A stretch of DNA of 64,000 nt from the NCBI RefSeq assembly GCF_010500245.1, contig NZ_JAAGOX010000053.1, positions 1-64,000 on the forward strand, in the 5' to 3' direction. The stretch is from Ruegeria sp. PrR005 (GTDB lineage: Bacteria; Pseudomonadota; Alphaproteobacteria; Rhodobacterales; Rhodobacteraceae). Position 1 is the stretch's first letter, and every line of letters starts with the position of its first letter. Under the pieces are notes generated by a model, which searched no databases, was not told the DNA's origin, and was given only the letters and a program-made list of their open reading frames with translations. The translations under genes were made by a program, and so were the position numbers. Below are positions 1 through 64,000 of the stretch, piece after piece.

Positions 1-77
1 CGGGGAAAGGTTCACATGGCTCAGTTCTCAGTGGAAATTATCCGCCGGCCCGGCTCACTTCTGGGTGGAAATCAACA
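1..77. mobile_element. End of an IS21-family-like insertion element
   Basis: Two imperfect direct repeats begin at 18 and 52, a 34 bp period. Each starts GGCTCA, continues with a TTCT stretch and ends in GTGGAAAT. Read from the inside outward on the minus strand, the end begins TGTTGATTTCC. IS21-type elements carry repeated terminal blocks and TG..CA ends, and this matches my recollection of such ends in Roseobacter genomes. The element body would lie left of the window. The end falls exactly where the neighbouring integrase reading frame is lost, so it probably inserted into that gene. The family assignment is from memory of the end sequence, not from a transposase. Confidence 0.5.
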
Positions 78-255
78 CCATCGGCGTTGCATAGCCGCAT
101 ACTCCACTGCAAATCGCTCCTTCGCTTCCGCAGGTTCTCGAGTTCGAAGCGATTTGGATATCTCGGCACGACCGACGGTAGCCAGCAGATCGGCTGGAAC
201 GCGCACGCGAACGTAGTAGATTCCGCTCTTCTTGTCTTTGACGGGACGGGGCATG
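72..255 (-). pseudogene. Truncated phage-type tyrosine integrase, N-terminal fragment
   Basis: The frame opens with MPRPVKDKKSGIYYVRVRVP, followed by a segment with RAEISKSLRTREPAEAK. This is the N-terminal domain seen in Rhodobacterales tyrosine recombinases (DUF6538-like: a YYVR strand, then KSLRT). Only about 60 residues remain where a full integrase has about 400; the catalytic R-H-R-Y domain is absent. The frame stops at the IS end in positions 1-77. The start chosen is the ATG at 255, although the frame stays open upstream to 296. It sits about 90 bp beyond the 3' end of tRNA-Thr, the usual place for an integrase of a tRNA-targeted island, so this is probably the scar of an old integrative element. 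Confidence 0.7.
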
Positions 256-272
256 ATTAGGGTCACTGTGTA

Positions 273-292
273 GGACTCCTGTGTAGGAGTCC
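273..292. promoter_or_regulatory. Inverted repeat upstream of the integrase fragment
   Basis: GGACTCC and GGAGTCC form a perfect 7 bp inverted repeat with a 6 bp spacer, 18 bp upstream of the integrase ATG. TGTAGGA is also repeated directly within it. The position suits an operator or autoregulatory site for the integrase, but a small mRNA hairpin is equally possible. No T-run follows. Confidence 0.3.
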
Positions 293-345
293 GCAAGCGG
301 AATACGCTGATTTGACGTAAATATTTGTGAATGCTGGGAAAGTCA

Positions 346-420
<75 letters not shown>

Positions 421-503
421 GGGGTGAGCGGGTGATTAGACTCAAACGAAACGGCGCGCAAGGGCATCTGGACGGTTTTTTTTGCCTCCTGTAGAGAAAG
501 GCC

Positions 504-659
504 ATGGCAGAAGAAAAATCCCCCCCAAAGGCGAAACGCAGGGCCGAAAGCCGTGAGGACCGGCTGAAGGCGGCGCTCAAGGCGAATCTGGCGCGGCGCA
601 AGGCGCAGGCGCGGGCCCGGTCATCGGGGGAGGAAGAAAAGGCAGCGGACACGGACTAG
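504..659 (+). CDS. Small basic hypothetical protein (51 aa)
   Basis: The 51-codon frame begins ATG GCA GAA after a purine-rich GAGAAAGG. It encodes a highly charged product with a core near residues 15-40 that includes EDRLKAALKANLARRKAQAR and an acidic tail EEEKAADTD. It is probably a largely helical soluble protein. From memory, similar small proteins with an RLKAALKANLARRKAQ core lie between tRNA-Thr and murA in Rhodobacteraceae, so synteny supports a real gene. Here murA, which should follow, is reduced to a remnant. Function is unknown. Confidence 0.7.
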   Translation: MAEEKSPPKAKRRAESREDRLKAALKANLARRKAQARARSSGEEEKAADTD

Positions 660-706
660 GCCGGGATCGCTGGGTGGCCTGGGACAGGGCGCGGGATGCT
701 GCGAGG

Positions 707-823
707 TGGGCCGAAACAGGTGGGACACAGGGCGGCAGGGTCTATCATCGGAACCGATGATATGAACATGTGTTGGACGGGCTCGAATCCTCGGGTGCGA
801 GAATCGAACGGATCAGGGACGAA
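707..823 (+). pseudogene. murA: Decayed 3' end of murA (UDP-GlcNAc enolpyruvyl transferase)
   Basis: In frame just upstream of the DUF2948 gene the sequence reads about ETGGTQGGRVYH, then RNR, a TGA stop at 758-760, then YEHVLDGLESSGARIERI. MurA proteins end in an RVYHxDRGYExxxxKLxxxGAxIERI-type sequence, so RVYH, R, YEH and GARIERI align. The expected LD appears as RN, and the expected Gly codon is the stop TGA (GGA to TGA). The rest of the gene is missing: the preceding small gene ends at 659. MurA is essential for peptidoglycan, so a functional copy must lie elsewhere or the region was rearranged. The match is short and was made by eye. Confidence 0.55.
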
Positions 824-1299
824 TGGTGGACGCAAGTTTTGAAGATGGCAGGGAGGCCCCGCTGAACCTGGGGGCAGAGGATTCCGACGATCTCAAGATC
901 ATTTCGTCGCTGGTGCAGGATGCCGTGCTGCCAGTCACCGAGATGACCTGGCGGGCCGCGGACCGGCGGTTTGCCCTGTTGCTGAACCGGTTCCGGTGGG
1001 AGGATCGCGACAAGGCCGAGCGGCGCGGGCGCGGTTATGAGCGGGTGCAGTCGCTTTTGGTGTTCGACAATGTTCTGGGCGTGGCGAGCCAAGGTATCGA
1101 CCGCACTGACAAGGACTTGATCCTGTCGCTGTTGTCGGTCTCCTTCGAGCCTGGTGACGATTGTACCGGCGAGGTCTTGTTGACCGTTGCCGGGGACGGG
1201 GCGATCCGGCTGTCGGTCGAGGCGCTGGACGTGACATTGAAGGACGTCACGCGGCCTTATCTGGCCCCGTCGCGCCACGCGCCGCAGCATTCGGAATGA
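823..1299 (+). CDS. DUF2948 family protein
   Basis: The 158 aa soluble protein contains the family core: LKIISSLVQDAVLP near residue 25, FALLLNRFRWED near 50, a VASQGIDR stretch near 92, and DVTLKDVTRPY near 145. This length and these motifs are typical of DUF2948, an alphaproteobacterial family of unknown biochemical role. It is regularly encoded beside murA and hisD in Rhodobacterales, and hisD follows here. The ATG at 823 overlaps the remnant murA frame, as expected if it was once translationally coupled to murA. Its stop overlaps the ATG of the next gene (ATGA). Confidence 0.9.
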   Translation: MVDASFEDGREAPLNLGAEDSDDLKIISSLVQDAVLPVTEMTWRAADRRFALLLNRFRWEDRDKAERRGRGYERVQSLLVFDNVLGVASQGIDRTDKDLILSLLSVSFEPGDDCTGEVLLTVAGDGAIRLSVEALDVTLKDVTRPYLAPSRHAPQHSE

Positions 1300-1835
1300 T
1301 CCAGAACAAGCGCGGGATATCCCAGGCGTTTTCCCCGGCGCGAACGGAGGACATCCTGCGGCGGGCGACACCGTTTGACGTGTTCGACATGTCGCAGGTG
1401 CTGGTCCGGTCAATCTCGGACCTGTGCGGCGCCGATCATGGCGGCGACAAGGAGGCCATCGCGCGGTGGTGCGCCAACAAGACACCCGGGGCGTTGCGCG
1501 ACCAGATGACGGCGGAGGGATCGGAGTTCTGGATTTTGATCCGGGCCGGTCAGACGGCCGCTGTCGGCGCGCTGTCGGATCTCGACCCCGCAGGCGGGAC
1601 CGGGCGCATCACCCTGAACTATGTCGATCCAGGCTTTCGCGGCACCGGGGCAAGTACGGCAATGCTTGCCGGACTGGAGGACAGGCTGCGCGCGCTGGGG
1701 GCCACCGATGGGGTGCTGACCAGCACGGCAACCGCGCGCGAGTTCTATGACAGGCGCGGCTGGCAACCGGCGGGACCGGCCCGACGCGGCAGGTGGATCC
1801 TGGGATACCCAATGCGCAAATCGCTGCACCCCTGA
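1296..1835 (+). CDS. GNAT-family N-acetyltransferase
   Basis: The 179 aa protein has a GNAT core. A beta segment with TGRITLNYVDPGFRGTGAST (about residues 107-126) corresponds to the acetyl-CoA binding V-x-P-x-x-R-G-x-G-x-S/A motif A. A C-terminal ATAREFYDRRGW segment (about 148-160) is the classic A..FY.R.GF/W motif B. The start is the ATG in the ATGA overlap with DUF2948, which implies co-translation; the frame itself is open further upstream. The substrate cannot be inferred. I do not recall it as part of the standard murA-DUF2948-hisD cluster. Confidence 0.8.
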   Translation: MIQNKRGISQAFSPARTEDILRRATPFDVFDMSQVLVRSISDLCGADHGGDKEAIARWCANKTPGALRDQMTAEGSEFWILIRAGQTAAVGALSDLDPAGGTGRITLNYVDPGFRGTGASTAMLAGLEDRLRALGATDGVLTSTATAREFYDRRGWQPAGPARRGRWILGYPMRKSLHP

Positions 1836-1901
1836 CGGAAAGGGTTGAGAAGCACCGCCGCCATCGGTATCCCGCTGGCTCAACTGCCCGAGGAACCGCC
1901 A

Positions 1902-3203
1902 ATGCCGCAAATTCTTGACACCACCGACCCGGATTTCGACGCGGCCTTTGCCGCGCTTTTGTCGGCAAAGCGCGAAGACAGCCCGGATGTGGACAATGTC
2001 GTGGCCGGGATCATCGCCGATGTGCGGACACGCGGCGATGCGGCGGTGATCGAGCTGACCGAGAAGTTCGACCGGATCGCCCTGACGCCCGAGACCCTGC
2101 GTTTTTCCCCCGTCGAGATTGCCGAAGCCATAGCGCGGGTCGCGCCGGAAGATCGCGCGGCGCTGGAGCTGGCTGCGGCGCGCATCCACGCCTATCACGC
2201 GCGCCAGTTGCCCCGGGACGAGGAATGGACCGATGAGGCGGGTGCGACACTTGGCTGGCGCTGGTCTGCGGTCTCGGCGGCCGGGCTTTATGTGCCGGGC
2301 GGACTGGCCTCTTATCCGTCCTCGGTTCTGATGAACGCGATTCCGGCGAAGGTGGCCGGGGTTGGGCGCCTCGCCATCGCGGTGCCCACGCCTGACGGGC
2401 AGGTCAATCCGCTGGTTCTGTTGGCGGCGCATCTGTCCGGGGTGGACGAGATCTATCGCGTGGGCGGCGCGCAGGCGATTGCGGCCTTTGCTTATGGCAC
2501 CCGGACCATTGCGCCGGTGGACAAGATCACCGGGCCCGGCAATGCCTTTGTCGCGGCAGCGAAACGGCGGGTATTCGGCAAGGTCGGGATCGACATGATC
2601 GCGGGCCCGTCCGAGATTCTGGTGATTGCCGACAGGGAAAACGATCCCGACTGGATCGCGCTGGACCTGCTGAGCCAGGCCGAACACGATGAAAGCGCCC
2701 AGTCGATCCTGATAACCGATGACGCGGGCTTTGGCCGTGCGGTTGTGGCCGCCGTCGAAAACCGGCTGGAAACGCTGGAACGGCGCGCCATCGCCGGGGT
2801 AAGCTGGCGCGATTTTGGCGCGGTGATCACGGTGCGCGATCTGGACGAGGCGGCGGCGCTGTCGAACCGGATCGCACCGGAGCATCTGGAGCTCTGCGTT
2901 GCCGATCCCGAGGCTCTGTCGCTGAAAACTGTGCATGCGGGGGCGATTTTCCTGGGTCAGTATACGCCCGAGGCCATCGGCGATTATGTCGGCGGGCCGA
3001 ACCACGTGCTGCCCACCGCGCGCTCGGCACGGTTCTCGTCTGGCCTGAATGTGATGGATTTCCTCAAGCGCACGACCCTGTCCAAGATGACGCCCGAGGC
3101 GCTGCGCGCCATCGGTCCGGCGGCGGCGCGGCTGGCCCGGTCCGAGAGCCTGGAGGCGCATTGCCTGTCGGTTCTGGCGCGGCTGGATCGCCTGAACGGC
3201 TAG
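1902..3203 (+). CDS. hisD: Histidinol dehydrogenase
   Basis: HisD performs the last two steps of histidine synthesis, the four-electron NAD-dependent oxidation of L-histidinol to L-histidine. The 433 aa length is typical. Visible family signatures are GLYVPGGLASYPSSVLMNAI, the loop GPGNAFVAAAKR, the zinc-ligand region QAEHDE, and the APEHLEL motif carrying the catalytic Glu-His pair. The ATG at 1902 follows GAGGAA at proper spacing and gives the usual MPQ..L start; an upstream in-frame start at 1845 adds a non-conserved leader. Its TAG stop lies in the palindrome CTAG, which is also the stop of the convergent ATPase gene. The UPF0262 and infA genes I would expect downstream are absent. Confidence 0.96.
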   Translation: MPQILDTTDPDFDAAFAALLSAKREDSPDVDNVVAGIIADVRTRGDAAVIELTEKFDRIALTPETLRFSPVEIAEAIARVAPEDRAALELAAARIHAYHARQLPRDEEWTDEAGATLGWRWSAVSAAGLYVPGGLASYPSSVLMNAIPAKVAGVGRLAIAVPTPDGQVNPLVLLAAHLSGVDEIYRVGGAQAIAAFAYGTRTIAPVDKITGPGNAFVAAAKRRVFGKVGIDMIAGPSEILVIADRENDPDWIALDLLSQAEHDESAQSILITDDAGFGRAVVAAVENRLETLERRAIAGVSWRDFGAVITVRDLDEAAALSNRIAPEHLELCVADPEALSLKTVHAGAIFLGQYTPEAIGDYVGGPNHVLPTARSARFSSGLNVMDFLKRTTLSKMTPEALRAIGPAAARLARSESLEAHCLSVLARLDRLNG

Positions 3204-6200
3204 GCCCCGAGTTCCCGCGCGAAGGGAAAGAACCAGTCTGACAGGCGGTCGAACATCTCGCGCACGGTCGCCGCACGCGGGTCGAATTCGGAGAGGAAGG
3301 CGCAGAGCGTTCCAAGCTCGCCGCATTGATCCGCCGCTTCGACCAGGTTCGAGGATTGGCGCCCGGTATAGCCATGCACCGCCTCGGGGCGCAATTCGCG
3401 CGGCCAGTGGCGGGCGCGCTCCGAGAGCGCCTGGGCAAGGCGGACGGTGATTTCGCCCTCCTGGTCGTCAAGAATGTGGCGCAAGGGTGGATAAAGATCC
3501 GGATTAAGCCCCCGAAACATGCGAAAGGCGGTATCCGAGTGCGGGAGCCGTTCGCTTTGCAGCAGGCGGACGATGTCCTCGTCTTCGCCGAACTGCCGGT
3601 AGAGGGCGGCGATTTCTGACAGACCCACTGCACCTTGCGCCCAGAACTTTTCGATCCGGCTGGCCAGGTCGGGCACGGATTCGAAGAGCGCGGCAAACTC
3701 CTCTTCCGCGCCGATCCGGCCCGCCGCCAGGGCCAGGGCGCGCGGTGATCGGGGGGCGGCAGCCGGTCCGCTGCCGTGTGACGGGGCTGGCGCCACGTCG
3801 CGGCCCAGCCAGCCGTCGAGATCGCTTTCGGACAAGCGGTAGGAATCGACATAGGATCTGAAGCCCGCAGTGCGCAGCGCGCTGAAATCAGCCCCGTAGC
3901 CTGACCCGCTGGTGAAGGACCAAATGGTATCAACCAGCGACATGTACCCGTGCTTGGACCCCCCGAGGCTCTGAACGGCGATCCCCAGATCGGCAGTGTC
4001 GCTACTTGTGCCCGCAACCAGCAGGCATTGCCACAGCGACTGCCGCCAGAACCCGCGTGTCAGCGCCTCGGTCGTGTCGGCCTCGGCTTCGTCCTGGGTC
4101 TGGTCGCCCAGGGCCTTGATATATTGCGCGCCCAGGTTGGCCACCTCATCGAACCGGGCTGCGGCAAAGGCGCGCTGGATGTCGCGCGACAGGCGCGAGG
4201 CCGAAAGCCATTCGGAGCCTTCGGGGCGGTAGCGGTCCTGTTGCGGTTCGATGTCTGGGGCGCGTTTCCTGCTGGCCGCGCTGACAGTGCTGAACTCTTC
4301 TTCCGCAGCACTCAGCCCATGTTGGACAGCGGCGGTGAATTCCTGCGATTCCGCCTTTTCCCTAAGGTCTTCTGGTACATGAGCGGCCTCTTCGCGTGTC
4401 AGCACGCGGTCGAGATGGATCTTGACCCGTGCTCGCCAGGCGGGCGGCAGCGTCTCCAGATCCTCGCCCAGGGACAGGTCCAGCGCGCGGGCGGTGGCCG
4501 CGTCGAAGGCGGGAGGGTCTTCGGACGCGACAAAAGCCGCGTAATGCAGCGCCTGCACCACGCGCAACTCTTCGTCCAGCGCCGCCCAACGCGCCATGGG
4601 TTCCGCCCCGGCCTCGCGCGGCGGTCCGTTCAGGAAATAGTCGCGCGCGGCAGTGCAGACCGCCAGCGCATCCCGCCGCAACGCGGTTTTGCGGTCGCGA
4701 TCTTCGGGTGTGTCATTGGCGCGCGGCCCGGCAAAGAGACCGGCAACCATCATGCGCCGGACATCGGCCCGGTGGCGCAAGGTAAAGGGCGGCTCGTCTT
4801 CATCGACCAGCCAGTATTCATCTCTCAGCTTTTGGCCCAGCCTTGCGGCCTCTTCCTCGCTGGGCAGCGATCCGTCGGGTAAACCCAGGCAGGGCCCTGC
4901 CAGCACAAAGCGGATCAGATCATCGTTGATCTGCCTGAGGACAAGGCCCGGATGGGCCAGCTTTTGCATCTCGGGGTCGTTGATGCGTTCCAGGATCCGT
5001 TCGTACAGGAATCGGTGGGCAAACTCCGAGCGGAACCCCTCGTCCTGCTTGAGGCTGTCGACAAGCCCGTCGATATCGCCCTTATGGCCGCGCGCATATT
5101 GCACAAAGATCCGCAGGGCCAGCGGGTGACCATCGAGCAATTCGCTGACCTGAAGGCGCAGGATCGGGTTGGTCAATACCGCCGGCTGTTTCTTGGTGGC
5201 GAGCGAATTGTCTTCTTGTTCCAAGAGCTGTGCGCCAGCTTCGAGAGAGAGGCCGCGCAACTCGATGCGCCGGGACGCGGGGCCGAACCGATGGTCCAGC
5301 TCGTCACCCGACAGGGGTGCGGCACGGCCGGACAGGACGGTGCGCAAGCCGGTCAGATGGTTGCGCAGCCAAAGCTCGACATTCAGGATCTGGGTCACCA
5401 CCTGACCGCCCTGACGGTCGACCGCCTCGAAACTGTCCAGCGCCAGGGCGATGGGGTACTCGCGCAACTTGGCCGCCCAGTCCCCCTGGAACCACTCGGG
5501 AAACATGGTTTCCAGCGCGGCAGCCTGGCTGATGTGATCGCGCAGCTCGCCAAATGTATCGGTGGTCAGCAGGCGGCCGCGCAGGTCGCGTAATGTCTTG
5601 GACATCGCCTCGGCCTCGTCAGCGGGTTCGATGGCCCGGCGTACGCCCGCGGCCAACTGGCTGAGGATTTCGCGCGCGATCTGAATCGGCGAGCCGGATT
5701 TCAGTTGCGGACGGTCGAAATCGAGAATGACGGTGATCGGCGCGTCCTGTCGCGTTTGCCAATCCTGCAACAACCGGGCCAACAGCGCCGATTTGCCGAT
5801 GCCGCCTGTCCCTGTCAGCAGCACCGGCCGGGTATCCACGGTCTTGCCGCGCAGAAAGTTCGACAGGCGCCTACGGACATTGCGATAGCCGAAGTGGCGG
5901 GTGGGCTGGCCGCTGGCCAGATCCCGGCGTTTCTGAATGTCCTGGATCTGCCGTTTCACCTCGGTTTCGAGCCGGTCCATGACGGACTTGTCCAGCACCG
6001 GCACAACCCGCACGAACTGGACCGCGTCGAGCAGGGCGGCATTCTGGCGCAGGTGTTCCAGCAAGCTCTCGTCATCGTCGGTGGCACGCGGGCGGGGAAT
6101 CGCGACATCGTGGCCGGACAGCAGGCGATGCAGCGCCTGACCAAAGAGGTCGTCATGCCAGGGTGTCGGTGCGTGGTCGAGAACCTGGCCGAGCTGGGTC

Positions 6201-6442
6201 TGGGTCAGGAACTGCCGCAGGGTCGAGCGGCGCTGGTCGGGGCTGAGGATCCAGCCATAGCGGCGCGGCGCCCCCGGGGCCGAGCTGGTCACTTCGGCAA
6301 TGTCGCGCGAGAGGTGTCCCAGAAATTCGCGCCGCGTTTCCGACCACCGTTGCAGACCGATAGCCCGGCAGAGATCGTCGGGGTCGAAACAGCCGCTGAC
6401 CGCTGCCACCTCTCTTGCCAGGTCAACAAGCGCTCTTTGCAT
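3200..6442 (-). CDS. STAND-type P-loop ATPase (1080 aa)
   Basis: This large soluble protein has an N-terminal helical region of about 190 residues that might be an adaptor or effector-associated domain. A nucleotide-binding domain follows: Walker A TGTGGIGKS (residues 210-218), Walker B IALALDSFE (331-339), then RTVLSGRAAPL (about 367-377) as sensor region. The remaining 600 residues look helical, as in winged-helix plus TPR-like sensor arms of STAND ATPases. Such proteins oligomerise on sensing a signal; many act in phage defence or programmed death. It is the last gene of a three-gene operon: its ATG overlaps the stop of the trypsin-like gene by one base. No nuclease, TIR or pore domain is visible, so the upstream proteases are the likely effectors (inference). 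Confidence 0.75.
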   Translation of the reverse strand: MQRALVDLAREVAAVSGCFDPDDLCRAIGLQRWSETRREFLGHLSRDIAEVTSSAPGAPRRYGWILSPDQRRSTLRQFLTQTQLGQVLDHAPTPWHDDLFGQALHRLLSGHDVAIPRPRATDDDESLLEHLRQNAALLDAVQFVRVVPVLDKSVMDRLETEVKRQIQDIQKRRDLASGQPTRHFGYRNVRRRLSNFLRGKTVDTRPVLLTGTGGIGKSALLARLLQDWQTRQDAPITVILDFDRPQLKSGSPIQIAREILSQLAAGVRRAIEPADEAEAMSKTLRDLRGRLLTTDTFGELRDHISQAAALETMFPEWFQGDWAAKLREYPIALALDSFEAVDRQGGQVVTQILNVELWLRNHLTGLRTVLSGRAAPLSGDELDHRFGPASRRIELRGLSLEAGAQLLEQEDNSLATKKQPAVLTNPILRLQVSELLDGHPLALRIFVQYARGHKGDIDGLVDSLKQDEGFRSEFAHRFLYERILERINDPEMQKLAHPGLVLRQINDDLIRFVLAGPCLGLPDGSLPSEEEAARLGQKLRDEYWLVDEDEPPFTLRHRADVRRMMVAGLFAGPRANDTPEDRDRKTALRRDALAVCTAARDYFLNGPPREAGAEPMARWAALDEELRVVQALHYAAFVASEDPPAFDAATARALDLSLGEDLETLPPAWRARVKIHLDRVLTREEAAHVPEDLREKAESQEFTAAVQHGLSAAEEEFSTVSAASRKRAPDIEPQQDRYRPEGSEWLSASRLSRDIQRAFAAARFDEVANLGAQYIKALGDQTQDEAEADTTEALTRGFWRQSLWQCLLVAGTSSDTADLGIAVQSLGGSKHGYMSLVDTIWSFTSGSGYGADFSALRTAGFRSYVDSYRLSESDLDGWLGRDVAPAPSHGSGPAAAPRSPRALALAAGRIGAEEEFAALFESVPDLASRIEKFWAQGAVGLSEIAALYRQFGEDEDIVRLLQSERLPHSDTAFRMFRGLNPDLYPPLRHILDDQEGEITVRLAQALSERARHWPRELRPEAVHGYTGRQSSNLVEAADQCGELGTLCAFLSEFDPRAATVREMFDRLSDWFFPFARELGA

Positions 6443-8466
6443 CAGGTGTCCTCCGGCGCTTCGGTGCCAAGGCTGCCAAACAGGCTGTCGGCGGCACCGG
6501 CAACGTAATCCGTCACGAATTGCGACAAACGCTCAAGCGGCGCCTCGGTGCCCGCATATGCCCCGGCGATATCGGCCAGGAATTTCAACCCGTCCTCGTC
6601 CAGCGCGGCGTCGCGGGCGCCGCGCTCGTTCAGCCATTCGCGAAAGATGACGGAAGGGTTTTCCAGCGACTTCGCATTGATCGCGGAATGCGCCACCAGC
6701 GCCGGGTCGAGCCCGTTGATCTGGACATCCTCACGCAGCCCGACCAGCACCAGCCTGAGGTTCTGCTGTTGCCCGATCTGGTCATAGAGCGTTCCCAGAA
6801 ACTCGCGCCCCGAAGCATCGGACAGATCGTGCTTGTCCAGATCGTCGAGAACGATCCACACGGTCTTGTCACTCAGCCGCGCGCTGACCTGCTGCATGAA
6901 CTTGGACACCAGCCGCCGGACATAGGCCGGTGTGGTGGTATCGAGCGCCTTTGGCAGGATCTCTGCCGGATTGGGCGCGAAGGTTGCCAGCGTATCGCAG
7001 GCCAGCCGATAGGCATCGACCTGGATGTCACCGGCCCGGAACAGGATGTAGTGGTTTTCGGGCGCGGCGAAGAAATGTTGCAGGATGGAAAACGAGAAAC
7101 TTTTGCCCGGGCGGGTGATCGGCGTGTCAAAAGGGTTCACGTGGATCCTAAGCACCCGCTTGCTGCCATCCCACAGGTCGCGCAGCACCCGGAAGTATTC
7201 CTGCCGGCCAAAGACCGGCTGACCGCGGCCGATGCAACCGGCAATCAGATTAAGATCGGTCGTGCTGGTCAGCTGTGTCAGGGCGTTCTTTTTCTTCAGG
7301 TCCTCAGAGACCGCTTTCAGCGTGACCGCGACGTTCATCGTGGGGTTCTGGTGGAAAGGTTCCGAAGGATCGGCGCCTGCCTCGGCACCCAGATAGTGCA
7401 GTCCGATCGGGGTGCCGCCCTGGTTCAGCACCAGACCGCCCGACGACCCCTTGGCGGTTGTCGCCAAGTGAAAGATGCGGCTTTTCATCGGGAAGGTGTG
7501 AACCGCCCTACCCCCGGTCAGGGTTTGCCCCTCGGACCCGGGGTGATGCATGATCCAGACGCCATCTGGTTCGGCCTCTTCCACCTTGTCCAGCGCGAAC
7601 CATCCCCGTTGCAGGCCCGGCGCCCCGTCCAGACGGATGATCGCATAGTCCAGCGTATCCTCGACCTGGCCCAGCCAGGCCAGGCGTTTGCCGGGGTTGT
7701 CCCACCAATAGTCGTCCCCCCTGATCCAGTCTGCCAGGCCGCTCTGCGCCACCTTCCAACCGGTTTTCGCGGCGGAATAGCGGGGCTGGTCGGCATCGCG
7801 CAAACCGGTCGTCGCCGAGAAGTCGAACCGGACCGAGATCAGCTCTGGCTGATCGAACACCTCCCAGACGTCCTTGACCACGTGGAAGTTCGTCAGGACC
7901 GTCGACGGGCCGACCAGAAACCCGGTGCCGTTGACCTTCTTGCCCTTGGCGTTGACCGTGTCGATCCGGCAGAGGCGGCGGCGACCGAGGATGATCGCGG
8001 GCTGAAGATGCCCGGGATCGGTCCAAAACCCGTTTTCCGGCACAAAGGCTTGCAGTTCGTCGCTGGTCTCGCCGCGCTGCAACTCGGTGTTTTCATGATC
8101 GCGGCCCAGGGCGGTGGCCATGGCTTGCGCCAGCCTGCGGCGGTACTGTTCGCGGGTCTCTGTCGTCTCGGCCTCGAAGAGGCCGGCGGCAACCGCACCG
8201 GCGAAACAGTCGGCAACCGGTTGCGGCCCGCCAAGCGCCGCCAAAGCCAGGCACAAAGCCGCGCCGTCATCGGCCGGGTCAAGACCGCTGCCCTGCCCGG
8301 TCACGACCATGGCATGGGCAAAGTTCTGCGGCGCGCCGGGCAGGCGCCGCGCCCTGAGCCAGTTGTCGTACCATGCCCGCAACTGGGGCCTGGCAAATCG
8401 CAAACCTGAAACGACACCGTGGATGGAAGCGATCAGGCGCTCCTCGGTCCACTCTTCGTTCATCAT
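6442..8466 (-). CDS. Trypsin-like serine protease with degenerate STAND-like C-terminus
   Basis: The 674 aa protein has three parts. Residues 1-140 are helical and resemble an effector-associated adaptor domain. Residues about 155-390 form an S1-type protease with GTGFLVGPSTVLTNFHVV (His195), TLDYAIIRLD (Asp273) and TTAKGSSGGLVLN (Ser342), a complete triad. Residues about 415-600 look like a STAND-type ATPase fold: a strong Walker-B-like strand VWIVLDDLD (536-544) and LRLVLVGLRED (570-580), but the P-loop is reduced to RPGKS (452-456) without the leading glycines. That suggests an inactive nucleotide-binding module. It has no signal peptide, so it acts in the cytoplasm. The start overlaps the upstream gene by 4 bases. 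Confidence 0.75.
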   Translation of the reverse strand: MMNEEWTEERLIASIHGVVSGLRFARPQLRAWYDNWLRARRLPGAPQNFAHAMVVTGQGSGLDPADDGAALCLALAALGGPQPVADCFAGAVAAGLFEAETTETREQYRRRLAQAMATALGRDHENTELQRGETSDELQAFVPENGFWTDPGHLQPAIILGRRRLCRIDTVNAKGKKVNGTGFLVGPSTVLTNFHVVKDVWEVFDQPELISVRFDFSATTGLRDADQPRYSAAKTGWKVAQSGLADWIRGDDYWWDNPGKRLAWLGQVEDTLDYAIIRLDGAPGLQRGWFALDKVEEAEPDGVWIMHHPGSEGQTLTGGRAVHTFPMKSRIFHLATTAKGSSGGLVLNQGGTPIGLHYLGAEAGADPSEPFHQNPTMNVAVTLKAVSEDLKKKNALTQLTSTTDLNLIAGCIGRGQPVFGRQEYFRVLRDLWDGSKRVLRIHVNPFDTPITRPGKSFSFSILQHFFAAPENHYILFRAGDIQVDAYRLACDTLATFAPNPAEILPKALDTTTPAYVRRLVSKFMQQVSARLSDKTVWIVLDDLDKHDLSDASGREFLGTLYDQIGQQQNLRLVLVGLREDVQINGLDPALVAHSAINAKSLENPSVIFREWLNERGARDAALDEDGLKFLADIAGAYAGTEAPLERLSQFVTDYVAGAADSLFGSLGTEAPEDT

Positions 8467-11243
8467 TCGTCGGTCCCGCCTATCAAATCGGTCAAAAACG
8501 CACCGTCCCCCATATTGAGCACGGTCTGGATATCATGCGCCAGATTGGTTTCGAGCGATTGCCCGCCAAAATGCAGGCCGCAGAGCTGACCGGGGCTGTG
8601 CAGCGACACGATGGCAGACCCCGAATTGCCGGGCAGCGTGGTTGCATCATGGCTGAAGGCCCAGCCGCGCGGGTCGGTGGCCAGCGCTCCCGGACGCGCC
8701 TCGATCATGCCGGGGCTGATGTATTTGACCCCGTATTTGTCGCCATAGAGCTCGCCCAGCCGCGCCCAGAAGGCAAGATAGTTGTCCTTGTCCTGTCGCG
8801 GATCGGGCCCACGGACGCTGCGCGGTTCGGCCGGGTATCCGGCGACCAGAATCTTGGTCAGGTCGGTATCGGTGGTCGAGATCAGGCCCCGGTCAATCGG
8901 GTCTGGCGGCGGGGCGCGGCCATTGTCGGGGTCGATGCGCAAAAGAGCCATGTCGAGGCGGGACATGTTGACCGTGCGCCCGATGCGCGCGGCGCCTGCG
9001 GTCGCCACTTCCGTCAGGGTGAACCGGGTGTCGTCGTCCTGCGCCTCAGGGTCGAAGATGATCGAGACCGGGAACCGCAGATGGAACGGGCGCGAGCCGT
9101 CGGTGGAGGGGATCGGTTCGGCAAAGGCGTCGATGACGTGGCGGTTGGTCATCACCAGACCGTCGGACAGAAGGAAGCCGGTGCCGACATGCACCCATGT
9201 CCCTTGGGCGTTGCGCGCATCTATCCGGCCCACCGCGCGCACCAGCGGCTGCCAGCGGCTGACCGCCGTCAGCAGGTCGGCTTTCCAGGTGCCCAACATC
9301 GGGTCGAACAGTTCGGACCCGTCCGCCTGAACCCGGATCGCGGGACGGCCGGTGAGTTGCACCAGCGCCTCCAGCGCATATCCGACCTCGCCCGCCGACA
9401 TATGAACTTCGCGGTCCGGGTCGAGATGCGACTGGACGGCCTGCCTGATCCGGTCGGCCGCCTCGGCCTGCATCGTGGTGTCGACCAGATCCGGCGCAGC
9501 CTCGGCCTTGAGCTGGAAAAGCTCGGTCACGGTTTCCATCACCGCATCCAGCCCCTCGCCGCGCAGCCGTTCGACCGAGGCCTCATAGCTGATGTCAGAG
9601 GCGCTTTCAGTTGTACCGGAGCGGCCAACGGCGAGCCGACGCACGGCCCGGTCCAGTGGTGCGGGTGGGGCGACGGGGGCCAGCACGAGGCCCGGCGCGC
9701 CAATGGGCGCGCGATCGCCGAGCAGGGCCGCCAGCGCGGGCGACGGTTGCTCGCGCATCGCGTTTTCCAGGGTTATCGACGCCTCGGGCTCTGCCCGCAG
9801 CCGCCAGTCGAAGGCGACGAAATCGGCCTCGGCCTGAAGCCCCCCGGCGTCCAGATCGGGCCCAAAGAGACTGAGTGCTGGGCCCGCGGCCTCGGGCACC
9901 GGGCCGGTCACGATATCCTGCGGGTCGAGTGCCAAGAGCGCCTCGGCATCGACGATGCCCGCCCCCATCAGGTCGGTGTCCCAGCCCACGGGGCACCGCG
10001 AGGTCTGGCGCAGCGCCGCGCGAAACAGCTCTTGCAGCGGCAGGCCCCTGCGATGCGCCTCTTGCCGCAACGGGGCCCAGCCGAACCGCTCCAGCCACAG
10101 CGCCGCAACGCCCGCCGTCAGGGCGACGGCAAAGGAGGTGCCCTGTCCGCCCGTGTTCACATCGGCCAGGTCCATCTCGCCCGGGCGGCGGCGCGCGACA
10201 TGCAGGTTTTCGGCCGGGGCCGAGATGTCGACCTCGGGGCCCCGGCACGAGCCGCGCCAGCGGTTGCCCGCGTGGTCGACCCCAGCGACCGCGATCACGT
10301 TGCGATCGAACGCCGGGTAGGTGACGAAGCGCACGCAGTTCCCGGCGGCGGCCAGCACGATCAGGTCGGCAGAGACGGCGCGCGCCACGGCACGCCGCAT
10401 CACGCGGGGGCCAAAGGCGCTACCGAGGCTCATGGTCACCACGCGGCAGCCTTGATCACGCGCCCGGTCGAGCGCCCGCGCGACTGGCACCCAAGCGCCG
10501 ACGACCACCGCGTTATTGGTGCGGAACGGGATCAGTGTCGCCCCCGGCGCACTGCCTGTCACATGATGGCTCCGCCGGCTGGTCACCAGCGAGGCGGTCC
10601 CGGTGCCGTGACCGGGCGAGCCCATCTGCGGCGACAGCGGATCGGTCGGGTCGGGGGTGCCGTCGACAAAGTTGTATCCGCGCGCCTTGTCCACGCCCTG
10701 ATCCAGCTCGCGATGGGCGGCCACGCCGGTATCCGGCTGGCCAATCCTCTGCCCCGCGCCGGAGACCCCGAACCGGGTCATCGCCCGGTCGGCCTTGATC
10801 AGTTTCAGCGCCCAATCCGGGTCGGGCAGCGGCGCGGTATGGGCGCGGCACAAGTCCCAGACCACGTCACCGACGTTCTCGATGGGGGGTGCGACGCTTT
10901 CGACATCCGTGAAGGGCGGCGAGATGTCAGGCGTAACCGACACCAGGCCAAGCGCGTCGCGGAGTTCACCCGCCTGGGCAAACAGATAGCCCGGCGACTG
11001 CTCGATCGGCACCCCGGGAAATTGCAGCACAAGCAGGTCGTCATCCGCCTCGGTCGCGCGGAAGAGATCGAAACCATCGCCGCCAAGCAACGCGGCAATC
11101 CCGGCGCGCGCATCCTCGGGCGATACCGGCCCCGGATACTCCAGAGTGAACGACAGGATGTCTGTTGGCAGATTGTCACGGCCAGTAGGTACCGCCACCC
11201 GGCTGGCGGCCTTGAGCAGGTCCAACATCACGAAACCCTCCAA
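8463..11243 (-). CDS. Subtilisin-trypsin double serine protease (926 aa)
   Basis: One polypeptide carries two complete serine protease triads. The subtilase domain (about 150-390) has IGQPDTGVAAH (Asp171), GSPGHGTGTASL (His212), oxyanion Asn302 in AAAGN and GQGTSFAVALTAGVAALW (Ser370). A linker of about 280 residues follows, then an S1-like domain with GTGFLLSDGLVMTNRHV (His702), SRLDMALLRID (Asp764) and TLPGNSGSAIV (Ser874). No signal peptide or propeptide is evident: the first 150 residues look like a folded adaptor domain, so action is presumably intracellular. It is the first gene of the operon with the trypsin/STAND-like and STAND genes, translationally coupled by a 4-base overlap. The start could also be the in-frame ATG six codons in. 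Confidence 0.8.
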   Translation of the reverse strand: MEGFVMLDLLKAASRVAVPTGRDNLPTDILSFTLEYPGPVSPEDARAGIAALLGGDGFDLFRATEADDDLLVLQFPGVPIEQSPGYLFAQAGELRDALGLVSVTPDISPPFTDVESVAPPIENVGDVVWDLCRAHTAPLPDPDWALKLIKADRAMTRFGVSGAGQRIGQPDTGVAAHRELDQGVDKARGYNFVDGTPDPTDPLSPQMGSPGHGTGTASLVTSRRSHHVTGSAPGATLIPFRTNNAVVVGAWVPVARALDRARDQGCRVVTMSLGSAFGPRVMRRAVARAVSADLIVLAAAGNCVRFVTYPAFDRNVIAVAGVDHAGNRWRGSCRGPEVDISAPAENLHVARRRPGEMDLADVNTGGQGTSFAVALTAGVAALWLERFGWAPLRQEAHRRGLPLQELFRAALRQTSRCPVGWDTDLMGAGIVDAEALLALDPQDIVTGPVPEAAGPALSLFGPDLDAGGLQAEADFVAFDWRLRAEPEASITLENAMREQPSPALAALLGDRAPIGAPGLVLAPVAPPAPLDRAVRRLAVGRSGTTESASDISYEASVERLRGEGLDAVMETVTELFQLKAEAAPDLVDTTMQAEAADRIRQAVQSHLDPDREVHMSAGEVGYALEALVQLTGRPAIRVQADGSELFDPMLGTWKADLLTAVSRWQPLVRAVGRIDARNAQGTWVHVGTGFLLSDGLVMTNRHVIDAFAEPIPSTDGSRPFHLRFPVSIIFDPEAQDDDTRFTLTEVATAGAARIGRTVNMSRLDMALLRIDPDNGRAPPPDPIDRGLISTTDTDLTKILVAGYPAEPRSVRGPDPRQDKDNYLAFWARLGELYGDKYGVKYISPGMIEARPGALATDPRGWAFSHDATTLPGNSGSAIVSLHSPGQLCGLHFGGQSLETNLAHDIQTVLNMGDGAFLTDLIGGTDE

Positions 11244-11492
11244 TCGAAGATCAGAAAATGTGCTTTGAAATATCGTCCGAGCCTATCACCAAATGCCTTG
11301 AAAATGAAGGTCTGTCTTCGCCTGTGGCGGGCAAATCCGGTCGCTCAGAATACCATGCCTTGCAAATTTCTTTCCCTTCCTGCGGGTTTCAGGCCCCGTT
11401 TTTCCACCCACGGGGACTTGGCAACTGACCAAGTTCATTATATTCCTCAAGGACTTGATCCCTTGTCGCTATCTTTTTGACACATCAACGGA

Positions 11493-12209
11493 ATGGGATA
11501 TCGAACCGTGCGACCATCAAACAGAAAGCCCGCAATCCCGGTCGAAACGGTTCTTGCCAAAGTGTCCCTGCTGGCCGGGCTCGACCCGCAGGACCTGCGG
11601 CGGTTCGCCAACGACCTCGATCCGATGACGGTGAATACCGGGCAGACCGTGGTCGAGCAGGGCGAAACCTCGACCGAGATGTATGTCGTGTATTCCGGCC
11701 GCCTGGTCGGCCTGCTGCTGTCCCCCAATGGCAAGGAAGTGGCCTTTACCGAGATTACCGCTGGCCGCTATTTCGGAGAACTGGCCGCGCTGGACAATCG
11801 CCCCAGGTCGCTGACGATTTCAGCGGCCGAACCCACGATGCTGGGTCGGATGTCGGCGGACAAGTTGCTGACCTGGATGGCCGAGGTGCCTCGGCTGGCA
11901 CGCAACCTTGCCATCGATCTGGCCGAGCGGAACCGGGCCTTGACCGAGCGGGTGTTCGGGCTGGTGGTGCATGATGTCGACAAACGCGTCCGCGCCTTTC
12001 TGCTGCAACAGGCACAGCTGGAACATCAGCTTAAACCCGGCGGCGTGCTGGACCCATGCCCGACCCATGACGTGATCGCGAACTATATCGGCGCCACGCG
12101 CGAGGCGGTCAGCCGGGTCATGGCGCGGCTGGCGGCCACCGGCGTGATTGAAACCGGCCGCCGCCGGTTGGAGATTAGCGATATCGACCGTCTTTTCGAA
12201 GGGTTATGA
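11493..12209 (+). CDS. Crp/Fnr-family cyclic-nucleotide-responsive regulator
   Basis: The 238 aa protein has an N-terminal cyclic-nucleotide-binding beta barrel and a C-terminal winged helix. The phosphate-binding cassette reads FGELAALDNRPRSLTISA (about residues 90-107), close to the cAMP-binding GEL....R(S/T)A consensus. No cysteine cluster for an FNR-type Fe-S centre is seen. The DNA-recognition helix lies in NYIGATREAVSRVMARL. It converges on the class III cyclase gene: the two ends overlap by six bases, so a cAMP producer and a cAMP reader are neighbours. The 249 bp upstream region is shared divergently with the double-protease operon, making this regulator a candidate controller of that operon (inference). 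No standard Crp box was found there by eye. Confidence 0.85.
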   Translation: MGYRTVRPSNRKPAIPVETVLAKVSLLAGLDPQDLRRFANDLDPMTVNTGQTVVEQGETSTEMYVVYSGRLVGLLLSPNGKEVAFTEITAGRYFGELAALDNRPRSLTISAAEPTMLGRMSADKLLTWMAEVPRLARNLAIDLAERNRALTERVFGLVVHDVDKRVRAFLLQQAQLEHQLKPGGVLDPCPTHDVIANYIGATREAVSRVMARLAATGVIETGRRRLEISDIDRLFEGL

Positions 12210-15200
12210 GCCGCCCCATCTGTCCTGAAGACGCAGACAGATCGGCAACATCCAACGCTCGCCTGCGCGAATGTCCCGTTCCAGCCTGCTCAGATCCGCT
12301 GTCGGCGCGGACAGGCCGGCGGCCTCTTCCGCCATGGCGTGGATGGTGCGGAATGTGGGGTTGAGAAACAGGAAACCCTGGTTGGTCAGAACCGCCAGAG
12401 CCTGTTGGAAATCTTCCTGGCCTTGTTCGACATTGCCCTCGGATATCCGGCCGATCCCCGTCAGCATGCGGGCGTAGACGACCCAGAAGCCCAGATCCTT
12501 TTCCTGGGCCAGTCGCGCCAGCCAGGCCGAGAAGTCGCGGAATGCAAGCCAGTCGCCGGACACCGCCGAAGGGAATGCAGCTCCAAACGTCAGGGTATGG
12601 CACAGGGTGTGAGTCATTTCCGTCTGGAGAGCCGCCGCGATAGCCCGGTCGATGGCCTGGCGCGTCGTCTCGTTCGGCGCGGTGAACGCGTCGATGGCCG
12701 CGACGCAACACAGGACCGTTGCATGATTGTCCGTCGCCCCGAACAGCCGCATCGGTTCGGCATGCTGCACCGGGTCGTAGGCGTTGAGAAAACGTTCAAG
12801 ATGAACTCGGGCGGATTCGAACTCGCCCCGGAACATCAGGCTGGACCCCAGCATCCGGTCGAGGACCAGCGCATGCAGGCCGCTGGGGTCGGCCTCGGCG
12901 ATCTCGGCCAGGCCCGAGGCGAATTCGTAACTTGCGTCGATATCGCCCTGCACGCTGTAATCTATCCAGCGAAAGAACATGGCCGAAAACACCCGCTGGC
13001 TGCCGCCGGTGCGCTCGATCAGGGCGTTGATCCGGCCCAGAACATCCTCTCCCGCAGCGCGATAACCTTTGGCGCCGATCAGGGCGGGATACATGGCCAG
13101 CAGGGTGTCCGCCTCGAAATGGTCGATCCAGTCGCCTTCGGCCTGTTCCATGCGCGGCAACAGCGACAGCGCATGACGGAACAGCGCCACCGCTTCGGCA
13201 TCCGCCGATTGTGCTGCGGCGTTGCGCCCGGCCTCGGCCCACAACTCGGCCGCGGCGCGCAACCGGCCAGCCCGTTCCAGCTGATCGGCGAGCAGCGTCG
13301 GCTCGACCGTCAGGCCACGGTCGCGCTGGCGGCCAAGGGCGTCGGCGATCGCGGCATGTATCCGCTCGCGGTCGCGAGTCAGGATAATGTCATAGGCACA
13401 GTCCTGAAGGATCTGGTGACGCAGGATCAGGCGCTTGTCAGGGCTGCTGTCGCGGGACAGGTGAAGCTCGGCCAGGCCGGAGGCCACCAGTTCGTCAAGC
13501 GCGTCTTCGAAACGCCCCGGACCGGGCCACAGGTCCCGCAAGAGCGCCACCGAGGCTTCGCGCCCGATGCTGGCGATCAGCCTCAGCAAGGGGCGCGCGG
13601 TGACAAGCCTGCGAATACGGGCGTGCAGGCTCTGTTGCAGGCTGGAAGGGACGGACAGGTCCGGCAGGTTATCGGTGGCAGAACTGTCGGCCGCCGTCAG
13701 GCGCGCGCGCATTTCCAGCGCCAGTTCCTCGGCAAACACCGGCACGCCCTCGGCGCGGGCGACCAGAGGTGCGACCAGCGCCTCGCCGCCATCGGCCCCG
13801 GCCAGTACGCTGCGGACGATGCTGTTGGTGTGTTCCGGCGACAGCAGTCCCAGCGAGATCGGAACCGCGCCATCAATCCTCATCAACCGCTGGTCCGGCA
13901 GGGCATTGCGGGCCGACGCAATCAGCAAGAGGCCCGGCGGCCGCAACGAGGCCAGCGCCAGCAGAACTTCGAGCGTCGAGGGATCGGCCCATTGCAGATC
14001 GTCAATCCACAGCACATGCGAACCGGAAACCGAGGTACCGAAATACTCGGCCATAGCGCCTATCACCCGGGTGCGGCGATGGCGGCGCTCGGCCCGGGTT
14101 GCGGTCGGGATCCCGTCCAGCTCGGCGCAGAGCGACGCGGCGGCGGGGTTGTTTTCCTGTGTCAGCAATAGCCGGAACGCCTCGAACGGCTTGTCGCGCC
14201 CATGCGCCGGGCAGGTCACATGGCGCACCTGATACCCTTCGTGCCGCAGGTTCGCCAGGAACTCGCTGACCAGGCGCGACTTCCCGATCCCGTGTTCGCC
14301 TGCCACCGTGACCAGGTTGAATGCGCCCATTCCAACGGCATTCCAACAGGCCGACAGCCTTGCCAGCTCGGCCCGACGGTTAACAAAGGGAACCCGCTCG
14401 GGCTGCGACAGCAGGGCGGCATTGACACCGGGAGACCGCTCCGGACCCACTTCATAAAGCGGCGCGGGCTCTTCGATCCCTTTTAGATGGCGCAGACCGA
14501 GAAAGCGCAGGTTGAAATGCTGCTTTACCAGCGCCGCCGTTGTATCGGCGATGACAACCTTGCCCGGTTGCGCCTCGGCCTGGAGACGGGCGGCGGTGTT
14601 CACCACGGCGCCGTAGGCGCGGCCGCCGCGCTCGTACTGGCTGAGTTGGCGGTCACCGACGACCACGGGGCCCGAGGCGACCCCGACACGGACCTGAAGC
14701 ATATGGCCATTGGGCGCCGACAATTGACCGACACGGGCGACCGCATCGCGCGCGGCAAAGACGCCGCGCAGGGCGGCGTCCTCCATCGCCTCGGGATAGC
14801 CGAAATAGATCAGAACCCCATCGCCGTGGTATTGCGCCACATGCCCGCCGTACCGGTCAACGGCTGTGTCGACCGCGTTATAGAACCCGGCCAGCAAGTC
14901 GGTAAACCGCTCTTCTCCCAATTCGTGGGCCAGACCGGTCGAGCCGACGAGGTCGCAGAACACCACCGTCAGGTATATCCGCTCACCCTCGTCGCCCGCA
15001 TGTGCGGCGCTGGTGGTCTGCCTGGCCTTCTGCTCGGCGATCCGGGCCAGGATCTTGCGCCGATGGCCAAGCGATTTCACGCCCAGGTCGGCCAGATCTT
15101 GGTCCGAGAGATGTTCCAGCACCTCGAAGTCTATGTCGGCGCTCTCGAACTGGTCGGCGTACGAGCCAAGCCCCATCTGATCCAGGAAGGAGGCAACAGA

Positions 15201-15227
15201 GCCGATATCCCGGTAACCGTCATTCAT
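12204..15227 (-). CDS. SAM-domain class III cyclase fused to ATPase and helical repeats
   Basis: The 1007 aa signalling protein opens with a SAM domain (about residues 8-68; LDQMGLGSYADQFESADID, then LSDQDLADLGV). A class III cyclase domain follows (about 85-265) with the metal-binding strand VVFCDLVGST, the second metal segment QYHGDGVLIYFGYP and the transition-state stretch GAVVNTAARLQ. An AAA-type module comes next with Walker A GEHGIGKSR and Walker B HVLWIDDLQWAD. The C-terminal 500 residues are helical, probably TPR-like. No membrane segment is seen. The predicted reaction is ATP to cAMP (or GTP to cGMP), gated by the ATPase/TPR sensor. It follows the FAD oxidase gene by 6 bases, so the two are one operon. 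Confidence 0.88.
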   Translation of the reverse strand: MNDGYRDIGSVASFLDQMGLGSYADQFESADIDFEVLEHLSDQDLADLGVKSLGHRRKILARIAEQKARQTTSAAHAGDEGERIYLTVVFCDLVGSTGLAHELGEERFTDLLAGFYNAVDTAVDRYGGHVAQYHGDGVLIYFGYPEAMEDAALRGVFAARDAVARVGQLSAPNGHMLQVRVGVASGPVVVGDRQLSQYERGGRAYGAVVNTAARLQAEAQPGKVVIADTTAALVKQHFNLRFLGLRHLKGIEEPAPLYEVGPERSPGVNAALLSQPERVPFVNRRAELARLSACWNAVGMGAFNLVTVAGEHGIGKSRLVSEFLANLRHEGYQVRHVTCPAHGRDKPFEAFRLLLTQENNPAAASLCAELDGIPTATRAERRHRRTRVIGAMAEYFGTSVSGSHVLWIDDLQWADPSTLEVLLALASLRPPGLLLIASARNALPDQRLMRIDGAVPISLGLLSPEHTNSIVRSVLAGADGGEALVAPLVARAEGVPVFAEELALEMRARLTAADSSATDNLPDLSVPSSLQQSLHARIRRLVTARPLLRLIASIGREASVALLRDLWPGPGRFEDALDELVASGLAELHLSRDSSPDKRLILRHQILQDCAYDIILTRDRERIHAAIADALGRQRDRGLTVEPTLLADQLERAGRLRAAAELWAEAGRNAAAQSADAEAVALFRHALSLLPRMEQAEGDWIDHFEADTLLAMYPALIGAKGYRAAGEDVLGRINALIERTGGSQRVFSAMFFRWIDYSVQGDIDASYEFASGLAEIAEADPSGLHALVLDRMLGSSLMFRGEFESARVHLERFLNAYDPVQHAEPMRLFGATDNHATVLCCVAAIDAFTAPNETTRQAIDRAIAAALQTEMTHTLCHTLTFGAAFPSAVSGDWLAFRDFSAWLARLAQEKDLGFWVVYARMLTGIGRISEGNVEQGQEDFQQALAVLTNQGFLFLNPTFRTIHAMAEEAAGLSAPTADLSRLERDIRAGERWMLPICLRLQDRWGGS

Positions 15228-15233
15228 GCCTGG

Positions 15234-16820
15234 TTACCCGGCGGCCGCCTGAATCGGGTCCTCGAACCCCTTGAACCCGGGGGGAAACCCGGGGCCGGGC
15301 GGGTGCCATTCAAGCGGCGCAATGCTTTGCGGGAACCGCAGCAGGTCGATGGGATCGTATTTGCCCTTGATCAGCCGCAACAACCAATACTTGTCGCCCC
15401 AATATTGTTCGGCAAAACCCGGATTTTCCGGGCTTGGGTAATTCTGATAGCTTTGGCCGGTCCAATGCGGGGCAAAAACCTGCTCCCATCCCTTGATGAA
15501 CTGCATCATCTGCTCTTCCTCCTGCTCGGTCAGCCAGAAGACATCGAAGAACAGATCACAATACACATCCCGGTGAAAGAACGCATTTCCCGAAATCGGC
15601 ATGCGTGCAATGGCGCCGCCATAGATCTCCATGGCCGCGATGGTGTAGGGGCTGGGCGAGGATCGGAAGTAGTCCAGCAACTGTTTCCAGCCATCGGCAG
15701 AGACCGGTTTGGCGACATAACGGCTGATCTTCGCCTCGGGCGGCGGCATCGGCGTCATATCCGCGGGGAATTCGGGCACCTCGTAGGGTTCGCTCAGCAG
15801 GATGCGATTGAGATCGATATAGGGCTGCGGATCGTAGAGCGCTTGCAGGGTCGCGCCCGGCAGGGCCAGCACGGGGTTCAGTACCTCTTGCAGGTCTTCC
15901 CGGCTGCCGCGGTAGACGCCGCGCATCAACAGCACGGGTTCCTTGGCCTGACCGGTCGGGCCCTCGAACGCCCAGATCATCTGGTAGCCCAGCGTATCGG
16001 GCGCGCCGGTGCGCATGAAGTTCTCTTGCAACCAGGCCAGAGATTGCGCGGCCTTGGCGGTGCCCTCGTCGGTCTGCATGGACCAACGCACGGAAAACCC
16101 AGAGAATTTCGAACCGCGATAGAGGCGATACTTGACTGCCAGCAGAATACCGAAATTGCTGCCGGTGCCCCCCCGGACCGCCCAGAACAGATCCGGGTTC
16201 AGTTCGGCATTGGCATGCACGATGCGCCCGTCAGTCAGCATCACACGGATCTCTTCGACCTGGTCGCAGTTCATCCCAAAGATGCGCGCGGTAAACCCAT
16301 AGCCACCGCCCTGCATATAGCCACCGACGCAGACATCCGGGCAGGCCCCTCCGGGGGTGTGAAGGTCATAGGTCTGAAGCTTGGCGTTGAACTTGCCGAA
16401 ATTCGTACCGGGGCCGACCCAGGCGCGCAGCGCCTCGGGGGTGATACAGACATCGTTCATCCGGCTGACGTCGATCAGAAAGCCGTTTTGCGATGAAAAA
16501 CCTGCCGTGCTGTGGCCGCCCGACCGGACCACAACCGCCATCGACAGGGCCCGCGCCACGCGCAGGCATTCGGCGACATCCGCTTCGACCTCGCAATACA
16601 CGATGACCTCTGGAAAGGCCGAGAACCTGGGGTTCGACAGCATGCGGTCGGCGTTGTATTCGGGGTCTCCCGGCAGAACGACCGTTCCCAGAATGTTTTT
16701 TTGCAGCTCTTCCGCGTATTTCGGAGGGAGACCTTGTGCGGATCCTTCGGTTTCTCTTTTGGCTGCCCACAATTCCGATCTTTTGCGCAAACGTTGCGCG
16801 CGACTATCATACCAAAGCAC
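15234..16820 (-). CDS. Berberine-bridge-enzyme-type FAD oxidase
   Basis: The 528 aa flavoprotein has a PCMH-type FAD-binding domain with RSGGHSTAG (the His that can bind FAD 8-alpha) and GGACPDVCVGGYMQGGG, whose Cys can form the second covalent FAD link. A BBE C-terminal box contains NYPSPEN and EQYWGDKYWLLRLIKGKYDP. Such enzymes oxidise alcohols, sugars or alkaloid-like amines with O2, giving H2O2. There is no signal peptide. The start is a GTG preceded by AGGA. It is directly upstream of, and probably co-transcribed with, the cyclase gene. This is an unusual pairing: the oxidase could generate the cue or act as an output. The substrate is unknown. Confidence 0.85.
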   Translation of the reverse strand: MLWYDSRAQRLRKRSELWAAKRETEGSAQGLPPKYAEELQKNILGTVVLPGDPEYNADRMLSNPRFSAFPEVIVYCEVEADVAECLRVARALSMAVVVRSGGHSTAGFSSQNGFLIDVSRMNDVCITPEALRAWVGPGTNFGKFNAKLQTYDLHTPGGACPDVCVGGYMQGGGYGFTARIFGMNCDQVEEIRVMLTDGRIVHANAELNPDLFWAVRGGTGSNFGILLAVKYRLYRGSKFSGFSVRWSMQTDEGTAKAAQSLAWLQENFMRTGAPDTLGYQMIWAFEGPTGQAKEPVLLMRGVYRGSREDLQEVLNPVLALPGATLQALYDPQPYIDLNRILLSEPYEVPEFPADMTPMPPPEAKISRYVAKPVSADGWKQLLDYFRSSPSPYTIAAMEIYGGAIARMPISGNAFFHRDVYCDLFFDVFWLTEQEEEQMMQFIKGWEQVFAPHWTGQSYQNYPSPENPGFAEQYWGDKYWLLRLIKGKYDPIDLLRFPQSIAPLEWHPPGPGFPPGFKGFEDPIQAAAG

Positions 16821-16932
16821 GTTTTTTTCCTATCACTTGAATCTGTGGCTCATCCTATGAGTGCAGCAAAGTGATTGGCAATTTCCTTTTTGCGCGCCGG
16901 GCAAGATTTCTCGGTCTCGCCCTTGGGGCAGG

Positions 16933-18234
16933 TCAGATCTTGTCGCGCAGGCTGAACCACAGCATGGCCAGAACCAGCAGGGGTGTCCGCAAGGCAGGGC
17001 CGCCGGGGAACGCGGGCGTCGGCACGCTTGCCATGACGTCAAAGCGTTCGGCCTGACCGGCAATCGTTTCGGCCGCGATTTGACCCGACAAGGTCGCCAT
17101 AGCGACCCCATGGCCAGAGAATCCCGACAGGCTGAGGATATTGCCCGCTAGCCGTTCATAATGTGGCATCCGGTTCATCGTGATGCCCAGCGTTCCGCCC
17201 CAGGCATGGTCGATCCGGATATCGGCCAGTTGCGGAAAGATCTCCAGCATCGGCTTGCGCACCTTGGAGGCTATATCCCTGGGGAAGCGATAGCTGTAGC
17301 TTTCAGTACCGCCGAACAGCAGGCGGTGGTCATCAGAGAACCGGAAATAGTTGACCACGAACTTGCTGTCGGCCACCGCGACATTGCCCCGGATCAGGCT
17401 TTCCTGTCGCTCCGGCGTCATCGGTTCGGTTGCGACAACATAGTTGTTGATCGGCATGACGCGCGCGGCGACCCGGTCGTCGAGACGCCCGAGATAGCCG
17501 TTGCAGCCCATGACAACGAAACGCGCCGTGATCTCGGCCTTGGCGGTCTTGACCTTGGCCGGGTCGGTTTCGGTGAGCGACAGAACCTTGGAGCCCTCAT
17601 AGATCCGCACACCGGCGGCCACCGCCATCCGCGCCAGGCCAAGGGCAAATTCCAGCGGGTCGATGTGACCCGCATCCTCGTAGATGCAGCCGCCGAAATA
17701 GGCGTCCGAGGCCACCAGATCACGCATCTCTTCCCGATCCAGCGCGCGGATGTTGGTGTAGCCGTAGGTTTCCCGCAAATGGCGGACGTGGTCGTGGCTG
17801 TGGCGCACGAAGCGTTCCCGGTGATCGGCATGAATGATGCCGGGATGGAAATCGGCATGCACCAGATCCGAGCCCGACAGGTCCCGCACCAGATCGACCG
17901 ACTGCCGCGCGATCTGCCACAGGGCGCGGGCGTGATCCGGGCCGACCATCTTTTCCAGCTCTTCCTGCTCGACCCGCTGCCCCTGCCCCACCTGACCGCC
18001 GTTGCGGCCCGATGCGCCAAAACCCACCCGCTGCGCCTCGAGCAGGATCACATCATAGCCCCGCTGCGCCAGATGCAAGGCCGCCGACAGCCCGGTGAAC
18101 CCGCCGCCGATCACGCAGACATCGCAGTCAAGCGTTCCTTGCGCCTCGGCGAAGGGCTCCAGATGCTTGGCATGGGCGGCATAATACGAGGGCGGGTAGT
18201 GCCCCGAACGATCGTTTACGGTCAGCAGATCCAT
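16933..18234 (-). CDS. FAD-dependent amine oxidoreductase (DAO / PuuB-OrdL family)
   Basis: The 433 aa protein has a dinucleotide-binding motif CDVCVIGGGFTGLSAALHLA near residue 38, followed by GFGASGRNGGQVGQGQR, the FAD-contacting segment of gamma-glutamylputrescine oxidase and similar proteins. The C-terminus contains WGGTLGITMNRMPHYERL and LSGFSGHGVAMATLSGQI, typical of this family. These enzymes oxidise secondary or primary amines such as gamma-glutamylputrescine. The gene stands alone, without puuA, puuC or puuD beside it, so the substrate is uncertain. A ydc-type putrescine system is encoded 22 kb away. An inverted repeat lies about 90 bp upstream of its start. Confidence 0.88.
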   Translation of the reverse strand: MDLLTVNDRSGHYPPSYYAAHAKHLEPFAEAQGTLDCDVCVIGGGFTGLSAALHLAQRGYDVILLEAQRVGFGASGRNGGQVGQGQRVEQEELEKMVGPDHARALWQIARQSVDLVRDLSGSDLVHADFHPGIIHADHRERFVRHSHDHVRHLRETYGYTNIRALDREEMRDLVASDAYFGGCIYEDAGHIDPLEFALGLARMAVAAGVRIYEGSKVLSLTETDPAKVKTAKAEITARFVVMGCNGYLGRLDDRVAARVMPINNYVVATEPMTPERQESLIRGNVAVADSKFVVNYFRFSDDHRLLFGGTESYSYRFPRDIASKVRKPMLEIFPQLADIRIDHAWGGTLGITMNRMPHYERLAGNILSLSGFSGHGVAMATLSGQIAAETIAGQAERFDVMASVPTPAFPGGPALRTPLLVLAMLWFSLRDKI

Positions 18235-18318
18235 CGGCAGAGTCCTGTTCTTTTGCGGACAGACATAGCAGCCCGGAACAGGTCCTGCCAGATATGATCA
18301 AATTATTTTGTGGCAAGT

Positions 18319-18337
18319 GTCGCCACGTTTTGGCGAC
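18319..18337. promoter_or_regulatory. Inverted repeat upstream of the amine oxidoreductase
   Basis: GTCGCCA-CGTTT-TGGCGAC is a perfect 7 bp inverted repeat. A further TGGC at 18311 adds a partial dyad with the left arm. No T-run follows on either strand, so an operator is more likely than a terminator. It is about 85-100 bp upstream of the oxidoreductase start and in the non-coding gap after the Na/Pi gene, which is transcribed toward it. Confidence 0.35.
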
Positions 18338-18462
18338 GATCATGGCCACACCCCCCCTTGGCAATGGGTCGCACAACGGCCATGATGTCGAAGATCGGGG
18401 GCCTGTTGGCCATACGCCACAGGGCCCGGGAAAAAATGATCAAAACGGCCGGTGTGATCCTG

Positions 18463-20145
18463 TCAGACTTCTTCCTGTCCTCGCGGCAGGGTTTCGATCA
18501 GCCGGGTTTCGAGCAACTGCCCATTGTGATACAGGATCGGATAGGCGACCGCCGAGATATGACTGTTGAATTCCCGCAACGCGCGCAGCGTTTCGAGGTG
18601 AATGTCACTGGTCTCGAAACTTTGCTTCTCACCGTTCTGCAAGCGTTTGAAATGGCGCTTGCGGCTGTCCCGTTCGGCGCGTTTCAACTCGGTCTTTTCC
18701 AGGCTGAGCAGGCGCGCGCTCTCCAGATCGTCGGAGATCAGCACGTTCGAGGCGAGCTTCAGGTTGGCCATGATCGTCTCGTGCATGTTCTGAAGCTCGG
18801 ACCACCCCTCGCGGGAAAAGCTCTTGCCCGTCTTGCGCAGCTCGCCCGCCAGTACGGTCAGCCGCCGGGCGACCACGTCGCCGGCAGTTTCCAGGCGCAC
18901 CGCATATTCCAGCATGTCGCGGGCAATCTTGGCCGTGTCCTCGCCCATGGTTTCGACCGGCAAGGCCGCCACGAACCGACGGATGCCGGACAGGCATTCG
19001 TTGACCTCTTCATCCAGCGCCTGCACGGCCTTGATCCGGGCCTTGTCGCCATCGCGGTAGAGGCCAAGCGTCGGCCGGAACATGGCATCGACCAGGTCGG
19101 TCATCACCAGCAGTTCGCGTTTCAGACTGGAAAGAGCCTGGGCGGGGCTGCCGATATGGGTGGGGTCCAGATTGCTGTGCCGCTTCAACAGCGACTCGGG
19201 GCTCATAGGGTCGACCGGATCGGGCAACAGCCGTGTCAGCGGCGCTTCCAGCGCCGAACAGAAAGGCAAGGCTAGGATCAGCAGCGAGGCGTTGAACGCC
19301 AGATGCGCGTTGACCAGCATCTGGCCGCCATACCCAGAGGCATCCAGTCCACTCGCAATGATCATGTTCACGGCAAACAGGCACAGAACGGCCCAGGTGC
19401 CGCGCAGCGCCAGATTGCCAAAGGGGATGCGCCGCCCCGTCATCGGCATACCCCTTGTCAGCCAGACGGGGATGAAGGCGCTGCCAAAGTTGGCCCCAAG
19501 CACCAGCGACAGACCCGCGACAAAGGGGATCGCTCCGATCTGGACCAGGGTCACGCACATCAGGATGGCGGCGACCGAGGAATGCATGACAAAGGCCAGT
19601 ACAGCCCCGACGATAAAGGCGGTGACATAGTCCCGGGCCAAGTATTCGGCGACGGCAGGCAGGAACGCGCTGTCCCGGATCGGATCCATGGCCTCGCGCA
19701 GAAAGCGCAGTGAAATCAGGATAAAGGCGACACCCATCAGGATCCGGCCCAGTTGGCGCGCCTTGCGCGCCTCGGTCTTGACAAAAAGCCAGCCGCCAAC
19801 CGCCAGCAGCAGGGGCACCAGCCAATCCAGCCGGTAGGACAGAACCTGAATGATCAGCGCGGAACCCAGATCACCGCCCAGCACAATTGCCAGACCCTGA
19901 CCAAAGCCCAGCAAACCGGCACCCGCGAAGCCCGAGGTCAGCAAGGCGACGGCGGCCGAGCTTTGCAGGATCATTGCCATGCAGAGGCCGACGACACTGG
20001 ACCGCAACGCCCCTTGCCGGCCGGTCATGACCCTTTGGAACGAGGCGCCGTAAGCGCGTTCGATCCCTGTCCGCACCATCCGCACCGCGAACAGCAACAG
20101 CATGGTGGCACCGGCCAACTGGATGAGAAATGCGAATATGGCCAT
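18463..20145 (-). CDS. Na+/phosphate symporter family protein with PhoU-like tail
   Basis: The 560 aa protein has an N-terminal half of eight or more membrane segments with two inverted repeats of the NptA/Na-Pi type, including QSSAAVALLTSGFAGAG and a second HSSVAAILMCV. These QSS/HSS signatures line the substrate site in Na/Pi cotransporters. The C-terminal 220 residues are soluble and helical, like a PhoU domain, as in bacterial YjbB-type proteins. The predicted role is sodium-coupled movement of phosphate across the inner membrane. It lies 3 bases downstream of the IMPase-type phosphatase gene on the same strand, so phosphate released by that enzyme may be linked to transport. Confidence 0.9.
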   Translation of the reverse strand: MAIFAFLIQLAGATMLLLFAVRMVRTGIERAYGASFQRVMTGRQGALRSSVVGLCMAMILQSSAAVALLTSGFAGAGLLGFGQGLAIVLGGDLGSALIIQVLSYRLDWLVPLLLAVGGWLFVKTEARKARQLGRILMGVAFILISLRFLREAMDPIRDSAFLPAVAEYLARDYVTAFIVGAVLAFVMHSSVAAILMCVTLVQIGAIPFVAGLSLVLGANFGSAFIPVWLTRGMPMTGRRIPFGNLALRGTWAVLCLFAVNMIIASGLDASGYGGQMLVNAHLAFNASLLILALPFCSALEAPLTRLLPDPVDPMSPESLLKRHSNLDPTHIGSPAQALSSLKRELLVMTDLVDAMFRPTLGLYRDGDKARIKAVQALDEEVNECLSGIRRFVAALPVETMGEDTAKIARDMLEYAVRLETAGDVVARRLTVLAGELRKTGKSFSREGWSELQNMHETIMANLKLASNVLISDDLESARLLSLEKTELKRAERDSRKRHFKRLQNGEKQSFETSDIHLETLRALREFNSHISAVAYPILYHNGQLLETRLIETLPRGQEEV

Positions 20146-20148
20146 GGT

Positions 20149-20922
20149 CTAGCCGTTCAAAAGGTCAAGCAGGTCGCGATGCAACTCGGGCGACGCGGCA
20201 GACACGACGCGCCCGTCCGAGGCCAAAGTCAACGGGTTTCCCTGCCAGTCGGTGATCTGTCCACCCGCCGCCCGCACGACCGCAGACAACGCCATATAGT
20301 CATAGGGTTGCAGGTCGTAATCGACCACGGCATCGACATGACCCATCGCCACCAGGGCATGCGGATAACAGTCATAACCCAGCCGCCGGGTCTGGCCACA
20401 GCCCATCAATCGGGCGAAGACAGCCGGATGATCGCGATAGATCTTCTCGCCCTCGTTCACGAACAGGCGCGCGTCATCAAGCCGTGTCTGCCCGGACACC
20501 CGGATCGCAGATCCGTTCAGTGTCGCGCCTATGCCCGGAATGCCGATCAGGGTTTCCCGCAAGGCAGGCGCCCCGATGATGCCCAGAATGGGATCCCCGT
20601 TGTCGAGCAGCGCCAGCAGGAACCCGAAAAGCGGATGCCCGGTCAGAAAGGAACGGGTGCCGTCGATCGGGTCGACGACCCAGAGATAACGGGAGTCGCC
20701 GTGTTTTGTCCCATGCTCCTCGCCCAAGATGCCGTGATCGCTGAAATGCTCGGTCAGGTAGTCTCGCACCATCTGCTCGACGGCCTTGTCGGCCTGGGTG
20801 ACCGGGCTTTCATCGGCTTTGAGTTCGACCTGCAACTGGCCGCGAAAATACCCGCGCGCAATTTCGGCGGCCTTCTCGGCTATCACCTCGGCATGCGCGG
20901 CAAAATCATGACCCGTCACCAT
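20149..20922 (-). CDS. hisN: Inositol-monophosphatase-family phosphatase, HisN-like
   Basis: The 257 aa Mg-dependent phosphatase carries the first metal motif GEEHG (about residue 67), WVVDPIDGTRSF (about 80-91) and a second metal motif in VDYDLQPYDYMALSAVVRAAG (about 200-220). Histidinol-phosphatases of the HisN group show this DPIDGT..F pattern and this length, and hydrolyse L-histidinol phosphate, the step before HisD. Inositol or other sugar monophosphatase activity cannot be excluded. It is upstream of the Na/Pi symporter gene in a two-gene unit. The 269 bp gap to norF holds no gene I can support. Confidence 0.85.
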   Translation of the reverse strand: MVTGHDFAAHAEVIAEKAAEIARGYFRGQLQVELKADESPVTQADKAVEQMVRDYLTEHFSDHGILGEEHGTKHGDSRYLWVVDPIDGTRSFLTGHPLFGFLLALLDNGDPILGIIGAPALRETLIGIPGIGATLNGSAIRVSGQTRLDDARLFVNEGEKIYRDHPAVFARLMGCGQTRRLGYDCYPHALVAMGHVDAVVDYDLQPYDYMALSAVVRAAGGQITDWQGNPLTLASDGRVVSAASPELHRDLLDLLNG

Positions 20923-21191
20923 CTGGCTTTCTCCCGTTCAGGCGTGCCTGATATGGCTGGATGGTCCAGCAGGACAAAGCGGCATCTGCCCGAGTTCAGC
21001 CTATTGCAAATCCTGTTGTATCTCATAAGGATCGTGTTCCCACCGCTGCCGGCAACAAATCTGTCTCGTGCTCTCATTCACGTCCGGTTTTGTTGCTTTA
21101 TTTGGGATTTTGCACGATTTCTGCCCGTTTGTACAGAGATCGTGACATTCAGCGCCCCAATCCGGTCAAAATCGGTCAGGCCATGGCGCGT

Positions 21192-21494
21192 CTACAAAGC
21201 CGCCGGGTAGATCAGGAACAGGCCAAGCACCAGACCAAAGAAACAGGCGATGATGATGCTCAGACCGGACAACCACGACCGGGCGGCCGACAGTTCAAGG
21301 TATCGGGCCAGGATCACGCGCGCCTTGATCAGGGCCAACACCAGGACGGCGGCTGCCACGATCTGTTGCGGCACCGGCAAGACGGTTGCCCCTGTCGATG
21401 CCAGGCTCAGCGCCAGCAAGGCCAGCCAGGCCGTGGTCAGGTTGAGCCTGCGGCCATGTTGCGGGGTCTTGGCAGTGGGGTCCGGGGTTTCCAC
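21192..21494 (-). CDS. norF: NorF, small membrane subunit of the nor operon
   Basis: The 100 aa product starts at GTG, five bases after the norE stop, and has three predicted membrane segments: LTTAWLALLALSLASTGA, PQQIVAAAVLVLALIKAR and WLSGLSIIIACFFGLVLGLF. It resembles cytochrome-oxidase subunit IV-like NorF proteins, which accompany NorE and support nitric oxide reductase assembly or activity. It is the last gene of norCBQDEF. No ATG is available in a suitable position, so the GTG start is inferred from spacing and length. Confidence 0.75.
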   Translation of the reverse strand: METPDPTAKTPQHGRRLNLTTAWLALLALSLASTGATVLPVPQQIVAAAVLVLALIKARVILARYLELSAARSWLSGLSIIIACFFGLVLGLFLIYPAAL

Positions 21495-21499
21495 GATCT

Positions 21500-22048
21500 T
21501 TATCCCAACAGGTAGACAACGGGAAACAGCAGGACCCAGACCAGGTCGACCATGTGCCAGAACTGTGCGCCTGCCTCTATGTTTCCGGTATCGTCGCGCC
21601 AGGCGACCAGAAGCAGAACCATCACGCCCGCCACCACATGCGCGGCGTGAAACCCCGTAAGCAGGTAATAGAACATGAAAAACGGGTGGGTCTCGTAGCT
21701 GATCCCCTGCGCCGCCTTGCCGACATATTCCGCGCCTTTCACGATCAGGAACACACATCCCAACGCCGCCGCCGCCACCAGCGAAAGCCGGGCCTGCACC
21801 CGGCGATCCTTGCGCCGGTACTCCAACCCCTTGGCCGCTAGAAAGCCGGAAGTGACAAGCACGGCGGTATTCATCGCCGCGCCGGTTCGGTAAAGGGCCG
21901 ATTGCGCTTCGGCAAAGCCGCTTGGATCGGTCAGGCGGACAGCCATGAAGGCCAAGAGGCCCGCGCCGAACACCAAAAGCTCGCTGAAGATCAGCACCCA
22001 CATCAGCAACTCGCCGGGGAGTTCGTCGATCCCTGATGTTTGCTTCAT
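21500..22048 (-). CDS. norE: NorE, cytochrome c oxidase subunit III-like protein
   Basis: The 182 aa membrane protein has five hydrophobic segments and the subunit III signature TGFHAAHVVAGVMVLL, plus FWHMVDLVWVLLFPVVYLLG at the C-terminus. Its N-terminal GELLMWVLIFSELLVFGAGL is typical of NorE. NorE is an accessory of bacterial nitric oxide reductase, needed for full activity in Paracoccus-type operons. Its ATG overlaps the norD stop by four bases, so translation is coupled. Confidence 0.92.
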   Translation of the reverse strand: MKQTSGIDELPGELLMWVLIFSELLVFGAGLLAFMAVRLTDPSGFAEAQSALYRTGAAMNTAVLVTSGFLAAKGLEYRRKDRRVQARLSLVAAAALGCVFLIVKGAEYVGKAAQGISYETHPFFMFYYLLTGFHAAHVVAGVMVLLLVAWRDDTGNIEAGAQFWHMVDLVWVLLFPVVYLLG

Positions 22049-23961
22049 GCCCCGACCAATTGCCGATAGATCTGTGGCAAGGCCATTGTCAGGCGATGCG
22101 GATCGGGGATGACGGCAAAACCGCCCTGTCCAAACATGCGGGGAAACCAGCTTTTGCCGGATTTGTCGATGGTGACACCGAACACCGATTGCCCGGCCCG
22201 CCGGGCTTCGTGAACGGCCTGCCTGGTATCCTCGATCCCATGGCGGCCTTCGTAATGGTCGAGATCATTGGGCTTGCCATCGGTGATGACCAGCAGCAGG
22301 CGGCGCTTGCGTGCCTGGCTGGCCAGATCCGCCGAAGCATGGCGCACCGCCGCGCCCAGCCGTGTGTAATGGCCGGGCCGCAGCGAGGCGATGCGCCGTT
22401 CGACCTGGGGCCCCATCACCTCGTCAAACCGCTTGCAGCGCTGCACATAAACGCGGTGCCGTTTCAGCGAACTGAAGGCATGGATGGCAAAGTCGTCGCC
22501 ACAGGCGTTCAACCCCCAGGCAAGCGCGGCCAGCGCCTCGCGCTCGATGTCGATCACGGCGCGACCGGTGACCACGCTTTCGGTCGAACGGCTGACGTCG
22601 AGCAGGATGGAGACCGCCAGATCCCGTGCCTGTGGCCGGGATTGCAGCCAGACCCGCTCGTTTCCTTCGCCATTGGCGCGGCGGTCGGTTTCGGCCCGAA
22701 CGGCGGCTTCGATATCCAGTTGGTCGCCGTCCAGATGGCCACGGGTCATCACCCGCCCGGGGCGCAGCGCCTCGAACTGGCGCCGGACCGCGCGAATGCG
22801 GCGGGCGGTAGCCGGATCCTTGGCAAACTCCACCGCATCGTCGCGAATATCGGCGTCCGAGGTCAGGACGTTGACATGGTCCGGCAGGTACTGGCCCGAC
22901 CGGACATCCCATTCGGGATACAGGATGCGCCCCGACAGCCTTTCGCGGTCGACATCCTCGGGCGCAAGATCGAGATGCAGTTTCAGCCGGGTTGGCGGCG
23001 CCTTGGACACCTGACCCAACCCGATCTCGTCCTGATCGTCGGCAGCCTTTTTGGCGTTGTCGGGATCGTCGTCATCGACCCGGCGGTTGAGGTTCAGGAA
23101 CTCGGCCCAGCTCAGGATCGCCTCGAACTTGTGCAGGATGAAACTGTCGTTGCGTGCGGCCTGATCGGATTTGCGGCGACGGGCGCGGTGGGTCTTTTCA
23201 TTCGACTCCTCGGGCGGCCCTTCGGTATCGCGGCTTTCCACCTCGTGGTGTTCCGAGAACGCAACCGCTCGCAGTTCAGGCCAGAGCGGCACCGGGCGGA
23301 ACGGCTGATAGCCGCGCGGCGCGGTGACCTCACCCGCCTGTATCCGCACGGCCCGGGCCGAAAGTTGCGAAGGATCGCCCAGCATATGGCGGATCAACTC
23401 CTCGACCGCCGCCTCGTCGGGCGGCAGGGCGGGGGTTTCACGATGATGCAACAGGCCCCTGCACAGCTCGGCATAAAGCGGACGCAGGCCCGGCGCATTG
23501 TCCAGCGTGGCGTCGACCATGGCCTGCGCGGCCACCAAAGCGTTCAGATCGGCGCGCAGGGGGTCGGATTCGTCGATCCGCGTGTCCGCATGCGCGGCGG
23601 CAGCGGCCAGCCAGACATAGAGCGCCCCGTTCGCCTCGCGCACGGGATAGACTGCCAGCCGGTCCGGCAGGCGCAGAACCTCACCATCGAAAGAGGCACG
23701 CGGCAGGATCTCGGCCTCGGTGGCCAGCTTGCGGCGCCAGCTCAGGCGATGGCGGGACAGTTCAGGGGAAACGGGGCGCAGTTCGACACTCGGCTTGCCG
23801 CCCAGGCCCCGGAAAAGAACGGCCAACCGCCCCGCGACCTCTGACAGGTCGACCGCGGCTCCTTCGTGCACCGATGGTGCATCGAGGCGGCTGGCAAGGG
23901 TGTGCCACAGTTTCCCGATTGTCTCCTCGGGTTCCCATGGCTCGAAGTCGATCTTGACCAT
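22045..23961 (-). CDS. norD: NorD, VWA-domain activation protein for NO reductase
   Basis: The 638 aa soluble protein ends in a von Willebrand A domain with a MIDAS motif ILLDVSRSTES and later LLLVITDGKPND. This is the NorD architecture. NorD works with the MoxR-type ATPase NorQ to activate the NorCB complex, probably in insertion of the non-haem iron FeB. The gene is placed between norQ and norE. The N-terminal 400 residues have acidic and Arg-rich stretches but no membrane segment. Confidence 0.93.
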   Translation of the reverse strand: MVKIDFEPWEPEETIGKLWHTLASRLDAPSVHEGAAVDLSEVAGRLAVLFRGLGGKPSVELRPVSPELSRHRLSWRRKLATEAEILPRASFDGEVLRLPDRLAVYPVREANGALYVWLAAAAAHADTRIDESDPLRADLNALVAAQAMVDATLDNAPGLRPLYAELCRGLLHHRETPALPPDEAAVEELIRHMLGDPSQLSARAVRIQAGEVTAPRGYQPFRPVPLWPELRAVAFSEHHEVESRDTEGPPEESNEKTHRARRRKSDQAARNDSFILHKFEAILSWAEFLNLNRRVDDDDPDNAKKAADDQDEIGLGQVSKAPPTRLKLHLDLAPEDVDRERLSGRILYPEWDVRSGQYLPDHVNVLTSDADIRDDAVEFAKDPATARRIRAVRRQFEALRPGRVMTRGHLDGDQLDIEAAVRAETDRRANGEGNERVWLQSRPQARDLAVSILLDVSRSTESVVTGRAVIDIEREALAALAWGLNACGDDFAIHAFSSLKRHRVYVQRCKRFDEVMGPQVERRIASLRPGHYTRLGAAVRHASADLASQARKRRLLLVITDGKPNDLDHYEGRHGIEDTRQAVHEARRAGQSVFGVTIDKSGKSWFPRMFGQGGFAVIPDPHRLTMALPQIYRQLVGA

Positions 23962-23970
23962 TGCTCGGCC

Positions 23971-24786
23971 TCACCCAAAGACGGCAACGGTCAGATCGAG
24001 GAGCCCGCGTTTGATATCCTCGTCATCAGTCAGAGGTTCGACCATGGCGGCTAGGATGGCGCGTTCGGTCGGCATGCCTTGTGCGATCAGCGTCGCGGCA
24101 TAGACAACGAGGCGGGTGGATACACCTTCCTCCAGATCCTGTCCCTTGAGCCCGCGCAGCTTGCCCGCGAGCCGGATCAGCGGCTTGCACCGGTCCAGCG
24201 GCAGGCCGCTTTCCTCGGAGACGACGCGCGCCTCCAGCTCGGGCGAAGGGAAGTCGAACTCCAGCGACAGGAACCGTTGCCGGGTCGAGGGTTTCAGGGT
24301 CTTGAGAATGTTCTGGTAGCCCGGGTTGTAGGACGCCACCAGCATGAAGCCGGGCGCGGCTTCCAGTTCTTCGCCGGTCCGATCGATCGGCAGGATGCGG
24401 CGGTCGTCGGTCAGCGGATGCAGCACAACGGTCACGTCCTTGCGTGCCTCGACCACCTCGTCGAGGTAACAGATCGCGCCCTCGCGCACCGCCCGGGTCA
24501 GCGGCCCGTCAACCCAGACCGTCTCGCCGCCCTTGAGCAGATAGCGCCCGATCAGGTCGGCGGCGGCCAGGTCGTCATGGCAGGCCACGGTGTAAAGCGG
24601 CCGACCCAGTTTCGCGGCCATATGGGCCACAAAGCGGGTCTTGCCACAGCCGGTCGGACCTTTCAGCAGGACCGGCAGATTGTTCGAATACGCGGCGGTG
24701 AAGACATCGCATTCATCGCCCTGCGGGAGGTAGAAGGGGGCGGCTGCCGCCCCCGTTCCGATGTTCATTGATCCATCCATTTCCAT
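23971..24786 (-). CDS. norQ: NorQ, MoxR-family AAA ATPase
   Basis: The 271 aa AAA+ protein has Walker A LLKGPTGCGKTRF (GPTGCGKT at 43-50), Walker B AICYLDEVVEARKD and a sensor 1 region LVASYNPGYQN, all typical of NorQ/CbbQ. It forms a ring with the VWA partner NorD to mature nitric oxide reductase. The first ATG overlaps the norB stop by one base; an in-frame ATG six codons later (MNIGTG) is an alternative start. Confidence 0.95.
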   Translation of the reverse strand: MEMDGSMNIGTGAAAAPFYLPQGDECDVFTAAYSNNLPVLLKGPTGCGKTRFVAHMAAKLGRPLYTVACHDDLAAADLIGRYLLKGGETVWVDGPLTRAVREGAICYLDEVVEARKDVTVVLHPLTDDRRILPIDRTGEELEAAPGFMLVASYNPGYQNILKTLKPSTRQRFLSLEFDFPSPELEARVVSEESGLPLDRCKPLIRLAGKLRGLKGQDLEEGVSTRLVVYAATLIAQGMPTERAILAAMVEPLTDDEDIKRGLLDLTVAVFG

Positions 24787-26153
24787 TACTCGGCTGGTGT
24801 TTCAGTTGCACCGCGCTCGATGATTTCCTTGCGCGGCACCCACATGGCGTAGATGAAGAGCAGCGCACCGATCACAACCACCACGCCAGATCCGAAGCGC
24901 ATCCAGTAGAAGATCGCGACCTGGTCCTGCACGTCCATGAAGTATTCGCCCAGGACGCGTTGCAGGTGGGTCTGGATCGTCCCTGCGAATGTCAGCACGA
25001 AGGTCATGAAGACCATGCCGCCGCTCATCAGCCAGAAGGAGGCCATGTTGAGCACCTGGTTATAGGGATCGCGGTTCAGCAGGATCGGCATTGCGTAGCT
25101 GAAGATGGCCAGGTTCAGCGACACATAGGCCCCGAAGAACGCCAGGTGCCCGTGGGCCGCAGTGATCTGGGTGCCGTGGGTGTAATAGTTCACCCCGTGC
25201 AGCGTGTGCAGGAAGCCCCAGACGCCGGCGCCAAAGAAGGCGAGCGTGGCACATCCCAGCGACCACAGCAGGGCGGCCTTGTTCGGATGGTCGCGGCGGC
25301 CCTTCCAGACCATGACAAAGGCAAATGCCATCATCGCGAAGAAGGGGATCACCTCGAGCGAGCTGAAGATCGACCCGATCCACTGCCAGTACCCGGGGGT
25401 ACCGATCCAATAATAGTGGTGGCCAGTGCCCAGGATACCCGAGAACAGCGCGGCGGCGACGATGACATAAAGCCATTTCTCGACCACCTCGCGGTCAACG
25501 CCGGTGAGCTTGAGCATCAGATAGGCCAGGATCGAGGCCATGATCAGTTCCCACACGCCTTCGACCCACAGGTGGACGACGTACCACCAGTACTGCTTGT
25601 CCAGCGCCAGGTTCGACGGGTTGTAGAAGCTGAACAGGAACAGCAGCGCCAGACCCCACAGACCCAAGAGCAGGATGTTGGTGATCGCGGTCTTCTTGCC
25701 CTTCAGCACGGTCATCGACACGTTGTAAAGGAAGATGAGCGCCGCCACCACGATACCGGCCTTGACCCATTTGGGTTGTTCCAGGAATTCGCGCCCTTCC
25801 TTGCCAAGCAGGAAGTTGCCCTCGAACAGGTTGAACACATAGGTCACCACCACGCCCAGCGTGCCGACCACGAGGATCAGCAGTTGCAGATAGGCCAGCT
25901 TGGTGGAGTGGATTTCGCGTTCCGCCTCTTCCGGGATCAGGAAATAGGCAGCGCCAAAGAACCCGGTGATCAGCCAGACGATCAACGAGTTGGTGTGGAG
26001 CATCCGCACGATGTTGAACGGCAGCAGTTCACTCAGCGTGTTGGGCGCGACATAGATCCAGCCGGCGAGCAGACCGCCCAGCACCTGGATCGCAAACAGG
26101 CCCATCGCTACGGCAAAGTAGACGAGGGCGATTTTCTGGGATTCGTATTTCAT
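24786..26153 (-). CDS. norB: Nitric oxide reductase large subunit NorB
   Basis: The 455 aa haem-copper oxidase family protein has about twelve membrane segments. Ligand motifs are visible: VVHLWVEGVWELI (His and the Glu residues specific to NO reductase), GTGHHYYWIGTP (His-His pair) and TAAHGHLAFFGAYVSLN (haem histidines). It reduces 2 NO to N2O at a haem b3-FeB centre in the inner membrane, receiving electrons from NorC. Length and lack of a quinol-oxidase N-terminal extension mark it as cNor type. It begins 15 bases after norC. Confidence 0.98.
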   Translation of the reverse strand: MKYESQKIALVYFAVAMGLFAIQVLGGLLAGWIYVAPNTLSELLPFNIVRMLHTNSLIVWLITGFFGAAYFLIPEEAEREIHSTKLAYLQLLILVVGTLGVVVTYVFNLFEGNFLLGKEGREFLEQPKWVKAGIVVAALIFLYNVSMTVLKGKKTAITNILLLGLWGLALLFLFSFYNPSNLALDKQYWWYVVHLWVEGVWELIMASILAYLMLKLTGVDREVVEKWLYVIVAAALFSGILGTGHHYYWIGTPGYWQWIGSIFSSLEVIPFFAMMAFAFVMVWKGRRDHPNKAALLWSLGCATLAFFGAGVWGFLHTLHGVNYYTHGTQITAAHGHLAFFGAYVSLNLAIFSYAMPILLNRDPYNQVLNMASFWLMSGGMVFMTFVLTFAGTIQTHLQRVLGEYFMDVQDQVAIFYWMRFGSGVVVVIGALLFIYAMWVPRKEIIERGATETPAE

Positions 26154-26168
26154 GTCTCCGCTCCCTTC

Positions 26169-26621
26169 TCAGCCCGCCTCGTTGGGCGGCCAGCCCTGGG
26201 TGTCGATCGTGTTCGTCCAGAGCAGGAAATCGGCAAGCTGGCGGATTTCCTCGTCGCTGAGGTTGAACCTTGGCATCTGTCTCCGGCCCTCGATCCCGGT
26301 CGGTTGCGACTCCATCCAGCCCTTGAGCGTTTCAAAGGCAAGCTCGGGGTCGTCCTGAACACCCCAGCGTGTCATCACGTTCCCTACTTCGGGCGCAAAG
26401 TATGCGCCTTCGCCCAGGATCGAGTGACAGTTGATGCAGGCGTGTTTTTCCCAAACATGTTTCCCGGCCGCGACGCTGGCGGTCAGGGTTTCCGCGTTTG
26501 TCGAAGTGGTCGTGATGTAACGATGGGAATGGGCTGACAGAGCCAGAAAGATGATAATGAAGAACAACGACCCGCCATAGAATATGTTACGGGCCATGCT
26601 TTTTGTCATGACTTCGCGCAT
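26169..26621 (-). CDS. norC: Nitric oxide reductase cytochrome c subunit NorC
   Basis: The 150 aa protein is anchored by one N-terminal membrane segment (NIFYGGSLFFIIIFLALSA) and has a periplasmic mono-haem cytochrome domain with CINCH (Cys62, Cys65, His66) and a likely axial Met in RRQMPRFNLSDEE. It passes electrons from periplasmic cytochrome c or cupredoxin to NorB. It is the first gene of norCBQDEF. The start used is the ATG at 26621; the ATG four codons downstream is equally possible. An NNR-type box is centred about 70 bp upstream. Confidence 0.97.
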   Translation of the reverse strand: MREVMTKSMARNIFYGGSLFFIIIFLALSAHSHRYITTTSTNAETLTASVAAGKHVWEKHACINCHSILGEGAYFAPEVGNVMTRWGVQDDPELAFETLKGWMESQPTGIEGRRQMPRFNLSDEEIRQLADFLLWTNTIDTQGWPPNEAG

Positions 26622-26684
26622 TGCGCTCTCCTTTGCGCCGCGTTTCTGGTGGGGTGATCATCGACTGCGACGGGTCGCACCGCC

Positions 26685-26698
26685 TTAACCAAAGTCAA
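26685..26698. promoter_or_regulatory. NNR/FNR-type box upstream of norC
   Basis: TTAAC-CAAA-GTCAA is a 14 bp dyad of the FNR superfamily; on the norC strand it reads TTGAC-TTTG-GTTAA. The G/C at the fifth position is the form used by NO-responsive NNR/NnrR/DNR regulators rather than FNR itself (TTGAT-N4-ATCAA). It is centred about 70 bp from the norC start. A twin with one base different lies before nirS. Confidence 0.8.
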
Positions 26699-26778
26699 GA
26701 CAGGGCCAATGGAGTTTGGGCGGAGGCGTTTCAGGTGTTGTTGCAAATGCCTCGCAGAAGCATATGCATCTGTAATCA

Positions 26779-26807
26779 TTGACATTTCTGGCGCAAGTTC
26801 TTATCTG
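26779..26807 (+). promoter_or_regulatory. Sigma-70-type promoter for the mntP leader
   Basis: TTGACA at 26779-26784 is a perfect -35 element. Sixteen bases later comes TTATCT (26801-26806) as -10. Transcription would start near 26813, at the 5' edge of the predicted riboswitch, which supports both calls. Confidence 0.65.
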
Positions 26808-26810
26808 AGC

Positions 26811-26935
26811 CGCATCGGGGAGTAGCAGCCGCAGCGATGCGGGATTGCGTCAACACACTCGCGCGGACGCGCGTGGCGCAGTCAGCCCAGGCCACCGGCC
26901 GACGCCTTGCAAGACCGTGGTGACAGGACTCGGTG
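26811..26935 (+). ncRNA. yybP-ykoY manganese riboswitch in the mntP leader
   Basis: The leader holds the diagnostic segment GGGGAGTAGC at 26817-26826 and, downstream, GTCAACACACTCG, the conserved loops of the Mn2+-sensing yybP-ykoY class. It continues with a GCAAGACC...TGACA closing segment similar to the E. coli mntP leader. GCATCG and CGATGC pair around the first loop. A following hairpin GGACTC/GAGTCC (26927-26944) may belong to the expression platform, but no terminator T-run is present, so translational control is more likely. The downstream gene is mntP, as expected. Boundaries are approximate. Confidence 0.85.
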
Positions 26936-26980
26936 GGCAGAGTCCGGCCGTCACCCGGCAAGGCCCCGGAGATATCGACC

Positions 26981-27538
26981 ATGACAGGTTTCGCCATCGG
27001 CCTTCTGGCCGTCACCCTATCGCTCGATGCCTTTCTCGCCTCGCTTGGACGGGGTGCGAGAGGTCAGTCGGCTGGTATCGGTCTGGCACTGCGCACCGGC
27101 GCTGTTTTTGGCGCGGTCGAGGCGGTAACGCCCCTGATCGGCTGGGGTCTTGGCGTTGCCGCCCTGTCCCATGTTGCAAGTTTCGATCACTGGATCGCGT
27201 TCGGCCTATTGATGGCGGTCGGGCTGCGGATGGCCCTGCATGGATTGAAACCGCCTGCCCCGTCCCCTTCCGCTGGTCGCGGCACGGCGGTCCTGCTGGC
27301 CACGGCGATTGGCACCTCGGTCGATGCGCTGGCGGTTGGTGCCTCGCTGGCCCTGCTCGAGGTCAACATCGTTGCTGTCGCCCTGGCGGTTGGGATCAGC
27401 ACCTTGATCCTGAGCACTGCGGGCGTTCTGACGGGAAAATACCTGGGGCAGCGGTTCGGCGGCTGGGCCGAACTGCTGGGAGGATTGGTGCTGATCGGGC
27501 TCGGCTTTGCGATTCTCGCCGAACACCTATCCGTCTGA
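26981..27538 (+). CDS. mntP: Manganese efflux pump MntP
   Basis: The 185 aa membrane protein has six predicted segments and the two MntP repeats: LSLDAFLASLGRGARG near the start and TAIGTSVDALAVGASLALL in the middle, each with the membrane Asp that lines the Mn path. MntP exports Mn2+ to prevent toxicity. The start is the ATG at 26981 after the riboswitch leader; the open frame further upstream is leader sequence. It is divergent from norC and lies inside the denitrification island, an unusual place for a metal exporter. Confidence 0.93.
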   Translation: MTGFAIGLLAVTLSLDAFLASLGRGARGQSAGIGLALRTGAVFGAVEAVTPLIGWGLGVAALSHVASFDHWIAFGLLMAVGLRMALHGLKPPAPSPSAGRGTAVLLATAIGTSVDALAVGASLALLEVNIVAVALAVGISTLILSTAGVLTGKYLGQRFGGWAELLGGLVLIGLGFAILAEHLSV

Positions 27539-27600
27539 CTTTTCTCTGGACGTCGCCGCCACAGCGCCACACTCTTGAGGAAAACCGGACCGGGACAGCC

Positions 27601-28569
27601 ATGGCCGACCAGACACTTGCACCGATCTGCGCCTTTGATTTCACTCAGTGCCGAGCGCGGCCAGTTGCCGACGATTGGCCCGCGCCGACCCCGGGCGACA
27701 GCGCGACCTTTCGCTGGCTGCATCTGGATCTGGGCAAGCCCGAGACCCGCCGCTGGATCGAACAGAATGTTCCACCCATTGCGGCCTCTGCCCTGTTGCA
27801 GGCCGAAACCCGCCCGCGCTGCGACCTGCTGGGCGAGGGATTGATCCTCAACCTGCGGGGCGTCAACCTGAACCCGGGCTCAAATATCGAGGACATGGTC
27901 TCGCTCCGGATGTGGATCCTGCCAAATGCGGTGATCTCGTCCCGGACACGTCGCATCTGGGCCACGGACGAGATCCAGCGCCGCGCCACCGAAGGCACCG
28001 GCCCCGCAACCGTTGGTGGTTTTCTGGCCGAGCTTCTGCACGGATTGTCCCACCGGATCGAACTGGTCTCGCTGGAACTGGACGACCAGACCGACGGGCT
28101 GGAGGAACGCGCCCTGGAGGGCGCATCCGCCCTGCATGACGACCTCGGCGCGCTGCGTCTGACCGTGATCAAGATGCGCAGGTTCCTGCACCCGCAGCGC
28201 GAGGCGCTCGATGCGCTGTTGCGCAACGAATCGCGCCTGCTGGATGCGTCGGAAATCACCGAGTTGCGCGAAGCGGTGAACCGGACGCGCCGCACCATCG
28301 AAGAGCTCGACGCGACACGCGACCGGTTGGTCGCCGTGCAGGATCAGATCGCCTCCGAACAGGTGCGCATTCTGGGGCGCAACAGCTTCATCCTGTCGAT
28401 TGTCGCGGCCGTATTCCTGCCGCTGGGGTTTCTGACCGGGTTGTTCGGCGTCAATATCGCGGGCATGCCGGGAACCCAGTCGCCGCTGGCCTTCTGGTTC
28501 CTGTCCGGCGGCTCGCTGGCCATCGGGCTGGGCATCTTTCTGGTGTTCAGGGCGCTCAAATGGCTGTGA
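27601..28569 (+). CDS. zntB: ZntB-like CorA-family metal transporter
   Basis: The 322 aa protein has a large cytoplasmic helical domain and two C-terminal membrane helices (FILSIVAAVFLPLGFLTGLFG and FWFLSGGSLAIGLGIFLVF). The CorA signature GMN is replaced by GVN in GLFGVNIAGMPG, the form found in ZntB zinc transporters. It probably works as a pentameric Zn2+ (or other divalent cation) channel. It lies 62 bases behind mntP on the same strand, so the pair may be co-expressed under Mn control. Confidence 0.88.
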   Translation: MADQTLAPICAFDFTQCRARPVADDWPAPTPGDSATFRWLHLDLGKPETRRWIEQNVPPIAASALLQAETRPRCDLLGEGLILNLRGVNLNPGSNIEDMVSLRMWILPNAVISSRTRRIWATDEIQRRATEGTGPATVGGFLAELLHGLSHRIELVSLELDDQTDGLEERALEGASALHDDLGALRLTVIKMRRFLHPQREALDALLRNESRLLDASEITELREAVNRTRRTIEELDATRDRLVAVQDQIASEQVRILGRNSFILSIVAAVFLPLGFLTGLFGVNIAGMPGTQSPLAFWFLSGGSLAIGLGIFLVFRALKWL

Positions 28570-28577
28570 CCGGGTGA

Positions 28578-29750
28578 CTACCCGGGCCTGCCGACGCGTG
28601 GCTGGGTCAGGGCGGGCCACATGGACGTGAGGTACAGCGCAAAGGCCGCAACCCAGAGAACTCCGGTGGCCAGCATGGCCGGGCCATAGAAGTCAGCCAC
28701 CCCTGTCCCGAACCAGCGCATAAGCGCGGCCATCGCGATCAGGCCATAGCCCCAGGCCATCGGTCTGGACGCCACCAAGGGCCGCCCGGAATGGCCAAGG
28801 GCGGCGCGGCTCATCACCGCCAGGGTCATGCCGCCCACCCCGCCAATACCCAGCAGATGAACGCCGACGAGCTCGGGCATCAGATCGAACCCCGACAGCC
28901 CCCAGGCCACCATCCCAAGGGCCAGCATCGCCAGCGCCACATGCAGCGACAGAAGGATGGGTTGGCTCAGACACCACAGCCCCGCCCACCCGGCAAGCCG
29001 CAGCGCCAGCACGACACCGAATGCGATGGCCACAACACTCGTCCCCGTCTGGGACAGGTCGCTCGGGACGAGAGCGGGCAGAACAATCGCCAGGATCAGA
29101 CCCGCGCGCTCCAGCACAGGCCGCGATACCGGCCATTTCGCCTCCGGCTCACCGGCACGTTTCATGGCATTGCGGGTAAAGGCAGGCGTGATCCGGCCGC
29201 CAAGGACAGCGATCAGCGCGCATAATGTGATTAGCCCCGCGCGCAGCCCGGAGGAGGCGTCGCCGACCTCCAGACCGATCCAGTCGAGGTGAACCGACAG
29301 ATTCGCGCTCCACAGATAGCCCAGAAAGATCAGGAACATAAGGTTCTGCGGCTTTGGCCGCTTGATCAGCTGCGACAGGATCTTGAGCGCCAGCACCGGC
29401 AGAAAGGCGAGGTCCACCACCGCGACCAGCACCGGTGGCAAGGCCATGGCGTACCAGACGGCAAGCCGCCCCAGAAACCACAATCCGGCGGCCAGCGCGA
29501 TGAACCCGTGCCGGGCGCCCGGAGCGCCGGTCCAATTCGGAACCGCCGTCAGGAAAAAGCCGCCGATGGCCGCCGTGGCATATCCGAATATCATTTCATG
29601 CGCGTGCCACAGGCTGGGGGCATCCCCCAATCCCGGATCGTCCCCCGCGATGTAGAACGTCCAGACCAGGCCGGTGAACAGGCCATAAAGCCCGGCGGCC
29701 AGGAAAAACACCCGGAAACCTTCGGAAAACAATCGGGAAAACGCGGGCAT
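28578..29750 (-). CDS. nnrS: NnrS family haem-copper membrane protein
   Basis: The 390 aa integral membrane protein has about twelve segments. The N-terminus contains SLWHAHEMIFGYATAAIGGF followed by FLTAVPNWTGAPG, the diagnostic NnrS stretch with conserved His. NnrS contributes to protection of the cell from nitrosative stress during denitrification and is typically NO-regulated. It is divergent from nirS and shares the 165 bp intergenic region that carries an NNR-type box. It converges on the zntB-like gene with an 8 bp gap. Confidence 0.93.
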   Translation of the reverse strand: MPAFSRLFSEGFRVFFLAAGLYGLFTGLVWTFYIAGDDPGLGDAPSLWHAHEMIFGYATAAIGGFFLTAVPNWTGAPGARHGFIALAAGLWFLGRLAVWYAMALPPVLVAVVDLAFLPVLALKILSQLIKRPKPQNLMFLIFLGYLWSANLSVHLDWIGLEVGDASSGLRAGLITLCALIAVLGGRITPAFTRNAMKRAGEPEAKWPVSRPVLERAGLILAIVLPALVPSDLSQTGTSVVAIAFGVVLALRLAGWAGLWCLSQPILLSLHVALAMLALGMVAWGLSGFDLMPELVGVHLLGIGGVGGMTLAVMSRAALGHSGRPLVASRPMAWGYGLIAMAALMRWFGTGVADFYGPAMLATGVLWVAAFALYLTSMWPALTQPRVGRPG

Positions 29751-29836
29751 ACCTATCTCCTGTACCGCTTGAACCTGTGCGGCGATCTGTTCGCTGGTCT
29801 TGAGACCCAGAATTGTCGGCGGGACCGCGCGGCGCC

Positions 29837-31661
<1,825 letters not shown>

Positions 31662-31672
31662 CGTCAGTCCAC

Positions 31673-31703
31673 GGGCGGGCCCGGTTGCGTCCCTGGTCCG
31701 CCC
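31673..31703 (+). other. Intercistronic hairpin after nirS
   Basis: GGGCGGGCC at 31673-31681 pairs with GGTCCGCCC at 31695-31703 (9 bp including one G-U pair), followed by TTTCTGT. It lies 12 bases after the nirS stop. It could partly terminate transcription or protect the nirS message, giving more NirS than the d1-synthesis proteins. Confidence 0.5.
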
Positions 31704-31750
31704 TTTCTGTCCCTTCTCCAGCCAGTCGCCCCAACCTGACGGAGCCAGCC

Positions 31751-32524
31751 ATGCATATCGCCGGAAAAGTTCACCTGATCGGAGCGGGTCCGGGAGACCC
31801 AGAGCTGATGACCCTGCGCGCCCTGCGGATGCTGCAAGAGGCCGACGTGGTGGTCTATGACCGGCTGGTCAGCCCCGAGATCGTGGCGATGGCCCCCGCG
31901 GATGCCCGCATGATCCCGGTGGGAAAATCCCCAAAATGCCATCCGGTACCACAGGACCGGATCAACCAGATCCTGCTGGAAGAGGCGATGGCCGGCCATG
32001 TGGTCGCCCGTCTCAAGGGCGGCGATCCGATGATTTTTGGCCGCGGCTCCGAAGAGGCCGCGCATCTTCTGGCCCATGGCGTGCCGGTCGATTACGCCCC
32101 CGGCATCACCGCCGCGCAGGGCGCCAGCAGTTCCACCGGCGTGCCGCTGACCCATCGCGGGCTTGCGACCTCGGTCCAGTATGTCACCGGCCACAGACAG
32201 GCGGACCGGGTGCTGGACCTCGACTGGAAACGTCTCGCCGATCCCGACAGCACCCTTGTCGTCTATATGGGCGTGGCCAATATCGGCCAGATCGCAATGG
32301 GCCTGATGACCGAGGGCCTGTCCGCCGCAACACCGGTTCTGGCCATCAGCCAGGCGACAACGGCGCAGGAGCGTCGGCTTGTATCGCGGCTGGACAAGAT
32401 CGCCACCGATGCGCGTGCGGCCGATCTGGCCGCGCCCACCCTTTTCATCATCGGCCAGGTCGTTTCGCTTTATGCCGAACATTCCTTTCACGACCTGATG
32501 GATCAGGTGGCGGCCCATGGATGA
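31751..32524 (+). CDS. nirE: Uroporphyrinogen-III C-methyltransferase NirE
   Basis: The 257 aa SAM-dependent methyltransferase makes precorrin-2, the first committed step toward haem d1. Family signatures are VHLIGAGPGDPELMTLRAL at the N-terminus, ADVVVYDRLVSPEI, VARLKGGDPMIFGRGSEEA and GVPLTHRGLATSVQYVTGH. The ATG at 31751 follows GGAGCCAGCC; the upstream open frame is intergenic. The 257 aa length is CobA/NirE size, without the CysG dehydrogenase part. Its placement between nirS and nirC marks it as nirE rather than a B12 cobA. Confidence 0.96.
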   Translation: MHIAGKVHLIGAGPGDPELMTLRALRMLQEADVVVYDRLVSPEIVAMAPADARMIPVGKSPKCHPVPQDRINQILLEEAMAGHVVARLKGGDPMIFGRGSEEAAHLLAHGVPVDYAPGITAAQGASSSTGVPLTHRGLATSVQYVTGHRQADRVLDLDWKRLADPDSTLVVYMGVANIGQIAMGLMTEGLSAATPVLAISQATTAQERRLVSRLDKIATDARAADLAAPTLFIIGQVVSLYAEHSFHDLMDQVAAHG

Positions 32525-32867
32525 CGTCCCGTTGATCCGCACCCAAAAGCCGGACAGATCAGCGCCCGCGCTGGCCCTGACGATGCTGTTCCTCGCCACC
32601 ACCGCCTTTGCCGCCGATGCCATTGATCCCGCCGCCCTGAAACGCCTGGTGCAACAGGACTGCGGCTCGTGCCATGGGCTGACCCTCAAGGGCGGGCTTG
32701 GCCCCGACCTGCGCGCCGAGGCGCTGCAACATTACGATCAGGATGTCCTGACCTCGGTCATCCTCGACGGCATACCTGACACGGCGATGCCGCCCTGGCG
32801 GCCGCTGATGACCGAGGAAGAAGCCGAATGGATCGCCCGCTATCTGCAAAACCCGGAGGGCAAATGA
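32517..32867 (+). CDS. nirC: NirC, small periplasmic c-type cytochrome
   Basis: The 116 aa protein has a signal peptide (ALALTMLFLATTAFA) and a single haem-binding DCGSCHGLTLKGG, with a possible axial Met in DTAMPPWRPLM. NirC is thought to donate electrons in the last steps of haem d1 formation, or to NirS. The ATG lies within the last eight bases of nirE, and its stop overlaps the nirF start (ATGA), so all three genes are coupled. Confidence 0.9.
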   Translation: MDDVPLIRTQKPDRSAPALALTMLFLATTAFAADAIDPAALKRLVQQDCGSCHGLTLKGGLGPDLRAEALQHYDQDVLTSVILDGIPDTAMPPWRPLMTEEEAEWIARYLQNPEGK

Positions 32868-34009
32868 AACCTCTCGCACTTGCGCTTGTCGCGGCTCTCC
32901 TGACTGGAACCGCCACGGCCGAAACCATCGCCACCGGGGATCTGGGGCTGGTGATCGAGCGCGCGACCGGATCGGTCCTGCTGGTCGATCAGTCCGACCG
33001 CGCCGCGCTCGCCCGGATCGAGGGCCTGGGCGATCTGTCCCATGCCTCGCTGGTCTATTCCCCGGACGAACGCTTTGCCTATGTCTTTGGACGCGACGGC
33101 GGGTTGACCAAGGTCGATATCACCACCCGCCAGATCGTCGGTCGTGTCGTGCAATCGGGCAACGCCATCGGCGGCGCCATATCCGACGACGGCAGGCTGG
33201 TTGCCGTGTCCAACTATGAACCGGGCGGCGTGCGCGTCTTCGACGCCGACACGCTGGACATGGTTGCCGACATCCCCACCGGCGGCAAGACCATCGGTCT
33301 GGTCGATGCGCCGGGCCGCCGGTTCGTCTTTACCGTCTGGGATACCGGGGAAAGCTGGATCGCCGACTTTACCCAAACGCCGCCGCAGATCACCACAATC
33401 CCCGGCATGGGCAAGAACCCCTATGACGCGCTGATCACCGGCAATGGCCGCACCTATATCACCGGCCTTTTTGGCGAGGACGGGCTGACCGCGCTGGACC
33501 TCTGGTCCGAAAACCCGGAACCGATCCGCGTTCTGCCCGGCTATGGCCGGGGCGAGCAGGAAATGCCGGTCTACAAGATGCCACATCTCGAAGGCTGGGC
33601 GCTGACCGGGCGCGAGTTCGTGCTGCCCGCCGTCGGTCACAGCCAGGTTCTGTGGATCGACGCCGACAAATTGACCGAAACCGGGCGCACGCAGACCCAT
33701 GGCCAGCCGGTCTTTGCTATGGCGCGCCCCGACGGGCGGCAGGTCTGGGTCAACTTCGCCCATCCGCTGAACGACACGATCCAGGTGATCGACACCGTGA
33801 CCAAAGAGGTGATCCACGAGTTCAAGCCCGGTCCGGCGGTCCTGCATATGGAGTTCACGCCGCGCGGGCACGAAATCTGGATCAGCGTCCGCGATGCCAA
33901 CCGCATCATGATCTACGACACGCGGACGTTCGAAAAACTGCGCGAAATAGAGGCGGAGAGCCCCTCGGGCATCTTCTTTACCGCCCGGGCGCACAAAACA
34001 GGGTTGTGA
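32864..34009 (+). CDS. nirF: NirF, haem d1 biosynthesis protein
   Basis: The 381 aa protein has a short signal-like N-terminus (LALALVAALLTGTATA) and a beta-propeller related to the NirS d1 domain: repeated blades such as VYSPDERFAYVFGRDGG and LHMEFTPRGHEIWISVRD. NirF catalyses or assists a late oxidative step in haem d1 synthesis in the periplasm. It has no CxxCH, as expected. The ATG start overlaps the nirC stop; an earlier in-frame start at 32828 lies inside nirC and is not needed. Confidence 0.95.
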   Translation: MKPLALALVAALLTGTATAETIATGDLGLVIERATGSVLLVDQSDRAALARIEGLGDLSHASLVYSPDERFAYVFGRDGGLTKVDITTRQIVGRVVQSGNAIGGAISDDGRLVAVSNYEPGGVRVFDADTLDMVADIPTGGKTIGLVDAPGRRFVFTVWDTGESWIADFTQTPPQITTIPGMGKNPYDALITGNGRTYITGLFGEDGLTALDLWSENPEPIRVLPGYGRGEQEMPVYKMPHLEGWALTGREFVLPAVGHSQVLWIDADKLTETGRTQTHGQPVFAMARPDGRQVWVNFAHPLNDTIQVIDTVTKEVIHEFKPGPAVLHMEFTPRGHEIWISVRDANRIMIYDTRTFEKLREIEAESPSGIFFTARAHKTGL

Positions 34010-34014
34010 CCGCC

Positions 34015-35004
34015 ATGTGCCATATCACCGATCCCATCGACCGCGCCTTGCTGGACGACTGGCAGCGCAACTTTCCTATCACCGACCGCCCCTTTCTGAA
34101 CATCGCCGAGGAACTTGGGCAGAGCGAAAGCAACGTCATCGCCCGCCTGAAGCGGATGCGCACCTCGGGGCGGATCACCCGGGTCGGCGCCACGGTCGCG
34201 CCGGGAACCGCTTCGGCCAGCACTCTGGCCGCCGTCGCCGCACCCGAGGATCAGGTCGAGGAGATGGCCGCGCTGATCGGTGCGGAACCGGGCGTGAACC
34301 ACAATTACCTGCGCGAGGATGACTGGAACCTCTGGTTCGTGGCCACCGGCCCGGACCGGGCGCATGTGGATGCCACGCTTGCGCGCATCGGCGCACGCAC
34401 CGGCCTGCGTGTGCTCGACCTGCCGCTGGTCCGGCCGTTCAACGTGGATCTCGGGTTCCGCATGGGCGCGGCGACGCCGCGCGTTCCCGCCCGCCGCGAG
34501 GCCGACGTTTCCGCCCTGCGGCCCGGCGACACGGATCTGCTTCAGGCGCTGACATCGGGGTTGCAGCTGGTCTCGAACCCCTATGCGACGCTGGCCGAAG
34601 AGCTAAACCGCGACACCGGCGATGTCATGGCCCGCATCCGGGCGATGCAGGCGGCCGGGATCATCGCGCGGCTGGGCGTGATCGTGCGCCACCGCGCGCT
34701 GGGATGGTCCTCCAACGCGATGGTGGTCTGGGATTTGCCGTCCGATGCCATCGCCGCCGCCGGTCCCGCGCTGGCCGCCTGCCCGGGTATTACCCTGTGC
34801 TACGAACGACGCCCTGTGCCCGGTATCTGGCCCTATCGCCTCTACTCGATGATCCATGCCCGGTCGCGCAGCGAGGCCGAGGAAGTTCTGGGCCGGGCCG
34901 CCGCCTTGCCTGAACTGGCGTCCGCCCCGCACAAGGTGCTGTTCTCGACCCGCTGTTTCAAACAGACCGGGGCCCTGATCAAACCCAAGGAGAAGGCCGC
35001 ATGA
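34015..35004 (+). CDS. nirDL: NirD-NirL fusion, sirohaem decarboxylase subunits
   Basis: The 329 aa protein consists of two Lrp/AsnC-like halves. The N-terminal half (about 1-150; DRALLDDWQRNFPITDRPF, then a helix-turn-helix) is NirD-like. The C-terminal half (about 165-320; DTDLLQALTSGLQLVSNPY and CYERRPVPGIWPYRLYSMIH) is NirL-like. NirD, L, G and H together decarboxylate 12,18-didecarboxysirohaem precursors on the way to haem d1. These are separate genes in Pseudomonas; the fused form is known in Paracoccus-type operons. The stop overlaps the nirG ATG. Confidence 0.9.
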   Translation: MCHITDPIDRALLDDWQRNFPITDRPFLNIAEELGQSESNVIARLKRMRTSGRITRVGATVAPGTASASTLAAVAAPEDQVEEMAALIGAEPGVNHNYLREDDWNLWFVATGPDRAHVDATLARIGARTGLRVLDLPLVRPFNVDLGFRMGAATPRVPARREADVSALRPGDTDLLQALTSGLQLVSNPYATLAEELNRDTGDVMARIRAMQAAGIIARLGVIVRHRALGWSSNAMVVWDLPSDAIAAAGPALAACPGITLCYERRPVPGIWPYRLYSMIHARSRSEAEEVLGRAAALPELASAPHKVLFSTRCFKQTGALIKPKEKAA

Positions 35005-35450
35005 CGCTGGACGACACCGACCGCAGGATCCTGAACCGGATGCAGGACGATCTGCCGCTCTGCCCCGATCCCTATGCCGCGGTCGCCGCCGAACTGGGGC
35101 TGGCGGAAACCGATCTTCTGACGCGCCTGGCGCGGATGAAGGAGAGCCGGGTGATCACCCGCTTCGGCCCCTTCTTTGACGCGGCCGCCATGGGCGGCGC
35201 CTTCTGCCTCTGCGCTATGGAGGTACCGGAGGCGGTTTTTGAAACCGTCCTGACCAAAGTCAATGCCCATCCGGAGGTGGCGCATAATTATGAACGCACG
35301 CACCGGCTCAACATGTGGTTCGTCCTGGCGACAGAAACGCCCGAAGGAATACAGGTGACGGCCGATGCGATCGAACGGGAAACCGGGATCGCGGTCCTGC
35401 GCTTTCCCAAACTGCAAGAGTTCTTCATCGGCTTCCGGGTGGCGGCATGA
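35001..35450 (+). CDS. nirG: NirG, sirohaem decarboxylase subunit
   Basis: The 149 aa Lrp/AsnC-like protein begins DDTDRRILNRMQDDLPLCPDPY with a helix-turn-helix and continues with the RAM-like fold segment HPEVAHNYERTHRLNMWFVLA. It lacks the CYERP pocket seen in NirL and NirH and has NYERTHRLNMW instead, as NirG and NirD do. Its start and stop overlap nirDL and nirH by four bases each. Confidence 0.9.
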   Translation: MTLDDTDRRILNRMQDDLPLCPDPYAAVAAELGLAETDLLTRLARMKESRVITRFGPFFDAAAMGGAFCLCAMEVPEAVFETVLTKVNAHPEVAHNYERTHRLNMWFVLATETPEGIQVTADAIERETGIAVLRFPKLQEFFIGFRVAA

Positions 35451-35932
35451 GCATTTCGGATACGGACAGACAGATCATCGCGGCGATGCAGGAAGGCCTG
35501 CCGCTGGTACCGCGCCCATTTGCGGCCATCGCCAGCCAGACCGGCCTGACCGAGGAGACTCTGCTGCATCGTATTGCCGAGCTGAAGGCGCGTGGCGTGA
35601 TCCGTCGCATCGCCGCCGCACCCAACCATTACAAGCTGGGCATGACCGCCAATGGCATGACCGTCTGGGATGTCGACGATGCCCGGATCGCCGGGCTGGG
35701 CGCGCAGATCGGTGCCTTGCCCTATGTCACCCATTGCTATGAACGCCCCCGCGCCCTGCCTGGCTGGCCCTATAACCTGTTTGCCATGGTCCACGGCGCC
35801 ACCCGCGACGAGGTCGAGGCCAAGCGCGGCGAAATCGCCGCGATCCTTGGGGCGGCCTGCCGGGGGCATGACATCCTCTATTCCACGCGCATCCTGAAAA
35901 AGACCGGGCTGCGCCTGAAACAGAAAGGCTGA
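35447..35932 (+). CDS. nirH: NirH, sirohaem decarboxylase subunit
   Basis: The 161 aa Lrp/AsnC-like protein starts MSISDTDRQIIAAMQEGLPL and contains VTHCYERPRALPGWPYNLFA and YSTRILKKTGLR, the NirH/NirL-type active-site segment. It completes the NirDLGH decarboxylase set. The ATG chosen overlaps the nirG stop; the longer open frame lies inside nirG. It is followed by nirJ after six bases. Confidence 0.92.
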   Translation: MSISDTDRQIIAAMQEGLPLVPRPFAAIASQTGLTEETLLHRIAELKARGVIRRIAAAPNHYKLGMTANGMTVWDVDDARIAGLGAQIGALPYVTHCYERPRALPGWPYNLFAMVHGATRDEVEAKRGEIAAILGAACRGHDILYSTRILKKTGLRLKQKG

Positions 35933-35938
35933 GACCCC

Positions 35939-37150
35939 ATGTTCCGCCTGACCGAATACATGCATCAACTGGTCGAACCGACCCCGGTGCGCCAGCGCCG
36001 CCCCGGCCCGGTGAAACCGGTGGTGATCTGGAACCTGACCCGGCGCTGCAACCTGAAATGCCGCCACTGTTATACCGTCTCGGCGGATGTGGATTTTCCC
36101 GGCGAGCTGACCCACGAACAGGCGATGGACACGTTGGAGGATCTGGGCCGGTTCAAGGTGCCCGCGATCATCCTGTCGGGGGGCGAACCGCTGGACCGGT
36201 TCGACTTCTTCGACATCGCCATGCGCGCGCGCCAATTGGTGCCGATGCTGGCGCTGTCGACCAACGGCACCAAGATACACGGCGAGACCGCCGACCGCAT
36301 CGCCGATGTGGGCTTCAGCTATGTGGGCATCTCTCTGGACGGGATCGGCGCCACCAATGACTGGTTCCGCGGCGTCGAGGGCGCCTTTGCCGATGCCCTG
36401 CGCGGGGTGCGCGAATGCAAGAAGCGCGGCATCAAGGTTGGCCTGCGCTTCTGCCTGACCGAGGGCACCCAGCATCATCTGCCCGACCTGCTTCAGCTCT
36501 GCGATGACGAGGGCGTGGACAAGTTCTATCTCAGCCACCTGGTCTATGCCGGGCGCGGCGACAAGAACCGGGGCGAGGATGCCGCGCATCTGCGCACCCG
36601 CCACGCGATGGACCTGCTGCTGGACCGCGCATGGGTGGCTGCGGCCGAGGACATGCCGCTCGATATCGTGACCGGCAACAACGACGCCGACGCGGGTTAT
36701 TTCCTGGAATGGGTGCGGCGCAATTTCGACGCCGAGCGGGTGGCGCATATCCGCGCCCATCTGGCCGCCTGGGGCGGCAATTCCAGCGGGCTGGGCGTGG
36801 CCAATATCGACAATCTGGGCCGCGTGCATCCCGATACATATTGGTCCGACTACACCGTCGGCAATGTGAAGACGGCGCCGTTTTCCCAGCTCTGGACCGG
36901 CGACGACCCGATGCTGGCGCTGCTGCGCACCCGCCCCCGCCCGCTCAAGGGCCGCTGTGGCGCCTGCACCCTCAAGGATGTCTGCGGCGGCAATACCCGC
37001 ATCCGCGCCCTGCAACTGACCGGCGATCCCTGGGCCGAGGACCCGGCCTGCTACCTGTCGGATGCCGAGATCGGCGTGACGGGTTCGGACCGCCTGACCG
37101 TCACCCCGTTCCGAGGAAAGAGACATGACCCGGCGCATCAGTTCTTTTGA
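35939..37150 (+). CDS. nirJ: NirJ, radical SAM haem d1 biosynthesis protein
   Basis: The 403 aa enzyme carries the radical SAM cluster motif [11 protein letters not shown] (Cys37, Cys41, Cys44), the SAM-binding ILSGGEPL, and a C-terminal SPASM-type cysteine set [14 protein letters not shown]...DPACYL for a second Fe-S cluster. NirJ removes the propionate side chains of didecarboxysirohaem to install the d1 oxo groups or their precursor. It is cytoplasmic. After its stop comes a 76 bp gap that contains the dispersed repeat in which nirN begins. Confidence 0.97.
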
Positions 37151-37199
37151 CACCCGCCCGCTCGGGGCCACATCCGCTGTGCCTGCTTCAGGTGGCGGA

Positions 37200-37232
37200 G
37201 CCTCCGGCAGGAGTATTTGGAGCAAAGTGAAA
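37200..37232 (+). repeat. 33 bp dispersed repeat, copy 1 (start site of nirN)
   Basis: The element reads GCCTCCGGC, A, GGAGTATTT, GGAG, C, then AAAGTGAAA. It matches copy 2 (57684-57716, minus strand) at 29 of 33 positions. Its GGAG and GTG have Shine-Dalgarno spacing and provide the likely start of nirN. The first part can fold as CCTCC/GGAG. I recall similar GGCGGGAGTATTT elements as common in Rhodobacteraceae intergenic regions. Confidence 0.7.
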
Positions 37233-38762
37233 TATGGGGTCTGCGCCCTGATGCTGGCGGGGCCCGTGACGGCGGGACCGGCCGAGGACTATGCCGAGTA
37301 TTGCGCCAGCTGCCATGGCGCGGCGCGGCTGGGCGGGTTGGGTCCGGCGCTGATCCCCGAGACGCTGGGCCGGATGCGCGGGCCGAAAGTGGCCGCCGTG
37401 ATCCGCGAGGGCCGCACAGCGACCCAGATGCCGGGGTTCTTGGACACGCTGGACGAAGCGGCCATCGCCGCGCTGGCGGAGTATGTGAAAGAGCCGCTGG
37501 CCGAGATCCCCGCCTGGGGCGAGGCCGAGATCACGGCAAGCCGGGTGCTGGACGACGAATACAGCGTCGCCGCCGCGCCGGTCTGGGATGCCGATCCGAT
37601 GAACATCACCCTGGTGGTGGAAACCGGCGATCACCATGTCAGCGTGCTGGATGGCGACACGTTCGAGGTGCTCGACCGGTTCGAGACCCCGTTCGCCGTA
37701 CATGGCGGACCCAAGTTCAGCCCGGACGGGCGCTATGTCTTCATCATGTCGCGCGACGGCTGGGTGCAGAAATACGACCTCTGGTCGCTGCAACAGGTGG
37801 GCCGGGTGCGCGCGGGGCTCAACAGCCGCAACATCGCGATGAGCCATGACGGCAAATGGCTGGCGGTGGCCAATTACCTGCCGATGTCGCTGACCCTGCT
37901 GAGCACCGAGGACCTGTCGGTGGCAAAGGTCATGAAGGTGACCGCCAAGGATGGCACGCCCAGCCGGGTCTCGGCCGTCTATCAGGCACCGCAAAGGCAG
38001 AGCTTCATCCTCGCGCTCAAGGACGCGCCCGAGATCTGGGAGGTGGCGACCGACCCAAATGCCGACCCGGTTTACGAAGGCTTCATCCACTCCCGCGAAA
38101 AAGGCATGGTCGAGGCGATCGCCTCGTCCGAGGGACTGTTCGCGCGGCGCCGGATCGAAATATCCGAGCCGCTCGACGATTTCTTCTTTTCCGACGATTA
38201 CCGCAACCTGATCGGCGCAGCGCGCGACGGGGTGCGCGGGGTGGTGGTGAACCTGAACGTCGGGCGCGAGATCGCCGAACTGCCACTGGAGGGCATGCCG
38301 CATCTGGGCTCGGGCATCAGCTGGGCGCGCGACGGGCGCCGGGTGATGGCCACGCCGCATCTGAAAGAGGGCAAGCTGAGCGTCATCGACACCGAAAGCT
38401 GGACCCGCATCGCCACCATCGCCACCGAAGGGCCGGGATTTTTCCTGCGCAGTCACGAGAACACCCCCTATTTCTGGGCCGACGTGTTCTTTGGCCCCAA
38501 CAAGGACGCGATGCATGTGATCGACAAGCAGAGCCTGGAAATCGTGCGCACCCTGCGCCCGGCGCCGGGCCAAACGGTGGCGCATGTGGAATTCACCCGC
38601 GATGGCCGCTACGCGCTGGTCTCGGTCTGGGAAGAGGACGGCGCGGTCATCGTCTATGACGCCTCGACGCTGGAAGAGGTCCGCCGCCTGCCGATGAAGA
38701 AACCCTCGGGGAAATACAATGTCTGGAACAAGATCACCTTCTCCGAAGGCACCAGCCACTGA
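37227..38762 (+). CDS. nirN: NirN, cytochrome c/d1-type protein of haem d1 synthesis
   Basis: The 511 aa periplasmic protein starts at a GTG within the dispersed repeat. The resulting N-terminus VKYGVCALMLAGPVTAG is a good signal peptide. An ATG at 37125 inside nirJ would add 34 residues without conservation and bury the signal. A mono-haem domain with EYCASCHG and MPGFLDTLDE follows, then an eight-bladed NirS-like propeller ending KPSGKYNVWNKI. NirN introduces the acrylate double bond of haem d1 and passes it to NirS. It is shorter than NirS and has its own CxxCH. Its 3' end overlaps the next small gene. Confidence 0.93.
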   Translation: MKYGVCALMLAGPVTAGPAEDYAEYCASCHGAARLGGLGPALIPETLGRMRGPKVAAVIREGRTATQMPGFLDTLDEAAIAALAEYVKEPLAEIPAWGEAEITASRVLDDEYSVAAAPVWDADPMNITLVVETGDHHVSVLDGDTFEVLDRFETPFAVHGGPKFSPDGRYVFIMSRDGWVQKYDLWSLQQVGRVRAGLNSRNIAMSHDGKWLAVANYLPMSLTLLSTEDLSVAKVMKVTAKDGTPSRVSAVYQAPQRQSFILALKDAPEIWEVATDPNADPVYEGFIHSREKGMVEAIASSEGLFARRRIEISEPLDDFFFSDDYRNLIGAARDGVRGVVVNLNVGREIAELPLEGMPHLGSGISWARDGRRVMATPHLKEGKLSVIDTESWTRIATIATEGPGFFLRSHENTPYFWADVFFGPNKDAMHVIDKQSLEIVRTLRPAPGQTVAHVEFTRDGRYALVSVWEEDGAVIVYDASTLEEVRRLPMKKPSGKYNVWNKITFSEGTSH

Positions 38763-38994
38763 GCCGGACATCGAAGGCCGCTGGCCGGTGTGGAAACTGG
38801 CGCTGCTTCTCTATCCGGCGGCGGCGACCACGGTGGCGATCAACCTTTACATGGGCGCGCTGATGCTGCGCGCCGTGGGTTGGATGCCGCTGTCGCCGGT
38901 CGCGGCCTTGCTTTGGTCGGTGCCCCTGGGCATTCCCGCCACCTGGCTGGCCGGGCGCTGGCTGCGCCACCTGCTGGACGAGGCAGCAACCTGA
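38719..38994 (+). CDS. Small two-helix membrane protein at the end of the nir operon
   Basis: The 91 aa frame overlaps the last 44 bases of nirN. After about 25 polar residues it has two membrane helices, KLALLLYPAAATTVAINLYM and PLSPVAALLWSVPLGIPATW, and a charged tail RWLRHLLDEAAT. I do not recognise a named family. Position and overlap make it part of the nir operon. It might help NirN, NirS or haem d1 export. It is followed by a 67 bp gap to a convergent gene. Confidence 0.7.
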   Translation: MSGTRSPSPKAPATEPDIEGRWPVWKLALLLYPAAATTVAINLYMGALMLRAVGWMPLSPVAALLWSVPLGIPATWLAGRWLRHLLDEAAT

Positions 38995-39061
38995 CCCATG
39001 GCAAAGAGAAACCCGCCGTCAGGCGAGTTCCTGTTTGCCGTGTGAGTGGTGGTTTCTTATC

Positions 39062-40492
39062 TCAGCCGTGCTTGACCATCACGTGGCGGACAACGGTGTA
39101 ATCCTCCAACGCGTAAGAGCTCATGTCCTTGCCATAGCCGGACTGTTTAAGCCCGCCATGCGGCATCTCGTTGGTCAGCATGAAATGGGTGTTGATCCAG
39201 GTGCAGCCATAGCGCAGGCGCGCGGCCGTTTCCATCGCGCGGCCCACATCCTTGGTCCAAACCGACGAGGCCAGGCCATAGTCGCTGTCATTCGCCCAGG
39301 CGACGGCGGTATCCACATCCGAGAACGGCGTGACCGACACGACCGGGCCAAACACCTCGCGCCGGACAATCTCGTCCTCCTGCTGGGCGCCGGCAATGAC
39401 GGTGGGCTGGAAATAGAACCCCTGCCCCATGGGATCGCCCCCGGTGGTGACCTCGATATGGTTCAGTTCGCGGGCGCGATTGACAAAGCTCGCAACCCGG
39501 TCGCGCTGGCGCAGCGAGATCAGCGGGCCGATCTCGTTCTGGCTATCGTCGTCGAGACCCAGCGCGATAGTGGAAACCGCCGAGGTCAGGTCGGCCACCA
39601 GCTTGTCATAGACCTTCTTGCCCGCATATATGCGGCAGGCGGCGGTACAATCCTGACCGGCATTGTAATAACCAAAGGCGCGCAGCCCTTCGACCACCTC
39701 GGACACATCGGCATCGTCGAACACGATGACCGGCGCCTTGCCGCCCAGTTCCAGATGCGTCCGCTTGACCGACTTGGCGGCCGCATCCAGGATCTTCTTG
39801 CCCGTGGCGATGTCACCGGTGAGCGAGATCATGTCCACATCCGGGTGGTTGATCATCTGGTTGCCGACCGAATGACCCCGACCCGTGACCACGCTCACCA
39901 CACCTTCGGGCAGTTCCTCGGCCAGGATGCGCGCCATTTTCAGCGCGGTCAGGGGCGTCTGCTCGGACGGTTTGAACACAACGGTGTTGCCGCCCCCAAT
40001 GGCCGGGGCAAGTTTCCACGCCATCATCATCAGCGGATAGTTCCACGGCGCGATCGAGGCGACGACACCGATCGGGTCGCGCCGCACCATCGAGGTGAAG
40101 CCTTCGAGGTATTCCCCCGCAACGGCACCGTGCTGGCAGCGGACGGCGCCCGCGAAGAACCGATAGCAATCGACGATGGCCGGGATCTCGTCCCCCCGCG
40201 CGGCATTGATCGGCTTGCCGCAGTTCAGCGCCTCGAGCGCGGCGAATGCATCCGCCTCGGCCTCGATCCGGTCGGCGATGCGCAACAGCGCCGCCGACCG
40301 TTCCGCCGGTGTGGTGCGCGACCAGGTGCGAAACGCCTTGCGGGCGGCTGCAACCGCGCGATCCACCTGCGCGGCCGAGGCTTCGGGCACCTCGATGATC
40401 AGCTCGCCGGTGCGCGGGTTCAGGACCTGTTCGGCCACTTCGGTGCCGGTTTCGAAATCGGTCCCGATCAAAAAACTGGTGTCGATCTTCAT
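39062..40492 (-). CDS. patD: Gamma-aminobutyraldehyde dehydrogenase (YdcW/PatD type)
   Basis: The 476 aa aldehyde dehydrogenase oxidises 4-aminobutanal to GABA with NAD(P)+. It shows the ALDH catalytic set: [20 protein letters not shown] (oxyanion Asn), [17 protein letters not shown] (general base Glu), [13 protein letters not shown] (nucleophilic Cys in GQDC) and [15 protein letters not shown] is the form of the aminobutyraldehyde/betaine aldehyde group. The start at 40492 is preceded by AAGGAGTCC; an upstream in-frame start at 40513 overlaps the permease gene end. It is the last gene of a transporter operon with the ydcSTUVW gene order. Confidence 0.92.
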
Positions 40493-40509
40493 GTGTCGGA
40501 CTCCTTTGG

Positions 40510-41319
40510 TCACTTGCCGCCACCCGCGGTCTCGGAACCGCCACGGGTGAGGTAATAGGCGAGAAGAATGGGAACGAAGGTCGTGGCAAAGACCACGATG
40601 GCCACCACATTCGTCACCGGGCGCTGACGCGGGCGAACCAGCTCGTTCAGCATCCAGATGGGCAGGGTCGATTGCTGACCGGCGGTAAAGGTGGTCACGA
40701 TCACCTCGTCAAAGGACAGCGCGAAGGCCAGCATGCCACCGGCCAGCAGAGCCGAGCCGAGGTTCGGGAGCAGCACATAACGCAGCGTCTGGAACCCGTT
40801 GGCGCCCAGGTCGGCCGAGGCTTCGAACACCGCGCCCGACAGACGGCGGAACCGGGCCACCGCATTGTTGTAGACGATGACGATACAGAACGTCGCGTGC
40901 CCCAGCACGATGGTAAAGGTCGAGAACGGGATATCCATCACCGCAAAGGCCGAGCGCAGCGACATGCCTGTGATCACTCCCGGCAAAGCAATGGGCAGGA
41001 TGATCAACAACGCGATCTGCTCGCGGCCAAAAAACCGGCTGCGCGCCATGGCCGCCGCAATGAGCGTGCCCAGGATCATCGCCAGCGCGGTCGAGACCGC
41101 CGCCACCTTCAGCGACAGGTAAAGCGGCGGCCAGATATCCTCGCGGTGCCAGGCAACGGCGAACCATTCAGTGGTCAGCCCCGGCGGCGGGAATTGATAG
41201 GTCCGCTCCTCGGTGGTGAAGGCATAGAGAAAGATCAGCAGGATCGGCAGGTGCAGGAACAACAGCCCGGCAATTGCCCCGATTTTCAGCCCGGTCGAGG
41301 CGCGCGCTTCAGAGTGCAT
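40510..41319 (-). CDS. ydcV: ABC transporter permease, polyamine type (YdcV/PotI-like)
   Basis: The 269 aa inner-membrane protein has six segments and the EAA loop [23 protein letters not shown], which docks on the ATPase. It belongs to the PotC/PotI group of permeases for putrescine or spermidine. It overlaps the YdcU permease gene by 11 bases and precedes the aldehyde dehydrogenase gene, so putrescine or a related amine is the likely cargo. Confidence 0.9.
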
Positions 41320-42250
41320 CGAACGCCCCTCCCCGTTTGGCCAGTGCCAGATAGACCAGCATGATCAGGATCGGCACCATGGCGAATGCCGCCGCCAGCG
41401 GGATATTCCCGGCGGTACCCTGAAACTGGTACACGGCCTGCCCGATGAACCGGGCCGAGGTGCCGACGATCTGCGGAATGATGTAATCGCCCATGGTCAG
41501 CGAAAAGGTGAAGATCGACCCCGCGATCACCCCTGGCATCGCCAGCGGCAATACCACGGTGCGAAAGGTCTGCTTGCGGCTGGCGCCCAGATCGGCCGAG
41601 GCCTCCAGCATCGACAGCGGCACCCGCTCCAGCGATGCCTGCATCGGCAGGATCATGAAGGGCATCCAGACATAGACAAACACCAGCCATGTCCCGATGA
41701 AAGAGGTCGACAGCGAGTTGCCGCCAACCCAGGGCAGCGACAGCACGGTGTCCAGCAGGAACCCCGCACCGATGCCTTCGGCGGCCCAGGTGATGATGCC
41801 CTCCTTGGCCAGGATCAGCTTCCAGGCATAGACCTTGACCAGGTAGGACGACCACAGGGGCAGCATGATGCCGAGGTAGAACACCGCCTTCCACCGGCCG
41901 CGCGCATAGCGGGCGGCGTAATAGGCGATGGGAAAGGCGACAAAGGCGCTGGTGATCGTCACTGCCGCCGACATCAGAAGCGTGCGGATGATGATGTCCA
42001 TATTGGCGGCGCGGAACAGCTCGCCATAGGTCTTGAGGGTGAACTCCTCCTTCACCACGCCCGAGAATTCGTCGATCGAATAGAAGCTTTGCAGCAAGAG
42101 CGCGGCAAGCGAGCCCAGGTACACGACGCCCAACCAGATCAGGGGTGGCGAAATCAGCAGCAAGAGCAGCAGCTTTGGCCGCCGCCAGAACAGCGTACTC
42201 AGGCGGTCGGCAAGCCCGCGTTCGGGCAGGATGGCAGAGACGCGGGTCAT
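41309..42250 (-). CDS. ydcU: ABC transporter permease, polyamine type (YdcU/PotB-like)
   Basis: The 313 aa permease has six membrane segments and an EAA loop [26 protein letters not shown]. The long periplasmic loop after the first segment ([20 protein letters not shown]) is typical of PotB/YdcU. It pairs with the YdcV permease as a heterodimer. The ATG overlaps the stop of the ATPase gene by four bases. Confidence 0.9.
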
Positions 42251-43239
42251 GCCTCCTCCATCAGGTGCAGGGCGCTTGCGTCAAATGCCAGGCCAACCGC
42301 CGCGCCGACGCCCGGGATATCGGCGCCCGACGGGGCAAGGGCGGCAATCTCGGTTCCACCCACATCGACAGCCACGCGCGTCCCGGCGCCAAGGTACCGC
42401 AAACCGGTCACGGTCCCGGCCAGACGCGCGCCCTCGGGCGCGACCAGGCGCAGGGCCTCGGGCCTCAGGCTGGACCAGCGCTTTCCGCCCCCCAGACGTT
42501 CGCTCACCTCGGGCGGCAACACGTTCGACGAGCCCACGAAATCGGCGACGAACCGGGTTCGGGGTTTGTCATAGATCTCGGCAGGCGTACCGATCTGGGC
42601 GATCTTGCCCTCGTTGAACACCGCCAGGTGATCGGCCATCGACAGCGCCTCGCCCTGATCATGGGTGACAAAGACAAAGGTGATGCCCAACCGCTGTTGC
42701 AGCGCCTTCAACTCGTCCTGCATCGCTTCGCGCAGCTTCAGGTCCAGCGCGCCCAGGGGTTCGTCCAGCAGCAGAACGCGCGGCTCGTTCACCAGCGCGC
42801 GCGCCAGCGCCACGCGCTGCCGCTGCCCGCCCGACAACTGCCCCGGCTTGCGGTCGCCGAACCCGTCGAGCTTGACCAGCGCCAGCATCTCCTCGGCCTT
42901 GGCATGGCGTTGCGCCTTGCCCACGCCGGCCACCATCGGCCCATAGGCGACGTTGTCACGCACGTTCATATGCGGAAACAGGGCATAATCCTGGAACACC
43001 GTGTTCACGCTGCGCCGGTTGGGCGGTACGTGGCTGACGTCCTGTCCAAAAATCTTGATCTCGCCCGAGGTCGGCGATTCAAAGCCCGAGATCAGGCGCA
43101 AACAGGTCGTCTTGCCGGACCCCGAGGGCCCAAGCATGGCAAAGAACGACCCTTCCTCAATGGTCAGGTTCACCTGATCCACGGCCCGGACGGAGCCGAA
43201 ATGGCGGGATACACAGTGAAAGGATACGGCAGCGGTCAT
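42247..43239 (-). CDS. ydcT: Polyamine ABC transporter ATP-binding protein (YdcT/PotA-like)
   Basis: The 330 aa ATPase has Walker A GPSGSGKTTCLRLI, Q-loop FQDYALFPHM, signature LSGGQRQRVALARALV, Walker B RVLLLDEPLGALD and the switch His in FVTHDQGEAL. The C-terminal 90 residues form a TOBE regulatory domain, as in PotA. It powers the YdcUV permeases. It is separated from the binding-protein gene by 96 bases that hold two hairpins. Confidence 0.93.
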   Translation of the reverse strand: MTAAVSFHCVSRHFGSVRAVDQVNLTIEEGSFFAMLGPSGSGKTTCLRLISGFESPTSGEIKIFGQDVSHVPPNRRSVNTVFQDYALFPHMNVRDNVAYGPMVAGVGKAQRHAKAEEMLALVKLDGFGDRKPGQLSGGQRQRVALARALVNEPRVLLLDEPLGALDLKLREAMQDELKALQQRLGITFVFVTHDQGEALSMADHLAVFNEGKIAQIGTPAEIYDKPRTRFVADFVGSSNVLPPEVSERLGGGKRWSSLRPEALRLVAPEGARLAGTVTGLRYLGAGTRVAVDVGGTEIAALAPSGADIPGVGAAVGLAFDASALHLMEEA

Positions 43240-43251
43240 GTCATCTCTATT

Positions 43252-43325
43252 CGGCCCTGAGCGGGGCCGTTTTTCGTGTTTCTGTCATGGTGCGGGGAAC
43301 GGCCCCCGGGATTGAACCGGGGGCC
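43252..43325. other. Two hairpins between ydcS and ydcT
   Basis: One stem is GGCCCCCGG/CCGGGGGCC (43301-43325, 7-base loop), ten bases after the ydcS stop, without a T-run on the minus strand. The other is CGGCCC/GGGCCG (43252-43269), followed on the plus strand by TTTTT (43270-43274). The first probably stabilises the binding-protein message or limits read-through into ydcT. The second is shaped as a plus-strand terminator, which would stop antisense reads. Confidence 0.6.
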
Positions 43326-43335
43326 AAGGGTGAGA

Positions 43336-44493
43336 TCAGCGGCCGCCGATCACACCGATATAGTCGGACACCCAGCGATAATAGGGCACGCATTCGCCCT
43401 GGCTTTCGCACCGGCTGACCGGGGTGGTCCAGAACCGGATCCGCTCGAAATCGGCCAGACCGTTGGCATCACAGCCTTCCTGGGTCTGCATGCCGCGCCC
43501 GTCGGAACAGGCCGCTGGCACCGAAGGCACCGCGCCGAACCAGACCGACAGGTCCGATTGCAGGTTCGAGCTCAGCGTATGTTCCATCCACAGATAGGCG
43601 CAGGTCGGATGCTCGGCATCCACATGCATCATCGTGGTGTCCGCCCAGCCGGTCGCGCCTTCCTCGGGGATCACCGAGGACACCGGGAAACCTTCGGATT
43701 TCAGCAGGTTCACCTGGAACGGCCAGGAACCCGAGGCAACCACGCCCTCGTTCTTGAAATCGTCCATCTGGATGAACGCGTCGTGCCAGTAACGGCCCAC
43801 CAACTCGCGCTGCCCGCGCAGCAGGTCCAGCGCGGCCTTGTACTGGTCCTCGGTCAGCTCATAGGGCGAGGTGATGCCAAGGTCCGGCTTGTGCGTCATC
43901 AGGTATTGCGCCGCATCCGCCACGTGGATCGGGCCATCATAAGCCTGCACCCGGCCCTTGTTCGACTTGCCGTCTGGCAGGGTCATTTCCTCGAACACCA
44001 CGTTCCACGAGGTGGGCGGCTGATCGCCAAAGGCCTCGGTGTTGTACATCAGCACGTTCGGCCCCCACATGTAGGGCGTGCCATAATGCACGCCATCCAC
44101 CGTGTGCCAGGGCGCGCTTTGCAGGCGCTCGTCCACCGTACTCCACGACGGGATCAGATCGGTGTTGATCGGCTGCACCCGCTTGCCCGCAACCAGGCGC
44201 AGCGAGGCGTCGCCCGATGCCGTCACTAGGTCGAACCCGCCCTCGTTCATCAGGGCCACCATCTCGTCAGAGGTATTGGCGGTCTTGACCACCACCTTGC
44301 AGCTGGTCGCCTCTTCGAACTTGGTCACCCAGTCGAATTCCTTCATCGTCTCGCCGCGCTCGATATATCCGGGCCAGGCGACGATGTTGACTTGCCCTTC
44401 CGGCGTCCCCAAGGCGGCAAGCTGCGCGGCAGCCGGGCCAACCGCAATGGCCGTGGCAAGCGCCGTGGTTCCGAGAAGTCCGAGGATCTTCAT
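43336..44493 (-). CDS. ydcS: Periplasmic binding protein of the polyamine ABC system (YdcS-like)
   Basis: The 385 aa protein begins MKILGLLGTTALATAIAVG with a Sec signal cleaved after AAAQ. It has a PotD/YdcS-type fold: VNIVAWPGYIERG near the N-terminus, FDLVTASGDASLRL, and TPYMWGPNVLMYNTEAFGD. The start is the ATG at 44493; the upstream open frame is intergenic. The C-terminal segment with several Cys (GRGMQTQEGCDANG) is typical of YdcS. The perfect dyad 106 bases upstream is a likely operator. Confidence 0.9.
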   Translation of the reverse strand: MKILGLLGTTALATAIAVGPAAAQLAALGTPEGQVNIVAWPGYIERGETMKEFDWVTKFEEATSCKVVVKTANTSDEMVALMNEGGFDLVTASGDASLRLVAGKRVQPINTDLIPSWSTVDERLQSAPWHTVDGVHYGTPYMWGPNVLMYNTEAFGDQPPTSWNVVFEEMTLPDGKSNKGRVQAYDGPIHVADAAQYLMTHKPDLGITSPYELTEDQYKAALDLLRGQRELVGRYWHDAFIQMDDFKNEGVVASGSWPFQVNLLKSEGFPVSSVIPEEGATGWADTTMMHVDAEHPTCAYLWMEHTLSSNLQSDLSVWFGAVPSVPAACSDGRGMQTQEGCDANGLADFERIRFWTTPVSRCESQGECVPYYRWVSDYIGVIGGR

Positions 44494-44598
44494 GCTGTCA
44501 CTCCCTGTGTTCCGACACGCATTCCACGCGCGCCCCTTTTGATGCGCACAGGATATGAACAGCACGAAGCTTCGCAAATTCAAAAGAATGAACACATG

Positions 44599-44615
44599 TA
44601 TCGGTTTTACCGATA
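44599..44615. promoter_or_regulatory. LysR-type T-N11-A operator upstream of ydcS
   Basis: TATCGGT-TTT-ACCGATA is a perfect 7 bp dyad. Within it TCGG...CCGA satisfies the LysR-family T-N11-A rule. It lies between the LysR gene stop and the ydcS start, in the only sizeable gap of the operon, so the adjacent LysR protein is the natural candidate to bind it. Confidence 0.6.
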
Positions 44616-44656
44616 GCTCGGTCCCGCCACGGCCCGAAACGGGCGAAAGGCTTGAA

Positions 44657-45559
44657 TCACCGGTCTGAAATGGCGCTTTGGGCAGACCTCAGGAAATTGC
44701 GGGCCGCATCCGAAAGAGGCGCGCCGCGGCGCCAGGCAAGCCCGACCTGCACCGATGGCAGGTCGCCCGAGACATCGCGAATCTCGATCCGGTCCCCTTC
44801 CAGCGACCAGGGGCGATAAACCATGCCCGGCAGAATGGCGATGCCCGCGCCGGTGGCAACAAGGCTGCGCACCGCCTCGACCGACCGCGTCCTGAACGCG
44901 ATCTCCGGCCGCACCGACAAGGATTGCATCAGCTGTTTCATGCTCTCCTCGATCTCTTCGACCATCAGCTGGATCATCGGCAGACCGACAAGCTGCTCCA
45001 GCTCGATCGCCTCCTGCTGCGCCAGCTCATGGCCCAGCGGCAACCACAGCCGGTACTGCGACACCAGCAATGTCTCGACATGCAGCGCCAGACGGTCCTT
45101 GACCGACGAGGTCAGCAGCACCGCAACATCCAATTCGCCGCCGATCAGCAGGTGTTGCAGGTATTCGCCTGAATCCTCGATCACGTTCAGCTCGACCTGC
45201 GGGAACGCCCGGCGGAACCGAGCCAGCAGATCGGACAGAACATATCCCGCGACCAGCGAGGTCACGCCAAGCGACAGCCGCCCGACCACCTGCGAGGCTT
45301 CCTCGCGAAACGCCTGTCTGGCGCTTGCAACATCGCCCAGGATCTGCCGCGCATGACGCAGAAAGGCCGACCCCCGGTGCGTGATCTGCAACCCCCGCGC
45401 CTGCCGTTCGAACAATGGAACGCCCAGATCCTCTTCCAGCGAGCGGATCGCCTCGGTCACAGACGACTGAGAGATCGACAGGACACGCGCCGCGCCCGTG
45501 ACCGATCCCTGCTCGGCTGCGGCGACAAAGAACTGTAGCTGGCGCAGGGTGAAGGCCAC
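44657..45559 (-). CDS. LysR-family transcriptional regulator
   Basis: The 300 aa protein has an N-terminal winged helix-turn-helix (LRQLQFFVAAAEQGSVTGAARVLSISQ... in segments typical of LysR, with SQSSVTEAIRSLEEDLG) and a C-terminal periplasmic-binding-like effector domain (LGVTSLVAGYVLSDLLARF). It is on the same strand as and directly upstream of the ydcSTUVW-like operon, with a LysR-type dyad in between. It is therefore likely to control polyamine uptake and oxidation. Confidence 0.9.
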   Translation of the reverse strand: MAFTLRQLQFFVAAAEQGSVTGAARVLSISQSSVTEAIRSLEEDLGVPLFERQARGLQITHRGSAFLRHARQILGDVASARQAFREEASQVVGRLSLGVTSLVAGYVLSDLLARFRRAFPQVELNVIEDSGEYLQHLLIGGELDVAVLLTSSVKDRLALHVETLLVSQYRLWLPLGHELAQQEAIELEQLVGLPMIQLMVEEIEESMKQLMQSLSVRPEIAFRTRSVEAVRSLVATGAGIAILPGMVYRPWSLEGDRIEIRDVSGDLPSVQVGLAWRRGAPLSDAARNFLRSAQSAISDR

Positions 45560-45639
45560 GTCACTCTCCGATGCGGTGGTATGGAAAACGTCCGTCCACT
45601 ATCACCCGAACCGGCGCCCCGGGAAAGCCGGAAAGGCGA

Positions 45640-46296
45640 TCACTCGGCCGCGCTTCTGAGGCTGGCCATCAGGTTGTGGAACTTCTCGCCCTGTACCGCC
45701 ACATGGGTCCTCAGCGCGGTGGCGGCGGCATCGGCATCGGCATCGGCCAGCGCCGCCACGATCGCCTCATGCTCGGCCATCGACTGCCCCATCCGCCCCC
45801 GGAATCGCAGTTGCACCCGGCGGAACGGCTTCAGCCGCTTGTGCAGTTTCGTCGCCTCCTGTTCCAGGAACGCGTTGCCGGAACTGCGGTAGATGATCTT
45901 GTGAAACCGCTCGTTCTCGGCGTAGTAGCTATCGGTGTCGCCTGCCTCGACCGCCCGCTGGCAGCGCGTATTGGCCTCCCGCAACGCTTCCAGCGCTGTA
46001 TCGGCGATCCGCATCGCGGCCAGCCGCCCGCACGCGGCCTCCAACTCGGCCATGACCTCGAACATCTCGATCAGCTCCACCGGGCCAGGCTGACGCACAA
46101 ACGCCCCCCGGCGGGGAATCAGCTCGACCAGGCCAGACTGAGCAAGCCTTTGAATCGCCTCGCGAAGCGGCGTTCTGGATACCCCGAATAGCTCCGACAG
46201 GCGCACCTCGTCCAACCGGTCCCCATCCGAGAAGGTTCCGTCGAAAACCAGCTCTTCCAACTGTTCTGCAATGCGATCTGCGTGGCGCTGTTCCAT
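45640..46296 (-). CDS. matR: GntR-family regulator (FCD type), probable MatR
   Basis: The 218 aa protein has an N-terminal winged helix with RLSELFGVSRTPLREAIQRL and an all-helical FCD ligand domain with EARAACGRLA-like EAACGRLAAMR, AENERFHKIIYRSSGN and AEHEAIVAALADAD; the Asp/His metal-ligand pattern of FCD is present. It is divergent from the malonate transport and decarboxylation operon, and a palindrome TTGTATACAA lies between. MatR of rhizobia recognises such a sequence. It is predicted to repress the operon until malonate binds. Confidence 0.85.
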   Translation of the reverse strand: MEQRHADRIAEQLEELVFDGTFSDGDRLDEVRLSELFGVSRTPLREAIQRLAQSGLVELIPRRGAFVRQPGPVELIEMFEVMAELEAACGRLAAMRIADTALEALREANTRCQRAVEAGDTDSYYAENERFHKIIYRSSGNAFLEQEATKLHKRLKPFRRVQLRFRGRMGQSMAEHEAIVAALADADADAAATALRTHVAVQGEKFHNLMASLRSAAE

Positions 46297-46342
46297 GAAG
46301 ATTTACTAGCTTTGACCAATCTAAAATTCAATCCTGTAATTC

Positions 46343-46352
46343 TTGTATACAA
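46343..46352. promoter_or_regulatory. GntR/MatR operator in the matR-matP gap
   Basis: TTGTATACAA is a perfect 10 bp palindrome, 47 bp from the matR start and 80 bp from matP. It is the GntR/FadR-subfamily N-GT-N-AC-N type and the same core I recall for MatR of Rhizobium. A possible -35 TTGACC follows at 46358-46363. Confidence 0.7.
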
Positions 46353-46431
46353 AACTATTGACCTGAAAAACACTACCGGCATAGGTTGTCCCCGTCCCCG
46401 GTCCGTCCGGGTCGATGAAAGGGAGGAACTC

Positions 46432-47418
46432 ATGAAATCCATGCTCAAGACCGCAGTCGCGGCGCTGGCAATCGCTTCGGCGGCCTCTGTTGCCTATGCC
46501 ACCGAACTGCGCCTGTCGCACCAATGGTCGAACAATGACATCCGGCACAAGGTCGCCCAGATCGTCGCCGACGAGGTCGCGGCGGCTAATGTCGATCTGG
46601 ACATCAAGATCTTCGGCTCGCAATCGCTGTTCAAGGCGCGCGAACAGTATAAGCCCCTCAGCCGCGGCCAGCTCGACATGACCGTGCTGCCGCTCAGCTA
46701 TGCCGGAGGACAGCAGCCCGCCTATAACCTGACCCTGATGCCCGGCCTGGTAAAAAACCACGACCACGCCGCCCGTCTAAGCGCCTCGCCCTTCATGGCA
46801 GCGCTCGAAGAGAAGATGGCGCAGGACGACGTGATGGTGCTGGTACACGGCTATCTGGCCGGTGGTTTCGCCGGCAAGGACAAGTGCATCACCAAGCCCG
46901 AAGACGTGCAGGGCCTGCAAACCCGCGCGGCGGGCAAGGCATTCGAACAGATGCTGGCGGGCGCCGGTGCCTCCATCGCCTCCATGGCCTCGTCCGAGAT
47001 CTACAACGCCATGCAGACCGGCGTCTTGCAGGCGGTGAACACCTCGTCCTCGTCATTCGTGTCCTACCGGATCTACGAACAGGTCAAGTGCTATACCCCG
47101 GCGGGCGATGTGGCGCTGTGGTTCATGTACCAACCGCTGTTGATGAACAAATCCACCTTTGACGGGCTGACCGAGGCACAGCAACAGGCACTGCGTGACG
47201 GCGCGGCCAAGGCACAAGCGTATTACCTGGACGAAGCCAAGAAAGAGGACGCGGCCTCGGTCAAGGCGTTTGCCGATGCCGGTGTCGAGATCGCACAGAT
47301 GACGGCCGAGGATTTCGCCGCCTGGCGCGAACTGGCCAAGGAAACCTCCTACAAGGCCTTTATCGCCGACGTGGCCGACGGCCAGGCGCTGCTTGACATG
47401 GCGCTTGCGGTCGAGTGA
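46432..47418 (+). CDS. matP: TRAP transporter substrate-binding protein, probable malonate
   Basis: The 328 aa DctP-family protein has signal peptide MKSMLKTAVAALAIASAA cleaved after AYA, followed by TELRLSHQWSNNDIRHKVAQ. The ligand-carboxylate Arg is in LQTRAAGKAFEQML; NAMQTGVLQAVNT is another family segment. The upstream open frame is not used: the ATG at 46432 has GGGAGGAACTC before it. The gene leads an operon with TRAP permeases, malonyl-CoA decarboxylase and malonyl-CoA synthetase, so malonate is the likely ligand. Confidence 0.9.
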   Translation: MKSMLKTAVAALAIASAASVAYATELRLSHQWSNNDIRHKVAQIVADEVAAANVDLDIKIFGSQSLFKAREQYKPLSRGQLDMTVLPLSYAGGQQPAYNLTLMPGLVKNHDHAARLSASPFMAALEEKMAQDDVMVLVHGYLAGGFAGKDKCITKPEDVQGLQTRAAGKAFEQMLAGAGASIASMASSEIYNAMQTGVLQAVNTSSSSFVSYRIYEQVKCYTPAGDVALWFMYQPLLMNKSTFDGLTEAQQQALRDGAAKAQAYYLDEAKKEDAASVKAFADAGVEIAQMTAEDFAAWRELAKETSYKAFIADVADGQALLDMALAVE

Positions 47419-47426
47419 CCCAGCCC

Positions 47427-47453
47427 TCGGGCGGCCCCTTCCGGGCCGCCCGA
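47427..47453 (+). other. Intercistronic hairpin after the TRAP binding-protein gene
   Basis: TCGGGCGGCCC and GGGCCGCCCGA form a perfect 11 bp stem with a 5-base loop, eight bases after the matP stop and 36 before matQ. There is no T-run. It probably protects the binding-protein message from 3' decay so that it exceeds the permeases. Confidence 0.6.
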
Positions 47454-47488
47454 TCCGACAGACAAGTCCCCGACCGTTGGAGGAGCCG

Positions 47489-48031
47489 ATGTCCGGCCAC
47501 AGTTCCGCTGCCGCCGCCCAGACCGGCAGCAACCCGTTTCTGCGCGCTGTTGCCGCCATTTCGACCCTGGCTGGTTGGTGCTCGGCCGCGATGATCGTCT
47601 CGGCCGTGCTCATCACCTGCCAGATGATCGTGATCCGCTATGTGCTCAACGGCTCGACCGTCTGGCAGACCGAGGCGGTCATCTATCTCATGATCGCCGC
47701 CACCCTGCTGGGCCTGTCCTATGTCCAGCGGTTGCGGGGTCACGTGAATGTCGATCTCATCCCGCTGTCCCTGCCCCCCCGGATCCGCTTCGTTCTGGCC
47801 TTGACGACCTCGGTCCTCACCATCGCAATCGTCGCTGTGATCCTCTGGTACGGCTACGAATACTGGCATTTCGCGTGGGAGCGCGGCTGGCGCTCCGACA
47901 CCGTCTGGGGGGTAAAGCTCTGGATACCCTACCTTGCCATTCCGGTGGGGTTCGGCCTGCTGCTTTTGCAACTGGTCGCCGATTTCATCGCCCTTCTCCT
48001 GGGCATCGAGAAACCCTTCGGATTGGAGTGA
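47489..48031 (+). CDS. matQ: TRAP transporter small permease (DctQ type)
   Basis: The 180 aa protein has four membrane segments, for example AAMIVSAVLITCQMIVIRYV and FVLALTTSVLTIAIVAVILW, with the DctQ-type VWQTEAVIYLMIAATLLGLSY. The ATG is preceded by GGAGGAGCC. It bridges the binding protein and the large DctM-type permease. Confidence 0.9.
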   Translation: MSGHSSAAAAQTGSNPFLRAVAAISTLAGWCSAAMIVSAVLITCQMIVIRYVLNGSTVWQTEAVIYLMIAATLLGLSYVQRLRGHVNVDLIPLSLPPRIRFVLALTTSVLTIAIVAVILWYGYEYWHFAWERGWRSDTVWGVKLWIPYLAIPVGFGLLLLQLVADFIALLLGIEKPFGLE

Positions 48032-48035
48032 GCGC

Positions 48036-49352
48036 ATGGACCCGTTGCTGCTCGGCGCCATCGTCGCCATCGCCACCATCATCGTTCTGTTCTCGGGCGT
48101 CTCGGTCGCCATCGGCCTGCTGATCGTGTCCGCCGGTTTCCTGCTGATCTTCGACGGCGCAAGATCGCTGGAGCTGATCCCCGAGATCCTGTTCGGCAAG
48201 CTCGACAATTTCGCCCTGCTGTCGATCCCGATGTTCATCATCATGGGGGCCTCCATCGCCTCGACCCGGGCGGGCGCCGACCTTTACGAAGCGCTCGAGC
48301 GCTGGCTCACCCGCGTGCCCGGCGGGCTGGTGATCTCGAACCTCGGCGCCTGCGCGCTCTTTGCCGCCATGTCAGGGTCCAGCCCTGCCACCTGCGCCGC
48401 CATCGGCAAGATGGGCATCCCCGAAATGCGCAAGCGCGGCTATCCCGACGGCGTCGCCGCAGGCTCCATCGCGGCGGGCGGCACACTGGGCATCCTGATC
48501 CCGCCCTCGGTCACCATGATCGTCTACGGCATCGCCACCGAAACCTCGATCGGGCGCCTGTTTCTGGCGGGCGTGATGCCGGGGCTGATGCTGGTCGGTC
48601 TGTTCATGGCCTGGTCGATCTATTCGACCTGGCGGTCAGGTGACACTGCGGTTCTCAGCGCCGGCAGCTACAGCTGGGCGCAAAAGTTCGAGATCCTGCC
48701 GCGCGTCCTGCCCTTTCTGCTGATCATCCTCGGCGTGCTCTACGCCATGTATGGCGGCATCGCCACGCCGTCGGAAACGGCGGCGGTCGGCGCCCTGCTC
48801 TGCATGCTGATCGCGATGATCATCTACAGGCTCTGGAACCCGCGCGATCTGTGGGTGGTGCTGCGCGACTCGACCCGGGAAAGCGTGATGATCCTTTTCA
48901 TCATCGCCGCCGCCGGCGTGTTCTCCTACATGCTCAGCTCGCTCTTCATCACCCAGGCCATTGCCGAGTGGATCGGGACGCTTGAAGTGAACCGCTGGGT
49001 CCTGATGGGGGCGGTGAACGTGTTTCTCCTGATTGCCGGTTTCTTCCTGCCGCCGGTCGCGGTGATCCTGATGACCGCGCCGATCCTTCTGCCGATCATC
49101 ACCACCGCCGGTTTCGACCCGATCTGGTTCGCCGTGGTGCTTACCATCAACATGGAGATCGGCCTGATCTCGCCCCCGGTCGGTCTGAACCTCTATGTCA
49201 TCAACGGCATCGCCCCCGACATCTCGCTGAAAACCATCCTGACCGGCTCGCTGCCCTATGTCGCCTGCATGGTTCTAGGTATCGTATTGCTGTGCCTTTT
49301 TCCGGGTATCGCCACCTGGCTGCCCGATCTTGTTATGGGATCATCGTTGTGA
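48036..49352 (+). CDS. matM: TRAP transporter large permease (DctM type)
   Basis: The 438 aa protein has about twelve segments and the DctM signatures FALLSIPMFIIMGASIAS, AAMSGSSPATCAAIGKMGIP, GTLGILIPPSVTMIVYGIAT and EIGLISPPVGLNLYVINGIA. It forms the Na+-driven substrate path. The chosen ATG is five bases after matQ; the longer frame lies inside that gene. Its stop overlaps the GTG of the decarboxylase gene. Confidence 0.94.
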   Translation: MDPLLLGAIVAIATIIVLFSGVSVAIGLLIVSAGFLLIFDGARSLELIPEILFGKLDNFALLSIPMFIIMGASIASTRAGADLYEALERWLTRVPGGLVISNLGACALFAAMSGSSPATCAAIGKMGIPEMRKRGYPDGVAAGSIAAGGTLGILIPPSVTMIVYGIATETSIGRLFLAGVMPGLMLVGLFMAWSIYSTWRSGDTAVLSAGSYSWAQKFEILPRVLPFLLIILGVLYAMYGGIATPSETAAVGALLCMLIAMIIYRLWNPRDLWVVLRDSTRESVMILFIIAAAGVFSYMLSSLFITQAIAEWIGTLEVNRWVLMGAVNVFLLIAGFFLPPVAVILMTAPILLPIITTAGFDPIWFAVVLTINMEIGLISPPVGLNLYVINGIAPDISLKTILTGSLPYVACMVLGIVLLCLFPGIATWLPDLVMGSSL

Positions 49353-50596
49353 CCTTGCTTGCCGATCTGCTGTCCTCTGTCTTTGAACGGCGCTATCGCC
49401 GCGATCCCTCGCACCCCACCGACAGCCGCCCGGTGCAGGAACTGGTCGAGGCGCTCATGGGCACCGCGGGCGAGACCTCGGGCCATGCCCTGGCCCAGGA
49501 TATTCTCACCGGGTTTGGCGCGCTCGACGATACCGCCAAGCTCGACTTCTTCCGCCATGTGGCACGGGCAATGAACATCGACCCGGAAACCGTGCGCTCC
49601 ACCCTCGACGCCTATGAACGCGACCCGTCCAAGGCGACCTATCGCGCCTTTGCCACCGCCGCAGAACCCCGGCGACAGGAGTTGATCCGCCGCCTCAACA
49701 GCCTGCCGGGCGCGACCGGCGCGCTGGTCCGGATGCGGGCAGACCTGTTGCGCCTTGGCCGGGGCGACCCCGAGCTTGAAGCCTTCGATCTCGACTTCCG
49801 CCACCTCTTTGCCAGCTGGTTCAACCGGGGCTTTCTGGTCTTGCGCCCGATCAGTTGGGAAAGCCCGGCGCATATCCTGGAAAAGATCATTGCCTACGAG
49901 GCGGTGCATGCCATCGACAGCTGGGACGACCTACGCCGCAGGCTGGAACCCAAAGACAGGCGCTGTTTCGCCTTCTTTCACCCATCCATGCCCGACGAGC
50001 CGCTGATCTTTGTCGAGGTTGCCCTGACCCGGGGCATTCCCGGCTCGGTCCAGGGGCTGCTCGCCGAAGACCGCAAGGCCATCGCCAGTCACGAGGCCGA
50101 CACCGCCGTCTTCTACTCGATCTCCAACTGTCAGGCGGGGCTGGCCAGCGTCTCCTTCGGCAATTCGCTGATCAAGCAGGTGGCCGCCGACCTGTCGGCC
50201 AACCTGCCTTCGCTCAAGACCTTCGTCACGCTGTCGCCCATCCCCAGGCTCAACACATGGCTGACCGATCAAGGGCTAGAGCCCAAGGCCGACCAGATGC
50301 CGGCGCTGGCCGCGCATTACCTGCTCAACGCCAAGGCATCCGATGGTGCGCCCTTCGATCCCGTGGCCCGGTTCCATCTGGGCAACGGCGCCATCGTGCA
50401 CGCGCTCCACGCCAACGCCGATATCTCCGACAAGGGGCGCAAACAATCGGGCGGCGTGATGGTGAACTATCTTTACGATCTCAAGAAGATCGGCCAGAAC
50501 CACGAAAAATTCGCAACTGCAAAAACCGTTGCCGCCACAGCCGCCGTGAAATCGCTGGCCGCAGGCGCGGATCTAAGCAAACCGCAGGAAAGGTAG
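49349..50596 (+). CDS. matA: Malonyl-CoA decarboxylase
   Basis: The 415 aa enzyme converts malonyl-CoA to acetyl-CoA and CO2. It has an N-terminal helical domain and a GNAT-like catalytic domain with CFAFFHPSMPDEPLIFVEVAL, RGIPGS and FHLGNGAIVHALHANAD, which hold the catalytic Ser and His of this family. The start is the GTG in the GTGA overlap with matM, giving VTLLADLLSSVFERR; no suitable ATG is near. Together with the synthetase it lets the cell grow on malonate. Confidence 0.93.
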   Translation: MTLLADLLSSVFERRYRRDPSHPTDSRPVQELVEALMGTAGETSGHALAQDILTGFGALDDTAKLDFFRHVARAMNIDPETVRSTLDAYERDPSKATYRAFATAAEPRRQELIRRLNSLPGATGALVRMRADLLRLGRGDPELEAFDLDFRHLFASWFNRGFLVLRPISWESPAHILEKIIAYEAVHAIDSWDDLRRRLEPKDRRCFAFFHPSMPDEPLIFVEVALTRGIPGSVQGLLAEDRKAIASHEADTAVFYSISNCQAGLASVSFGNSLIKQVAADLSANLPSLKTFVTLSPIPRLNTWLTDQGLEPKADQMPALAAHYLLNAKASDGAPFDPVARFHLGNGAIVHALHANADISDKGRKQSGGVMVNYLYDLKKIGQNHEKFATAKTVAATAAVKSLAAGADLSKPQER

Positions 50597-50600
50597 CTGA

Positions 50601-52118
50601 ATGGCAAACCCCCTCTATGACCGCCTGTTCGGAGCCTATGCCGGCAAACAAACGCCGTTTCTTCGCCTGGCTGACGGTCGCACCGTCACCCATGCCCAGT
50701 TTCTGGAACAGGCCGCGCAGATTGCCCATGTCACCGCAAAACTGGGCCTGAAGCCAGGCGACCGCGTCGCCGCCCAGATCGAAAAATCACCCGAAGCGCT
50801 GGCGCTCTATGCCGCCTGCGCCCAGGCGGGCCTGATCTTTCTACCGCTCAACACCGCCTATACCGCCGATGAACTCAGCTACTTCATCGAAAACAGCGGC
50901 GCCGCGCTGATCGTCTGCGACGGGCGCAGCCGCGAGACATTGCAGCCGATCGCCAGCGACCTCGGCGCCCGGATCGAAACCCTGAATGCCGACGGGTCTG
51001 GCAGCCTGACCGACAGCGCCGCGACCATGCCGACCACCTTCGCAACCGTCGACCGCACGGGCGATGATCTGGCGGCCTTCCTCTATACCTCGGGCACCAC
51101 CGGCCGCTCCAAGGGTGCCATGCTGACCCAGGACAACCTGCTGTCGAACGCCGAAACCCTGGCACAGGAATGGCGCTTCACCGCCGATGACGTGCTGCTG
51201 CACGCACTGCCGATCTTTCACACCCACGGCCTGTTCGTGGCCACCAATATCGTGCTGATCACCGGCGGCAGCATGATCTTCCTGCCGAAATTCGACCTCG
51301 ACCAGATCATCGCCCAAATGCCCCGCGCGACCAGCATGATGGGCGTCCCGACCTTCTACACCCGCCTCCTGGGCGATGCCCGGTTCACCCGCGACCTGGC
51401 GCAGCACATGCGCCTCTTCGTCTCCGGCTCGGCCCCCCTGCTGGCCGAAACCCATGTCGCGTTCGAAGAGCGCACCGGCCACCGCATCCTGGAACGCTAC
51501 GGGATGACCGAGACCAACATGAACACCTCAAACCCCTATGACGGCGACCGCCGCGCGGGCACCGTGGGCTTGCCCCTGCCCGGGGTCGAACTGAAGGTGA
51601 CCAACCCCGAAACCGGCGAGATCCTGCCCCGGGGCGAGATCGGCCAGATCGAGGTGCGCGGACCAAACGTGTTCAAGGGCTATTGGCAGATGCCCGAGAA
51701 AACCGCCGCCGAACTGCGCGCCGACGGGTTCTTCATCACCGGAGACCTCGGCCTTGTCGATGCCGATGGCTATGTCACCATCGTCGGCCGCAACAAGGAC
51801 CTGATCATCTCGGGCGGTTACAACATCTACCCCAAAGAGATCGAGCTCCTGCTCGATGAGCAGCCCGGCGTGCTGGAAAGCGCGGTGATCGGTGTGCCGC
51901 ATCCCGATTTCGGCGAAACCGTGCTGGGCATCCTGGTCCCCCGCCCCGGCCAGACCCCGGATACCCAGGCGATCATGCAGACGGTGGGCGCCGCACTGGC
52001 CCGGTTCAAACATCCCCGCACGCTGATCGTGCTGGACGAGTTGCCCCGCAACACCATGGGCAAGGTGCAAAAGAACATCCTGCGCGACCAGTACAAGGAC
52101 ATGTTCCAACCGGGGTAA
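50601..52118 (+). CDS. matB: Malonyl-CoA synthetase
   Basis: The 505 aa AMP-forming ligase joins malonate to CoA. The ANL signatures are FLYTSGTTGRSKGAMLTQDN, ILERYGMTETNMNTSNPYDG, FITGDLGLVDADGYVTIVGR and the A10 lysine in RNTMGKVQKNILRDQYKD. The RYGMTETNMNTSNPY stretch is typical of MatB rather than acetyl-CoA synthetases. It follows the decarboxylase by four bases and ends the operon. Confidence 0.94.
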   Translation: MANPLYDRLFGAYAGKQTPFLRLADGRTVTHAQFLEQAAQIAHVTAKLGLKPGDRVAAQIEKSPEALALYAACAQAGLIFLPLNTAYTADELSYFIENSGAALIVCDGRSRETLQPIASDLGARIETLNADGSGSLTDSAATMPTTFATVDRTGDDLAAFLYTSGTTGRSKGAMLTQDNLLSNAETLAQEWRFTADDVLLHALPIFHTHGLFVATNIVLITGGSMIFLPKFDLDQIIAQMPRATSMMGVPTFYTRLLGDARFTRDLAQHMRLFVSGSAPLLAETHVAFEERTGHRILERYGMTETNMNTSNPYDGDRRAGTVGLPLPGVELKVTNPETGEILPRGEIGQIEVRGPNVFKGYWQMPEKTAAELRADGFFITGDLGLVDADGYVTIVGRNKDLIISGGYNIYPKEIELLLDEQPGVLESAVIGVPHPDFGETVLGILVPRPGQTPDTQAIMQTVGAALARFKHPRTLIVLDELPRNTMGKVQKNILRDQYKDMFQPG

Positions 52119-52485
52119 GGCCTGCGCCCCGCAACAGGTACTTGACGCAGGTGAGACGACCCCGGTCGAGCCAGAACAGGGGCGACATGGACAATCCTCC
52201 TGCCGCCCGTGAGCCACGATGGTGTTACTGATGGAGTCTGGCCAGTCGTGTTTGCAGATCGGAAAGCAGCGGTCATCCGACAATCGCCGTCGGGTGATAG
52301 GGGAGAGCCCATGCTGTGAGTTGGCAAAGTACGCAGAAACCGTCGTCAAGGTCGGAGAGCGGACTTTCGCTGTGGCCGGCTCCAAGGTCAGCAGTGCGGG
52401 CTATGTTTACATTTGATTAACGTCAGCTTTCACGCACGAAACCTGAGCGCGCAGTTTCAAAAACTGGCGATCACAACGAAAAAAA
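52119..52485. other. Intergenic region with possible IS5-type transposase remnant
   Basis: The 367 bp between matB and the next gene hold no intact gene. On the minus strand, from an ATG at about 52188, 18 codons read MSPLFWLDRGRLTCVKYL, which resembles the first residues of IS5-family transposases (MSxLFWLxxxQxxxLxPF). The frame then runs into matB without further similarity. The rest, 52190-52485, shows nothing I can name. It turns noticeably AT-richer from about 52400. Confidence 0.35.
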
Positions 52486-53031
52486 TTATTGTAGGATTTC
52501 CCGCATCACAACACTCGCCGCGCCGGCAAAGGCAATCAATGCGTAGATGGTCAGGAAAACGTGCATCAACCGTCGCTTACGTAGTAGCCTGTCATTTGCA
52601 CGAGAACACCGAAGCAAAATCGGGGCCAAAGCTAGTTCCATCTGGGATCTGTCTTCAGCGGATACAGCCTCTGAGATGTCATAAATATTTGCATTGAATG
52701 ATTTCTCAATCGACTGCAGGTCACTGCGACTACAGTATCCAACCCAAGCAAACCGGAATGAAGCTTTTCGTTCGTCTTCCAAGGGTTTTGGGTTGTTTAC
52801 TGGCCAGCTTGACACCCTGTGAATATGCCTCTTCGGTCCGAACATTAGAGAGGACAAAATCGAACCCGCGACTTCATCGTCAGTATCGTCTTTGTCCATT
52901 GCGTAGCCAATCAGGTCCATACCTGCAGCTTCGCTGCGAGCAAGGACTTGATCGCGCTTTCCGACTGGCCCAATTAACACAAACTCATCGTGGAGAGAGT
53001 TGAATTCCAGGCTTTCAGGATTTTGACTCAT
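52486..53031 (-). CDS. Tail-anchored hypothetical protein, GTPase partner
   Basis: The 181 aa product starts MSQNPESLEFNSLHDEFVLI at an ATG with AAGGAAGG before it, 17 bases inside the end of the GTPase gene; a start at 53058 would also be in frame. Residues 1-150 are soluble, mixed alpha/beta, with no recognised motif. Residues about 155-178 (MHVFLTIYALIAFAGAASVV) form one membrane helix near the C-terminus, so the bulk faces the cytoplasm. The lower GC and the gene overlap with the GTPase suggest a transferred two-gene unit. I do not recognise the family. Confidence 0.7.
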   Translation of the reverse strand: MSQNPESLEFNSLHDEFVLIGPVGKRDQVLARSEAAGMDLIGYAMDKDDTDDEVAGSILSSLMFGPKRHIHRVSSWPVNNPKPLEDERKASFRFAWVGYCSRSDLQSIEKSFNANIYDISEAVSAEDRSQMELALAPILLRCSRANDRLLRKRRLMHVFLTIYALIAFAGAASVVMREILQ

Positions 53032-53872
53032 CGCCGCCTTCCTTAGCAAAATCAACAATCGCGCTCATTACGAAAGAAACATCCGAAGCGTCTTCATTGG
53101 AATGCGTTCGTTGCATCACCGTTTCAGAAAAATTGGATTCACTCCACTTCTTGAAGACAGACGCAGTAAACTCCTCAAATCTTTTTAAATTCTGAGCGTC
53201 GGAGCGTTGCCAAAGGTCCCTTTTGTTCCACAGGAACAAAATCTTGCGAAGTCGTTCAGAGCGATACTTTGAGATCGAATTACTTACCTGTTCCAAAAAC
53301 TCGCTATGTTTGGCACACCGACCTTCATCAAAGGAGTTTTCCTCGTCCGAAGAATTGTGGTCGAGGATGATTATCAGGAAATCACAAGCCTCTGCCATGG
53401 CTAGTTGCTGGCGGTATTTGGTTCCATCGCCATCCAGAATTGCAACAAACTGTACTGGTGCCGTGGGCAGGGCAATAACGGTGGCCTCTAATTCCTCGGT
53501 TCGAACCGTTTTCTCGACATTGAATTTAAGGCGGTTCTTAAGTGTCGTTTTGCCAGCTTGGCTCCGACCGATGATCGATACCTTTCCAATCTTTTGGACC
53601 CTATTCTCAAGCTCGTCGAGATCAAGCTCCGATCCCACTAGAGCACTAGGGTCAACAAGCTTGGGTGGTATTGCTCGGTAGCCCGCATAGCCTAGGGCCG
53701 CTAACGTAATTACGCCGCCGACACCAACCACAATAAACGTGAAAGGCGGAGCAAGTATACCCCAACCTGCAGCACCCAGTCCGAAGCCGCCAACACCAAC
53801 AATTGCCGACGTTCCTTCGAGCTCTTTCTTGAGCCGAACTGGAAACTCCTTCCATCGCCGCCGTGCGCCCAT
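53015..53872 (-). CDS. Membrane-associated P-loop GTPase-like protein
   Basis: The 285 aa protein has an N-terminal membrane hairpin (about residues 22-68, Gly-rich, ATSAIVGVGG-like and PPFTFIVVGVGGVITLAALG) and a TRAFAC-type G domain. G1 is GRSQAGKTT (102-110), a G3-like element is ILDGDG (145-150), a DxxxxxD-free switch follows, and G4 is WNKRD (215-219). The G domain is thus complete enough to bind GTP. Small GTPases with a two-helix anchor and a partner membrane protein occur in uncharacterised conflict islands. Base composition is lower in GC than the flanks. Function is unknown. Confidence 0.75.
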   Translation of the reverse strand: MGARRRWKEFPVRLKKELEGTSAIVGVGGFGLGAAGWGILAPPFTFIVVGVGGVITLAALGYAGYRAIPPKLVDPSALVGSELDLDELENRVQKIGKVSIIGRSQAGKTTLKNRLKFNVEKTVRTEELEATVIALPTAPVQFVAILDGDGTKYRQQLAMAEACDFLIIILDHNSSDEENSFDEGRCAKHSEFLEQVSNSISKYRSERLRKILFLWNKRDLWQRSDAQNLKRFEEFTASVFKKWSESNFSETVMQRTHSNEDASDVSFVMSAIVDFAKEGGDESKS

Positions 53873-54258
53873 CAGAATTCCCTAATGCATTCAGGACCAA
53901 GTGTTACGCCCCCCACGATTCAAACACAACTAGGGACTGACTGTCTTCGAACTTGAGAGAAGACGTTCGCTGCGACGGAAACAACGAGCAGTTGGACTCC
54001 TTCCTGACCTTCGCTGCGCTTGTCATCAAGGTCGGCTCAGGGCCGCAATCGGCGAACGCCCATCTTCAACCAAAGCCCGCTTCGTCCCGCAGCTCGGACG
54101 TCAACCCAATCTTGTCGACGGCTCGCCGCCATTTGAAGCTGCCGTCAAGTTGGCGCCCATTCATGACCCCGACCCAACAGCCATACACCCCCCTGACCGC
54201 CTGTACAAAACGGTCAATCGGGGTGTTTCGGCCGGTACAAAACGGTCAATTCGGGGCC
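53873..54258. other. Intergenic region with two IS-end-like direct repeats
   Basis: No gene is supported in these 386 bp. GTACAAAACGGTCAAT occurs twice, at 54202-54217 and 54234-54249 (32 bp period). The first copy is preceded by T, making a TGTACAAAACGG end. This layout of spaced repeats behind a TG terminus recalls IS21-family ends, like the other end at 1-77 of the window (34 bp period, different sequence). The element body is absent; caiD ends nine bases after the second repeat. Positions 53873-54200 show nothing recognised. Confidence 0.4.
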
Positions 54259-55044
54259 TCAGCGCCCCTTCCAGACCGGGTCGCGTTTCTCGGCAAAGGC
54301 GCGGGCGCCTTCCAGCTGGTCCTCGGACGAATAGAGAACATCCACCGTGCGCAGCTGCCGTTTGGTGATCTTGTTCATCGTGTCCTGGAATTTGGCGTCC
54401 TCTGCCTCGCGCACGATTTCCTTGATCGCGGCATAGACCAGCGGCGGGCCACTGGCGAGCAGCCGCGCCAATTCCCAAGCGCGATCAAGGAGTTGTGCGG
54501 ATGGTACAATCTCGTTCACCAGCCCCCAGCGATGCGCCTCCTCGGCATCGAACCAGCGCCCGGTCAGCAAAAGCTCCATCGCGATATGGTAAGGGATACG
54601 CTTGGGCAGCTTGACGCTCGCCGCATCCGCCACCGTGCCCGAGCGGATTTCCGGCAAGGCAAAACTGGCATGATCCGCCGCCAAAATCATATCCGCCGAC
54701 AACGCCAACTCCAACCCGCCACCACATGCGATGCCGTTCACCGCAGCGATCACCGGCTTGTTCATATCGCGCATTTCCTGCAAGCCGCCAAAGCCGCCGA
54801 CACCATAGTCACCATCGACCGCGTCGCCATCAGCGGCGGCCTTTAAGTCCCAGCCAGGGCAGAAGAATTTCTCTCCACCGCCGGTGATGATCGCCACCCG
54901 AAGTTCAGGGTCGTCGCGGAACTCGCGGAACACCTCGCCCATGATCCGGCTGGTGGCCAGGTCAATCGCATTGGCCTTGGGCCGGTCCAGCGTGACTTCG
55001 AAGATGGCACCATCACGGCGGGTTTTCACGGGGTTGTCGCTCAT
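54259..55044 (-). CDS. caiD: Crotonase-family hydratase, carnitinyl-CoA dehydratase-like
   Basis: The 261 aa enoyl-CoA hydratase has the oxyanion-hole segments FFCPGWDLKAAADGD and NGIACGGGLELALSADMIL, with the catalytic Glu region in FALPEIRSGTVADAASVKLP. The WDLK replacing the usual DLK and the GTVADAAS stretch resemble CaiD, which hydrates crotonobetainyl-CoA to carnitinyl-CoA. The start is the ATG that overlaps the PfpI-type gene by one base. Assignment to carnitine is supported by the cluster content but not proven. Confidence 0.75.
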   Translation of the reverse strand: MSDNPVKTRRDGAIFEVTLDRPKANAIDLATSRIMGEVFREFRDDPELRVAIITGGGEKFFCPGWDLKAAADGDAVDGDYGVGGFGGLQEMRDMNKPVIAAVNGIACGGGLELALSADMILAADHASFALPEIRSGTVADAASVKLPKRIPYHIAMELLLTGRWFDAEEAHRWGLVNEIVPSAQLLDRAWELARLLASGPPLVYAAIKEIVREAEDAKFQDTMNKITKRQLRTVDVLYSSEDQLEGARAFAEKRDPVWKGR

Positions 55045-55649
55045 CACATCTTGTCCATTCTTGCAAAAGGGTCGTTCTCGGCGTCGCGGTTGGCGACATA
55101 CTCGGCCCAATGAGCCGCCTTATCCGCCGCCTCGGGCCCCAAGAGGCGCGCAAGCACATCAAGGCTCATGTCTATCCCCGCCGACACGCCTGACGATGTC
55201 AGAAACCGGCCATCGGCCACCCAGCGCGCCGAAGTACGCCATTCGACCTTGTCCGACTGGGACGCAACCCAGTCAAAAGCCAGCTTGTTGGTGGTGGCCG
55301 CCCGCCCGTCCAGCAGCCCGGCCCGCGCCAGCAGGGCCGATCCGGTGCAGACACTGGTGACCAGTTCGGCCCGCGCCGAGGCCGCGCAAAGCCAGTTCAA
55401 CAGCGCCGGATTGTCCACCTCGCGCCGGGTGCCGCGCCCGCCCGGCACCAACAGAAGGTCGTAATCCGCGCCATCAGCGAACACCCGATCCGGCATCACC
55501 GCCGGCCCGCCCGAGGCGCGCACCGGCGCGGCATGCTGGGCCACGGCCAGGATCTCGATCTGGTCGGGGAACATGGCGAACATTTCCAGCGGCCCGAAAT
55601 AGTCGAGCATCTCGAAGCCTTCAAACAGAACCGCTGCCAGTTTGCGCAT
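55044..55649 (-). CDS. DJ-1/PfpI family protein
   Basis: The 201 aa protein has the class I glutamine-amidotransferase-like fold, with the nucleophile elbow LVTSVCTGSALLARAGLLDG (Cys in SVCTG) and the acidic residue in FEGFEMLDYFGPLE. Such proteins act as hydratases (isonitrile), deglycases or unknown esterases. It is the same fold as the N-terminal half of the GlxA-type regulator encoded nearby, and it sits between the acyl-CoA synthetase and crotonase genes in one operon. Confidence 0.88.
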   Translation of the reverse strand: MRKLAAVLFEGFEMLDYFGPLEMFAMFPDQIEILAVAQHAAPVRASGGPAVMPDRVFADGADYDLLLVPGGRGTRREVDNPALLNWLCAASARAELVTSVCTGSALLARAGLLDGRAATTNKLAFDWVASQSDKVEWRTSARWVADGRFLTSSGVSAGIDMSLDVLARLLGPEAADKAAHWAEYVANRDAENDPFARMDKM

Positions 55650-55652
55650 CTC

Positions 55653-57668
55653 TCACCCCTGCCGGATCAGTGCATCCACCGCCACCGCCCGATCCGGTGT
55701 GGCGAGCAGTGGGTTGATCTCAACCTCGCCCAGCGTATCGGCATGAGCAAGCACATAGTCCTGCACCGCTCCGACCGCATCCAGAATGGCATCCATGTCA
55801 GCCCCCGGCTTGCCGCGATAACCCGCCAAGAGCGGCGCGATGCGCAACCGACCCAGTGCTGCGCGGATATCTTCGGGCGATGCGGGCACGAGAAGAGATA
55901 TCGTATCGCGCATCAACTCGGTCAGCACCCCACCGGCGCCCAGCGTCAGCACGAACCCATGTGCCGGGTCGCGGATAACCCCGATCAGCAGCTCGGCCAC
56001 CGCGTAGGTCACCATCTCCTCGACCAACACCTCAGGCGTGCCGATCTCGGCGGCGACCCGGGCCACATCTGCCGCCGCCACGCCCAATCGCACCGCCCCA
56101 TGTTCTGACTTGTGCGCAAGACCGGTACCCTTGACGGCAAAGGGGCCTTGCAAGCCCGCAAGCATCTGGTCGATTTCCCGCGACCCACTGGCGCTGAAGC
56201 TGCGGGGCACCACCAGCCCATGCGCCGACAATGCCGACTTGGCTTCGGCTTCACCAAGTGTACGCGCGGCTTCGCCGTGTCCGGGCATGCAAAGCGGCAC
56301 GGGATGCGGTGCCCGGATCGCGGCTGCCGCCTCGGCCGCCGCCAGGGCCTCGCGCAGGCCCATGAAGGGGACAACGCCGCCTGCCATCAACTCAGCCGCG
56401 ATGTCAGCGGGCATCAGTTCCGGCAGGGTCGCCACCACCGCAAAGGGTGCGCCTGTATCGGCGCGCACCTTGAGCGCCGCCTGTGTGGCACAGGTCCAGT
56501 CGGTCGGGTCTGTCACCGGATAGTCGACGATCGAAAAAGTCAGCGCCACACCGTCCCCGGTCATGCCAGCCCAGGCGGCGGCCATCGCATCGGTGTCGCG
56601 CCAGATATAGGTGTGGTAATCCAGCGGGTTATTGAGCGCCACCATCGGCCCAAGCGCCGAGCGCAACGCTTGCCTCTGTCGCGCTGTCAGCTTGGGAAAG
56701 CGCAAATTCATGCCGACTGACATGTCGGCAATCAGGCTCGCCTCGCCACCCGAACAGCTGATCGATGCGATGTCGGACCCGGCCAACGGACCGTAGCAGT
56801 GCAAGAGCTTCAACGTCTCCAGCAGATCGGGCAACGCACCCAGGCGCGGTATGCCAAGCCGGTCCAGCAGCGCCTGCGCACCTGCATCGCTGCCAGCCAG
56901 CGAGGCGGTGTGCGAGATCGTCGCCTGTTGCGCCTGTTCCGAGGCGCCGACCTTGAGTGCGACCAACGGCACGCCCTTGCGGTGCGCCTTGGCGGCCAGC
57001 GCCTCCCAATCGCGCAGGTTGCCGAACCCCTCGATATGCAGGCCAATGGCGGTGACGCGCGGATCATCCAGCAAACCGGCGGCAATCTGGGCCTGGCTGG
57101 TTTGCGCCATGTTCCCGCAGGTCACCACATAAGCGATGGGCAGGCCGCGTTGTTGCATGGTCAGGTTGATCGCGATGTTCGAACTTTGCGTCAGGATCGC
57201 CACACCGCGTTCAACCCGCCCGCAGCCATGCTGATCCGGCCACAAGAGCGCGCCATCGAGCGCATTGACGAACCCATAGCAATTGGGCCCCAGGATCGGC
57301 ATGTCGCCCGCCGCCGCCACCAACGCGGTTTGCAGATCGCCGCCGGTCTCGTCCTCGGCCAAAGCCTCGGAAAACCCACTGGCGAAACAGACGGCACCAC
57401 CCGCCCCCATCTCCGAGAGCAGCGATACCGCCTCGACCGTGGCATGGCGGTTGATGCCGATGAACGCCGCATCGGGCGCGGCCGGCAGATCCTCCAGCCG
57501 GGCAAAGGCCGGATACCCCTCGACCTCCGCCGCCTTGGGGTGCACAGGCCAGATCGCACCGTCATAGCCCATGCGCCGACATTGCACGATCACCTGACGG
57601 CACCATGCGCCGCCGCCGATTACCGCGATCGACCGCGGCTGGAACAACCGCGCCAAACCTTTGGTCAT
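55653..57668 (-). CDS. NDP-forming acyl-CoA synthetase (acetate-CoA ligase family)
   Basis: The 671 aa protein combines a CoA-binding Rossmann domain (IAVIGGGAWCRQVIVQCRRMG), succinyl-CoA ligase-like domains with the phosphohistidine segment ATISHTASLAGSDA, and a C-terminal ATP-grasp part (FAVKGTGLAHKSEHGAVRLG, LVEEMV, GEVEINPLL). It activates an acid to its CoA ester with ATP giving ADP and phosphate. The ATG at 57668 has AGGGG before it. A longer frame reads through the dispersed repeat upstream and offers a GTG seven codons earlier. The substrate is probably a betaine-type acid (inference from neighbours). Confidence 0.88.
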   Translation of the reverse strand: MTKGLARLFQPRSIAVIGGGAWCRQVIVQCRRMGYDGAIWPVHPKAAEVEGYPAFARLEDLPAAPDAAFIGINRHATVEAVSLLSEMGAGGAVCFASGFSEALAEDETGGDLQTALVAAAGDMPILGPNCYGFVNALDGALLWPDQHGCGRVERGVAILTQSSNIAINLTMQQRGLPIAYVVTCGNMAQTSQAQIAAGLLDDPRVTAIGLHIEGFGNLRDWEALAAKAHRKGVPLVALKVGASEQAQQATISHTASLAGSDAGAQALLDRLGIPRLGALPDLLETLKLLHCYGPLAGSDIASISCSGGEASLIADMSVGMNLRFPKLTARQRQALRSALGPMVALNNPLDYHTYIWRDTDAMAAAWAGMTGDGVALTFSIVDYPVTDPTDWTCATQAALKVRADTGAPFAVVATLPELMPADIAAELMAGGVVPFMGLREALAAAEAAAAIRAPHPVPLCMPGHGEAARTLGEAEAKSALSAHGLVVPRSFSASGSREIDQMLAGLQGPFAVKGTGLAHKSEHGAVRLGVAAADVARVAAEIGTPEVLVEEMVTYAVAELLIGVIRDPAHGFVLTLGAGGVLTELMRDTISLLVPASPEDIRAALGRLRIAPLLAGYRGKPGADMDAILDAVGAVQDYVLAHADTLGEVEINPLLATPDRAVAVDALIRQG

Positions 57669-57683
57669 GACAGTCCCCTGCCC

Positions 57684-57716
57684 TTTCACTTTACTGAAAA
57701 TACTCCCGCCGGAGGC
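57684..57716 (-). repeat. 33 bp dispersed repeat, copy 2
   Basis: On the minus strand the element reads GCCTCCGGC, G, GGAGTATTT, TCAG, T, then AAAGTGAAA, 29 of 33 bases identical to the copy before nirN. It begins three bases after the acyl-CoA dehydrogenase stop. Its GTG is in frame with the ATG of the next gene, as in copy 1. Confidence 0.7.
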
Positions 57717-57717
57717 A

Positions 57718-58878
57718 TCACGCCCCCAACGGGCGCAGCAGGTCACGGCTGATGATATGGCGCTGAATCTCGCTGGTCCCGTCCCAGATCCGTTCGACCC
57801 GCGCATCGCGCCAGAACCGTTCGATCGGGAAATCGTCCATCAGGCCCATACCGCCGAAGATCTGCAATGTCGTATCGGTGACCCGCGCCAGCATTTCGCT
57901 GGCATAGACCTTGGCGCTGGCGATCTCGCGGTTGGCTGGCAGTCCCTGGTCCAACCGCCAGGCACCGGCAAGGGTCAGCCAGTCGGCGGCGTCGATCTCG
58001 GTGATCATGTCGGCAATCTGGAAACCCACGCCCTGGAACTTGCCGATCTCCTGTCCAAACTGCTTGCGCTCGGCGGCGTAGTTCAGGGCATAGTCAAAAC
58101 AGCGACGTGCGCGACCGACGCAGAAGGCCGCAACCGTCAGCCGCGTGGCATAGAGCCATTCGTTCATCACGGCGAATCCGCCATCCACCTCGCCCAGCAC
58201 CTGTGCGTCCGACAGGCGGCAGTCGTCAAAGCTGAGAATGCAGTTCTTGTAGCCCTTGTGGCTGACCGAGTTGTAGCCGTTCCGCACGGTGAAGCCCGGC
58301 GTGCCGCGGTCGACCAAAAAGGCGGTGATCCGCTTCTTTGGTCCTTTCGGAGTCTCATCCACACCAGTGGCGACAAAGACGATAAAGAAATCCGCGTGTT
58401 CGGCGCCCGAGATGAAATGTTTGGTGCCATTGACCACCCAGTCGCCGCCCTTGCGCACCGCTTGGCATTTCATGCCGCGCACATCCGATCCCGCGTCGGG
58501 CTCGGTCATCGCAAGCGCATCCATCCGCTCGCCGCGCACGGCGGGCAACAAATAGCGTTCGCGCTGCTCGGCATTGCAGGCCATCAGGATGTTCTGTGGC
58601 CTGCCAAAGAAATGCGTGAGCGCCATGGAGCCGCGCCCCAGCTCGCGCTCGACCAAAGTGAAATCCAGGTGGCTGAGACCCGCGCCGCCGACCTCTTCGG
58701 GGAAGTTGCAGGCATAAAAGCCCAGGTCGATGACCTTGCGCTTGATCTCTTCGCCAAGTTCATGGGGTACTTGGCCGGTGCGCTCTACTTCAGCCTCGTG
58801 GGGATAGATCTCGTTCTCCACAAAACTGCGGACAGTGGAGACGATCATCTCCTGTTCTTCGGTCAGGCCAAAATGCAT
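57718..58878 (-). CDS. Acyl-CoA dehydrogenase
   Basis: The 386 aa flavoprotein has the ACAD signatures DALAMTEPDAGSDVRGMKC, WVVNGTKHFISGAEHADFF, QFGQEIGKFQGVGFQIADM and QIFGGMGLMDDFPIERFWRD with a C-terminal RIWDGTSEIQRHIISRDLL. The catalytic Glu lies in the ARVERIWDGTSEIQ region. It oxidises an acyl-CoA at alpha-beta. With the CoA synthetase and CaiD-like hydratase, it fits a route such as gamma-butyrobetaine to crotonobetaine to carnitine at CoA level. Confidence 0.9.
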   Translation of the reverse strand: MHFGLTEEQEMIVSTVRSFVENEIYPHEAEVERTGQVPHELGEEIKRKVIDLGFYACNFPEEVGGAGLSHLDFTLVERELGRGSMALTHFFGRPQNILMACNAEQRERYLLPAVRGERMDALAMTEPDAGSDVRGMKCQAVRKGGDWVVNGTKHFISGAEHADFFIVFVATGVDETPKGPKKRITAFLVDRGTPGFTVRNGYNSVSHKGYKNCILSFDDCRLSDAQVLGEVDGGFAVMNEWLYATRLTVAAFCVGRARRCFDYALNYAAERKQFGQEIGKFQGVGFQIADMITEIDAADWLTLAGAWRLDQGLPANREIASAKVYASEMLARVTDTTLQIFGGMGLMDDFPIERFWRDARVERIWDGTSEIQRHIISRDLLRPLGA

Positions 58879-58958
58879 GGCGCACGCTCCCTCATGCGAA
58901 TTCCGTTACAGGAAATCCGGGCTTGCGGGGTCATGTCGTGCTGATTTAGACACCAATC

Positions 58959-59927
58959 ATGCAAAGTTCACCCAAAATTCACGCGCAGACCGAAACCATC
59001 GACTTTCTTTTGTTCGACGCGTTTTCCAACCATTGCCTGGCCAACACGGTCGAGCCGCTGAGGGCGGCAAACACTTTGTCTCGCCGCCCGCTTTATGCCT
59101 GGCGCTTTCTGACACTCGACGGCGCGCCGGTGCACAGTTCGTCCGGCATGCAGGTTTCGCCGCACGAACGGCTGGACCAGGGGCGTGGGTCCATGTTGGT
59201 CGTCATGCCGTCTTATGGCTTTCGCGGGCATGAAGGCTGGCGCACCGTGCGTGCCCTGACGTCTGCCGCGAAACGCTATTCGGTTCTGGCGGGGCTGGAC
59301 ACCGGCAGCTGGCTGCTGGCGCGCGCCGGTCTTCTGGACGGGCACCGCGCCACGATCCATTGGGAAGAGCTTTCGAGTTTTGCGGAAACCTTTCCGCAGG
59401 TTCAGACGCTGCGCGAGCGGTTTGTCATCGACGGGCCCCGGATCACCTGCTCGGGCGCGATGGCGGCCTTTGACCTTGTGATGCATCTGATCGGACAGGA
59501 TCATGGGCAGTTGCTGGCACTGGAGGTTGCCCAACTCTTCATGACCCGGGATTCGGCCCGGTCACATGGCGCGCCAGCGGGGATCGGCCGCCGGTCGGTG
59601 AACAAGGCGGTGATGGCCATGCAGGACAACCTGGAACGGCCCTTGTCCATCGCCCAGATCGCGCGCCAGGTCGGTTGCACCCAAAAGACACTCGAAGCGC
59701 GGATGATGGCCGAGCTCAAGGCCACGCCACAAACCGTCTACCGCAGGCTGCGACTGAATCTTGCGCGCAAGCTGGTCACCGAAACGGATCAGCCGGTGTC
59801 CGAAATCGCCGGGCGCTGCGGTTATGAAAACGCCAGCGCCATGACACGGGCTTTTCGTGCAGAGTTCGGTCACCCCCCGCGCGTGTTGCGGAACGGGGAT
59901 CAGATCGCCGCTGTCCAGACCCGGTAA
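58959..59927 (+). CDS. GlxA-family transcriptional regulator (AraC type with DJ-1-like domain)
   Basis: The 322 aa protein has an N-terminal DJ-1/PfpI-like sensing domain (FLLFDAFSNHCLANTVEPLRAA; the nucleophile position reads LDTGSWLLARAGLLDG, Cys replaced, so no enzyme) and two C-terminal AraC helix-turn-helices (LSIAQIARQVGCTQKTLEARM and PVSEIAGRCGYENASAMTRAF). Regulators of this form control carnitine and glycine betaine use (CdhR, GbdR). It is divergent from the acyl-CoA gene cluster with an 80 bp gap. It overlaps the convergent neighbour by 28 bases. Confidence 0.92.
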   Translation: MQSSPKIHAQTETIDFLLFDAFSNHCLANTVEPLRAANTLSRRPLYAWRFLTLDGAPVHSSSGMQVSPHERLDQGRGSMLVVMPSYGFRGHEGWRTVRALTSAAKRYSVLAGLDTGSWLLARAGLLDGHRATIHWEELSSFAETFPQVQTLRERFVIDGPRITCSGAMAAFDLVMHLIGQDHGQLLALEVAQLFMTRDSARSHGAPAGIGRRSVNKAVMAMQDNLERPLSIAQIARQVGCTQKTLEARMMAELKATPQTVYRRLRLNLARKLVTETDQPVSEIAGRCGYENASAMTRAFRAEFGHPPRVLRNGDQIAAVQTR

Positions 59928-60964
59928 CGCCCCTGCCCGGTCATCTCCCGGATCAGACCCCGGCGGGTGAACAGATCAAGATTGCGTTGCACGGCGGCGC
60001 GCGACGCGCCCGACTTCGCTTCGGCCAAAGGCGCGGTTACCATGGGCCAGGCCGCCATGACCGACACAAGGGCTGGAGGTGTCCGCCCACTCAGGTCAGC
60101 CGTCGCGGTTTCCGCCCGGGTGCGCCAGGCCGCGATCCGCTCCAGATGCAATAGCGCTGCAACAACCGCCTGTGTGGAGCCGCGCAGCCAGGCGCCCAGT
60201 TTCTGGTCCGGGTCGCCAATGCCGCGCAAGGCGCCGGGCCCGGACAGCGCCACTGGCAGGAACGGGGCCGCTCCGCGCCCCATGCTGGCCCCGTGGCGCG
60301 CAGCCAGAACCACCGCCTCGACCGCGGTCGACCGGCCTTGGCCAAGCGCCATCCAGCTGTGGAACATCATCGCGGCCCGCGTTGCCGGGTGCAGGGTCAC
60401 CGCGCCGTCCATCACTTCGGCAAGATCGGCGATGGCGTCCGGGATCGCATCCCCGTCAGCACCACCCCGGCCCAAAAAATCGGACAGACCGCCCAGCCAG
60501 CCGCCCGCATCGGGCGCTGGCCCGCCACTCAACCTGCGCACCGCCCATCCGGCGCGGGCCAATGCCTGGGTGTCGTCAGAAGTTGCGCTCAGACGCAACC
60601 CGGTCCAGAGCGCGAGGCGCTCGGCGCTGATCCGGTCGCCCGCCCACCAGCCGAGATCGGCGACCTCAAGCAAGGCCAGCCTGTGGGCCCATTCCGCAGG
60701 ACCGGCGCGCAAACGTTCCTCCAGCGCGCCAAAGTGGTACGCGAGATCCGCCATTTCACCGGAATACCCGGCCTGTGCCGACCGCCAATCAACCGGATCG
60801 AACAAGGGCCGTGCTGCCGCCCGCGGGGTCGGAAACAGTGGATCCAGCGCGTCGTCATCGTCGGGACCGGGCAAAAACCACAGATCCGATTCCGCGACCG
60901 GATCGCTGTCATACGGCCCTTCGGGGTCGATGTCGGGCAAAGACGTGCCGGAATGCGGTTTCAT
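59900..60964 (-). CDS. Helix-turn-helix protein related to the RHE_PE00001/DUF1612 group
   Basis: The 354 aa soluble, Ala/Arg-rich protein starts with an acidic Pro/Asp-rich 45 residues (DPEGPYDSDPVAESDLWFLP). The middle is helical with YHFGALEERLRAGPAEWAHR and WWAGDRISAERLALWTGLRL, resembling the segment in RHE_PE00001-type proteins where a ligand domain precedes a winged helix. The C-terminus SRAAVQRNLDLFTRRGLIREMTGQGRYRVW is a clear winged helix-turn-helix. It may be a regulator. The family call is from memory, with moderate certainty. Confidence 0.6.
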   Translation of the reverse strand: MKPHSGTSLPDIDPEGPYDSDPVAESDLWFLPGPDDDDALDPLFPTPRAAARPLFDPVDWRSAQAGYSGEMADLAYHFGALEERLRAGPAEWAHRLALLEVADLGWWAGDRISAERLALWTGLRLSATSDDTQALARAGWAVRRLSGGPAPDAGGWLGGLSDFLGRGGADGDAIPDAIADLAEVMDGAVTLHPATRAAMMFHSWMALGQGRSTAVEAVVLAARHGASMGRGAAPFLPVALSGPGALRGIGDPDQKLGAWLRGSTQAVVAALLHLERIAAWRTRAETATADLSGRTPPALVSVMAAWPMVTAPLAEAKSGASRAAVQRNLDLFTRRGLIREMTGQGRYRVWTAAI

Positions 60965-61006
60965 CGGGCCATCATAACGCGGCGCGCCGGAACCGGATAC
61001 CGTTTG

Positions 61007-61960
61007 TCACCCACGCCGGGCTTGTTGTTCGGCCCGGTTCTGCGCCACCAGCTCCTTGTAAAGCGTGCGGATGCGCATCATCACCGGCCCGGCCTTGCCA
61101 GTGCCGATGGGCTTGCCATCAATCGAGGCGACCGGAGTCTGGGCGCCGAAAGTGCCAGTCAGAAACGCTTCGTCGGCGCCATAGGCCTCGTAGAGGGAGA
61201 AGTTCTTCTCCAACACCGGGATGCCGTTGTCGCGGCAGAGGTCGATCACCTTTTGCCGGGTCACCCCATTCATGCAGTAATCCCCGGTCGAGGTCCAAAC
61301 CTCGCCCCGCCGCACAATGAAGAAGTTGCAGGCATTGGTCGTGTTCACGAACCCGTGCGGATCCAGCATCAGCGCCTCATCCGCACCGGCCTGCTCAGCC
61401 TGCAAGCAGGCGATCACGCAGTTCAGCTTGGAATGGCTGTTGAACTTGGGGTCCTGGCTGTGCGGCAAGCCACGCACCTGCGGCACCGAGGCAAGCCGGA
61501 TACCGCGCCGCTGCACATCCTCGGACGGGCGCGAATGCTCGACGATCGCAACAATCGTCGGTCCCCATTTCGACAGACCGGGATGCTGGAACGGTTTGGC
61601 CTTGCGTCCGCGCGTGATCATCAGGCGGCAATGGGCGTCGCTGGTCATGCCATTGGCCGCCGCCGTCCGGTCAAGAATTCCGCGGATTTCCTCGGGCGTC
61701 TTGCCGATATCCAGCGACACCGCCTTGCACGAGTTGAACAGCCTGTCCATGTGTTCGTCGAAAAAGGCCCATTCCCCATCATAGAGCCGCATGCCCTCCC
61801 ACATGCCGTCGCCCAGCATGAAACCGCTGTCATAGACTGAAACCTTGGCTTCGTCCTTGTGGACCAGTTCGCCGTCAACATAGATCAGGATATCGCGGTT
61901 GCGGGCGTCTTCCTCGGCGTCATGGGTTGTCTTGCCGGGGGCTTGGGCATCGGTGGTCAT
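61007..61960 (-). CDS. Class IV PLP-dependent aminotransferase
   Basis: The 317 aa protein belongs to the branched-chain/D-amino-acid aminotransferase fold. It shows the N-terminal VSVYDSGFMLGDGMWEGMRLYDGE, the lysine region PKFNSHSKLNCVIACLQAEQAGADEALMLD (Schiff-base Lys, in two segments), TNACNFFIVRRGEVWT and LTGTFGAQTPVASIDGKPIG. The FVNTTNACNFF variation and the GMWEGMR pattern suggest a D-amino-acid or omega-type enzyme rather than IlvE, but the substrate is open. It is monocistronic and divergent from coxC. Confidence 0.85.
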   Translation of the reverse strand: MTTDAQAPGKTTHDAEEDARNRDILIYVDGELVHKDEAKVSVYDSGFMLGDGMWEGMRLYDGEWAFFDEHMDRLFNSCKAVSLDIGKTPEEIRGILDRTAAANGMTSDAHCRLMITRGRKAKPFQHPGLSKWGPTIVAIVEHSRPSEDVQRRGIRLASVPQVRGLPHSQDPKFNSHSKLNCVIACLQAEQAGADEALMLDPHGFVNTTNACNFFIVRRGEVWTSTGDYCMNGVTRQKVIDLCRDNGIPVLEKNFSLYEAYGADEAFLTGTFGAQTPVASIDGKPIGTGKAGPVMMRIRTLYKELVAQNRAEQQARRG

Positions 61961-62112
61961 CTGTCATCCTGCTGGCTGGTCGCGGCAGAGCTTAGGATCA
62001 GGCCCGCCGATCCGCAATGGCATGAAGTGGCACTCGCCGAATTTGCAGTTCGCGCTTTCGCCGCTACAAATTAGGATGACGTCAAAACAAAACCCAAAGC
62101 GCAACCGCGGAC

Positions 62113-63228
62113 ATGCAGATACTCGACTACACGCATAACTTCTGGCTGGTGGCCGCATCGCTGTGCGTGGCGATGATCGCGGGTTTCACCGGGCTGTCGC
62201 TGACTCAGGGGCTGTCCAAGCGCAGCGTCAATCAGCGCAAGCTTGCGATTTCAATGGCTGCGATCGCGTTGGGTGGAGGCATCTGGTCGATGCATTTCGT
62301 GGCCATGCTGGGCCTGCAACTGCCGATACAGTTCTACTTTGACGCGACCGTCACGCTGATTTCGGCGCTGGTGGCCATTTTGGTGGTGGGTATTGCGCTG
62401 CTGCTCTTGCATTTCCGCCCGCGCACCCCCGCCGTTTTGGCGGGCGCCGGCATCATCGTGGGTCTCGGCATCATTGCGATGCATTATATCGGCATGGCCG
62501 GGTTGCAGCTGTGCAGACCCTTGTATTCGCCCGGAGGCATCACGCTGGCCGTGATCGGGTCTTGCGTGCTCAACATGGCGGCGTTCTGGATCGCTTACGG
62601 TCAGCGCAGTCACCGCAACATCCTGCTGGGCACCGTATGTTTCGGCAGCGCCGTTTTCATTGTTCATTTCGTGGCGATCTGGGGCACGTCGTTTGTCGCC
62701 ATCGGCGCCGAAGGCGACGTCGGCCCGATGATCGGCAAAGAGGTCCTTGCCATCGGTGTGGTCCTCTCCAGCTTTGTGCTCTGCGCGGCATTCCTGTTGA
62801 CGGGCATTTCCTTTGTGACACCTGCGCAACCCAAGCCCGAGACGGAAGCCCCCGTTCCACAAGAGTTGCCCGTAAAGAAGCCAGTCGAACCCAAGTTCGC
62901 CCGCCAGATCCCCTATGAACAGGATGGTCGCACGCATTTCTTCGATGCAAATTCCGTCGCCGCCATTCGGGCCGAGGGGCATTACACCCATATCTACGCA
63001 CAAGGGCGCAGATACTTCTGTGTCTGGTCCATCACCGAGGCCGAACGCCGGCTTGATCCCGCGACCTTTACCAAGACCCACCGCAGCTACCTGGTCAATC
63101 CCGCATTTGTCGAAAGCTTCGAGCGGCTAAAGGATAACGGCATCTGTCATATGAACTTGCCCGGCCTGCCGCGCGTGCCGGTCAGCCGGGCGCGGCTGAA
63201 GGCGGTGCGCGAGGTTCTTGGCGTCTGA
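62113..63228 (+). CDS. coxC: MHYT-LytTR membrane regulator, CoxC-like
   Basis: The 371 aa protein has seven N-terminal membrane segments with the three MHYT repeats GGIWSMHFVAML, GIIAMHYIGMAGL and FIVHFVAIWGT, whose Met/His residues are thought to bind a metal and sense CO, O2 or NO. After a Pro-rich linker a LytTR DNA-binding domain follows (about 260-371; VAAIRAEGHYTHIYAQGRRY, FTKTHRSYLVNPAFVESFER). This architecture is that of CoxC/CoxH of CO-oxidising bacteria, and coxM follows. It probably binds the phased repeats in the gap behind it. Confidence 0.88.
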   Translation: MQILDYTHNFWLVAASLCVAMIAGFTGLSLTQGLSKRSVNQRKLAISMAAIALGGGIWSMHFVAMLGLQLPIQFYFDATVTLISALVAILVVGIALLLLHFRPRTPAVLAGAGIIVGLGIIAMHYIGMAGLQLCRPLYSPGGITLAVIGSCVLNMAAFWIAYGQRSHRNILLGTVCFGSAVFIVHFVAIWGTSFVAIGAEGDVGPMIGKEVLAIGVVLSSFVLCAAFLLTGISFVTPAQPKPETEAPVPQELPVKKPVEPKFARQIPYEQDGRTHFFDANSVAAIRAEGHYTHIYAQGRRYFCVWSITEAERRLDPATFTKTHRSYLVNPAFVESFERLKDNGICHMNLPGLPRVPVSRARLKAVREVLGV

Positions 63229-63240
63229 CCGCGTGCGGCA

Positions 63241-63295
63241 CGCATTTCGTGTGCGGTCTTTCGCATTTCGTGCACAAAGCCTCTGTTTTCGGGTG
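63241..63295 (+). promoter_or_regulatory. Three 21-bp-phased direct repeats upstream of coxM
   Basis: CGCATTTCGTG occurs at 63241-63251 and 63262-63272, and a weaker CTGTTTTCGGG near 63284. The TTTCG cores start at 63245, 63266 and 63287, an exact 21 bp period, two helical turns. LytTR proteins bind direct repeats of about 9 bp at 21-22 bp intervals. An extra TTTCG at 63259 is out of phase. Confidence 0.65.
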
Positions 63296-63329
63296 AATCC
63301 TGTCGCCGACTTGGGCGGCCCATAGCAGC

Positions 63330-63363
63330 CTTCCCCTGCCAGAACTCGGCCTTGCAGGGGAGG
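63330..63363 (+). other. Hairpin covering the coxM ribosome-binding site
   Basis: CTTCCCCTGC (63330-63339) can pair with GCAGGGGAGG (63354-63363), ten pairs with one G-U, around a 14-base loop. The right arm is the GGGGAGG Shine-Dalgarno sequence of coxM, 10 bases before its ATG, so folding would limit translation initiation. Confidence 0.5.
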
Positions 63364-63372
63364 ACAAGCAAG

Positions 63373-64000
63373 ATGATACCGGCGGCGTTCGACTATTACC
63401 GGCCAAAGGACATGGGCGATGTTGTCGCCCTGCTACAGGAACACGGCGACGATGCGCGCGTCATGGCGGGTGGGCACAGCCTAATCCCGATGATGAAACT
63501 GCGCATGGCCGAAATCGCGCATTTGATCGACTTGCAGGATGTCGCAGGCCTTGGCGGGATCTCTGTCGAAAGTGGACAGATCACGCTGGGCGCCATGGTC
63601 ACCCAGCACGAGATCATTGACAGTGATGCACTCCGCGCGGCAGCCCCGATCCTGCACGAAGCGGCCTTGCAGATCGCCGATCCCCAGGTGCGCTACATGG
63701 GAACGGTTGGCGGCAATGTCGCCAACGGCGATCCGGGCAACGACATGCCGGGTTTGATGCAATGCCTGGATGCCACATTCACTCTGGTCGGACCGGACGG
63801 CAAGCGCGAGGTTGCGGCGCGAGGTTTCTATCACGCCGCCTATATGACCGACCGGGATGACAGCGAGGTCTTGACCTCAGTCAGCTTTGCCGCGCCCAAG
63901 GGCGGTTATGCCTACGAGAAGCAGAAGCGCAAGATCGGCGACTATGCCACTGCGGCAGCCGCCGTGCAGATCGAGAAAAGCGGCGGTGTCTGCGCAAGCG
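63373..64000 (+). CDS. coxM: CO dehydrogenase medium (FAD) subunit CoxM, cut by window end
   Basis: The 209 codons visible encode the FAD-binding subunit of a xanthine-oxidase-family molybdenum hydroxylase: VMAGGHSLIPMMKLRM (residues 31-45) and MGTVGGNVANGDPGNDMPG (109-127) are the two FAD-pyrophosphate motifs. CoxM passes electrons from the Mo-Cu and Fe-S subunits to the quinone pool. The upstream MHYT-LytTR gene marks it as coxM of a CO dehydrogenase rather than a different hydroxylase. Proof would be the CoxL active-site loop, which lies outside. The start is the ATG after GGGGAGGACAAGCAAG. Confidence 0.88.
   Translation, partial: MIPAAFDYYRPKDMGDVVALLQEHGDDARVMAGGHSLIPMMKLRMAEIAHLIDLQDVAGLGGISVESGQITLGAMVTQHEIIDSDALRAAAPILHEAALQIADPQVRYMGTVGGNVANGDPGNDMPGLMQCLDATFTLVGPDGKREVAARGFYHAAYMTDRDDSEVLTSVSFAAPKGGYAYEKQKRKIGDYATAAAAVQIEKSGGVCAS

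What the first reader, a model, noticed from the sequence alone, without database searches (positions are those of the whole stretch)
3200..11243. Three-gene double-protease/STAND operon, candidate undescribed defence or cell-fate system
Seen: three genes with 4-base and 1-base overlaps encode (1) a cytoplasmic subtilisin+trypsin protein, (2) a trypsin-like protein with a degenerate ATPase domain, (3) a 1080 aa STAND ATPase. Known: STAND ATPases and trypsin-like or caspase-like proteases with adaptor domains recur in bacterial conflict systems. Inference: the STAND sensor activates a proteolytic cascade of up to three protease domains. I know of no described system with exactly this set.
Basis: partly seen in the sequence, partly recalled or inferred. 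Interest (0 to 1): 0.8.

Follow-up and report, generated by a model that had tools for sequence, protein, structure and literature searches.

The report
Double-protease CARD-NLR-type immune operon
Three overlapping genes in a Ruegeria-type marine bacterium encode a switch ATPase and two proteases that match a recently described family of bacterial immune or self-lysis systems (CARD-NLR/LypABC), here with a digestive-type protease where relatives carry a DNA-cutting enzyme.

Summary
Three tightly overlapping minus-strand genes (3200-11243) encode a cytoplasmic subtilisin+trypsin protein (g1), a protein with N-terminal helices, a trypsin domain and a degenerate ATPase domain (g2), and a STAND/NACHT ATPase (g3). 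All three catalytic triads and the g3 Walker motifs are intact. "Undescribed" does not hold. The set matches, part by part, the CARD-NLR family typified by LypABC of Caulobacter and "System 3" of Kaur et al. 2020: g2 is LypA-like, g3 LypB-like, and the g1 trypsin domain is related to that of LypC-type trypsin-NucA proteins. Here a subtilase takes the place of the NucA nuclease, and the genome has no Endonuclease_NS gene. Relatives with the same subtilase-trypsin protein keep the trio together in Rhodobacteraceae, on Rhizobium plasmids and in Polaromonas. Some lie beside CBASS or other candidate defence genes. In Ruegeria the trio is an accessory module: one species has lost it, and R. pomeroyi DSS-3 has a frameshifted g2. 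Most likely mechanism (inferred): g3 oligomerises on a trigger, recruits and activates g2, and g2 unleashes g1, ending in cell death or lysis. A CARD fold in g2 could not be shown; both structure predictions were poor.

The parts
8463..11228 (-). g1: LypC-like protein, subtilase plus trypsin (921 aa from the ATG; the TTG ORF starts at 11243)
9999..10754 (-). g1 subtilase (S8) domain, catalytic D171, H212, S370 (TTG numbering)
   Evidence: Pfam PF00082 2.8e-28; thermitase best solved relative; triad conserved
8574..9185 (-). g1 trypsin domain (TRY1), catalytic H702, D764, S874; related to the trypsin of trypsin-NucA LypC-like proteins
   Evidence: Pfam PF13365; BLASTP 9e-21 to L067 trypsin-NucA; PADLOC PDLC03010 5e-27
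6442..8466 (-). g2: LypA-like protein (N-terminal helical domain, trypsin, degenerate ATPase), 674 aa
7972..8466 (-). g2 N-terminal region (1-165): probably helical, candidate recruitment domain; CARD fold not shown
7399..7929 (-). g2 trypsin domain, catalytic H195, D273, S342
   Evidence: Pfam PF13365 8.3e-12; triad conserved in all 15 aligned rows
6706..7230 (-). g2 degenerate ATPase domain (altered P-loop ITRPGKSF, Walker-B-like IVLDDLD)
3200..6442 (-). g3: LypB-like STAND/NACHT ATPase, 1080 aa
5219..5875 (-). g3 NACHT/STAND ATPase core, Walker A K217, Walker B D336
   Evidence: Pfam PF05729 1.8e-6, above its cut-off
3743..4252 (-). g3 fast-evolving C-terminal stretch (residues 731-900), candidate sensor region
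   Evidence: 66.5% identity against 85-94% in the rest of g3, window against L002

Best explanation
The trio is a CARD-NLR/LypABC-type system with a subtilase in place of the usual nuclease. In the resting state g3 (NLR-like STAND ATPase) is autoinhibited. A phage product or infection-caused disturbance acts on its C-terminal part, and g3 then binds ATP and oligomerises (inferred from the STAND family). Its N-terminal domain recruits g2 through the g2 N-terminal region (inferred from the LypA-LypB contact), and clustering turns on the g2 trypsin domain. g2, alone or with the trypsin half of g1, releases the g1 subtilase, which then degrades cell proteins or activates an unlinked lytic effector; the cell dies or lyses before phage are released. 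Shown here: domains, intact catalytic residues, co-conservation, homology to each LypABC component. Inferred: trigger, recruitment, order of cleavage, final effect.
For: Architecture: g2 = N-terminal region, trypsin, degenerate ATPase; g3 = N-terminal domain, intact ATPase, long C-terminus; g1 carries a trypsin domain related to that of trypsin-NucA proteins (BLASTP 9e-21). LypA, LypB and LypC have these parts, and their peptidases and ATPase are needed for lysis while the nuclease is not. Bridge locus L067 (Paraburkholderia): 603/1031/662 aa in LypA-LypB-LypC order, with LypC-like catalytic Ser293 and His470 against the published S296 and H471, and BLASTP matches to g1 and g3. L073 and L074 carry a subtilase gene, a LypA-like, a LypB-like and a trypsin-NucA gene together; L062 carries the window trio plus NucA. 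All 14 plasmid records with g1 also have g2, and 12 have a g3 that is not broken up. Tree distances of the three genes correlate, r = 0.57-0.80. Relatives sit by CBASS (L064), a Fic gene (L061) and candidate defence genes (L067). The window genome has no Endonuclease_NS gene.
Against: No CARD fold was shown for g2: model pLDDT 46, no significant fold match, and profile comparison aligned only the linker before the trypsin domain. The g3 model was also poor (pLDDT 43). The Ruegeria locus lies beside hisD and denitrification-type genes, not in a defence island. No gasdermin, phospholipase or nuclease is encoded in the operon. LypB and the Lysobacter proteins could not be fetched, so no tree places g3 in the published CARD-NLR clade. 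Mantel tests do not remove shared species history. No functional data.
Confidence: 0.62

Rival explanations
1. The trio is a lysis-control module for gene transfer agent (GTA) release, as LypABC is in Caulobacter crescentus, and not a phage-defence system.
For: The best studied relative does this and is also not in a defence island (PMC13236601). The window genome holds two GTA_TIM loci, so it may make GTAs. The trio is retained in 4 of 5 genomes of the genus.
Against: The genome also has a GTA_holin_3TM gene, the classical lysis route. Relatives lie on conjugative plasmids, one beside CBASS. One species of the genus lost the trio and R. pomeroyi DSS-3 has a frameshifted g2.
Confidence: 0.2
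2. The trio is a stress or protein-quality regulator wired to the neighbouring CRP-like regulator and SAM-cyclase-ATPase gene.
For: The CRP gene is divergent from g1, and in the four genomes with the trio the cyclase lies next to that block.
Against: In G680 the CRP gene remains while the trio and the cyclase are gone, and no CRP or cyclase gene is annotated beside the trio in the Rhizobium, Sinorhizobium or Polaromonas loci.
Confidence: 0.08
3. The operon is decaying and no longer functional here.
For: g2 is frameshifted in R. pomeroyi DSS-3, g3 is broken in Sinorhizobium, and G680 keeps only fragments.
Against: All three window genes are intact, keep every catalytic residue, and show dN/dS of 0.10-0.31 against two relatives.
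Confidence: 0.05

Closest known systems
LypABC of Caulobacter crescentus, a CARD-NLR-like system (PMC13236601, Nat Microbiol 2026)
   Same: LypA has an N-terminal helical domain, trypsin and an ATPase lacking conserved Walker residues; LypB is an NLR-like ATPase; the third protein carries a second essential trypsin. Three-gene operon, rare and patchy, not in a defence island.
   Different: Here the third protein has a subtilase and no NucA nuclease; gene order is g1 (C-like), g2 (A-like), g3 (B-like); the g2 N-terminal region is longer (about 165 against 80 aa) and not shown to be a CARD; role unknown.
CARD-NLR anti-phage systems of Lysobacter enzymogenes and Azospirillum (Wein et al. 2025, Nature; known here only through PMC13236601)
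   Same: NLR-like ATPase with a trypsin-like protease that carries an adaptor and an ATPase domain.
   Different: Those activate death effectors such as gasdermin, phospholipase or endonuclease. None is encoded in the window operon, where a subtilase is the only linked candidate. I recall, but could not check, that DefenseFinder lists a subtilase subtype of CARD-NLR.
'System 3', NucA-peptidase systems (Kaur et al. 2020, PMC7159879)
   Same: Mostly alphaproteobacterial operons coupling trypsin peptidases, in some cases a subtilisin, and a STAND NTPase; predicted proteolytic cascade.
   Different: A NucA endonuclease is a core component of System 3; the window operon and its whole genome have none.
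AVAST type 1 (Avs1)
   Same: Trypsin-like protease working with a STAND NTPase; proteolytic activation of an effector (PMC12799240).
   Different: No metallo-beta-lactamase nuclease in the operon; only weak, local similarity to the Avs1b model (E 0.0016).

Membership tests
CARD-NLR / LypABC | NLR-like STAND ATPase with intact Walker A and B | tested here: met
   NACHT above Pfam cut-off; GTGGIGKS and ALALD; Lys217 and Asp336 invariant in 13 homologues
CARD-NLR / LypABC | Trypsin-like protease fused to a degenerate ATPase domain (LypA architecture) | tested here: met
   g2 Trypsin_2 at 180-356, degenerate ATPase at 413-587 shared with 14 related proteins
CARD-NLR / LypABC | N-terminal CARD-like domain on the protease | tested here: inconclusive
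   Low-confidence model, six main helices within 8-119, no significant fold or profile match. The profile of relatives' N-termini has only insignificant RIG-I/MDA5 CARD hits, E 0.1-1.5
CARD-NLR / LypABC | Third protein with a LypC-type trypsin domain | tested here: met
   g1 624-908 to the L067 trypsin-NucA protein, 9e-21, 31%; PADLOC PDLC03010 hits both
CARD-NLR / LypABC | Linked known death effector (gasdermin, phospholipase or endonuclease) | tested here: not met
   None in the operon; no Endonuclease_NS in the genome. Not strictly defining: in LypABC the nuclease is dispensable for lysis. An unlinked gasdermin was not tested
CARD-NLR / LypABC | NLR falls in the CARD-NLR clade of the ATPase tree | not tested
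   Reference sequences could not be fetched; only my own tree, which includes LypABC-like L067, was made
CARD-NLR / LypABC | Anti-phage or lysis activity | not testable with these tools
   Needs experiments
Kaur et al. System 3 (NucA-peptidase) | Trypsin peptidases with subtilisin and STAND components in one operon | tested here: met
Kaur et al. System 3 (NucA-peptidase) | NucA-type endonuclease core component | tested here: not met
   Absent from operon and genome; the control search rang in Caulobacter
AVAST type 1 | Metallo-beta-lactamase nuclease upstream of the protease | tested here: not met
   No such gene; upstream is a divergent CRP-type regulator

The most novel reading that the evidence does not exclude
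A CARD-NLR-type system that kills by proteolysis alone: with no nuclease in the operon, no Endonuclease_NS gene in the genome and no linked pore former, the NLR and adaptor protease switch on a cytoplasmic subtilase that is itself the death effector.
Probability: 0.3. Interest if true: 0.68.

Novelty: new member of a known kind. Interest (0 to 1): 0.42.

Why it matters
How CARD-NLR systems without a gasdermin kill or lyse the cell is open; the LypABC authors state that its lytic effector is unknown. This locus is a nuclease-free natural variant whose only linked candidate effector is a second protease, so it allows a direct test of whether proteolysis alone is enough. It also extends the family's range of third-protein designs (trypsin-NucA, trypsin-NucA-subtilase, subtilase-trypsin) and gives a marine Ruegeria model for it.

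Tried and rejected
AlphaFold2 on the g2 N-terminal region and on full g3, each with three sequences: pLDDT 46 and 43, not usable; a fold search with the first gave no match at E <= 0.001. Apparent g2 N-terminal matches in two genomes (L080, L081) look like RNA-methyltransferase-type proteins on reading the sequence, and were dropped as chance. A propeptide fold for the g1 N-terminus was not found by profile against the PDB. Sequence search of g2 and g3 against the PDB found no informative relative. A class-wide survey with a g3 profile found one further genome at E <= 1e-20 among 385, but only two candidates per genome were scored, so it may undercount. No match to g3 in the phage collection. 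PADLOC Pycsar and TIR hits on the neighbouring cyclase and CRP genes span only the general cyclase and cyclic-nucleotide domains and were not taken as a Pycsar system. The Wein et al. paper and its preprint were not held.
Full report
Observation. g1 is 8463..11243 on the minus strand from a TTG, but a GGAGG lies about 8 bases before an ATG at codon 6, so 11228 is the likelier start. g1 and g2 overlap by 4 bases and g2 and g3 by 1. Pfam finds a subtilase and a Trypsin_2 domain in g1, a Trypsin_2 domain and a sub-threshold AAA_16 match in g2, and NACHT/AAA_16 in g3. The triads and Walker motifs are present. Hydropathy shows no signal or membrane segment. Across related loci the trypsin triads are conserved in all 18 (TRY1) and 15 (TRY2) aligned rows; these sets include near-duplicate Ruegeria loci. 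The subtilase Asp, His and Asn are conserved in all 15 rows. The Ser is conserved in 13, and in the two stand-alone subtilases of L073 and L074 the motif reads GTT instead of GTS.

Relatives. The closest are Ruegeria: L002/G031 (g1 94%, g2 90%, g3 86% identity) and L003 (81%, 58%, 62%), plus R. pomeroyi DSS-3. In 298 genomes of the family, g3 matched in 7 and g1 with long coverage in only a few; most g2 matches were to the trypsin domain alone.

Domain map. Profiles built from the window domains were run over the related loci. Wherever the complete set is present, a trypsin-degenerate ATPase protein (one gene or two) stands beside the STAND ATPase. The third component, where found, carries a trypsin domain of the g1 type. 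It comes as subtilase-trypsin (window, L061, L062, L068, L069), trypsin-NucA (L067, L071, and L073 and L074 with a separate subtilase gene), trypsin-NucA-subtilase (L070) or trypsin alone (L065). Pfam confirmed the NucA domain in L067, L070, L072, L074 and in the separate Polaromonas gene. Distances on trees of the g1 trypsin, g2 trypsin, g2 ATPase and g3 ATPase correlate (r 0.57-0.80, permutation p <= 0.0006, 12 loci), and the subtilase-trypsin loci and the trypsin-NucA loci tend to separate. Shared species history is not removed by this test.

Link to a named system. LypABC of Caulobacter crescentus is described as CARD-NLR-like. LypA is an N-terminal CARD-like domain, trypsin and an ATPase domain lacking conserved Walker residues; LypB is an NLR-like ATPase with TPR-like repeats; LypC is trypsin plus endonuclease. 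[quoted passage not shown] the nuclease residues are not (PMC13236601). The reported masses are 65, 112 and 73 kDa. Locus L067 has 603, 1031 and 662 aa proteins in the same order, and its third protein has the trypsin Ser at 293 and the nuclease His at 470 against published S296 and H471. The window proteins match L067 (g1 9e-21, g3 1.6e-21 by BLASTP; g2 by profile). Kaur et al. 2020 had already described alphaproteobacterial operons of trypsin, NucA, subtilisin and STAND parts as a candidate conflict system with a proteolytic cascade (PMC7159879). So the kind is known. From memory only, DefenseFinder lists a subtilase subtype of CARD-NLR; I could not check this.

What differs here. There is no nuclease in the operon and no Endonuclease_NS anywhere in the genome, while the same search rang in the Caulobacter control. 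The only linked candidate effector is the subtilase. The g2 N-terminal region is about 165 aa; a CARD fold was neither shown nor excluded.

Genomic setting. In the genus sample 4 of 5 genomes carry the trio. In G680, hisD and the CRP gene flank a gap of about 750 bases where the trio would be; it contains two short stretches matching the C-terminal part of g3 (67% identity, E 1.8e-6 and 1.1e-4) on the strand expected, so the trio was probably present and lost. In G679 hisD lies about 80 kb away while the trio, CRP gene and cyclase stay together. The Ruegeria surroundings are metabolic. In relatives, CBASS cyclase and phospholipase genes lie a few kilobases from the Sinorhizobium copy, a Fic gene near the Rhizobium copy, and PDC-M30/M41 candidate defence genes near L067.

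Evolution. g1 is more conserved (81%) than g2 (59%) and g3 (63%) between the window and L003. Within g3, residues 731-900 are the most divergent stretch (66.5% against L002, other parts 85-94%), with dN/dS 0.37 against 0.12-0.21. All values are below 1, so this is rapid change under constraint, consistent with a sensor region but not proof of it.

Mechanism and verdict. The best reading is NLR sensing, adaptor-protease activation, and release of the g1 protease, ending in death or lysis. The protease and ATPase requirement is taken from LypABC; the trigger, the cleavage order and the role of the subtilase are inference. The chief rival is control of GTA-mediated lysis: the genome has two GTA_TIM loci and a GTA holin. 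I file it as a new member of a known kind; the nuclease-free composition is what makes it worth testing.

Noticed in passing
G000 C13:19306-20202 and C55:113269-114162; C55:46199-46528: The window's genome has two GTA_TIM loci, suggesting two gene transfer agent clusters, and one GTA_holin_3TM gene.
   Followed up: no
L060 9985-12001 (R. pomeroyi DSS-3 megaplasmid): The g2 homologue in this strain is split between two overlapping reading frames, so it looks frameshifted; intact copies exist in L002 and L003.
   Followed up: partly
L073 5073-6719 and L074 8751-10397: Stand-alone subtilases in two related loci read GTT where the catalytic GTS is expected; both loci also have a trypsin-NucA gene.
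   Followed up: partly
window 12204-16820: SAM-cyclase-ATPase gene and a BBE-type FAD oxidoreductase, both absent at the G680 site although the CRP gene is kept.
   Followed up: partly
window 11416-11434: Inverted repeat ACTTGG-N7-CCAAGT between g1 and the divergent CRP gene; the exact motif was not found in L002, L003 or L060.
   Followed up: partly
window 51531-54843: Low-GC patch (51% at 52-54 kb against 60-67% elsewhere) with four ORFs that have no Pfam match.
   Followed up: no
L075 6559-9702: Single 1047 aa protein fusing a g1-type trypsin with a g2-type trypsin and ATPase domain, next to a g3-like gene.
   Followed up: no
L063 7282-12169 (Paracoccus plasmid): Related set in which trypsin and ATPase parts are separate genes and the ATPase protein carries an EAD1 adaptor domain.
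   Followed up: no

What the first reader, a model, noticed from the sequence alone, without database searches (positions are those of the whole stretch)
63241..63295. 21-bp-phased triple repeat between coxC and coxM
Three TTTCG cores start at 63245, 63266 and 63287. Two sit in identical 11-mers. Exact two-turn phasing next to a LytTR-domain gene is a strong sign of a LytTR operator array controlling CO dehydrogenase.
Basis: partly seen in the sequence, partly recalled or inferred. Interest (0 to 1): 0.65.

Follow-up and report, generated by a model that had tools for sequence, protein, structure and literature searches.

The report
CoxC operator array before coxM
Three evenly phased DNA repeats just before the carbon monoxide dehydrogenase genes are almost certainly the docking site of CoxC, the membrane CO sensor encoded next door; the same array sits in front of coxM in nearly every CoxC-bearing alphaproteobacterium tested, including the species in which CoxC was characterised, where that site appears not to have been described.

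Summary
TTTCG cores lie at 63245, 63266 and 63287, two of them inside identical 11-mers, and such an array is not expected by chance. The real unit is a 13-bp box, CGCATTTCGTGCA; repeats 1 and 2 are strong, repeat 3 is degenerate. The strong pair, 20 or 21 bp apart, is conserved in 79-80 of 80 coxC-coxM loci (mostly Rhodobacteraceae) and keeps 100-120 nt to the coxM ATG even when coxC lies 0.3-2.5 kb away. In 385 alphaproteobacterial genomes a stringent 20-bp-spaced form occurs four times, always between coxC and coxM. Three coxM loci without adjacent CoxC lack it; one with coxC 12 kb away keeps it. The genome has no RcoM-like protein. The site is very probably the CoxC operator of coxMSLDEF. 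This is a known kind: Afipia CoxC binds three repeats at PcoxB (PMC11347149). New are the place and the motif: Afipia OM5 also has this array in its coxC-coxM gap, the published PcoxB repeats do not match the motif, and coxB was not found in 19 other genomes or records searched. Binding, and whether CoxC represses or activates here, remain untested.

The parts
62113..63228 (+). coxC: MHYT (CO/copper sensor) membrane domain fused to a LytTR DNA-binding domain; probable cognate regulator
   Evidence: Pfam MHYT 3.2e-32 and LytTR 3.5e-16; only MHYT protein and one of two LytTR proteins in the genome
63241..63253 (+). Repeat 1 (R1) CGCATTTCGTGTG
   Evidence: 11 of 13 to the box; conserved 20/21 bp upstream of R2 in 80 loci
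63262..63274 (+). Repeat 2 (R2) CGCATTTCGTGCA, the strongest box; contains TTCGTGCA, an exact match to the RcoM consensus TTCNNGCA
   Evidence: RcoM consensus as quoted in PMC11347149
63283..63295 (+). Repeat 3 (R3) CTGTTTTCGGGTG, degenerate third repeat in phase
   Evidence: Excess similarity at +20/+21 from R2 across loci: 6.0-6.3 of 13 against a background of 3.3-3.4
63321..63326 (+). Candidate -10 (CATAGC), weak; would leave a poor -35 just downstream of R3
   Evidence: Inference from alignment with the YATGCA element of some relatives; the consensus scan found no sigma-70 promoter
63331..63361 (+). Possible 5'UTR hairpin (arms 63332-63342 and 63351-63361) overlapping the Shine-Dalgarno region
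   Evidence: window z = -2.5; mean z over loci -1.06 against +0.09 in the upstream control
63357..63363 (+). Shine-Dalgarno GGGGAGG of coxM
   Evidence: sequence; GGGAGG conserved in the alignment
63373..64000 (+). coxM (5' part; continues past the window), first gene of coxMSLDEF
   Evidence: Pfam FAD_binding_5; downstream coxS, coxL (AYRCSFR, form I), coxD, coxE, coxF in one direction

Best explanation
The array is the operator of the coxM promoter. CoxC, a membrane-anchored MHYT-LytTR protein encoded immediately upstream, docks its LytTR domains side by side on one face of the DNA at R1 and R2, helped by weak R3, and controls transcription of coxMSLDEF (form I CO dehydrogenase and maturation genes). 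By precedent CO binding at the copper-bearing MHYT domain changes the occupancy, so that the operon is switched on when CO is present. Shown here: the array, its conservation, its fixed position relative to coxM and its co-occurrence with CoxC. Inferred: binding by CoxC, CO response, and sign of regulation (repression relieved by CO about 0.5, activation about 0.4).
For: The pair of boxes at 20 or 21 bp is found in 79-80 of 80 coxC-coxM loci, including the window. Box positions are far more conserved than the spacers. R2 is always 100-120 nt from the coxM ATG whereas its distance to the coxC stop ranges from 3 to 2408 nt, so the array belongs to coxM. A PWM pair scan at 22 bits or more found no other hit in 1.1 Mb (both strands) of the same loci. 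The 20-bp pair pattern with up to 2 mismatches in 385 genomes gave 4 hits, all between coxC and coxM, and none for the backward control. Distant CoxC loci, including Afipia, Bradyrhizobium and Rhizobium, have it on the same strand. coxM loci without adjacent CoxC (L139, L142, L144) lack it, and a locus with coxC about 12 kb away (L129) keeps it. Only two LytTR proteins exist in the window's genome: CoxC and an unrelated 268-aa LytTR protein with a hydrophobic N-terminal half. The Afipia CoxC LytTR domain binds three direct repeats spaced about two turns, with CO relieving repression (PMC11347149).
Against: No binding data for this site. The published Afipia PcoxB fragment does not match the box PWM better than chance, so the family's measured site and this motif do not coincide. 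R3 is weak. No consensus promoter is recognisable, so the relation of the array to -35 is unknown. One distant locus (L132/L096) scores only weakly.
Confidence: 0.88

Rival explanations
1. The array is bound by RcoM (PAS-heme-LytTR), an activator, and not by CoxC.
For: R2 contains TTCGTGCA, an exact RcoM consensus TTCNNGCA, and the three-repeat layout with 13-bp spacers fits RcoM as described in PMC11347149.
Against: The window's genome has only two LytTR proteins, CoxC and a 268-aa protein with a hydrophobic N-terminal half, neither of them RcoM. The array tracks CoxC.
Confidence: 0.03
2. CoxC binds here as a CO-dependent activator: the array lies just upstream of a promoter with a poor -35, as in RcoM and most LytTR regulators, unlike the repressor arrangement reported at Afipia PcoxB. 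(A variant of the best explanation that differs in the sign of regulation.)
For: No consensus sigma-70 promoter in the gap. The candidate -10 aligned with the YATGCA element of some relatives would put a poor -35 a few bp downstream of R3. PMC11347149 states that most LytTR regulators bind upstream of -35 and activate.
Against: CoxC of Afipia represses PcoxB and CO relieves it (PMC11347149). The promoter here is not mapped.
Confidence: 0.4
3. The repeats are the 3' end of coxC or a neutral repeat that persists by descent.
For: In 32 of 80 loci R1 overlaps the coxC reading frame.
Against: The array stays with coxM when coxC is far away (L024, L056, L129), flanks are far less conserved than the boxes, and distant CoxC (30-50% identity) loci keep it.
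Confidence: 0.02
4. The three TTTCG cores are a chance phasing.
For: Short cores; a fourth TTTCG at 63259 is out of phase.
Against: 0 of 100,000 resamplings give the double feature; strong conservation.
Confidence: 0.01

Closest known systems
CoxC operator at PcoxB of Afipia carboxidovorans OM5 (PMC11347149)
   Same: Same regulator family (MHYT-LytTR, next to coxM), three direct repeats at about two helical turns, control of cox genes.
   Different: There it lies upstream of coxB, with repeats described as TTNNNGCN; here it lies between coxC and coxM, with box CGCATTTCGTGCA at 20/21 bp. The PcoxB fragment does not score with the box PWM, whereas the coxC-coxM gap of the same plasmid does.
RcoM-1 operator of Paraburkholderia xenovorans (as described in PMC11347149)
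   Same: Three direct repeats TTCNNGCA with 12-13 bp spacers before cox genes; R2 is an exact match and R1/R3 fit TTCNNGYR.
   Different: RcoM is a soluble heme-PAS activator; no such protein found in this genome.
Canonical LytTR sites (pairs of 9-bp direct repeats, 10-13 bp apart, as summarised in PMC11347149)
   Same: Direct repeats about two turns apart, recognised by a LytTR domain.
   Different: Longer box (13 bp) and a third, degenerate repeat.

Membership tests
CoxC (MHYT-LytTR) operator | Direct repeats phased about two helical turns next to cox genes | tested here: met
   20/21-bp pair in 79-80 of 80 loci; weak third repeat at +20/+21
CoxC (MHYT-LytTR) operator | Occurs with a CoxC protein and not without | tested here: met
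   Absent from three coxM loci lacking adjacent CoxC; present where coxC is adjacent or 12 kb away; only a weak array in L132
CoxC (MHYT-LytTR) operator | Published repeat sequence TTNNNGCN at PcoxB | tested here: inconclusive
   R2 (TTCGTGCA) can be read as TTNNNGCN, but the PcoxB fragment does not match the conserved box PWM (score -15.1, resampling p = 0.3)
CoxC (MHYT-LytTR) operator | Bound by the CoxC LytTR domain; CO with copper relieves binding | not testable with these tools
   Needs EMSA or footprinting
CoxC (MHYT-LytTR) operator | Operator overlaps -35 (repressor arrangement) | tested here: inconclusive
   No consensus promoter found
RcoM operator | Three TTCNNGCA repeats, 12-13 bp spacers | tested here: inconclusive
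   Looser TTCNNGYR x3 with 13-bp spacers, once in the genome; only R2 matches TTCNNGCA exactly
RcoM operator | RcoM protein encoded in the genome | tested here: not met
   Only two LytTR proteins, neither RcoM

The most novel reading that the evidence does not exclude
The conserved, ancestral target of CoxC is this array at the coxM promoter and not the published PcoxB site: the founder plasmid pHCG3 of A. carboxidovorans OM5 carries the array in its own coxC-coxM gap (first box at plasmid position 28727), and coxB was not found in the other CoxC/CoxM genomes searched. The published picture of CoxC regulation would then describe a lineage-specific secondary site and leave out the main one.
Probability: 0.7. 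Interest if true: 0.5.

Novelty: new member of a known kind. Interest (0 to 1): 0.42.

Why it matters
Marine Rhodobacteraceae commonly carry aerobic CO oxidation genes, and how they turn these on is little studied. The array gives a precise, widely conserved operator and motif for the CO sensor CoxC, predicts its regulon (one site in this genome), and points to an apparently undescribed operator in the organism where CoxC was characterised. It can be tested with short reporter constructs.

Tried and rejected
Strict triple TTCNNGYR pattern across relatives: only the closest relative matched, because R3 is degenerate; replaced by the 13-bp box and pair search. RcoM as binder: rejected for lack of the protein. 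A second array upstream of coxC (autoregulation): none at 22 bits or more in the loci scanned. A sigma-70 promoter by consensus: none. The terminator-like hit at 63231-63243 has only 5 pairs and is close to shuffle expectation; set aside. An alternative 21/20-bp reading of the Afipia PcoxB fragment (TTCATGCG, TTGGTGGA, TTTGGGCA) is possible but not significant with the PWM. Literature searches for a described coxC-coxM operator found only PMC11347149, whose text mentions coxM twice and not this gap; subscription journals are not held.

Full report
OBSERVATION. The three TTTCG cores (63245, 63266, 63287) and the identical 11-mers (63241-63251, 63262-63272) are there. A fourth TTTCG at 63259 is out of phase. 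The gap between the coxC stop (63228) and the coxM ATG (63373) is 144 bp. In resampled gaps the combination of an 11-mer repeat with a triple phased core never arose in 100,000 trials. TTCNNGYR three times with 13-bp spacers occurs once in the 5.07-Mb genome, here, and its backward control not at all.

SURROUNDINGS. The upstream gene, 62113-63228, has two MHYT stretches and a C-terminal LytTR domain, as in CoxC. The downstream operon is coxM, coxS, coxL (with the form I signature AYRCSFR), a MoxR-type ATPase (coxD), a VWA protein (coxE) and coxF, all in one direction (gene names from sequence and from established knowledge of cox clusters). The closest relative by coxC is Ruegeria marina (89% identity).

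CONSERVATION. 80 coxC homologue loci were fetched. In 79 of them, and in the window, coxM lies downstream, and a best-pair search finds two copies of CGCATTTCGTGCA 21 bp (55 loci) or 20 bp (25 loci) apart. That search maximises the match, so the better check is the PWM scan: 79 of 80 pairs score at least 22 bits (the last 21.7), median 40, whereas no other pair on either strand of these loci reaches 22 bits in 1.1 Mb. The PWM was built from the same loci with the window left out; the window pair scores 40.0, and the next non-overlapping pair in the window 7.9. Information content is high in the boxes and low in most of the spacers. Distance from R2 to the coxM ATG is 100-120 nt in all, while the distance to the coxC stop runs from 3 to 2408 nt. 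In loci with long gaps or intervening DNA (L005, L010, L011, L013, L014, L037, L024, L056) the array stays with coxM. A third, degenerate repeat shows at +20 or +21 from R2, where similarity to the box is 6.0-6.3 of 13 against a background of 3.3-3.4. In 32 of 80 loci R1 lies partly or wholly in the coxC reading frame.

DISTANT LOCI AND SPECIFICITY. The coxC-coxM gaps of Afipia, Bradyrhizobium, Rhizobium and most of the diverse alphaproteobacteria have the array on the same strand, with resampling p at or below 0.005, L096/L132 being the exception at p = 0.05. A 20-bp-spaced pair pattern with up to two mismatches found four sites in 385 genomes; all four lie between coxC and coxM, and the backward pattern found none (coordinates). 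This pattern misses 21-bp-spaced sites, the window's among them, so the count is a specificity test and not a census. Three coxM loci without adjacent CoxC (L139 and L142, in genomes with no CoxC hit, and L144, a second coxM copy in G184) have no array, and L129, whose coxC lies about 12 kb away, has it. The negative group is small. In the random null one draw scored 43.7, probably because it included a true array; the 95th percentile is 0.9.

WHO BINDS. The genome has two LytTR proteins: CoxC and a 268-aa protein with a hydrophobic N-terminal half. No RcoM-like protein was found. The published CoxC of Afipia binds three direct repeats through its LytTR domain, represses PcoxB, and is released by CO in the presence of copper (PMC11347149). 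The LytTR domains of the window, Afipia, Bradyrhizobium and Rhizobium share HRSY..N and VPVSR stretches. CoxC is therefore the likely binder; this is an inference.

DIRECTION. No consensus promoter is found. An alignment suggests a -10-like element (CATAGC at 63321, aligned with YATGCA in some relatives), which would put the array just upstream of a poor -35. That would suit activation; the Afipia precedent suits repression. I leave the sign open.

COMPARED WITH WHAT IS KNOWN. The kind is known: triple direct-repeat LytTR operators for CO regulators. What the paper held here does not describe is the coxC-coxM site. In Afipia OM5 itself the gap holds CGTATTTCGTGCA at plasmid position 28727 with weaker boxes at +20 and +40, while the PcoxB fragment does not match the box PWM. 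A coxB homologue was not found in 19 genomes or records with CoxC or CoxM, and a positive control on pHCG3 rang. The best reading is that PcoxM is the general CoxC target.

SECONDARY FEATURES. A 5'UTR hairpin may cover the coxM Shine-Dalgarno: window z = -2.5, mean z -1.06 over the loci against +0.09 for the region just upstream. A perfect palindrome GCATRC-N4-GYATGC (or its inverse) lies exactly 48 bp from the R2 start in nine of 55 loci, not in the window. Neither was pursued to a conclusion.

Noticed in passing
63331-63361: Strong hairpin whose 3' arm overlaps the coxM Shine-Dalgarno; related loci also fold more stably than shuffles here (mean z -1.06 against +0.09 upstream), hinting at translational control.
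   Followed up: partly
L054, L055, L058, L066, L072, L073, L078, L083, L009: 48 bp downstream of the R2 start: Perfect palindrome GCATRC-N4-GYATGC (L009: GTATGC-N4-GCATAC) at an identical position in nine loci (about 0.4 perfect palindromes expected at any position); possibly a second operator or part of the promoter. Not present in the window.
   Followed up: partly
L085 6215-6270 (Afipia carboxidovorans OM5 pHCG3, from 28727): CoxC-type boxes in the coxC-coxM gap of the founder organism (CGTATTTCGTGCA, TGCTTTTGGTGAC, GATGTCTGGTGCG, 20 bp apart), not mentioned in PMC11347149.
   Followed up: yes
L002 1486-2292 (minus strand): Second LytTR protein of this genome, 268 aa with a hydrophobic N-terminal half, between a phosphoesterase-like and a FolD-like gene; function unknown.
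   Followed up: no
L061: coxC homologue with no coxM nearby and no array in the locus.
   Followed up: no
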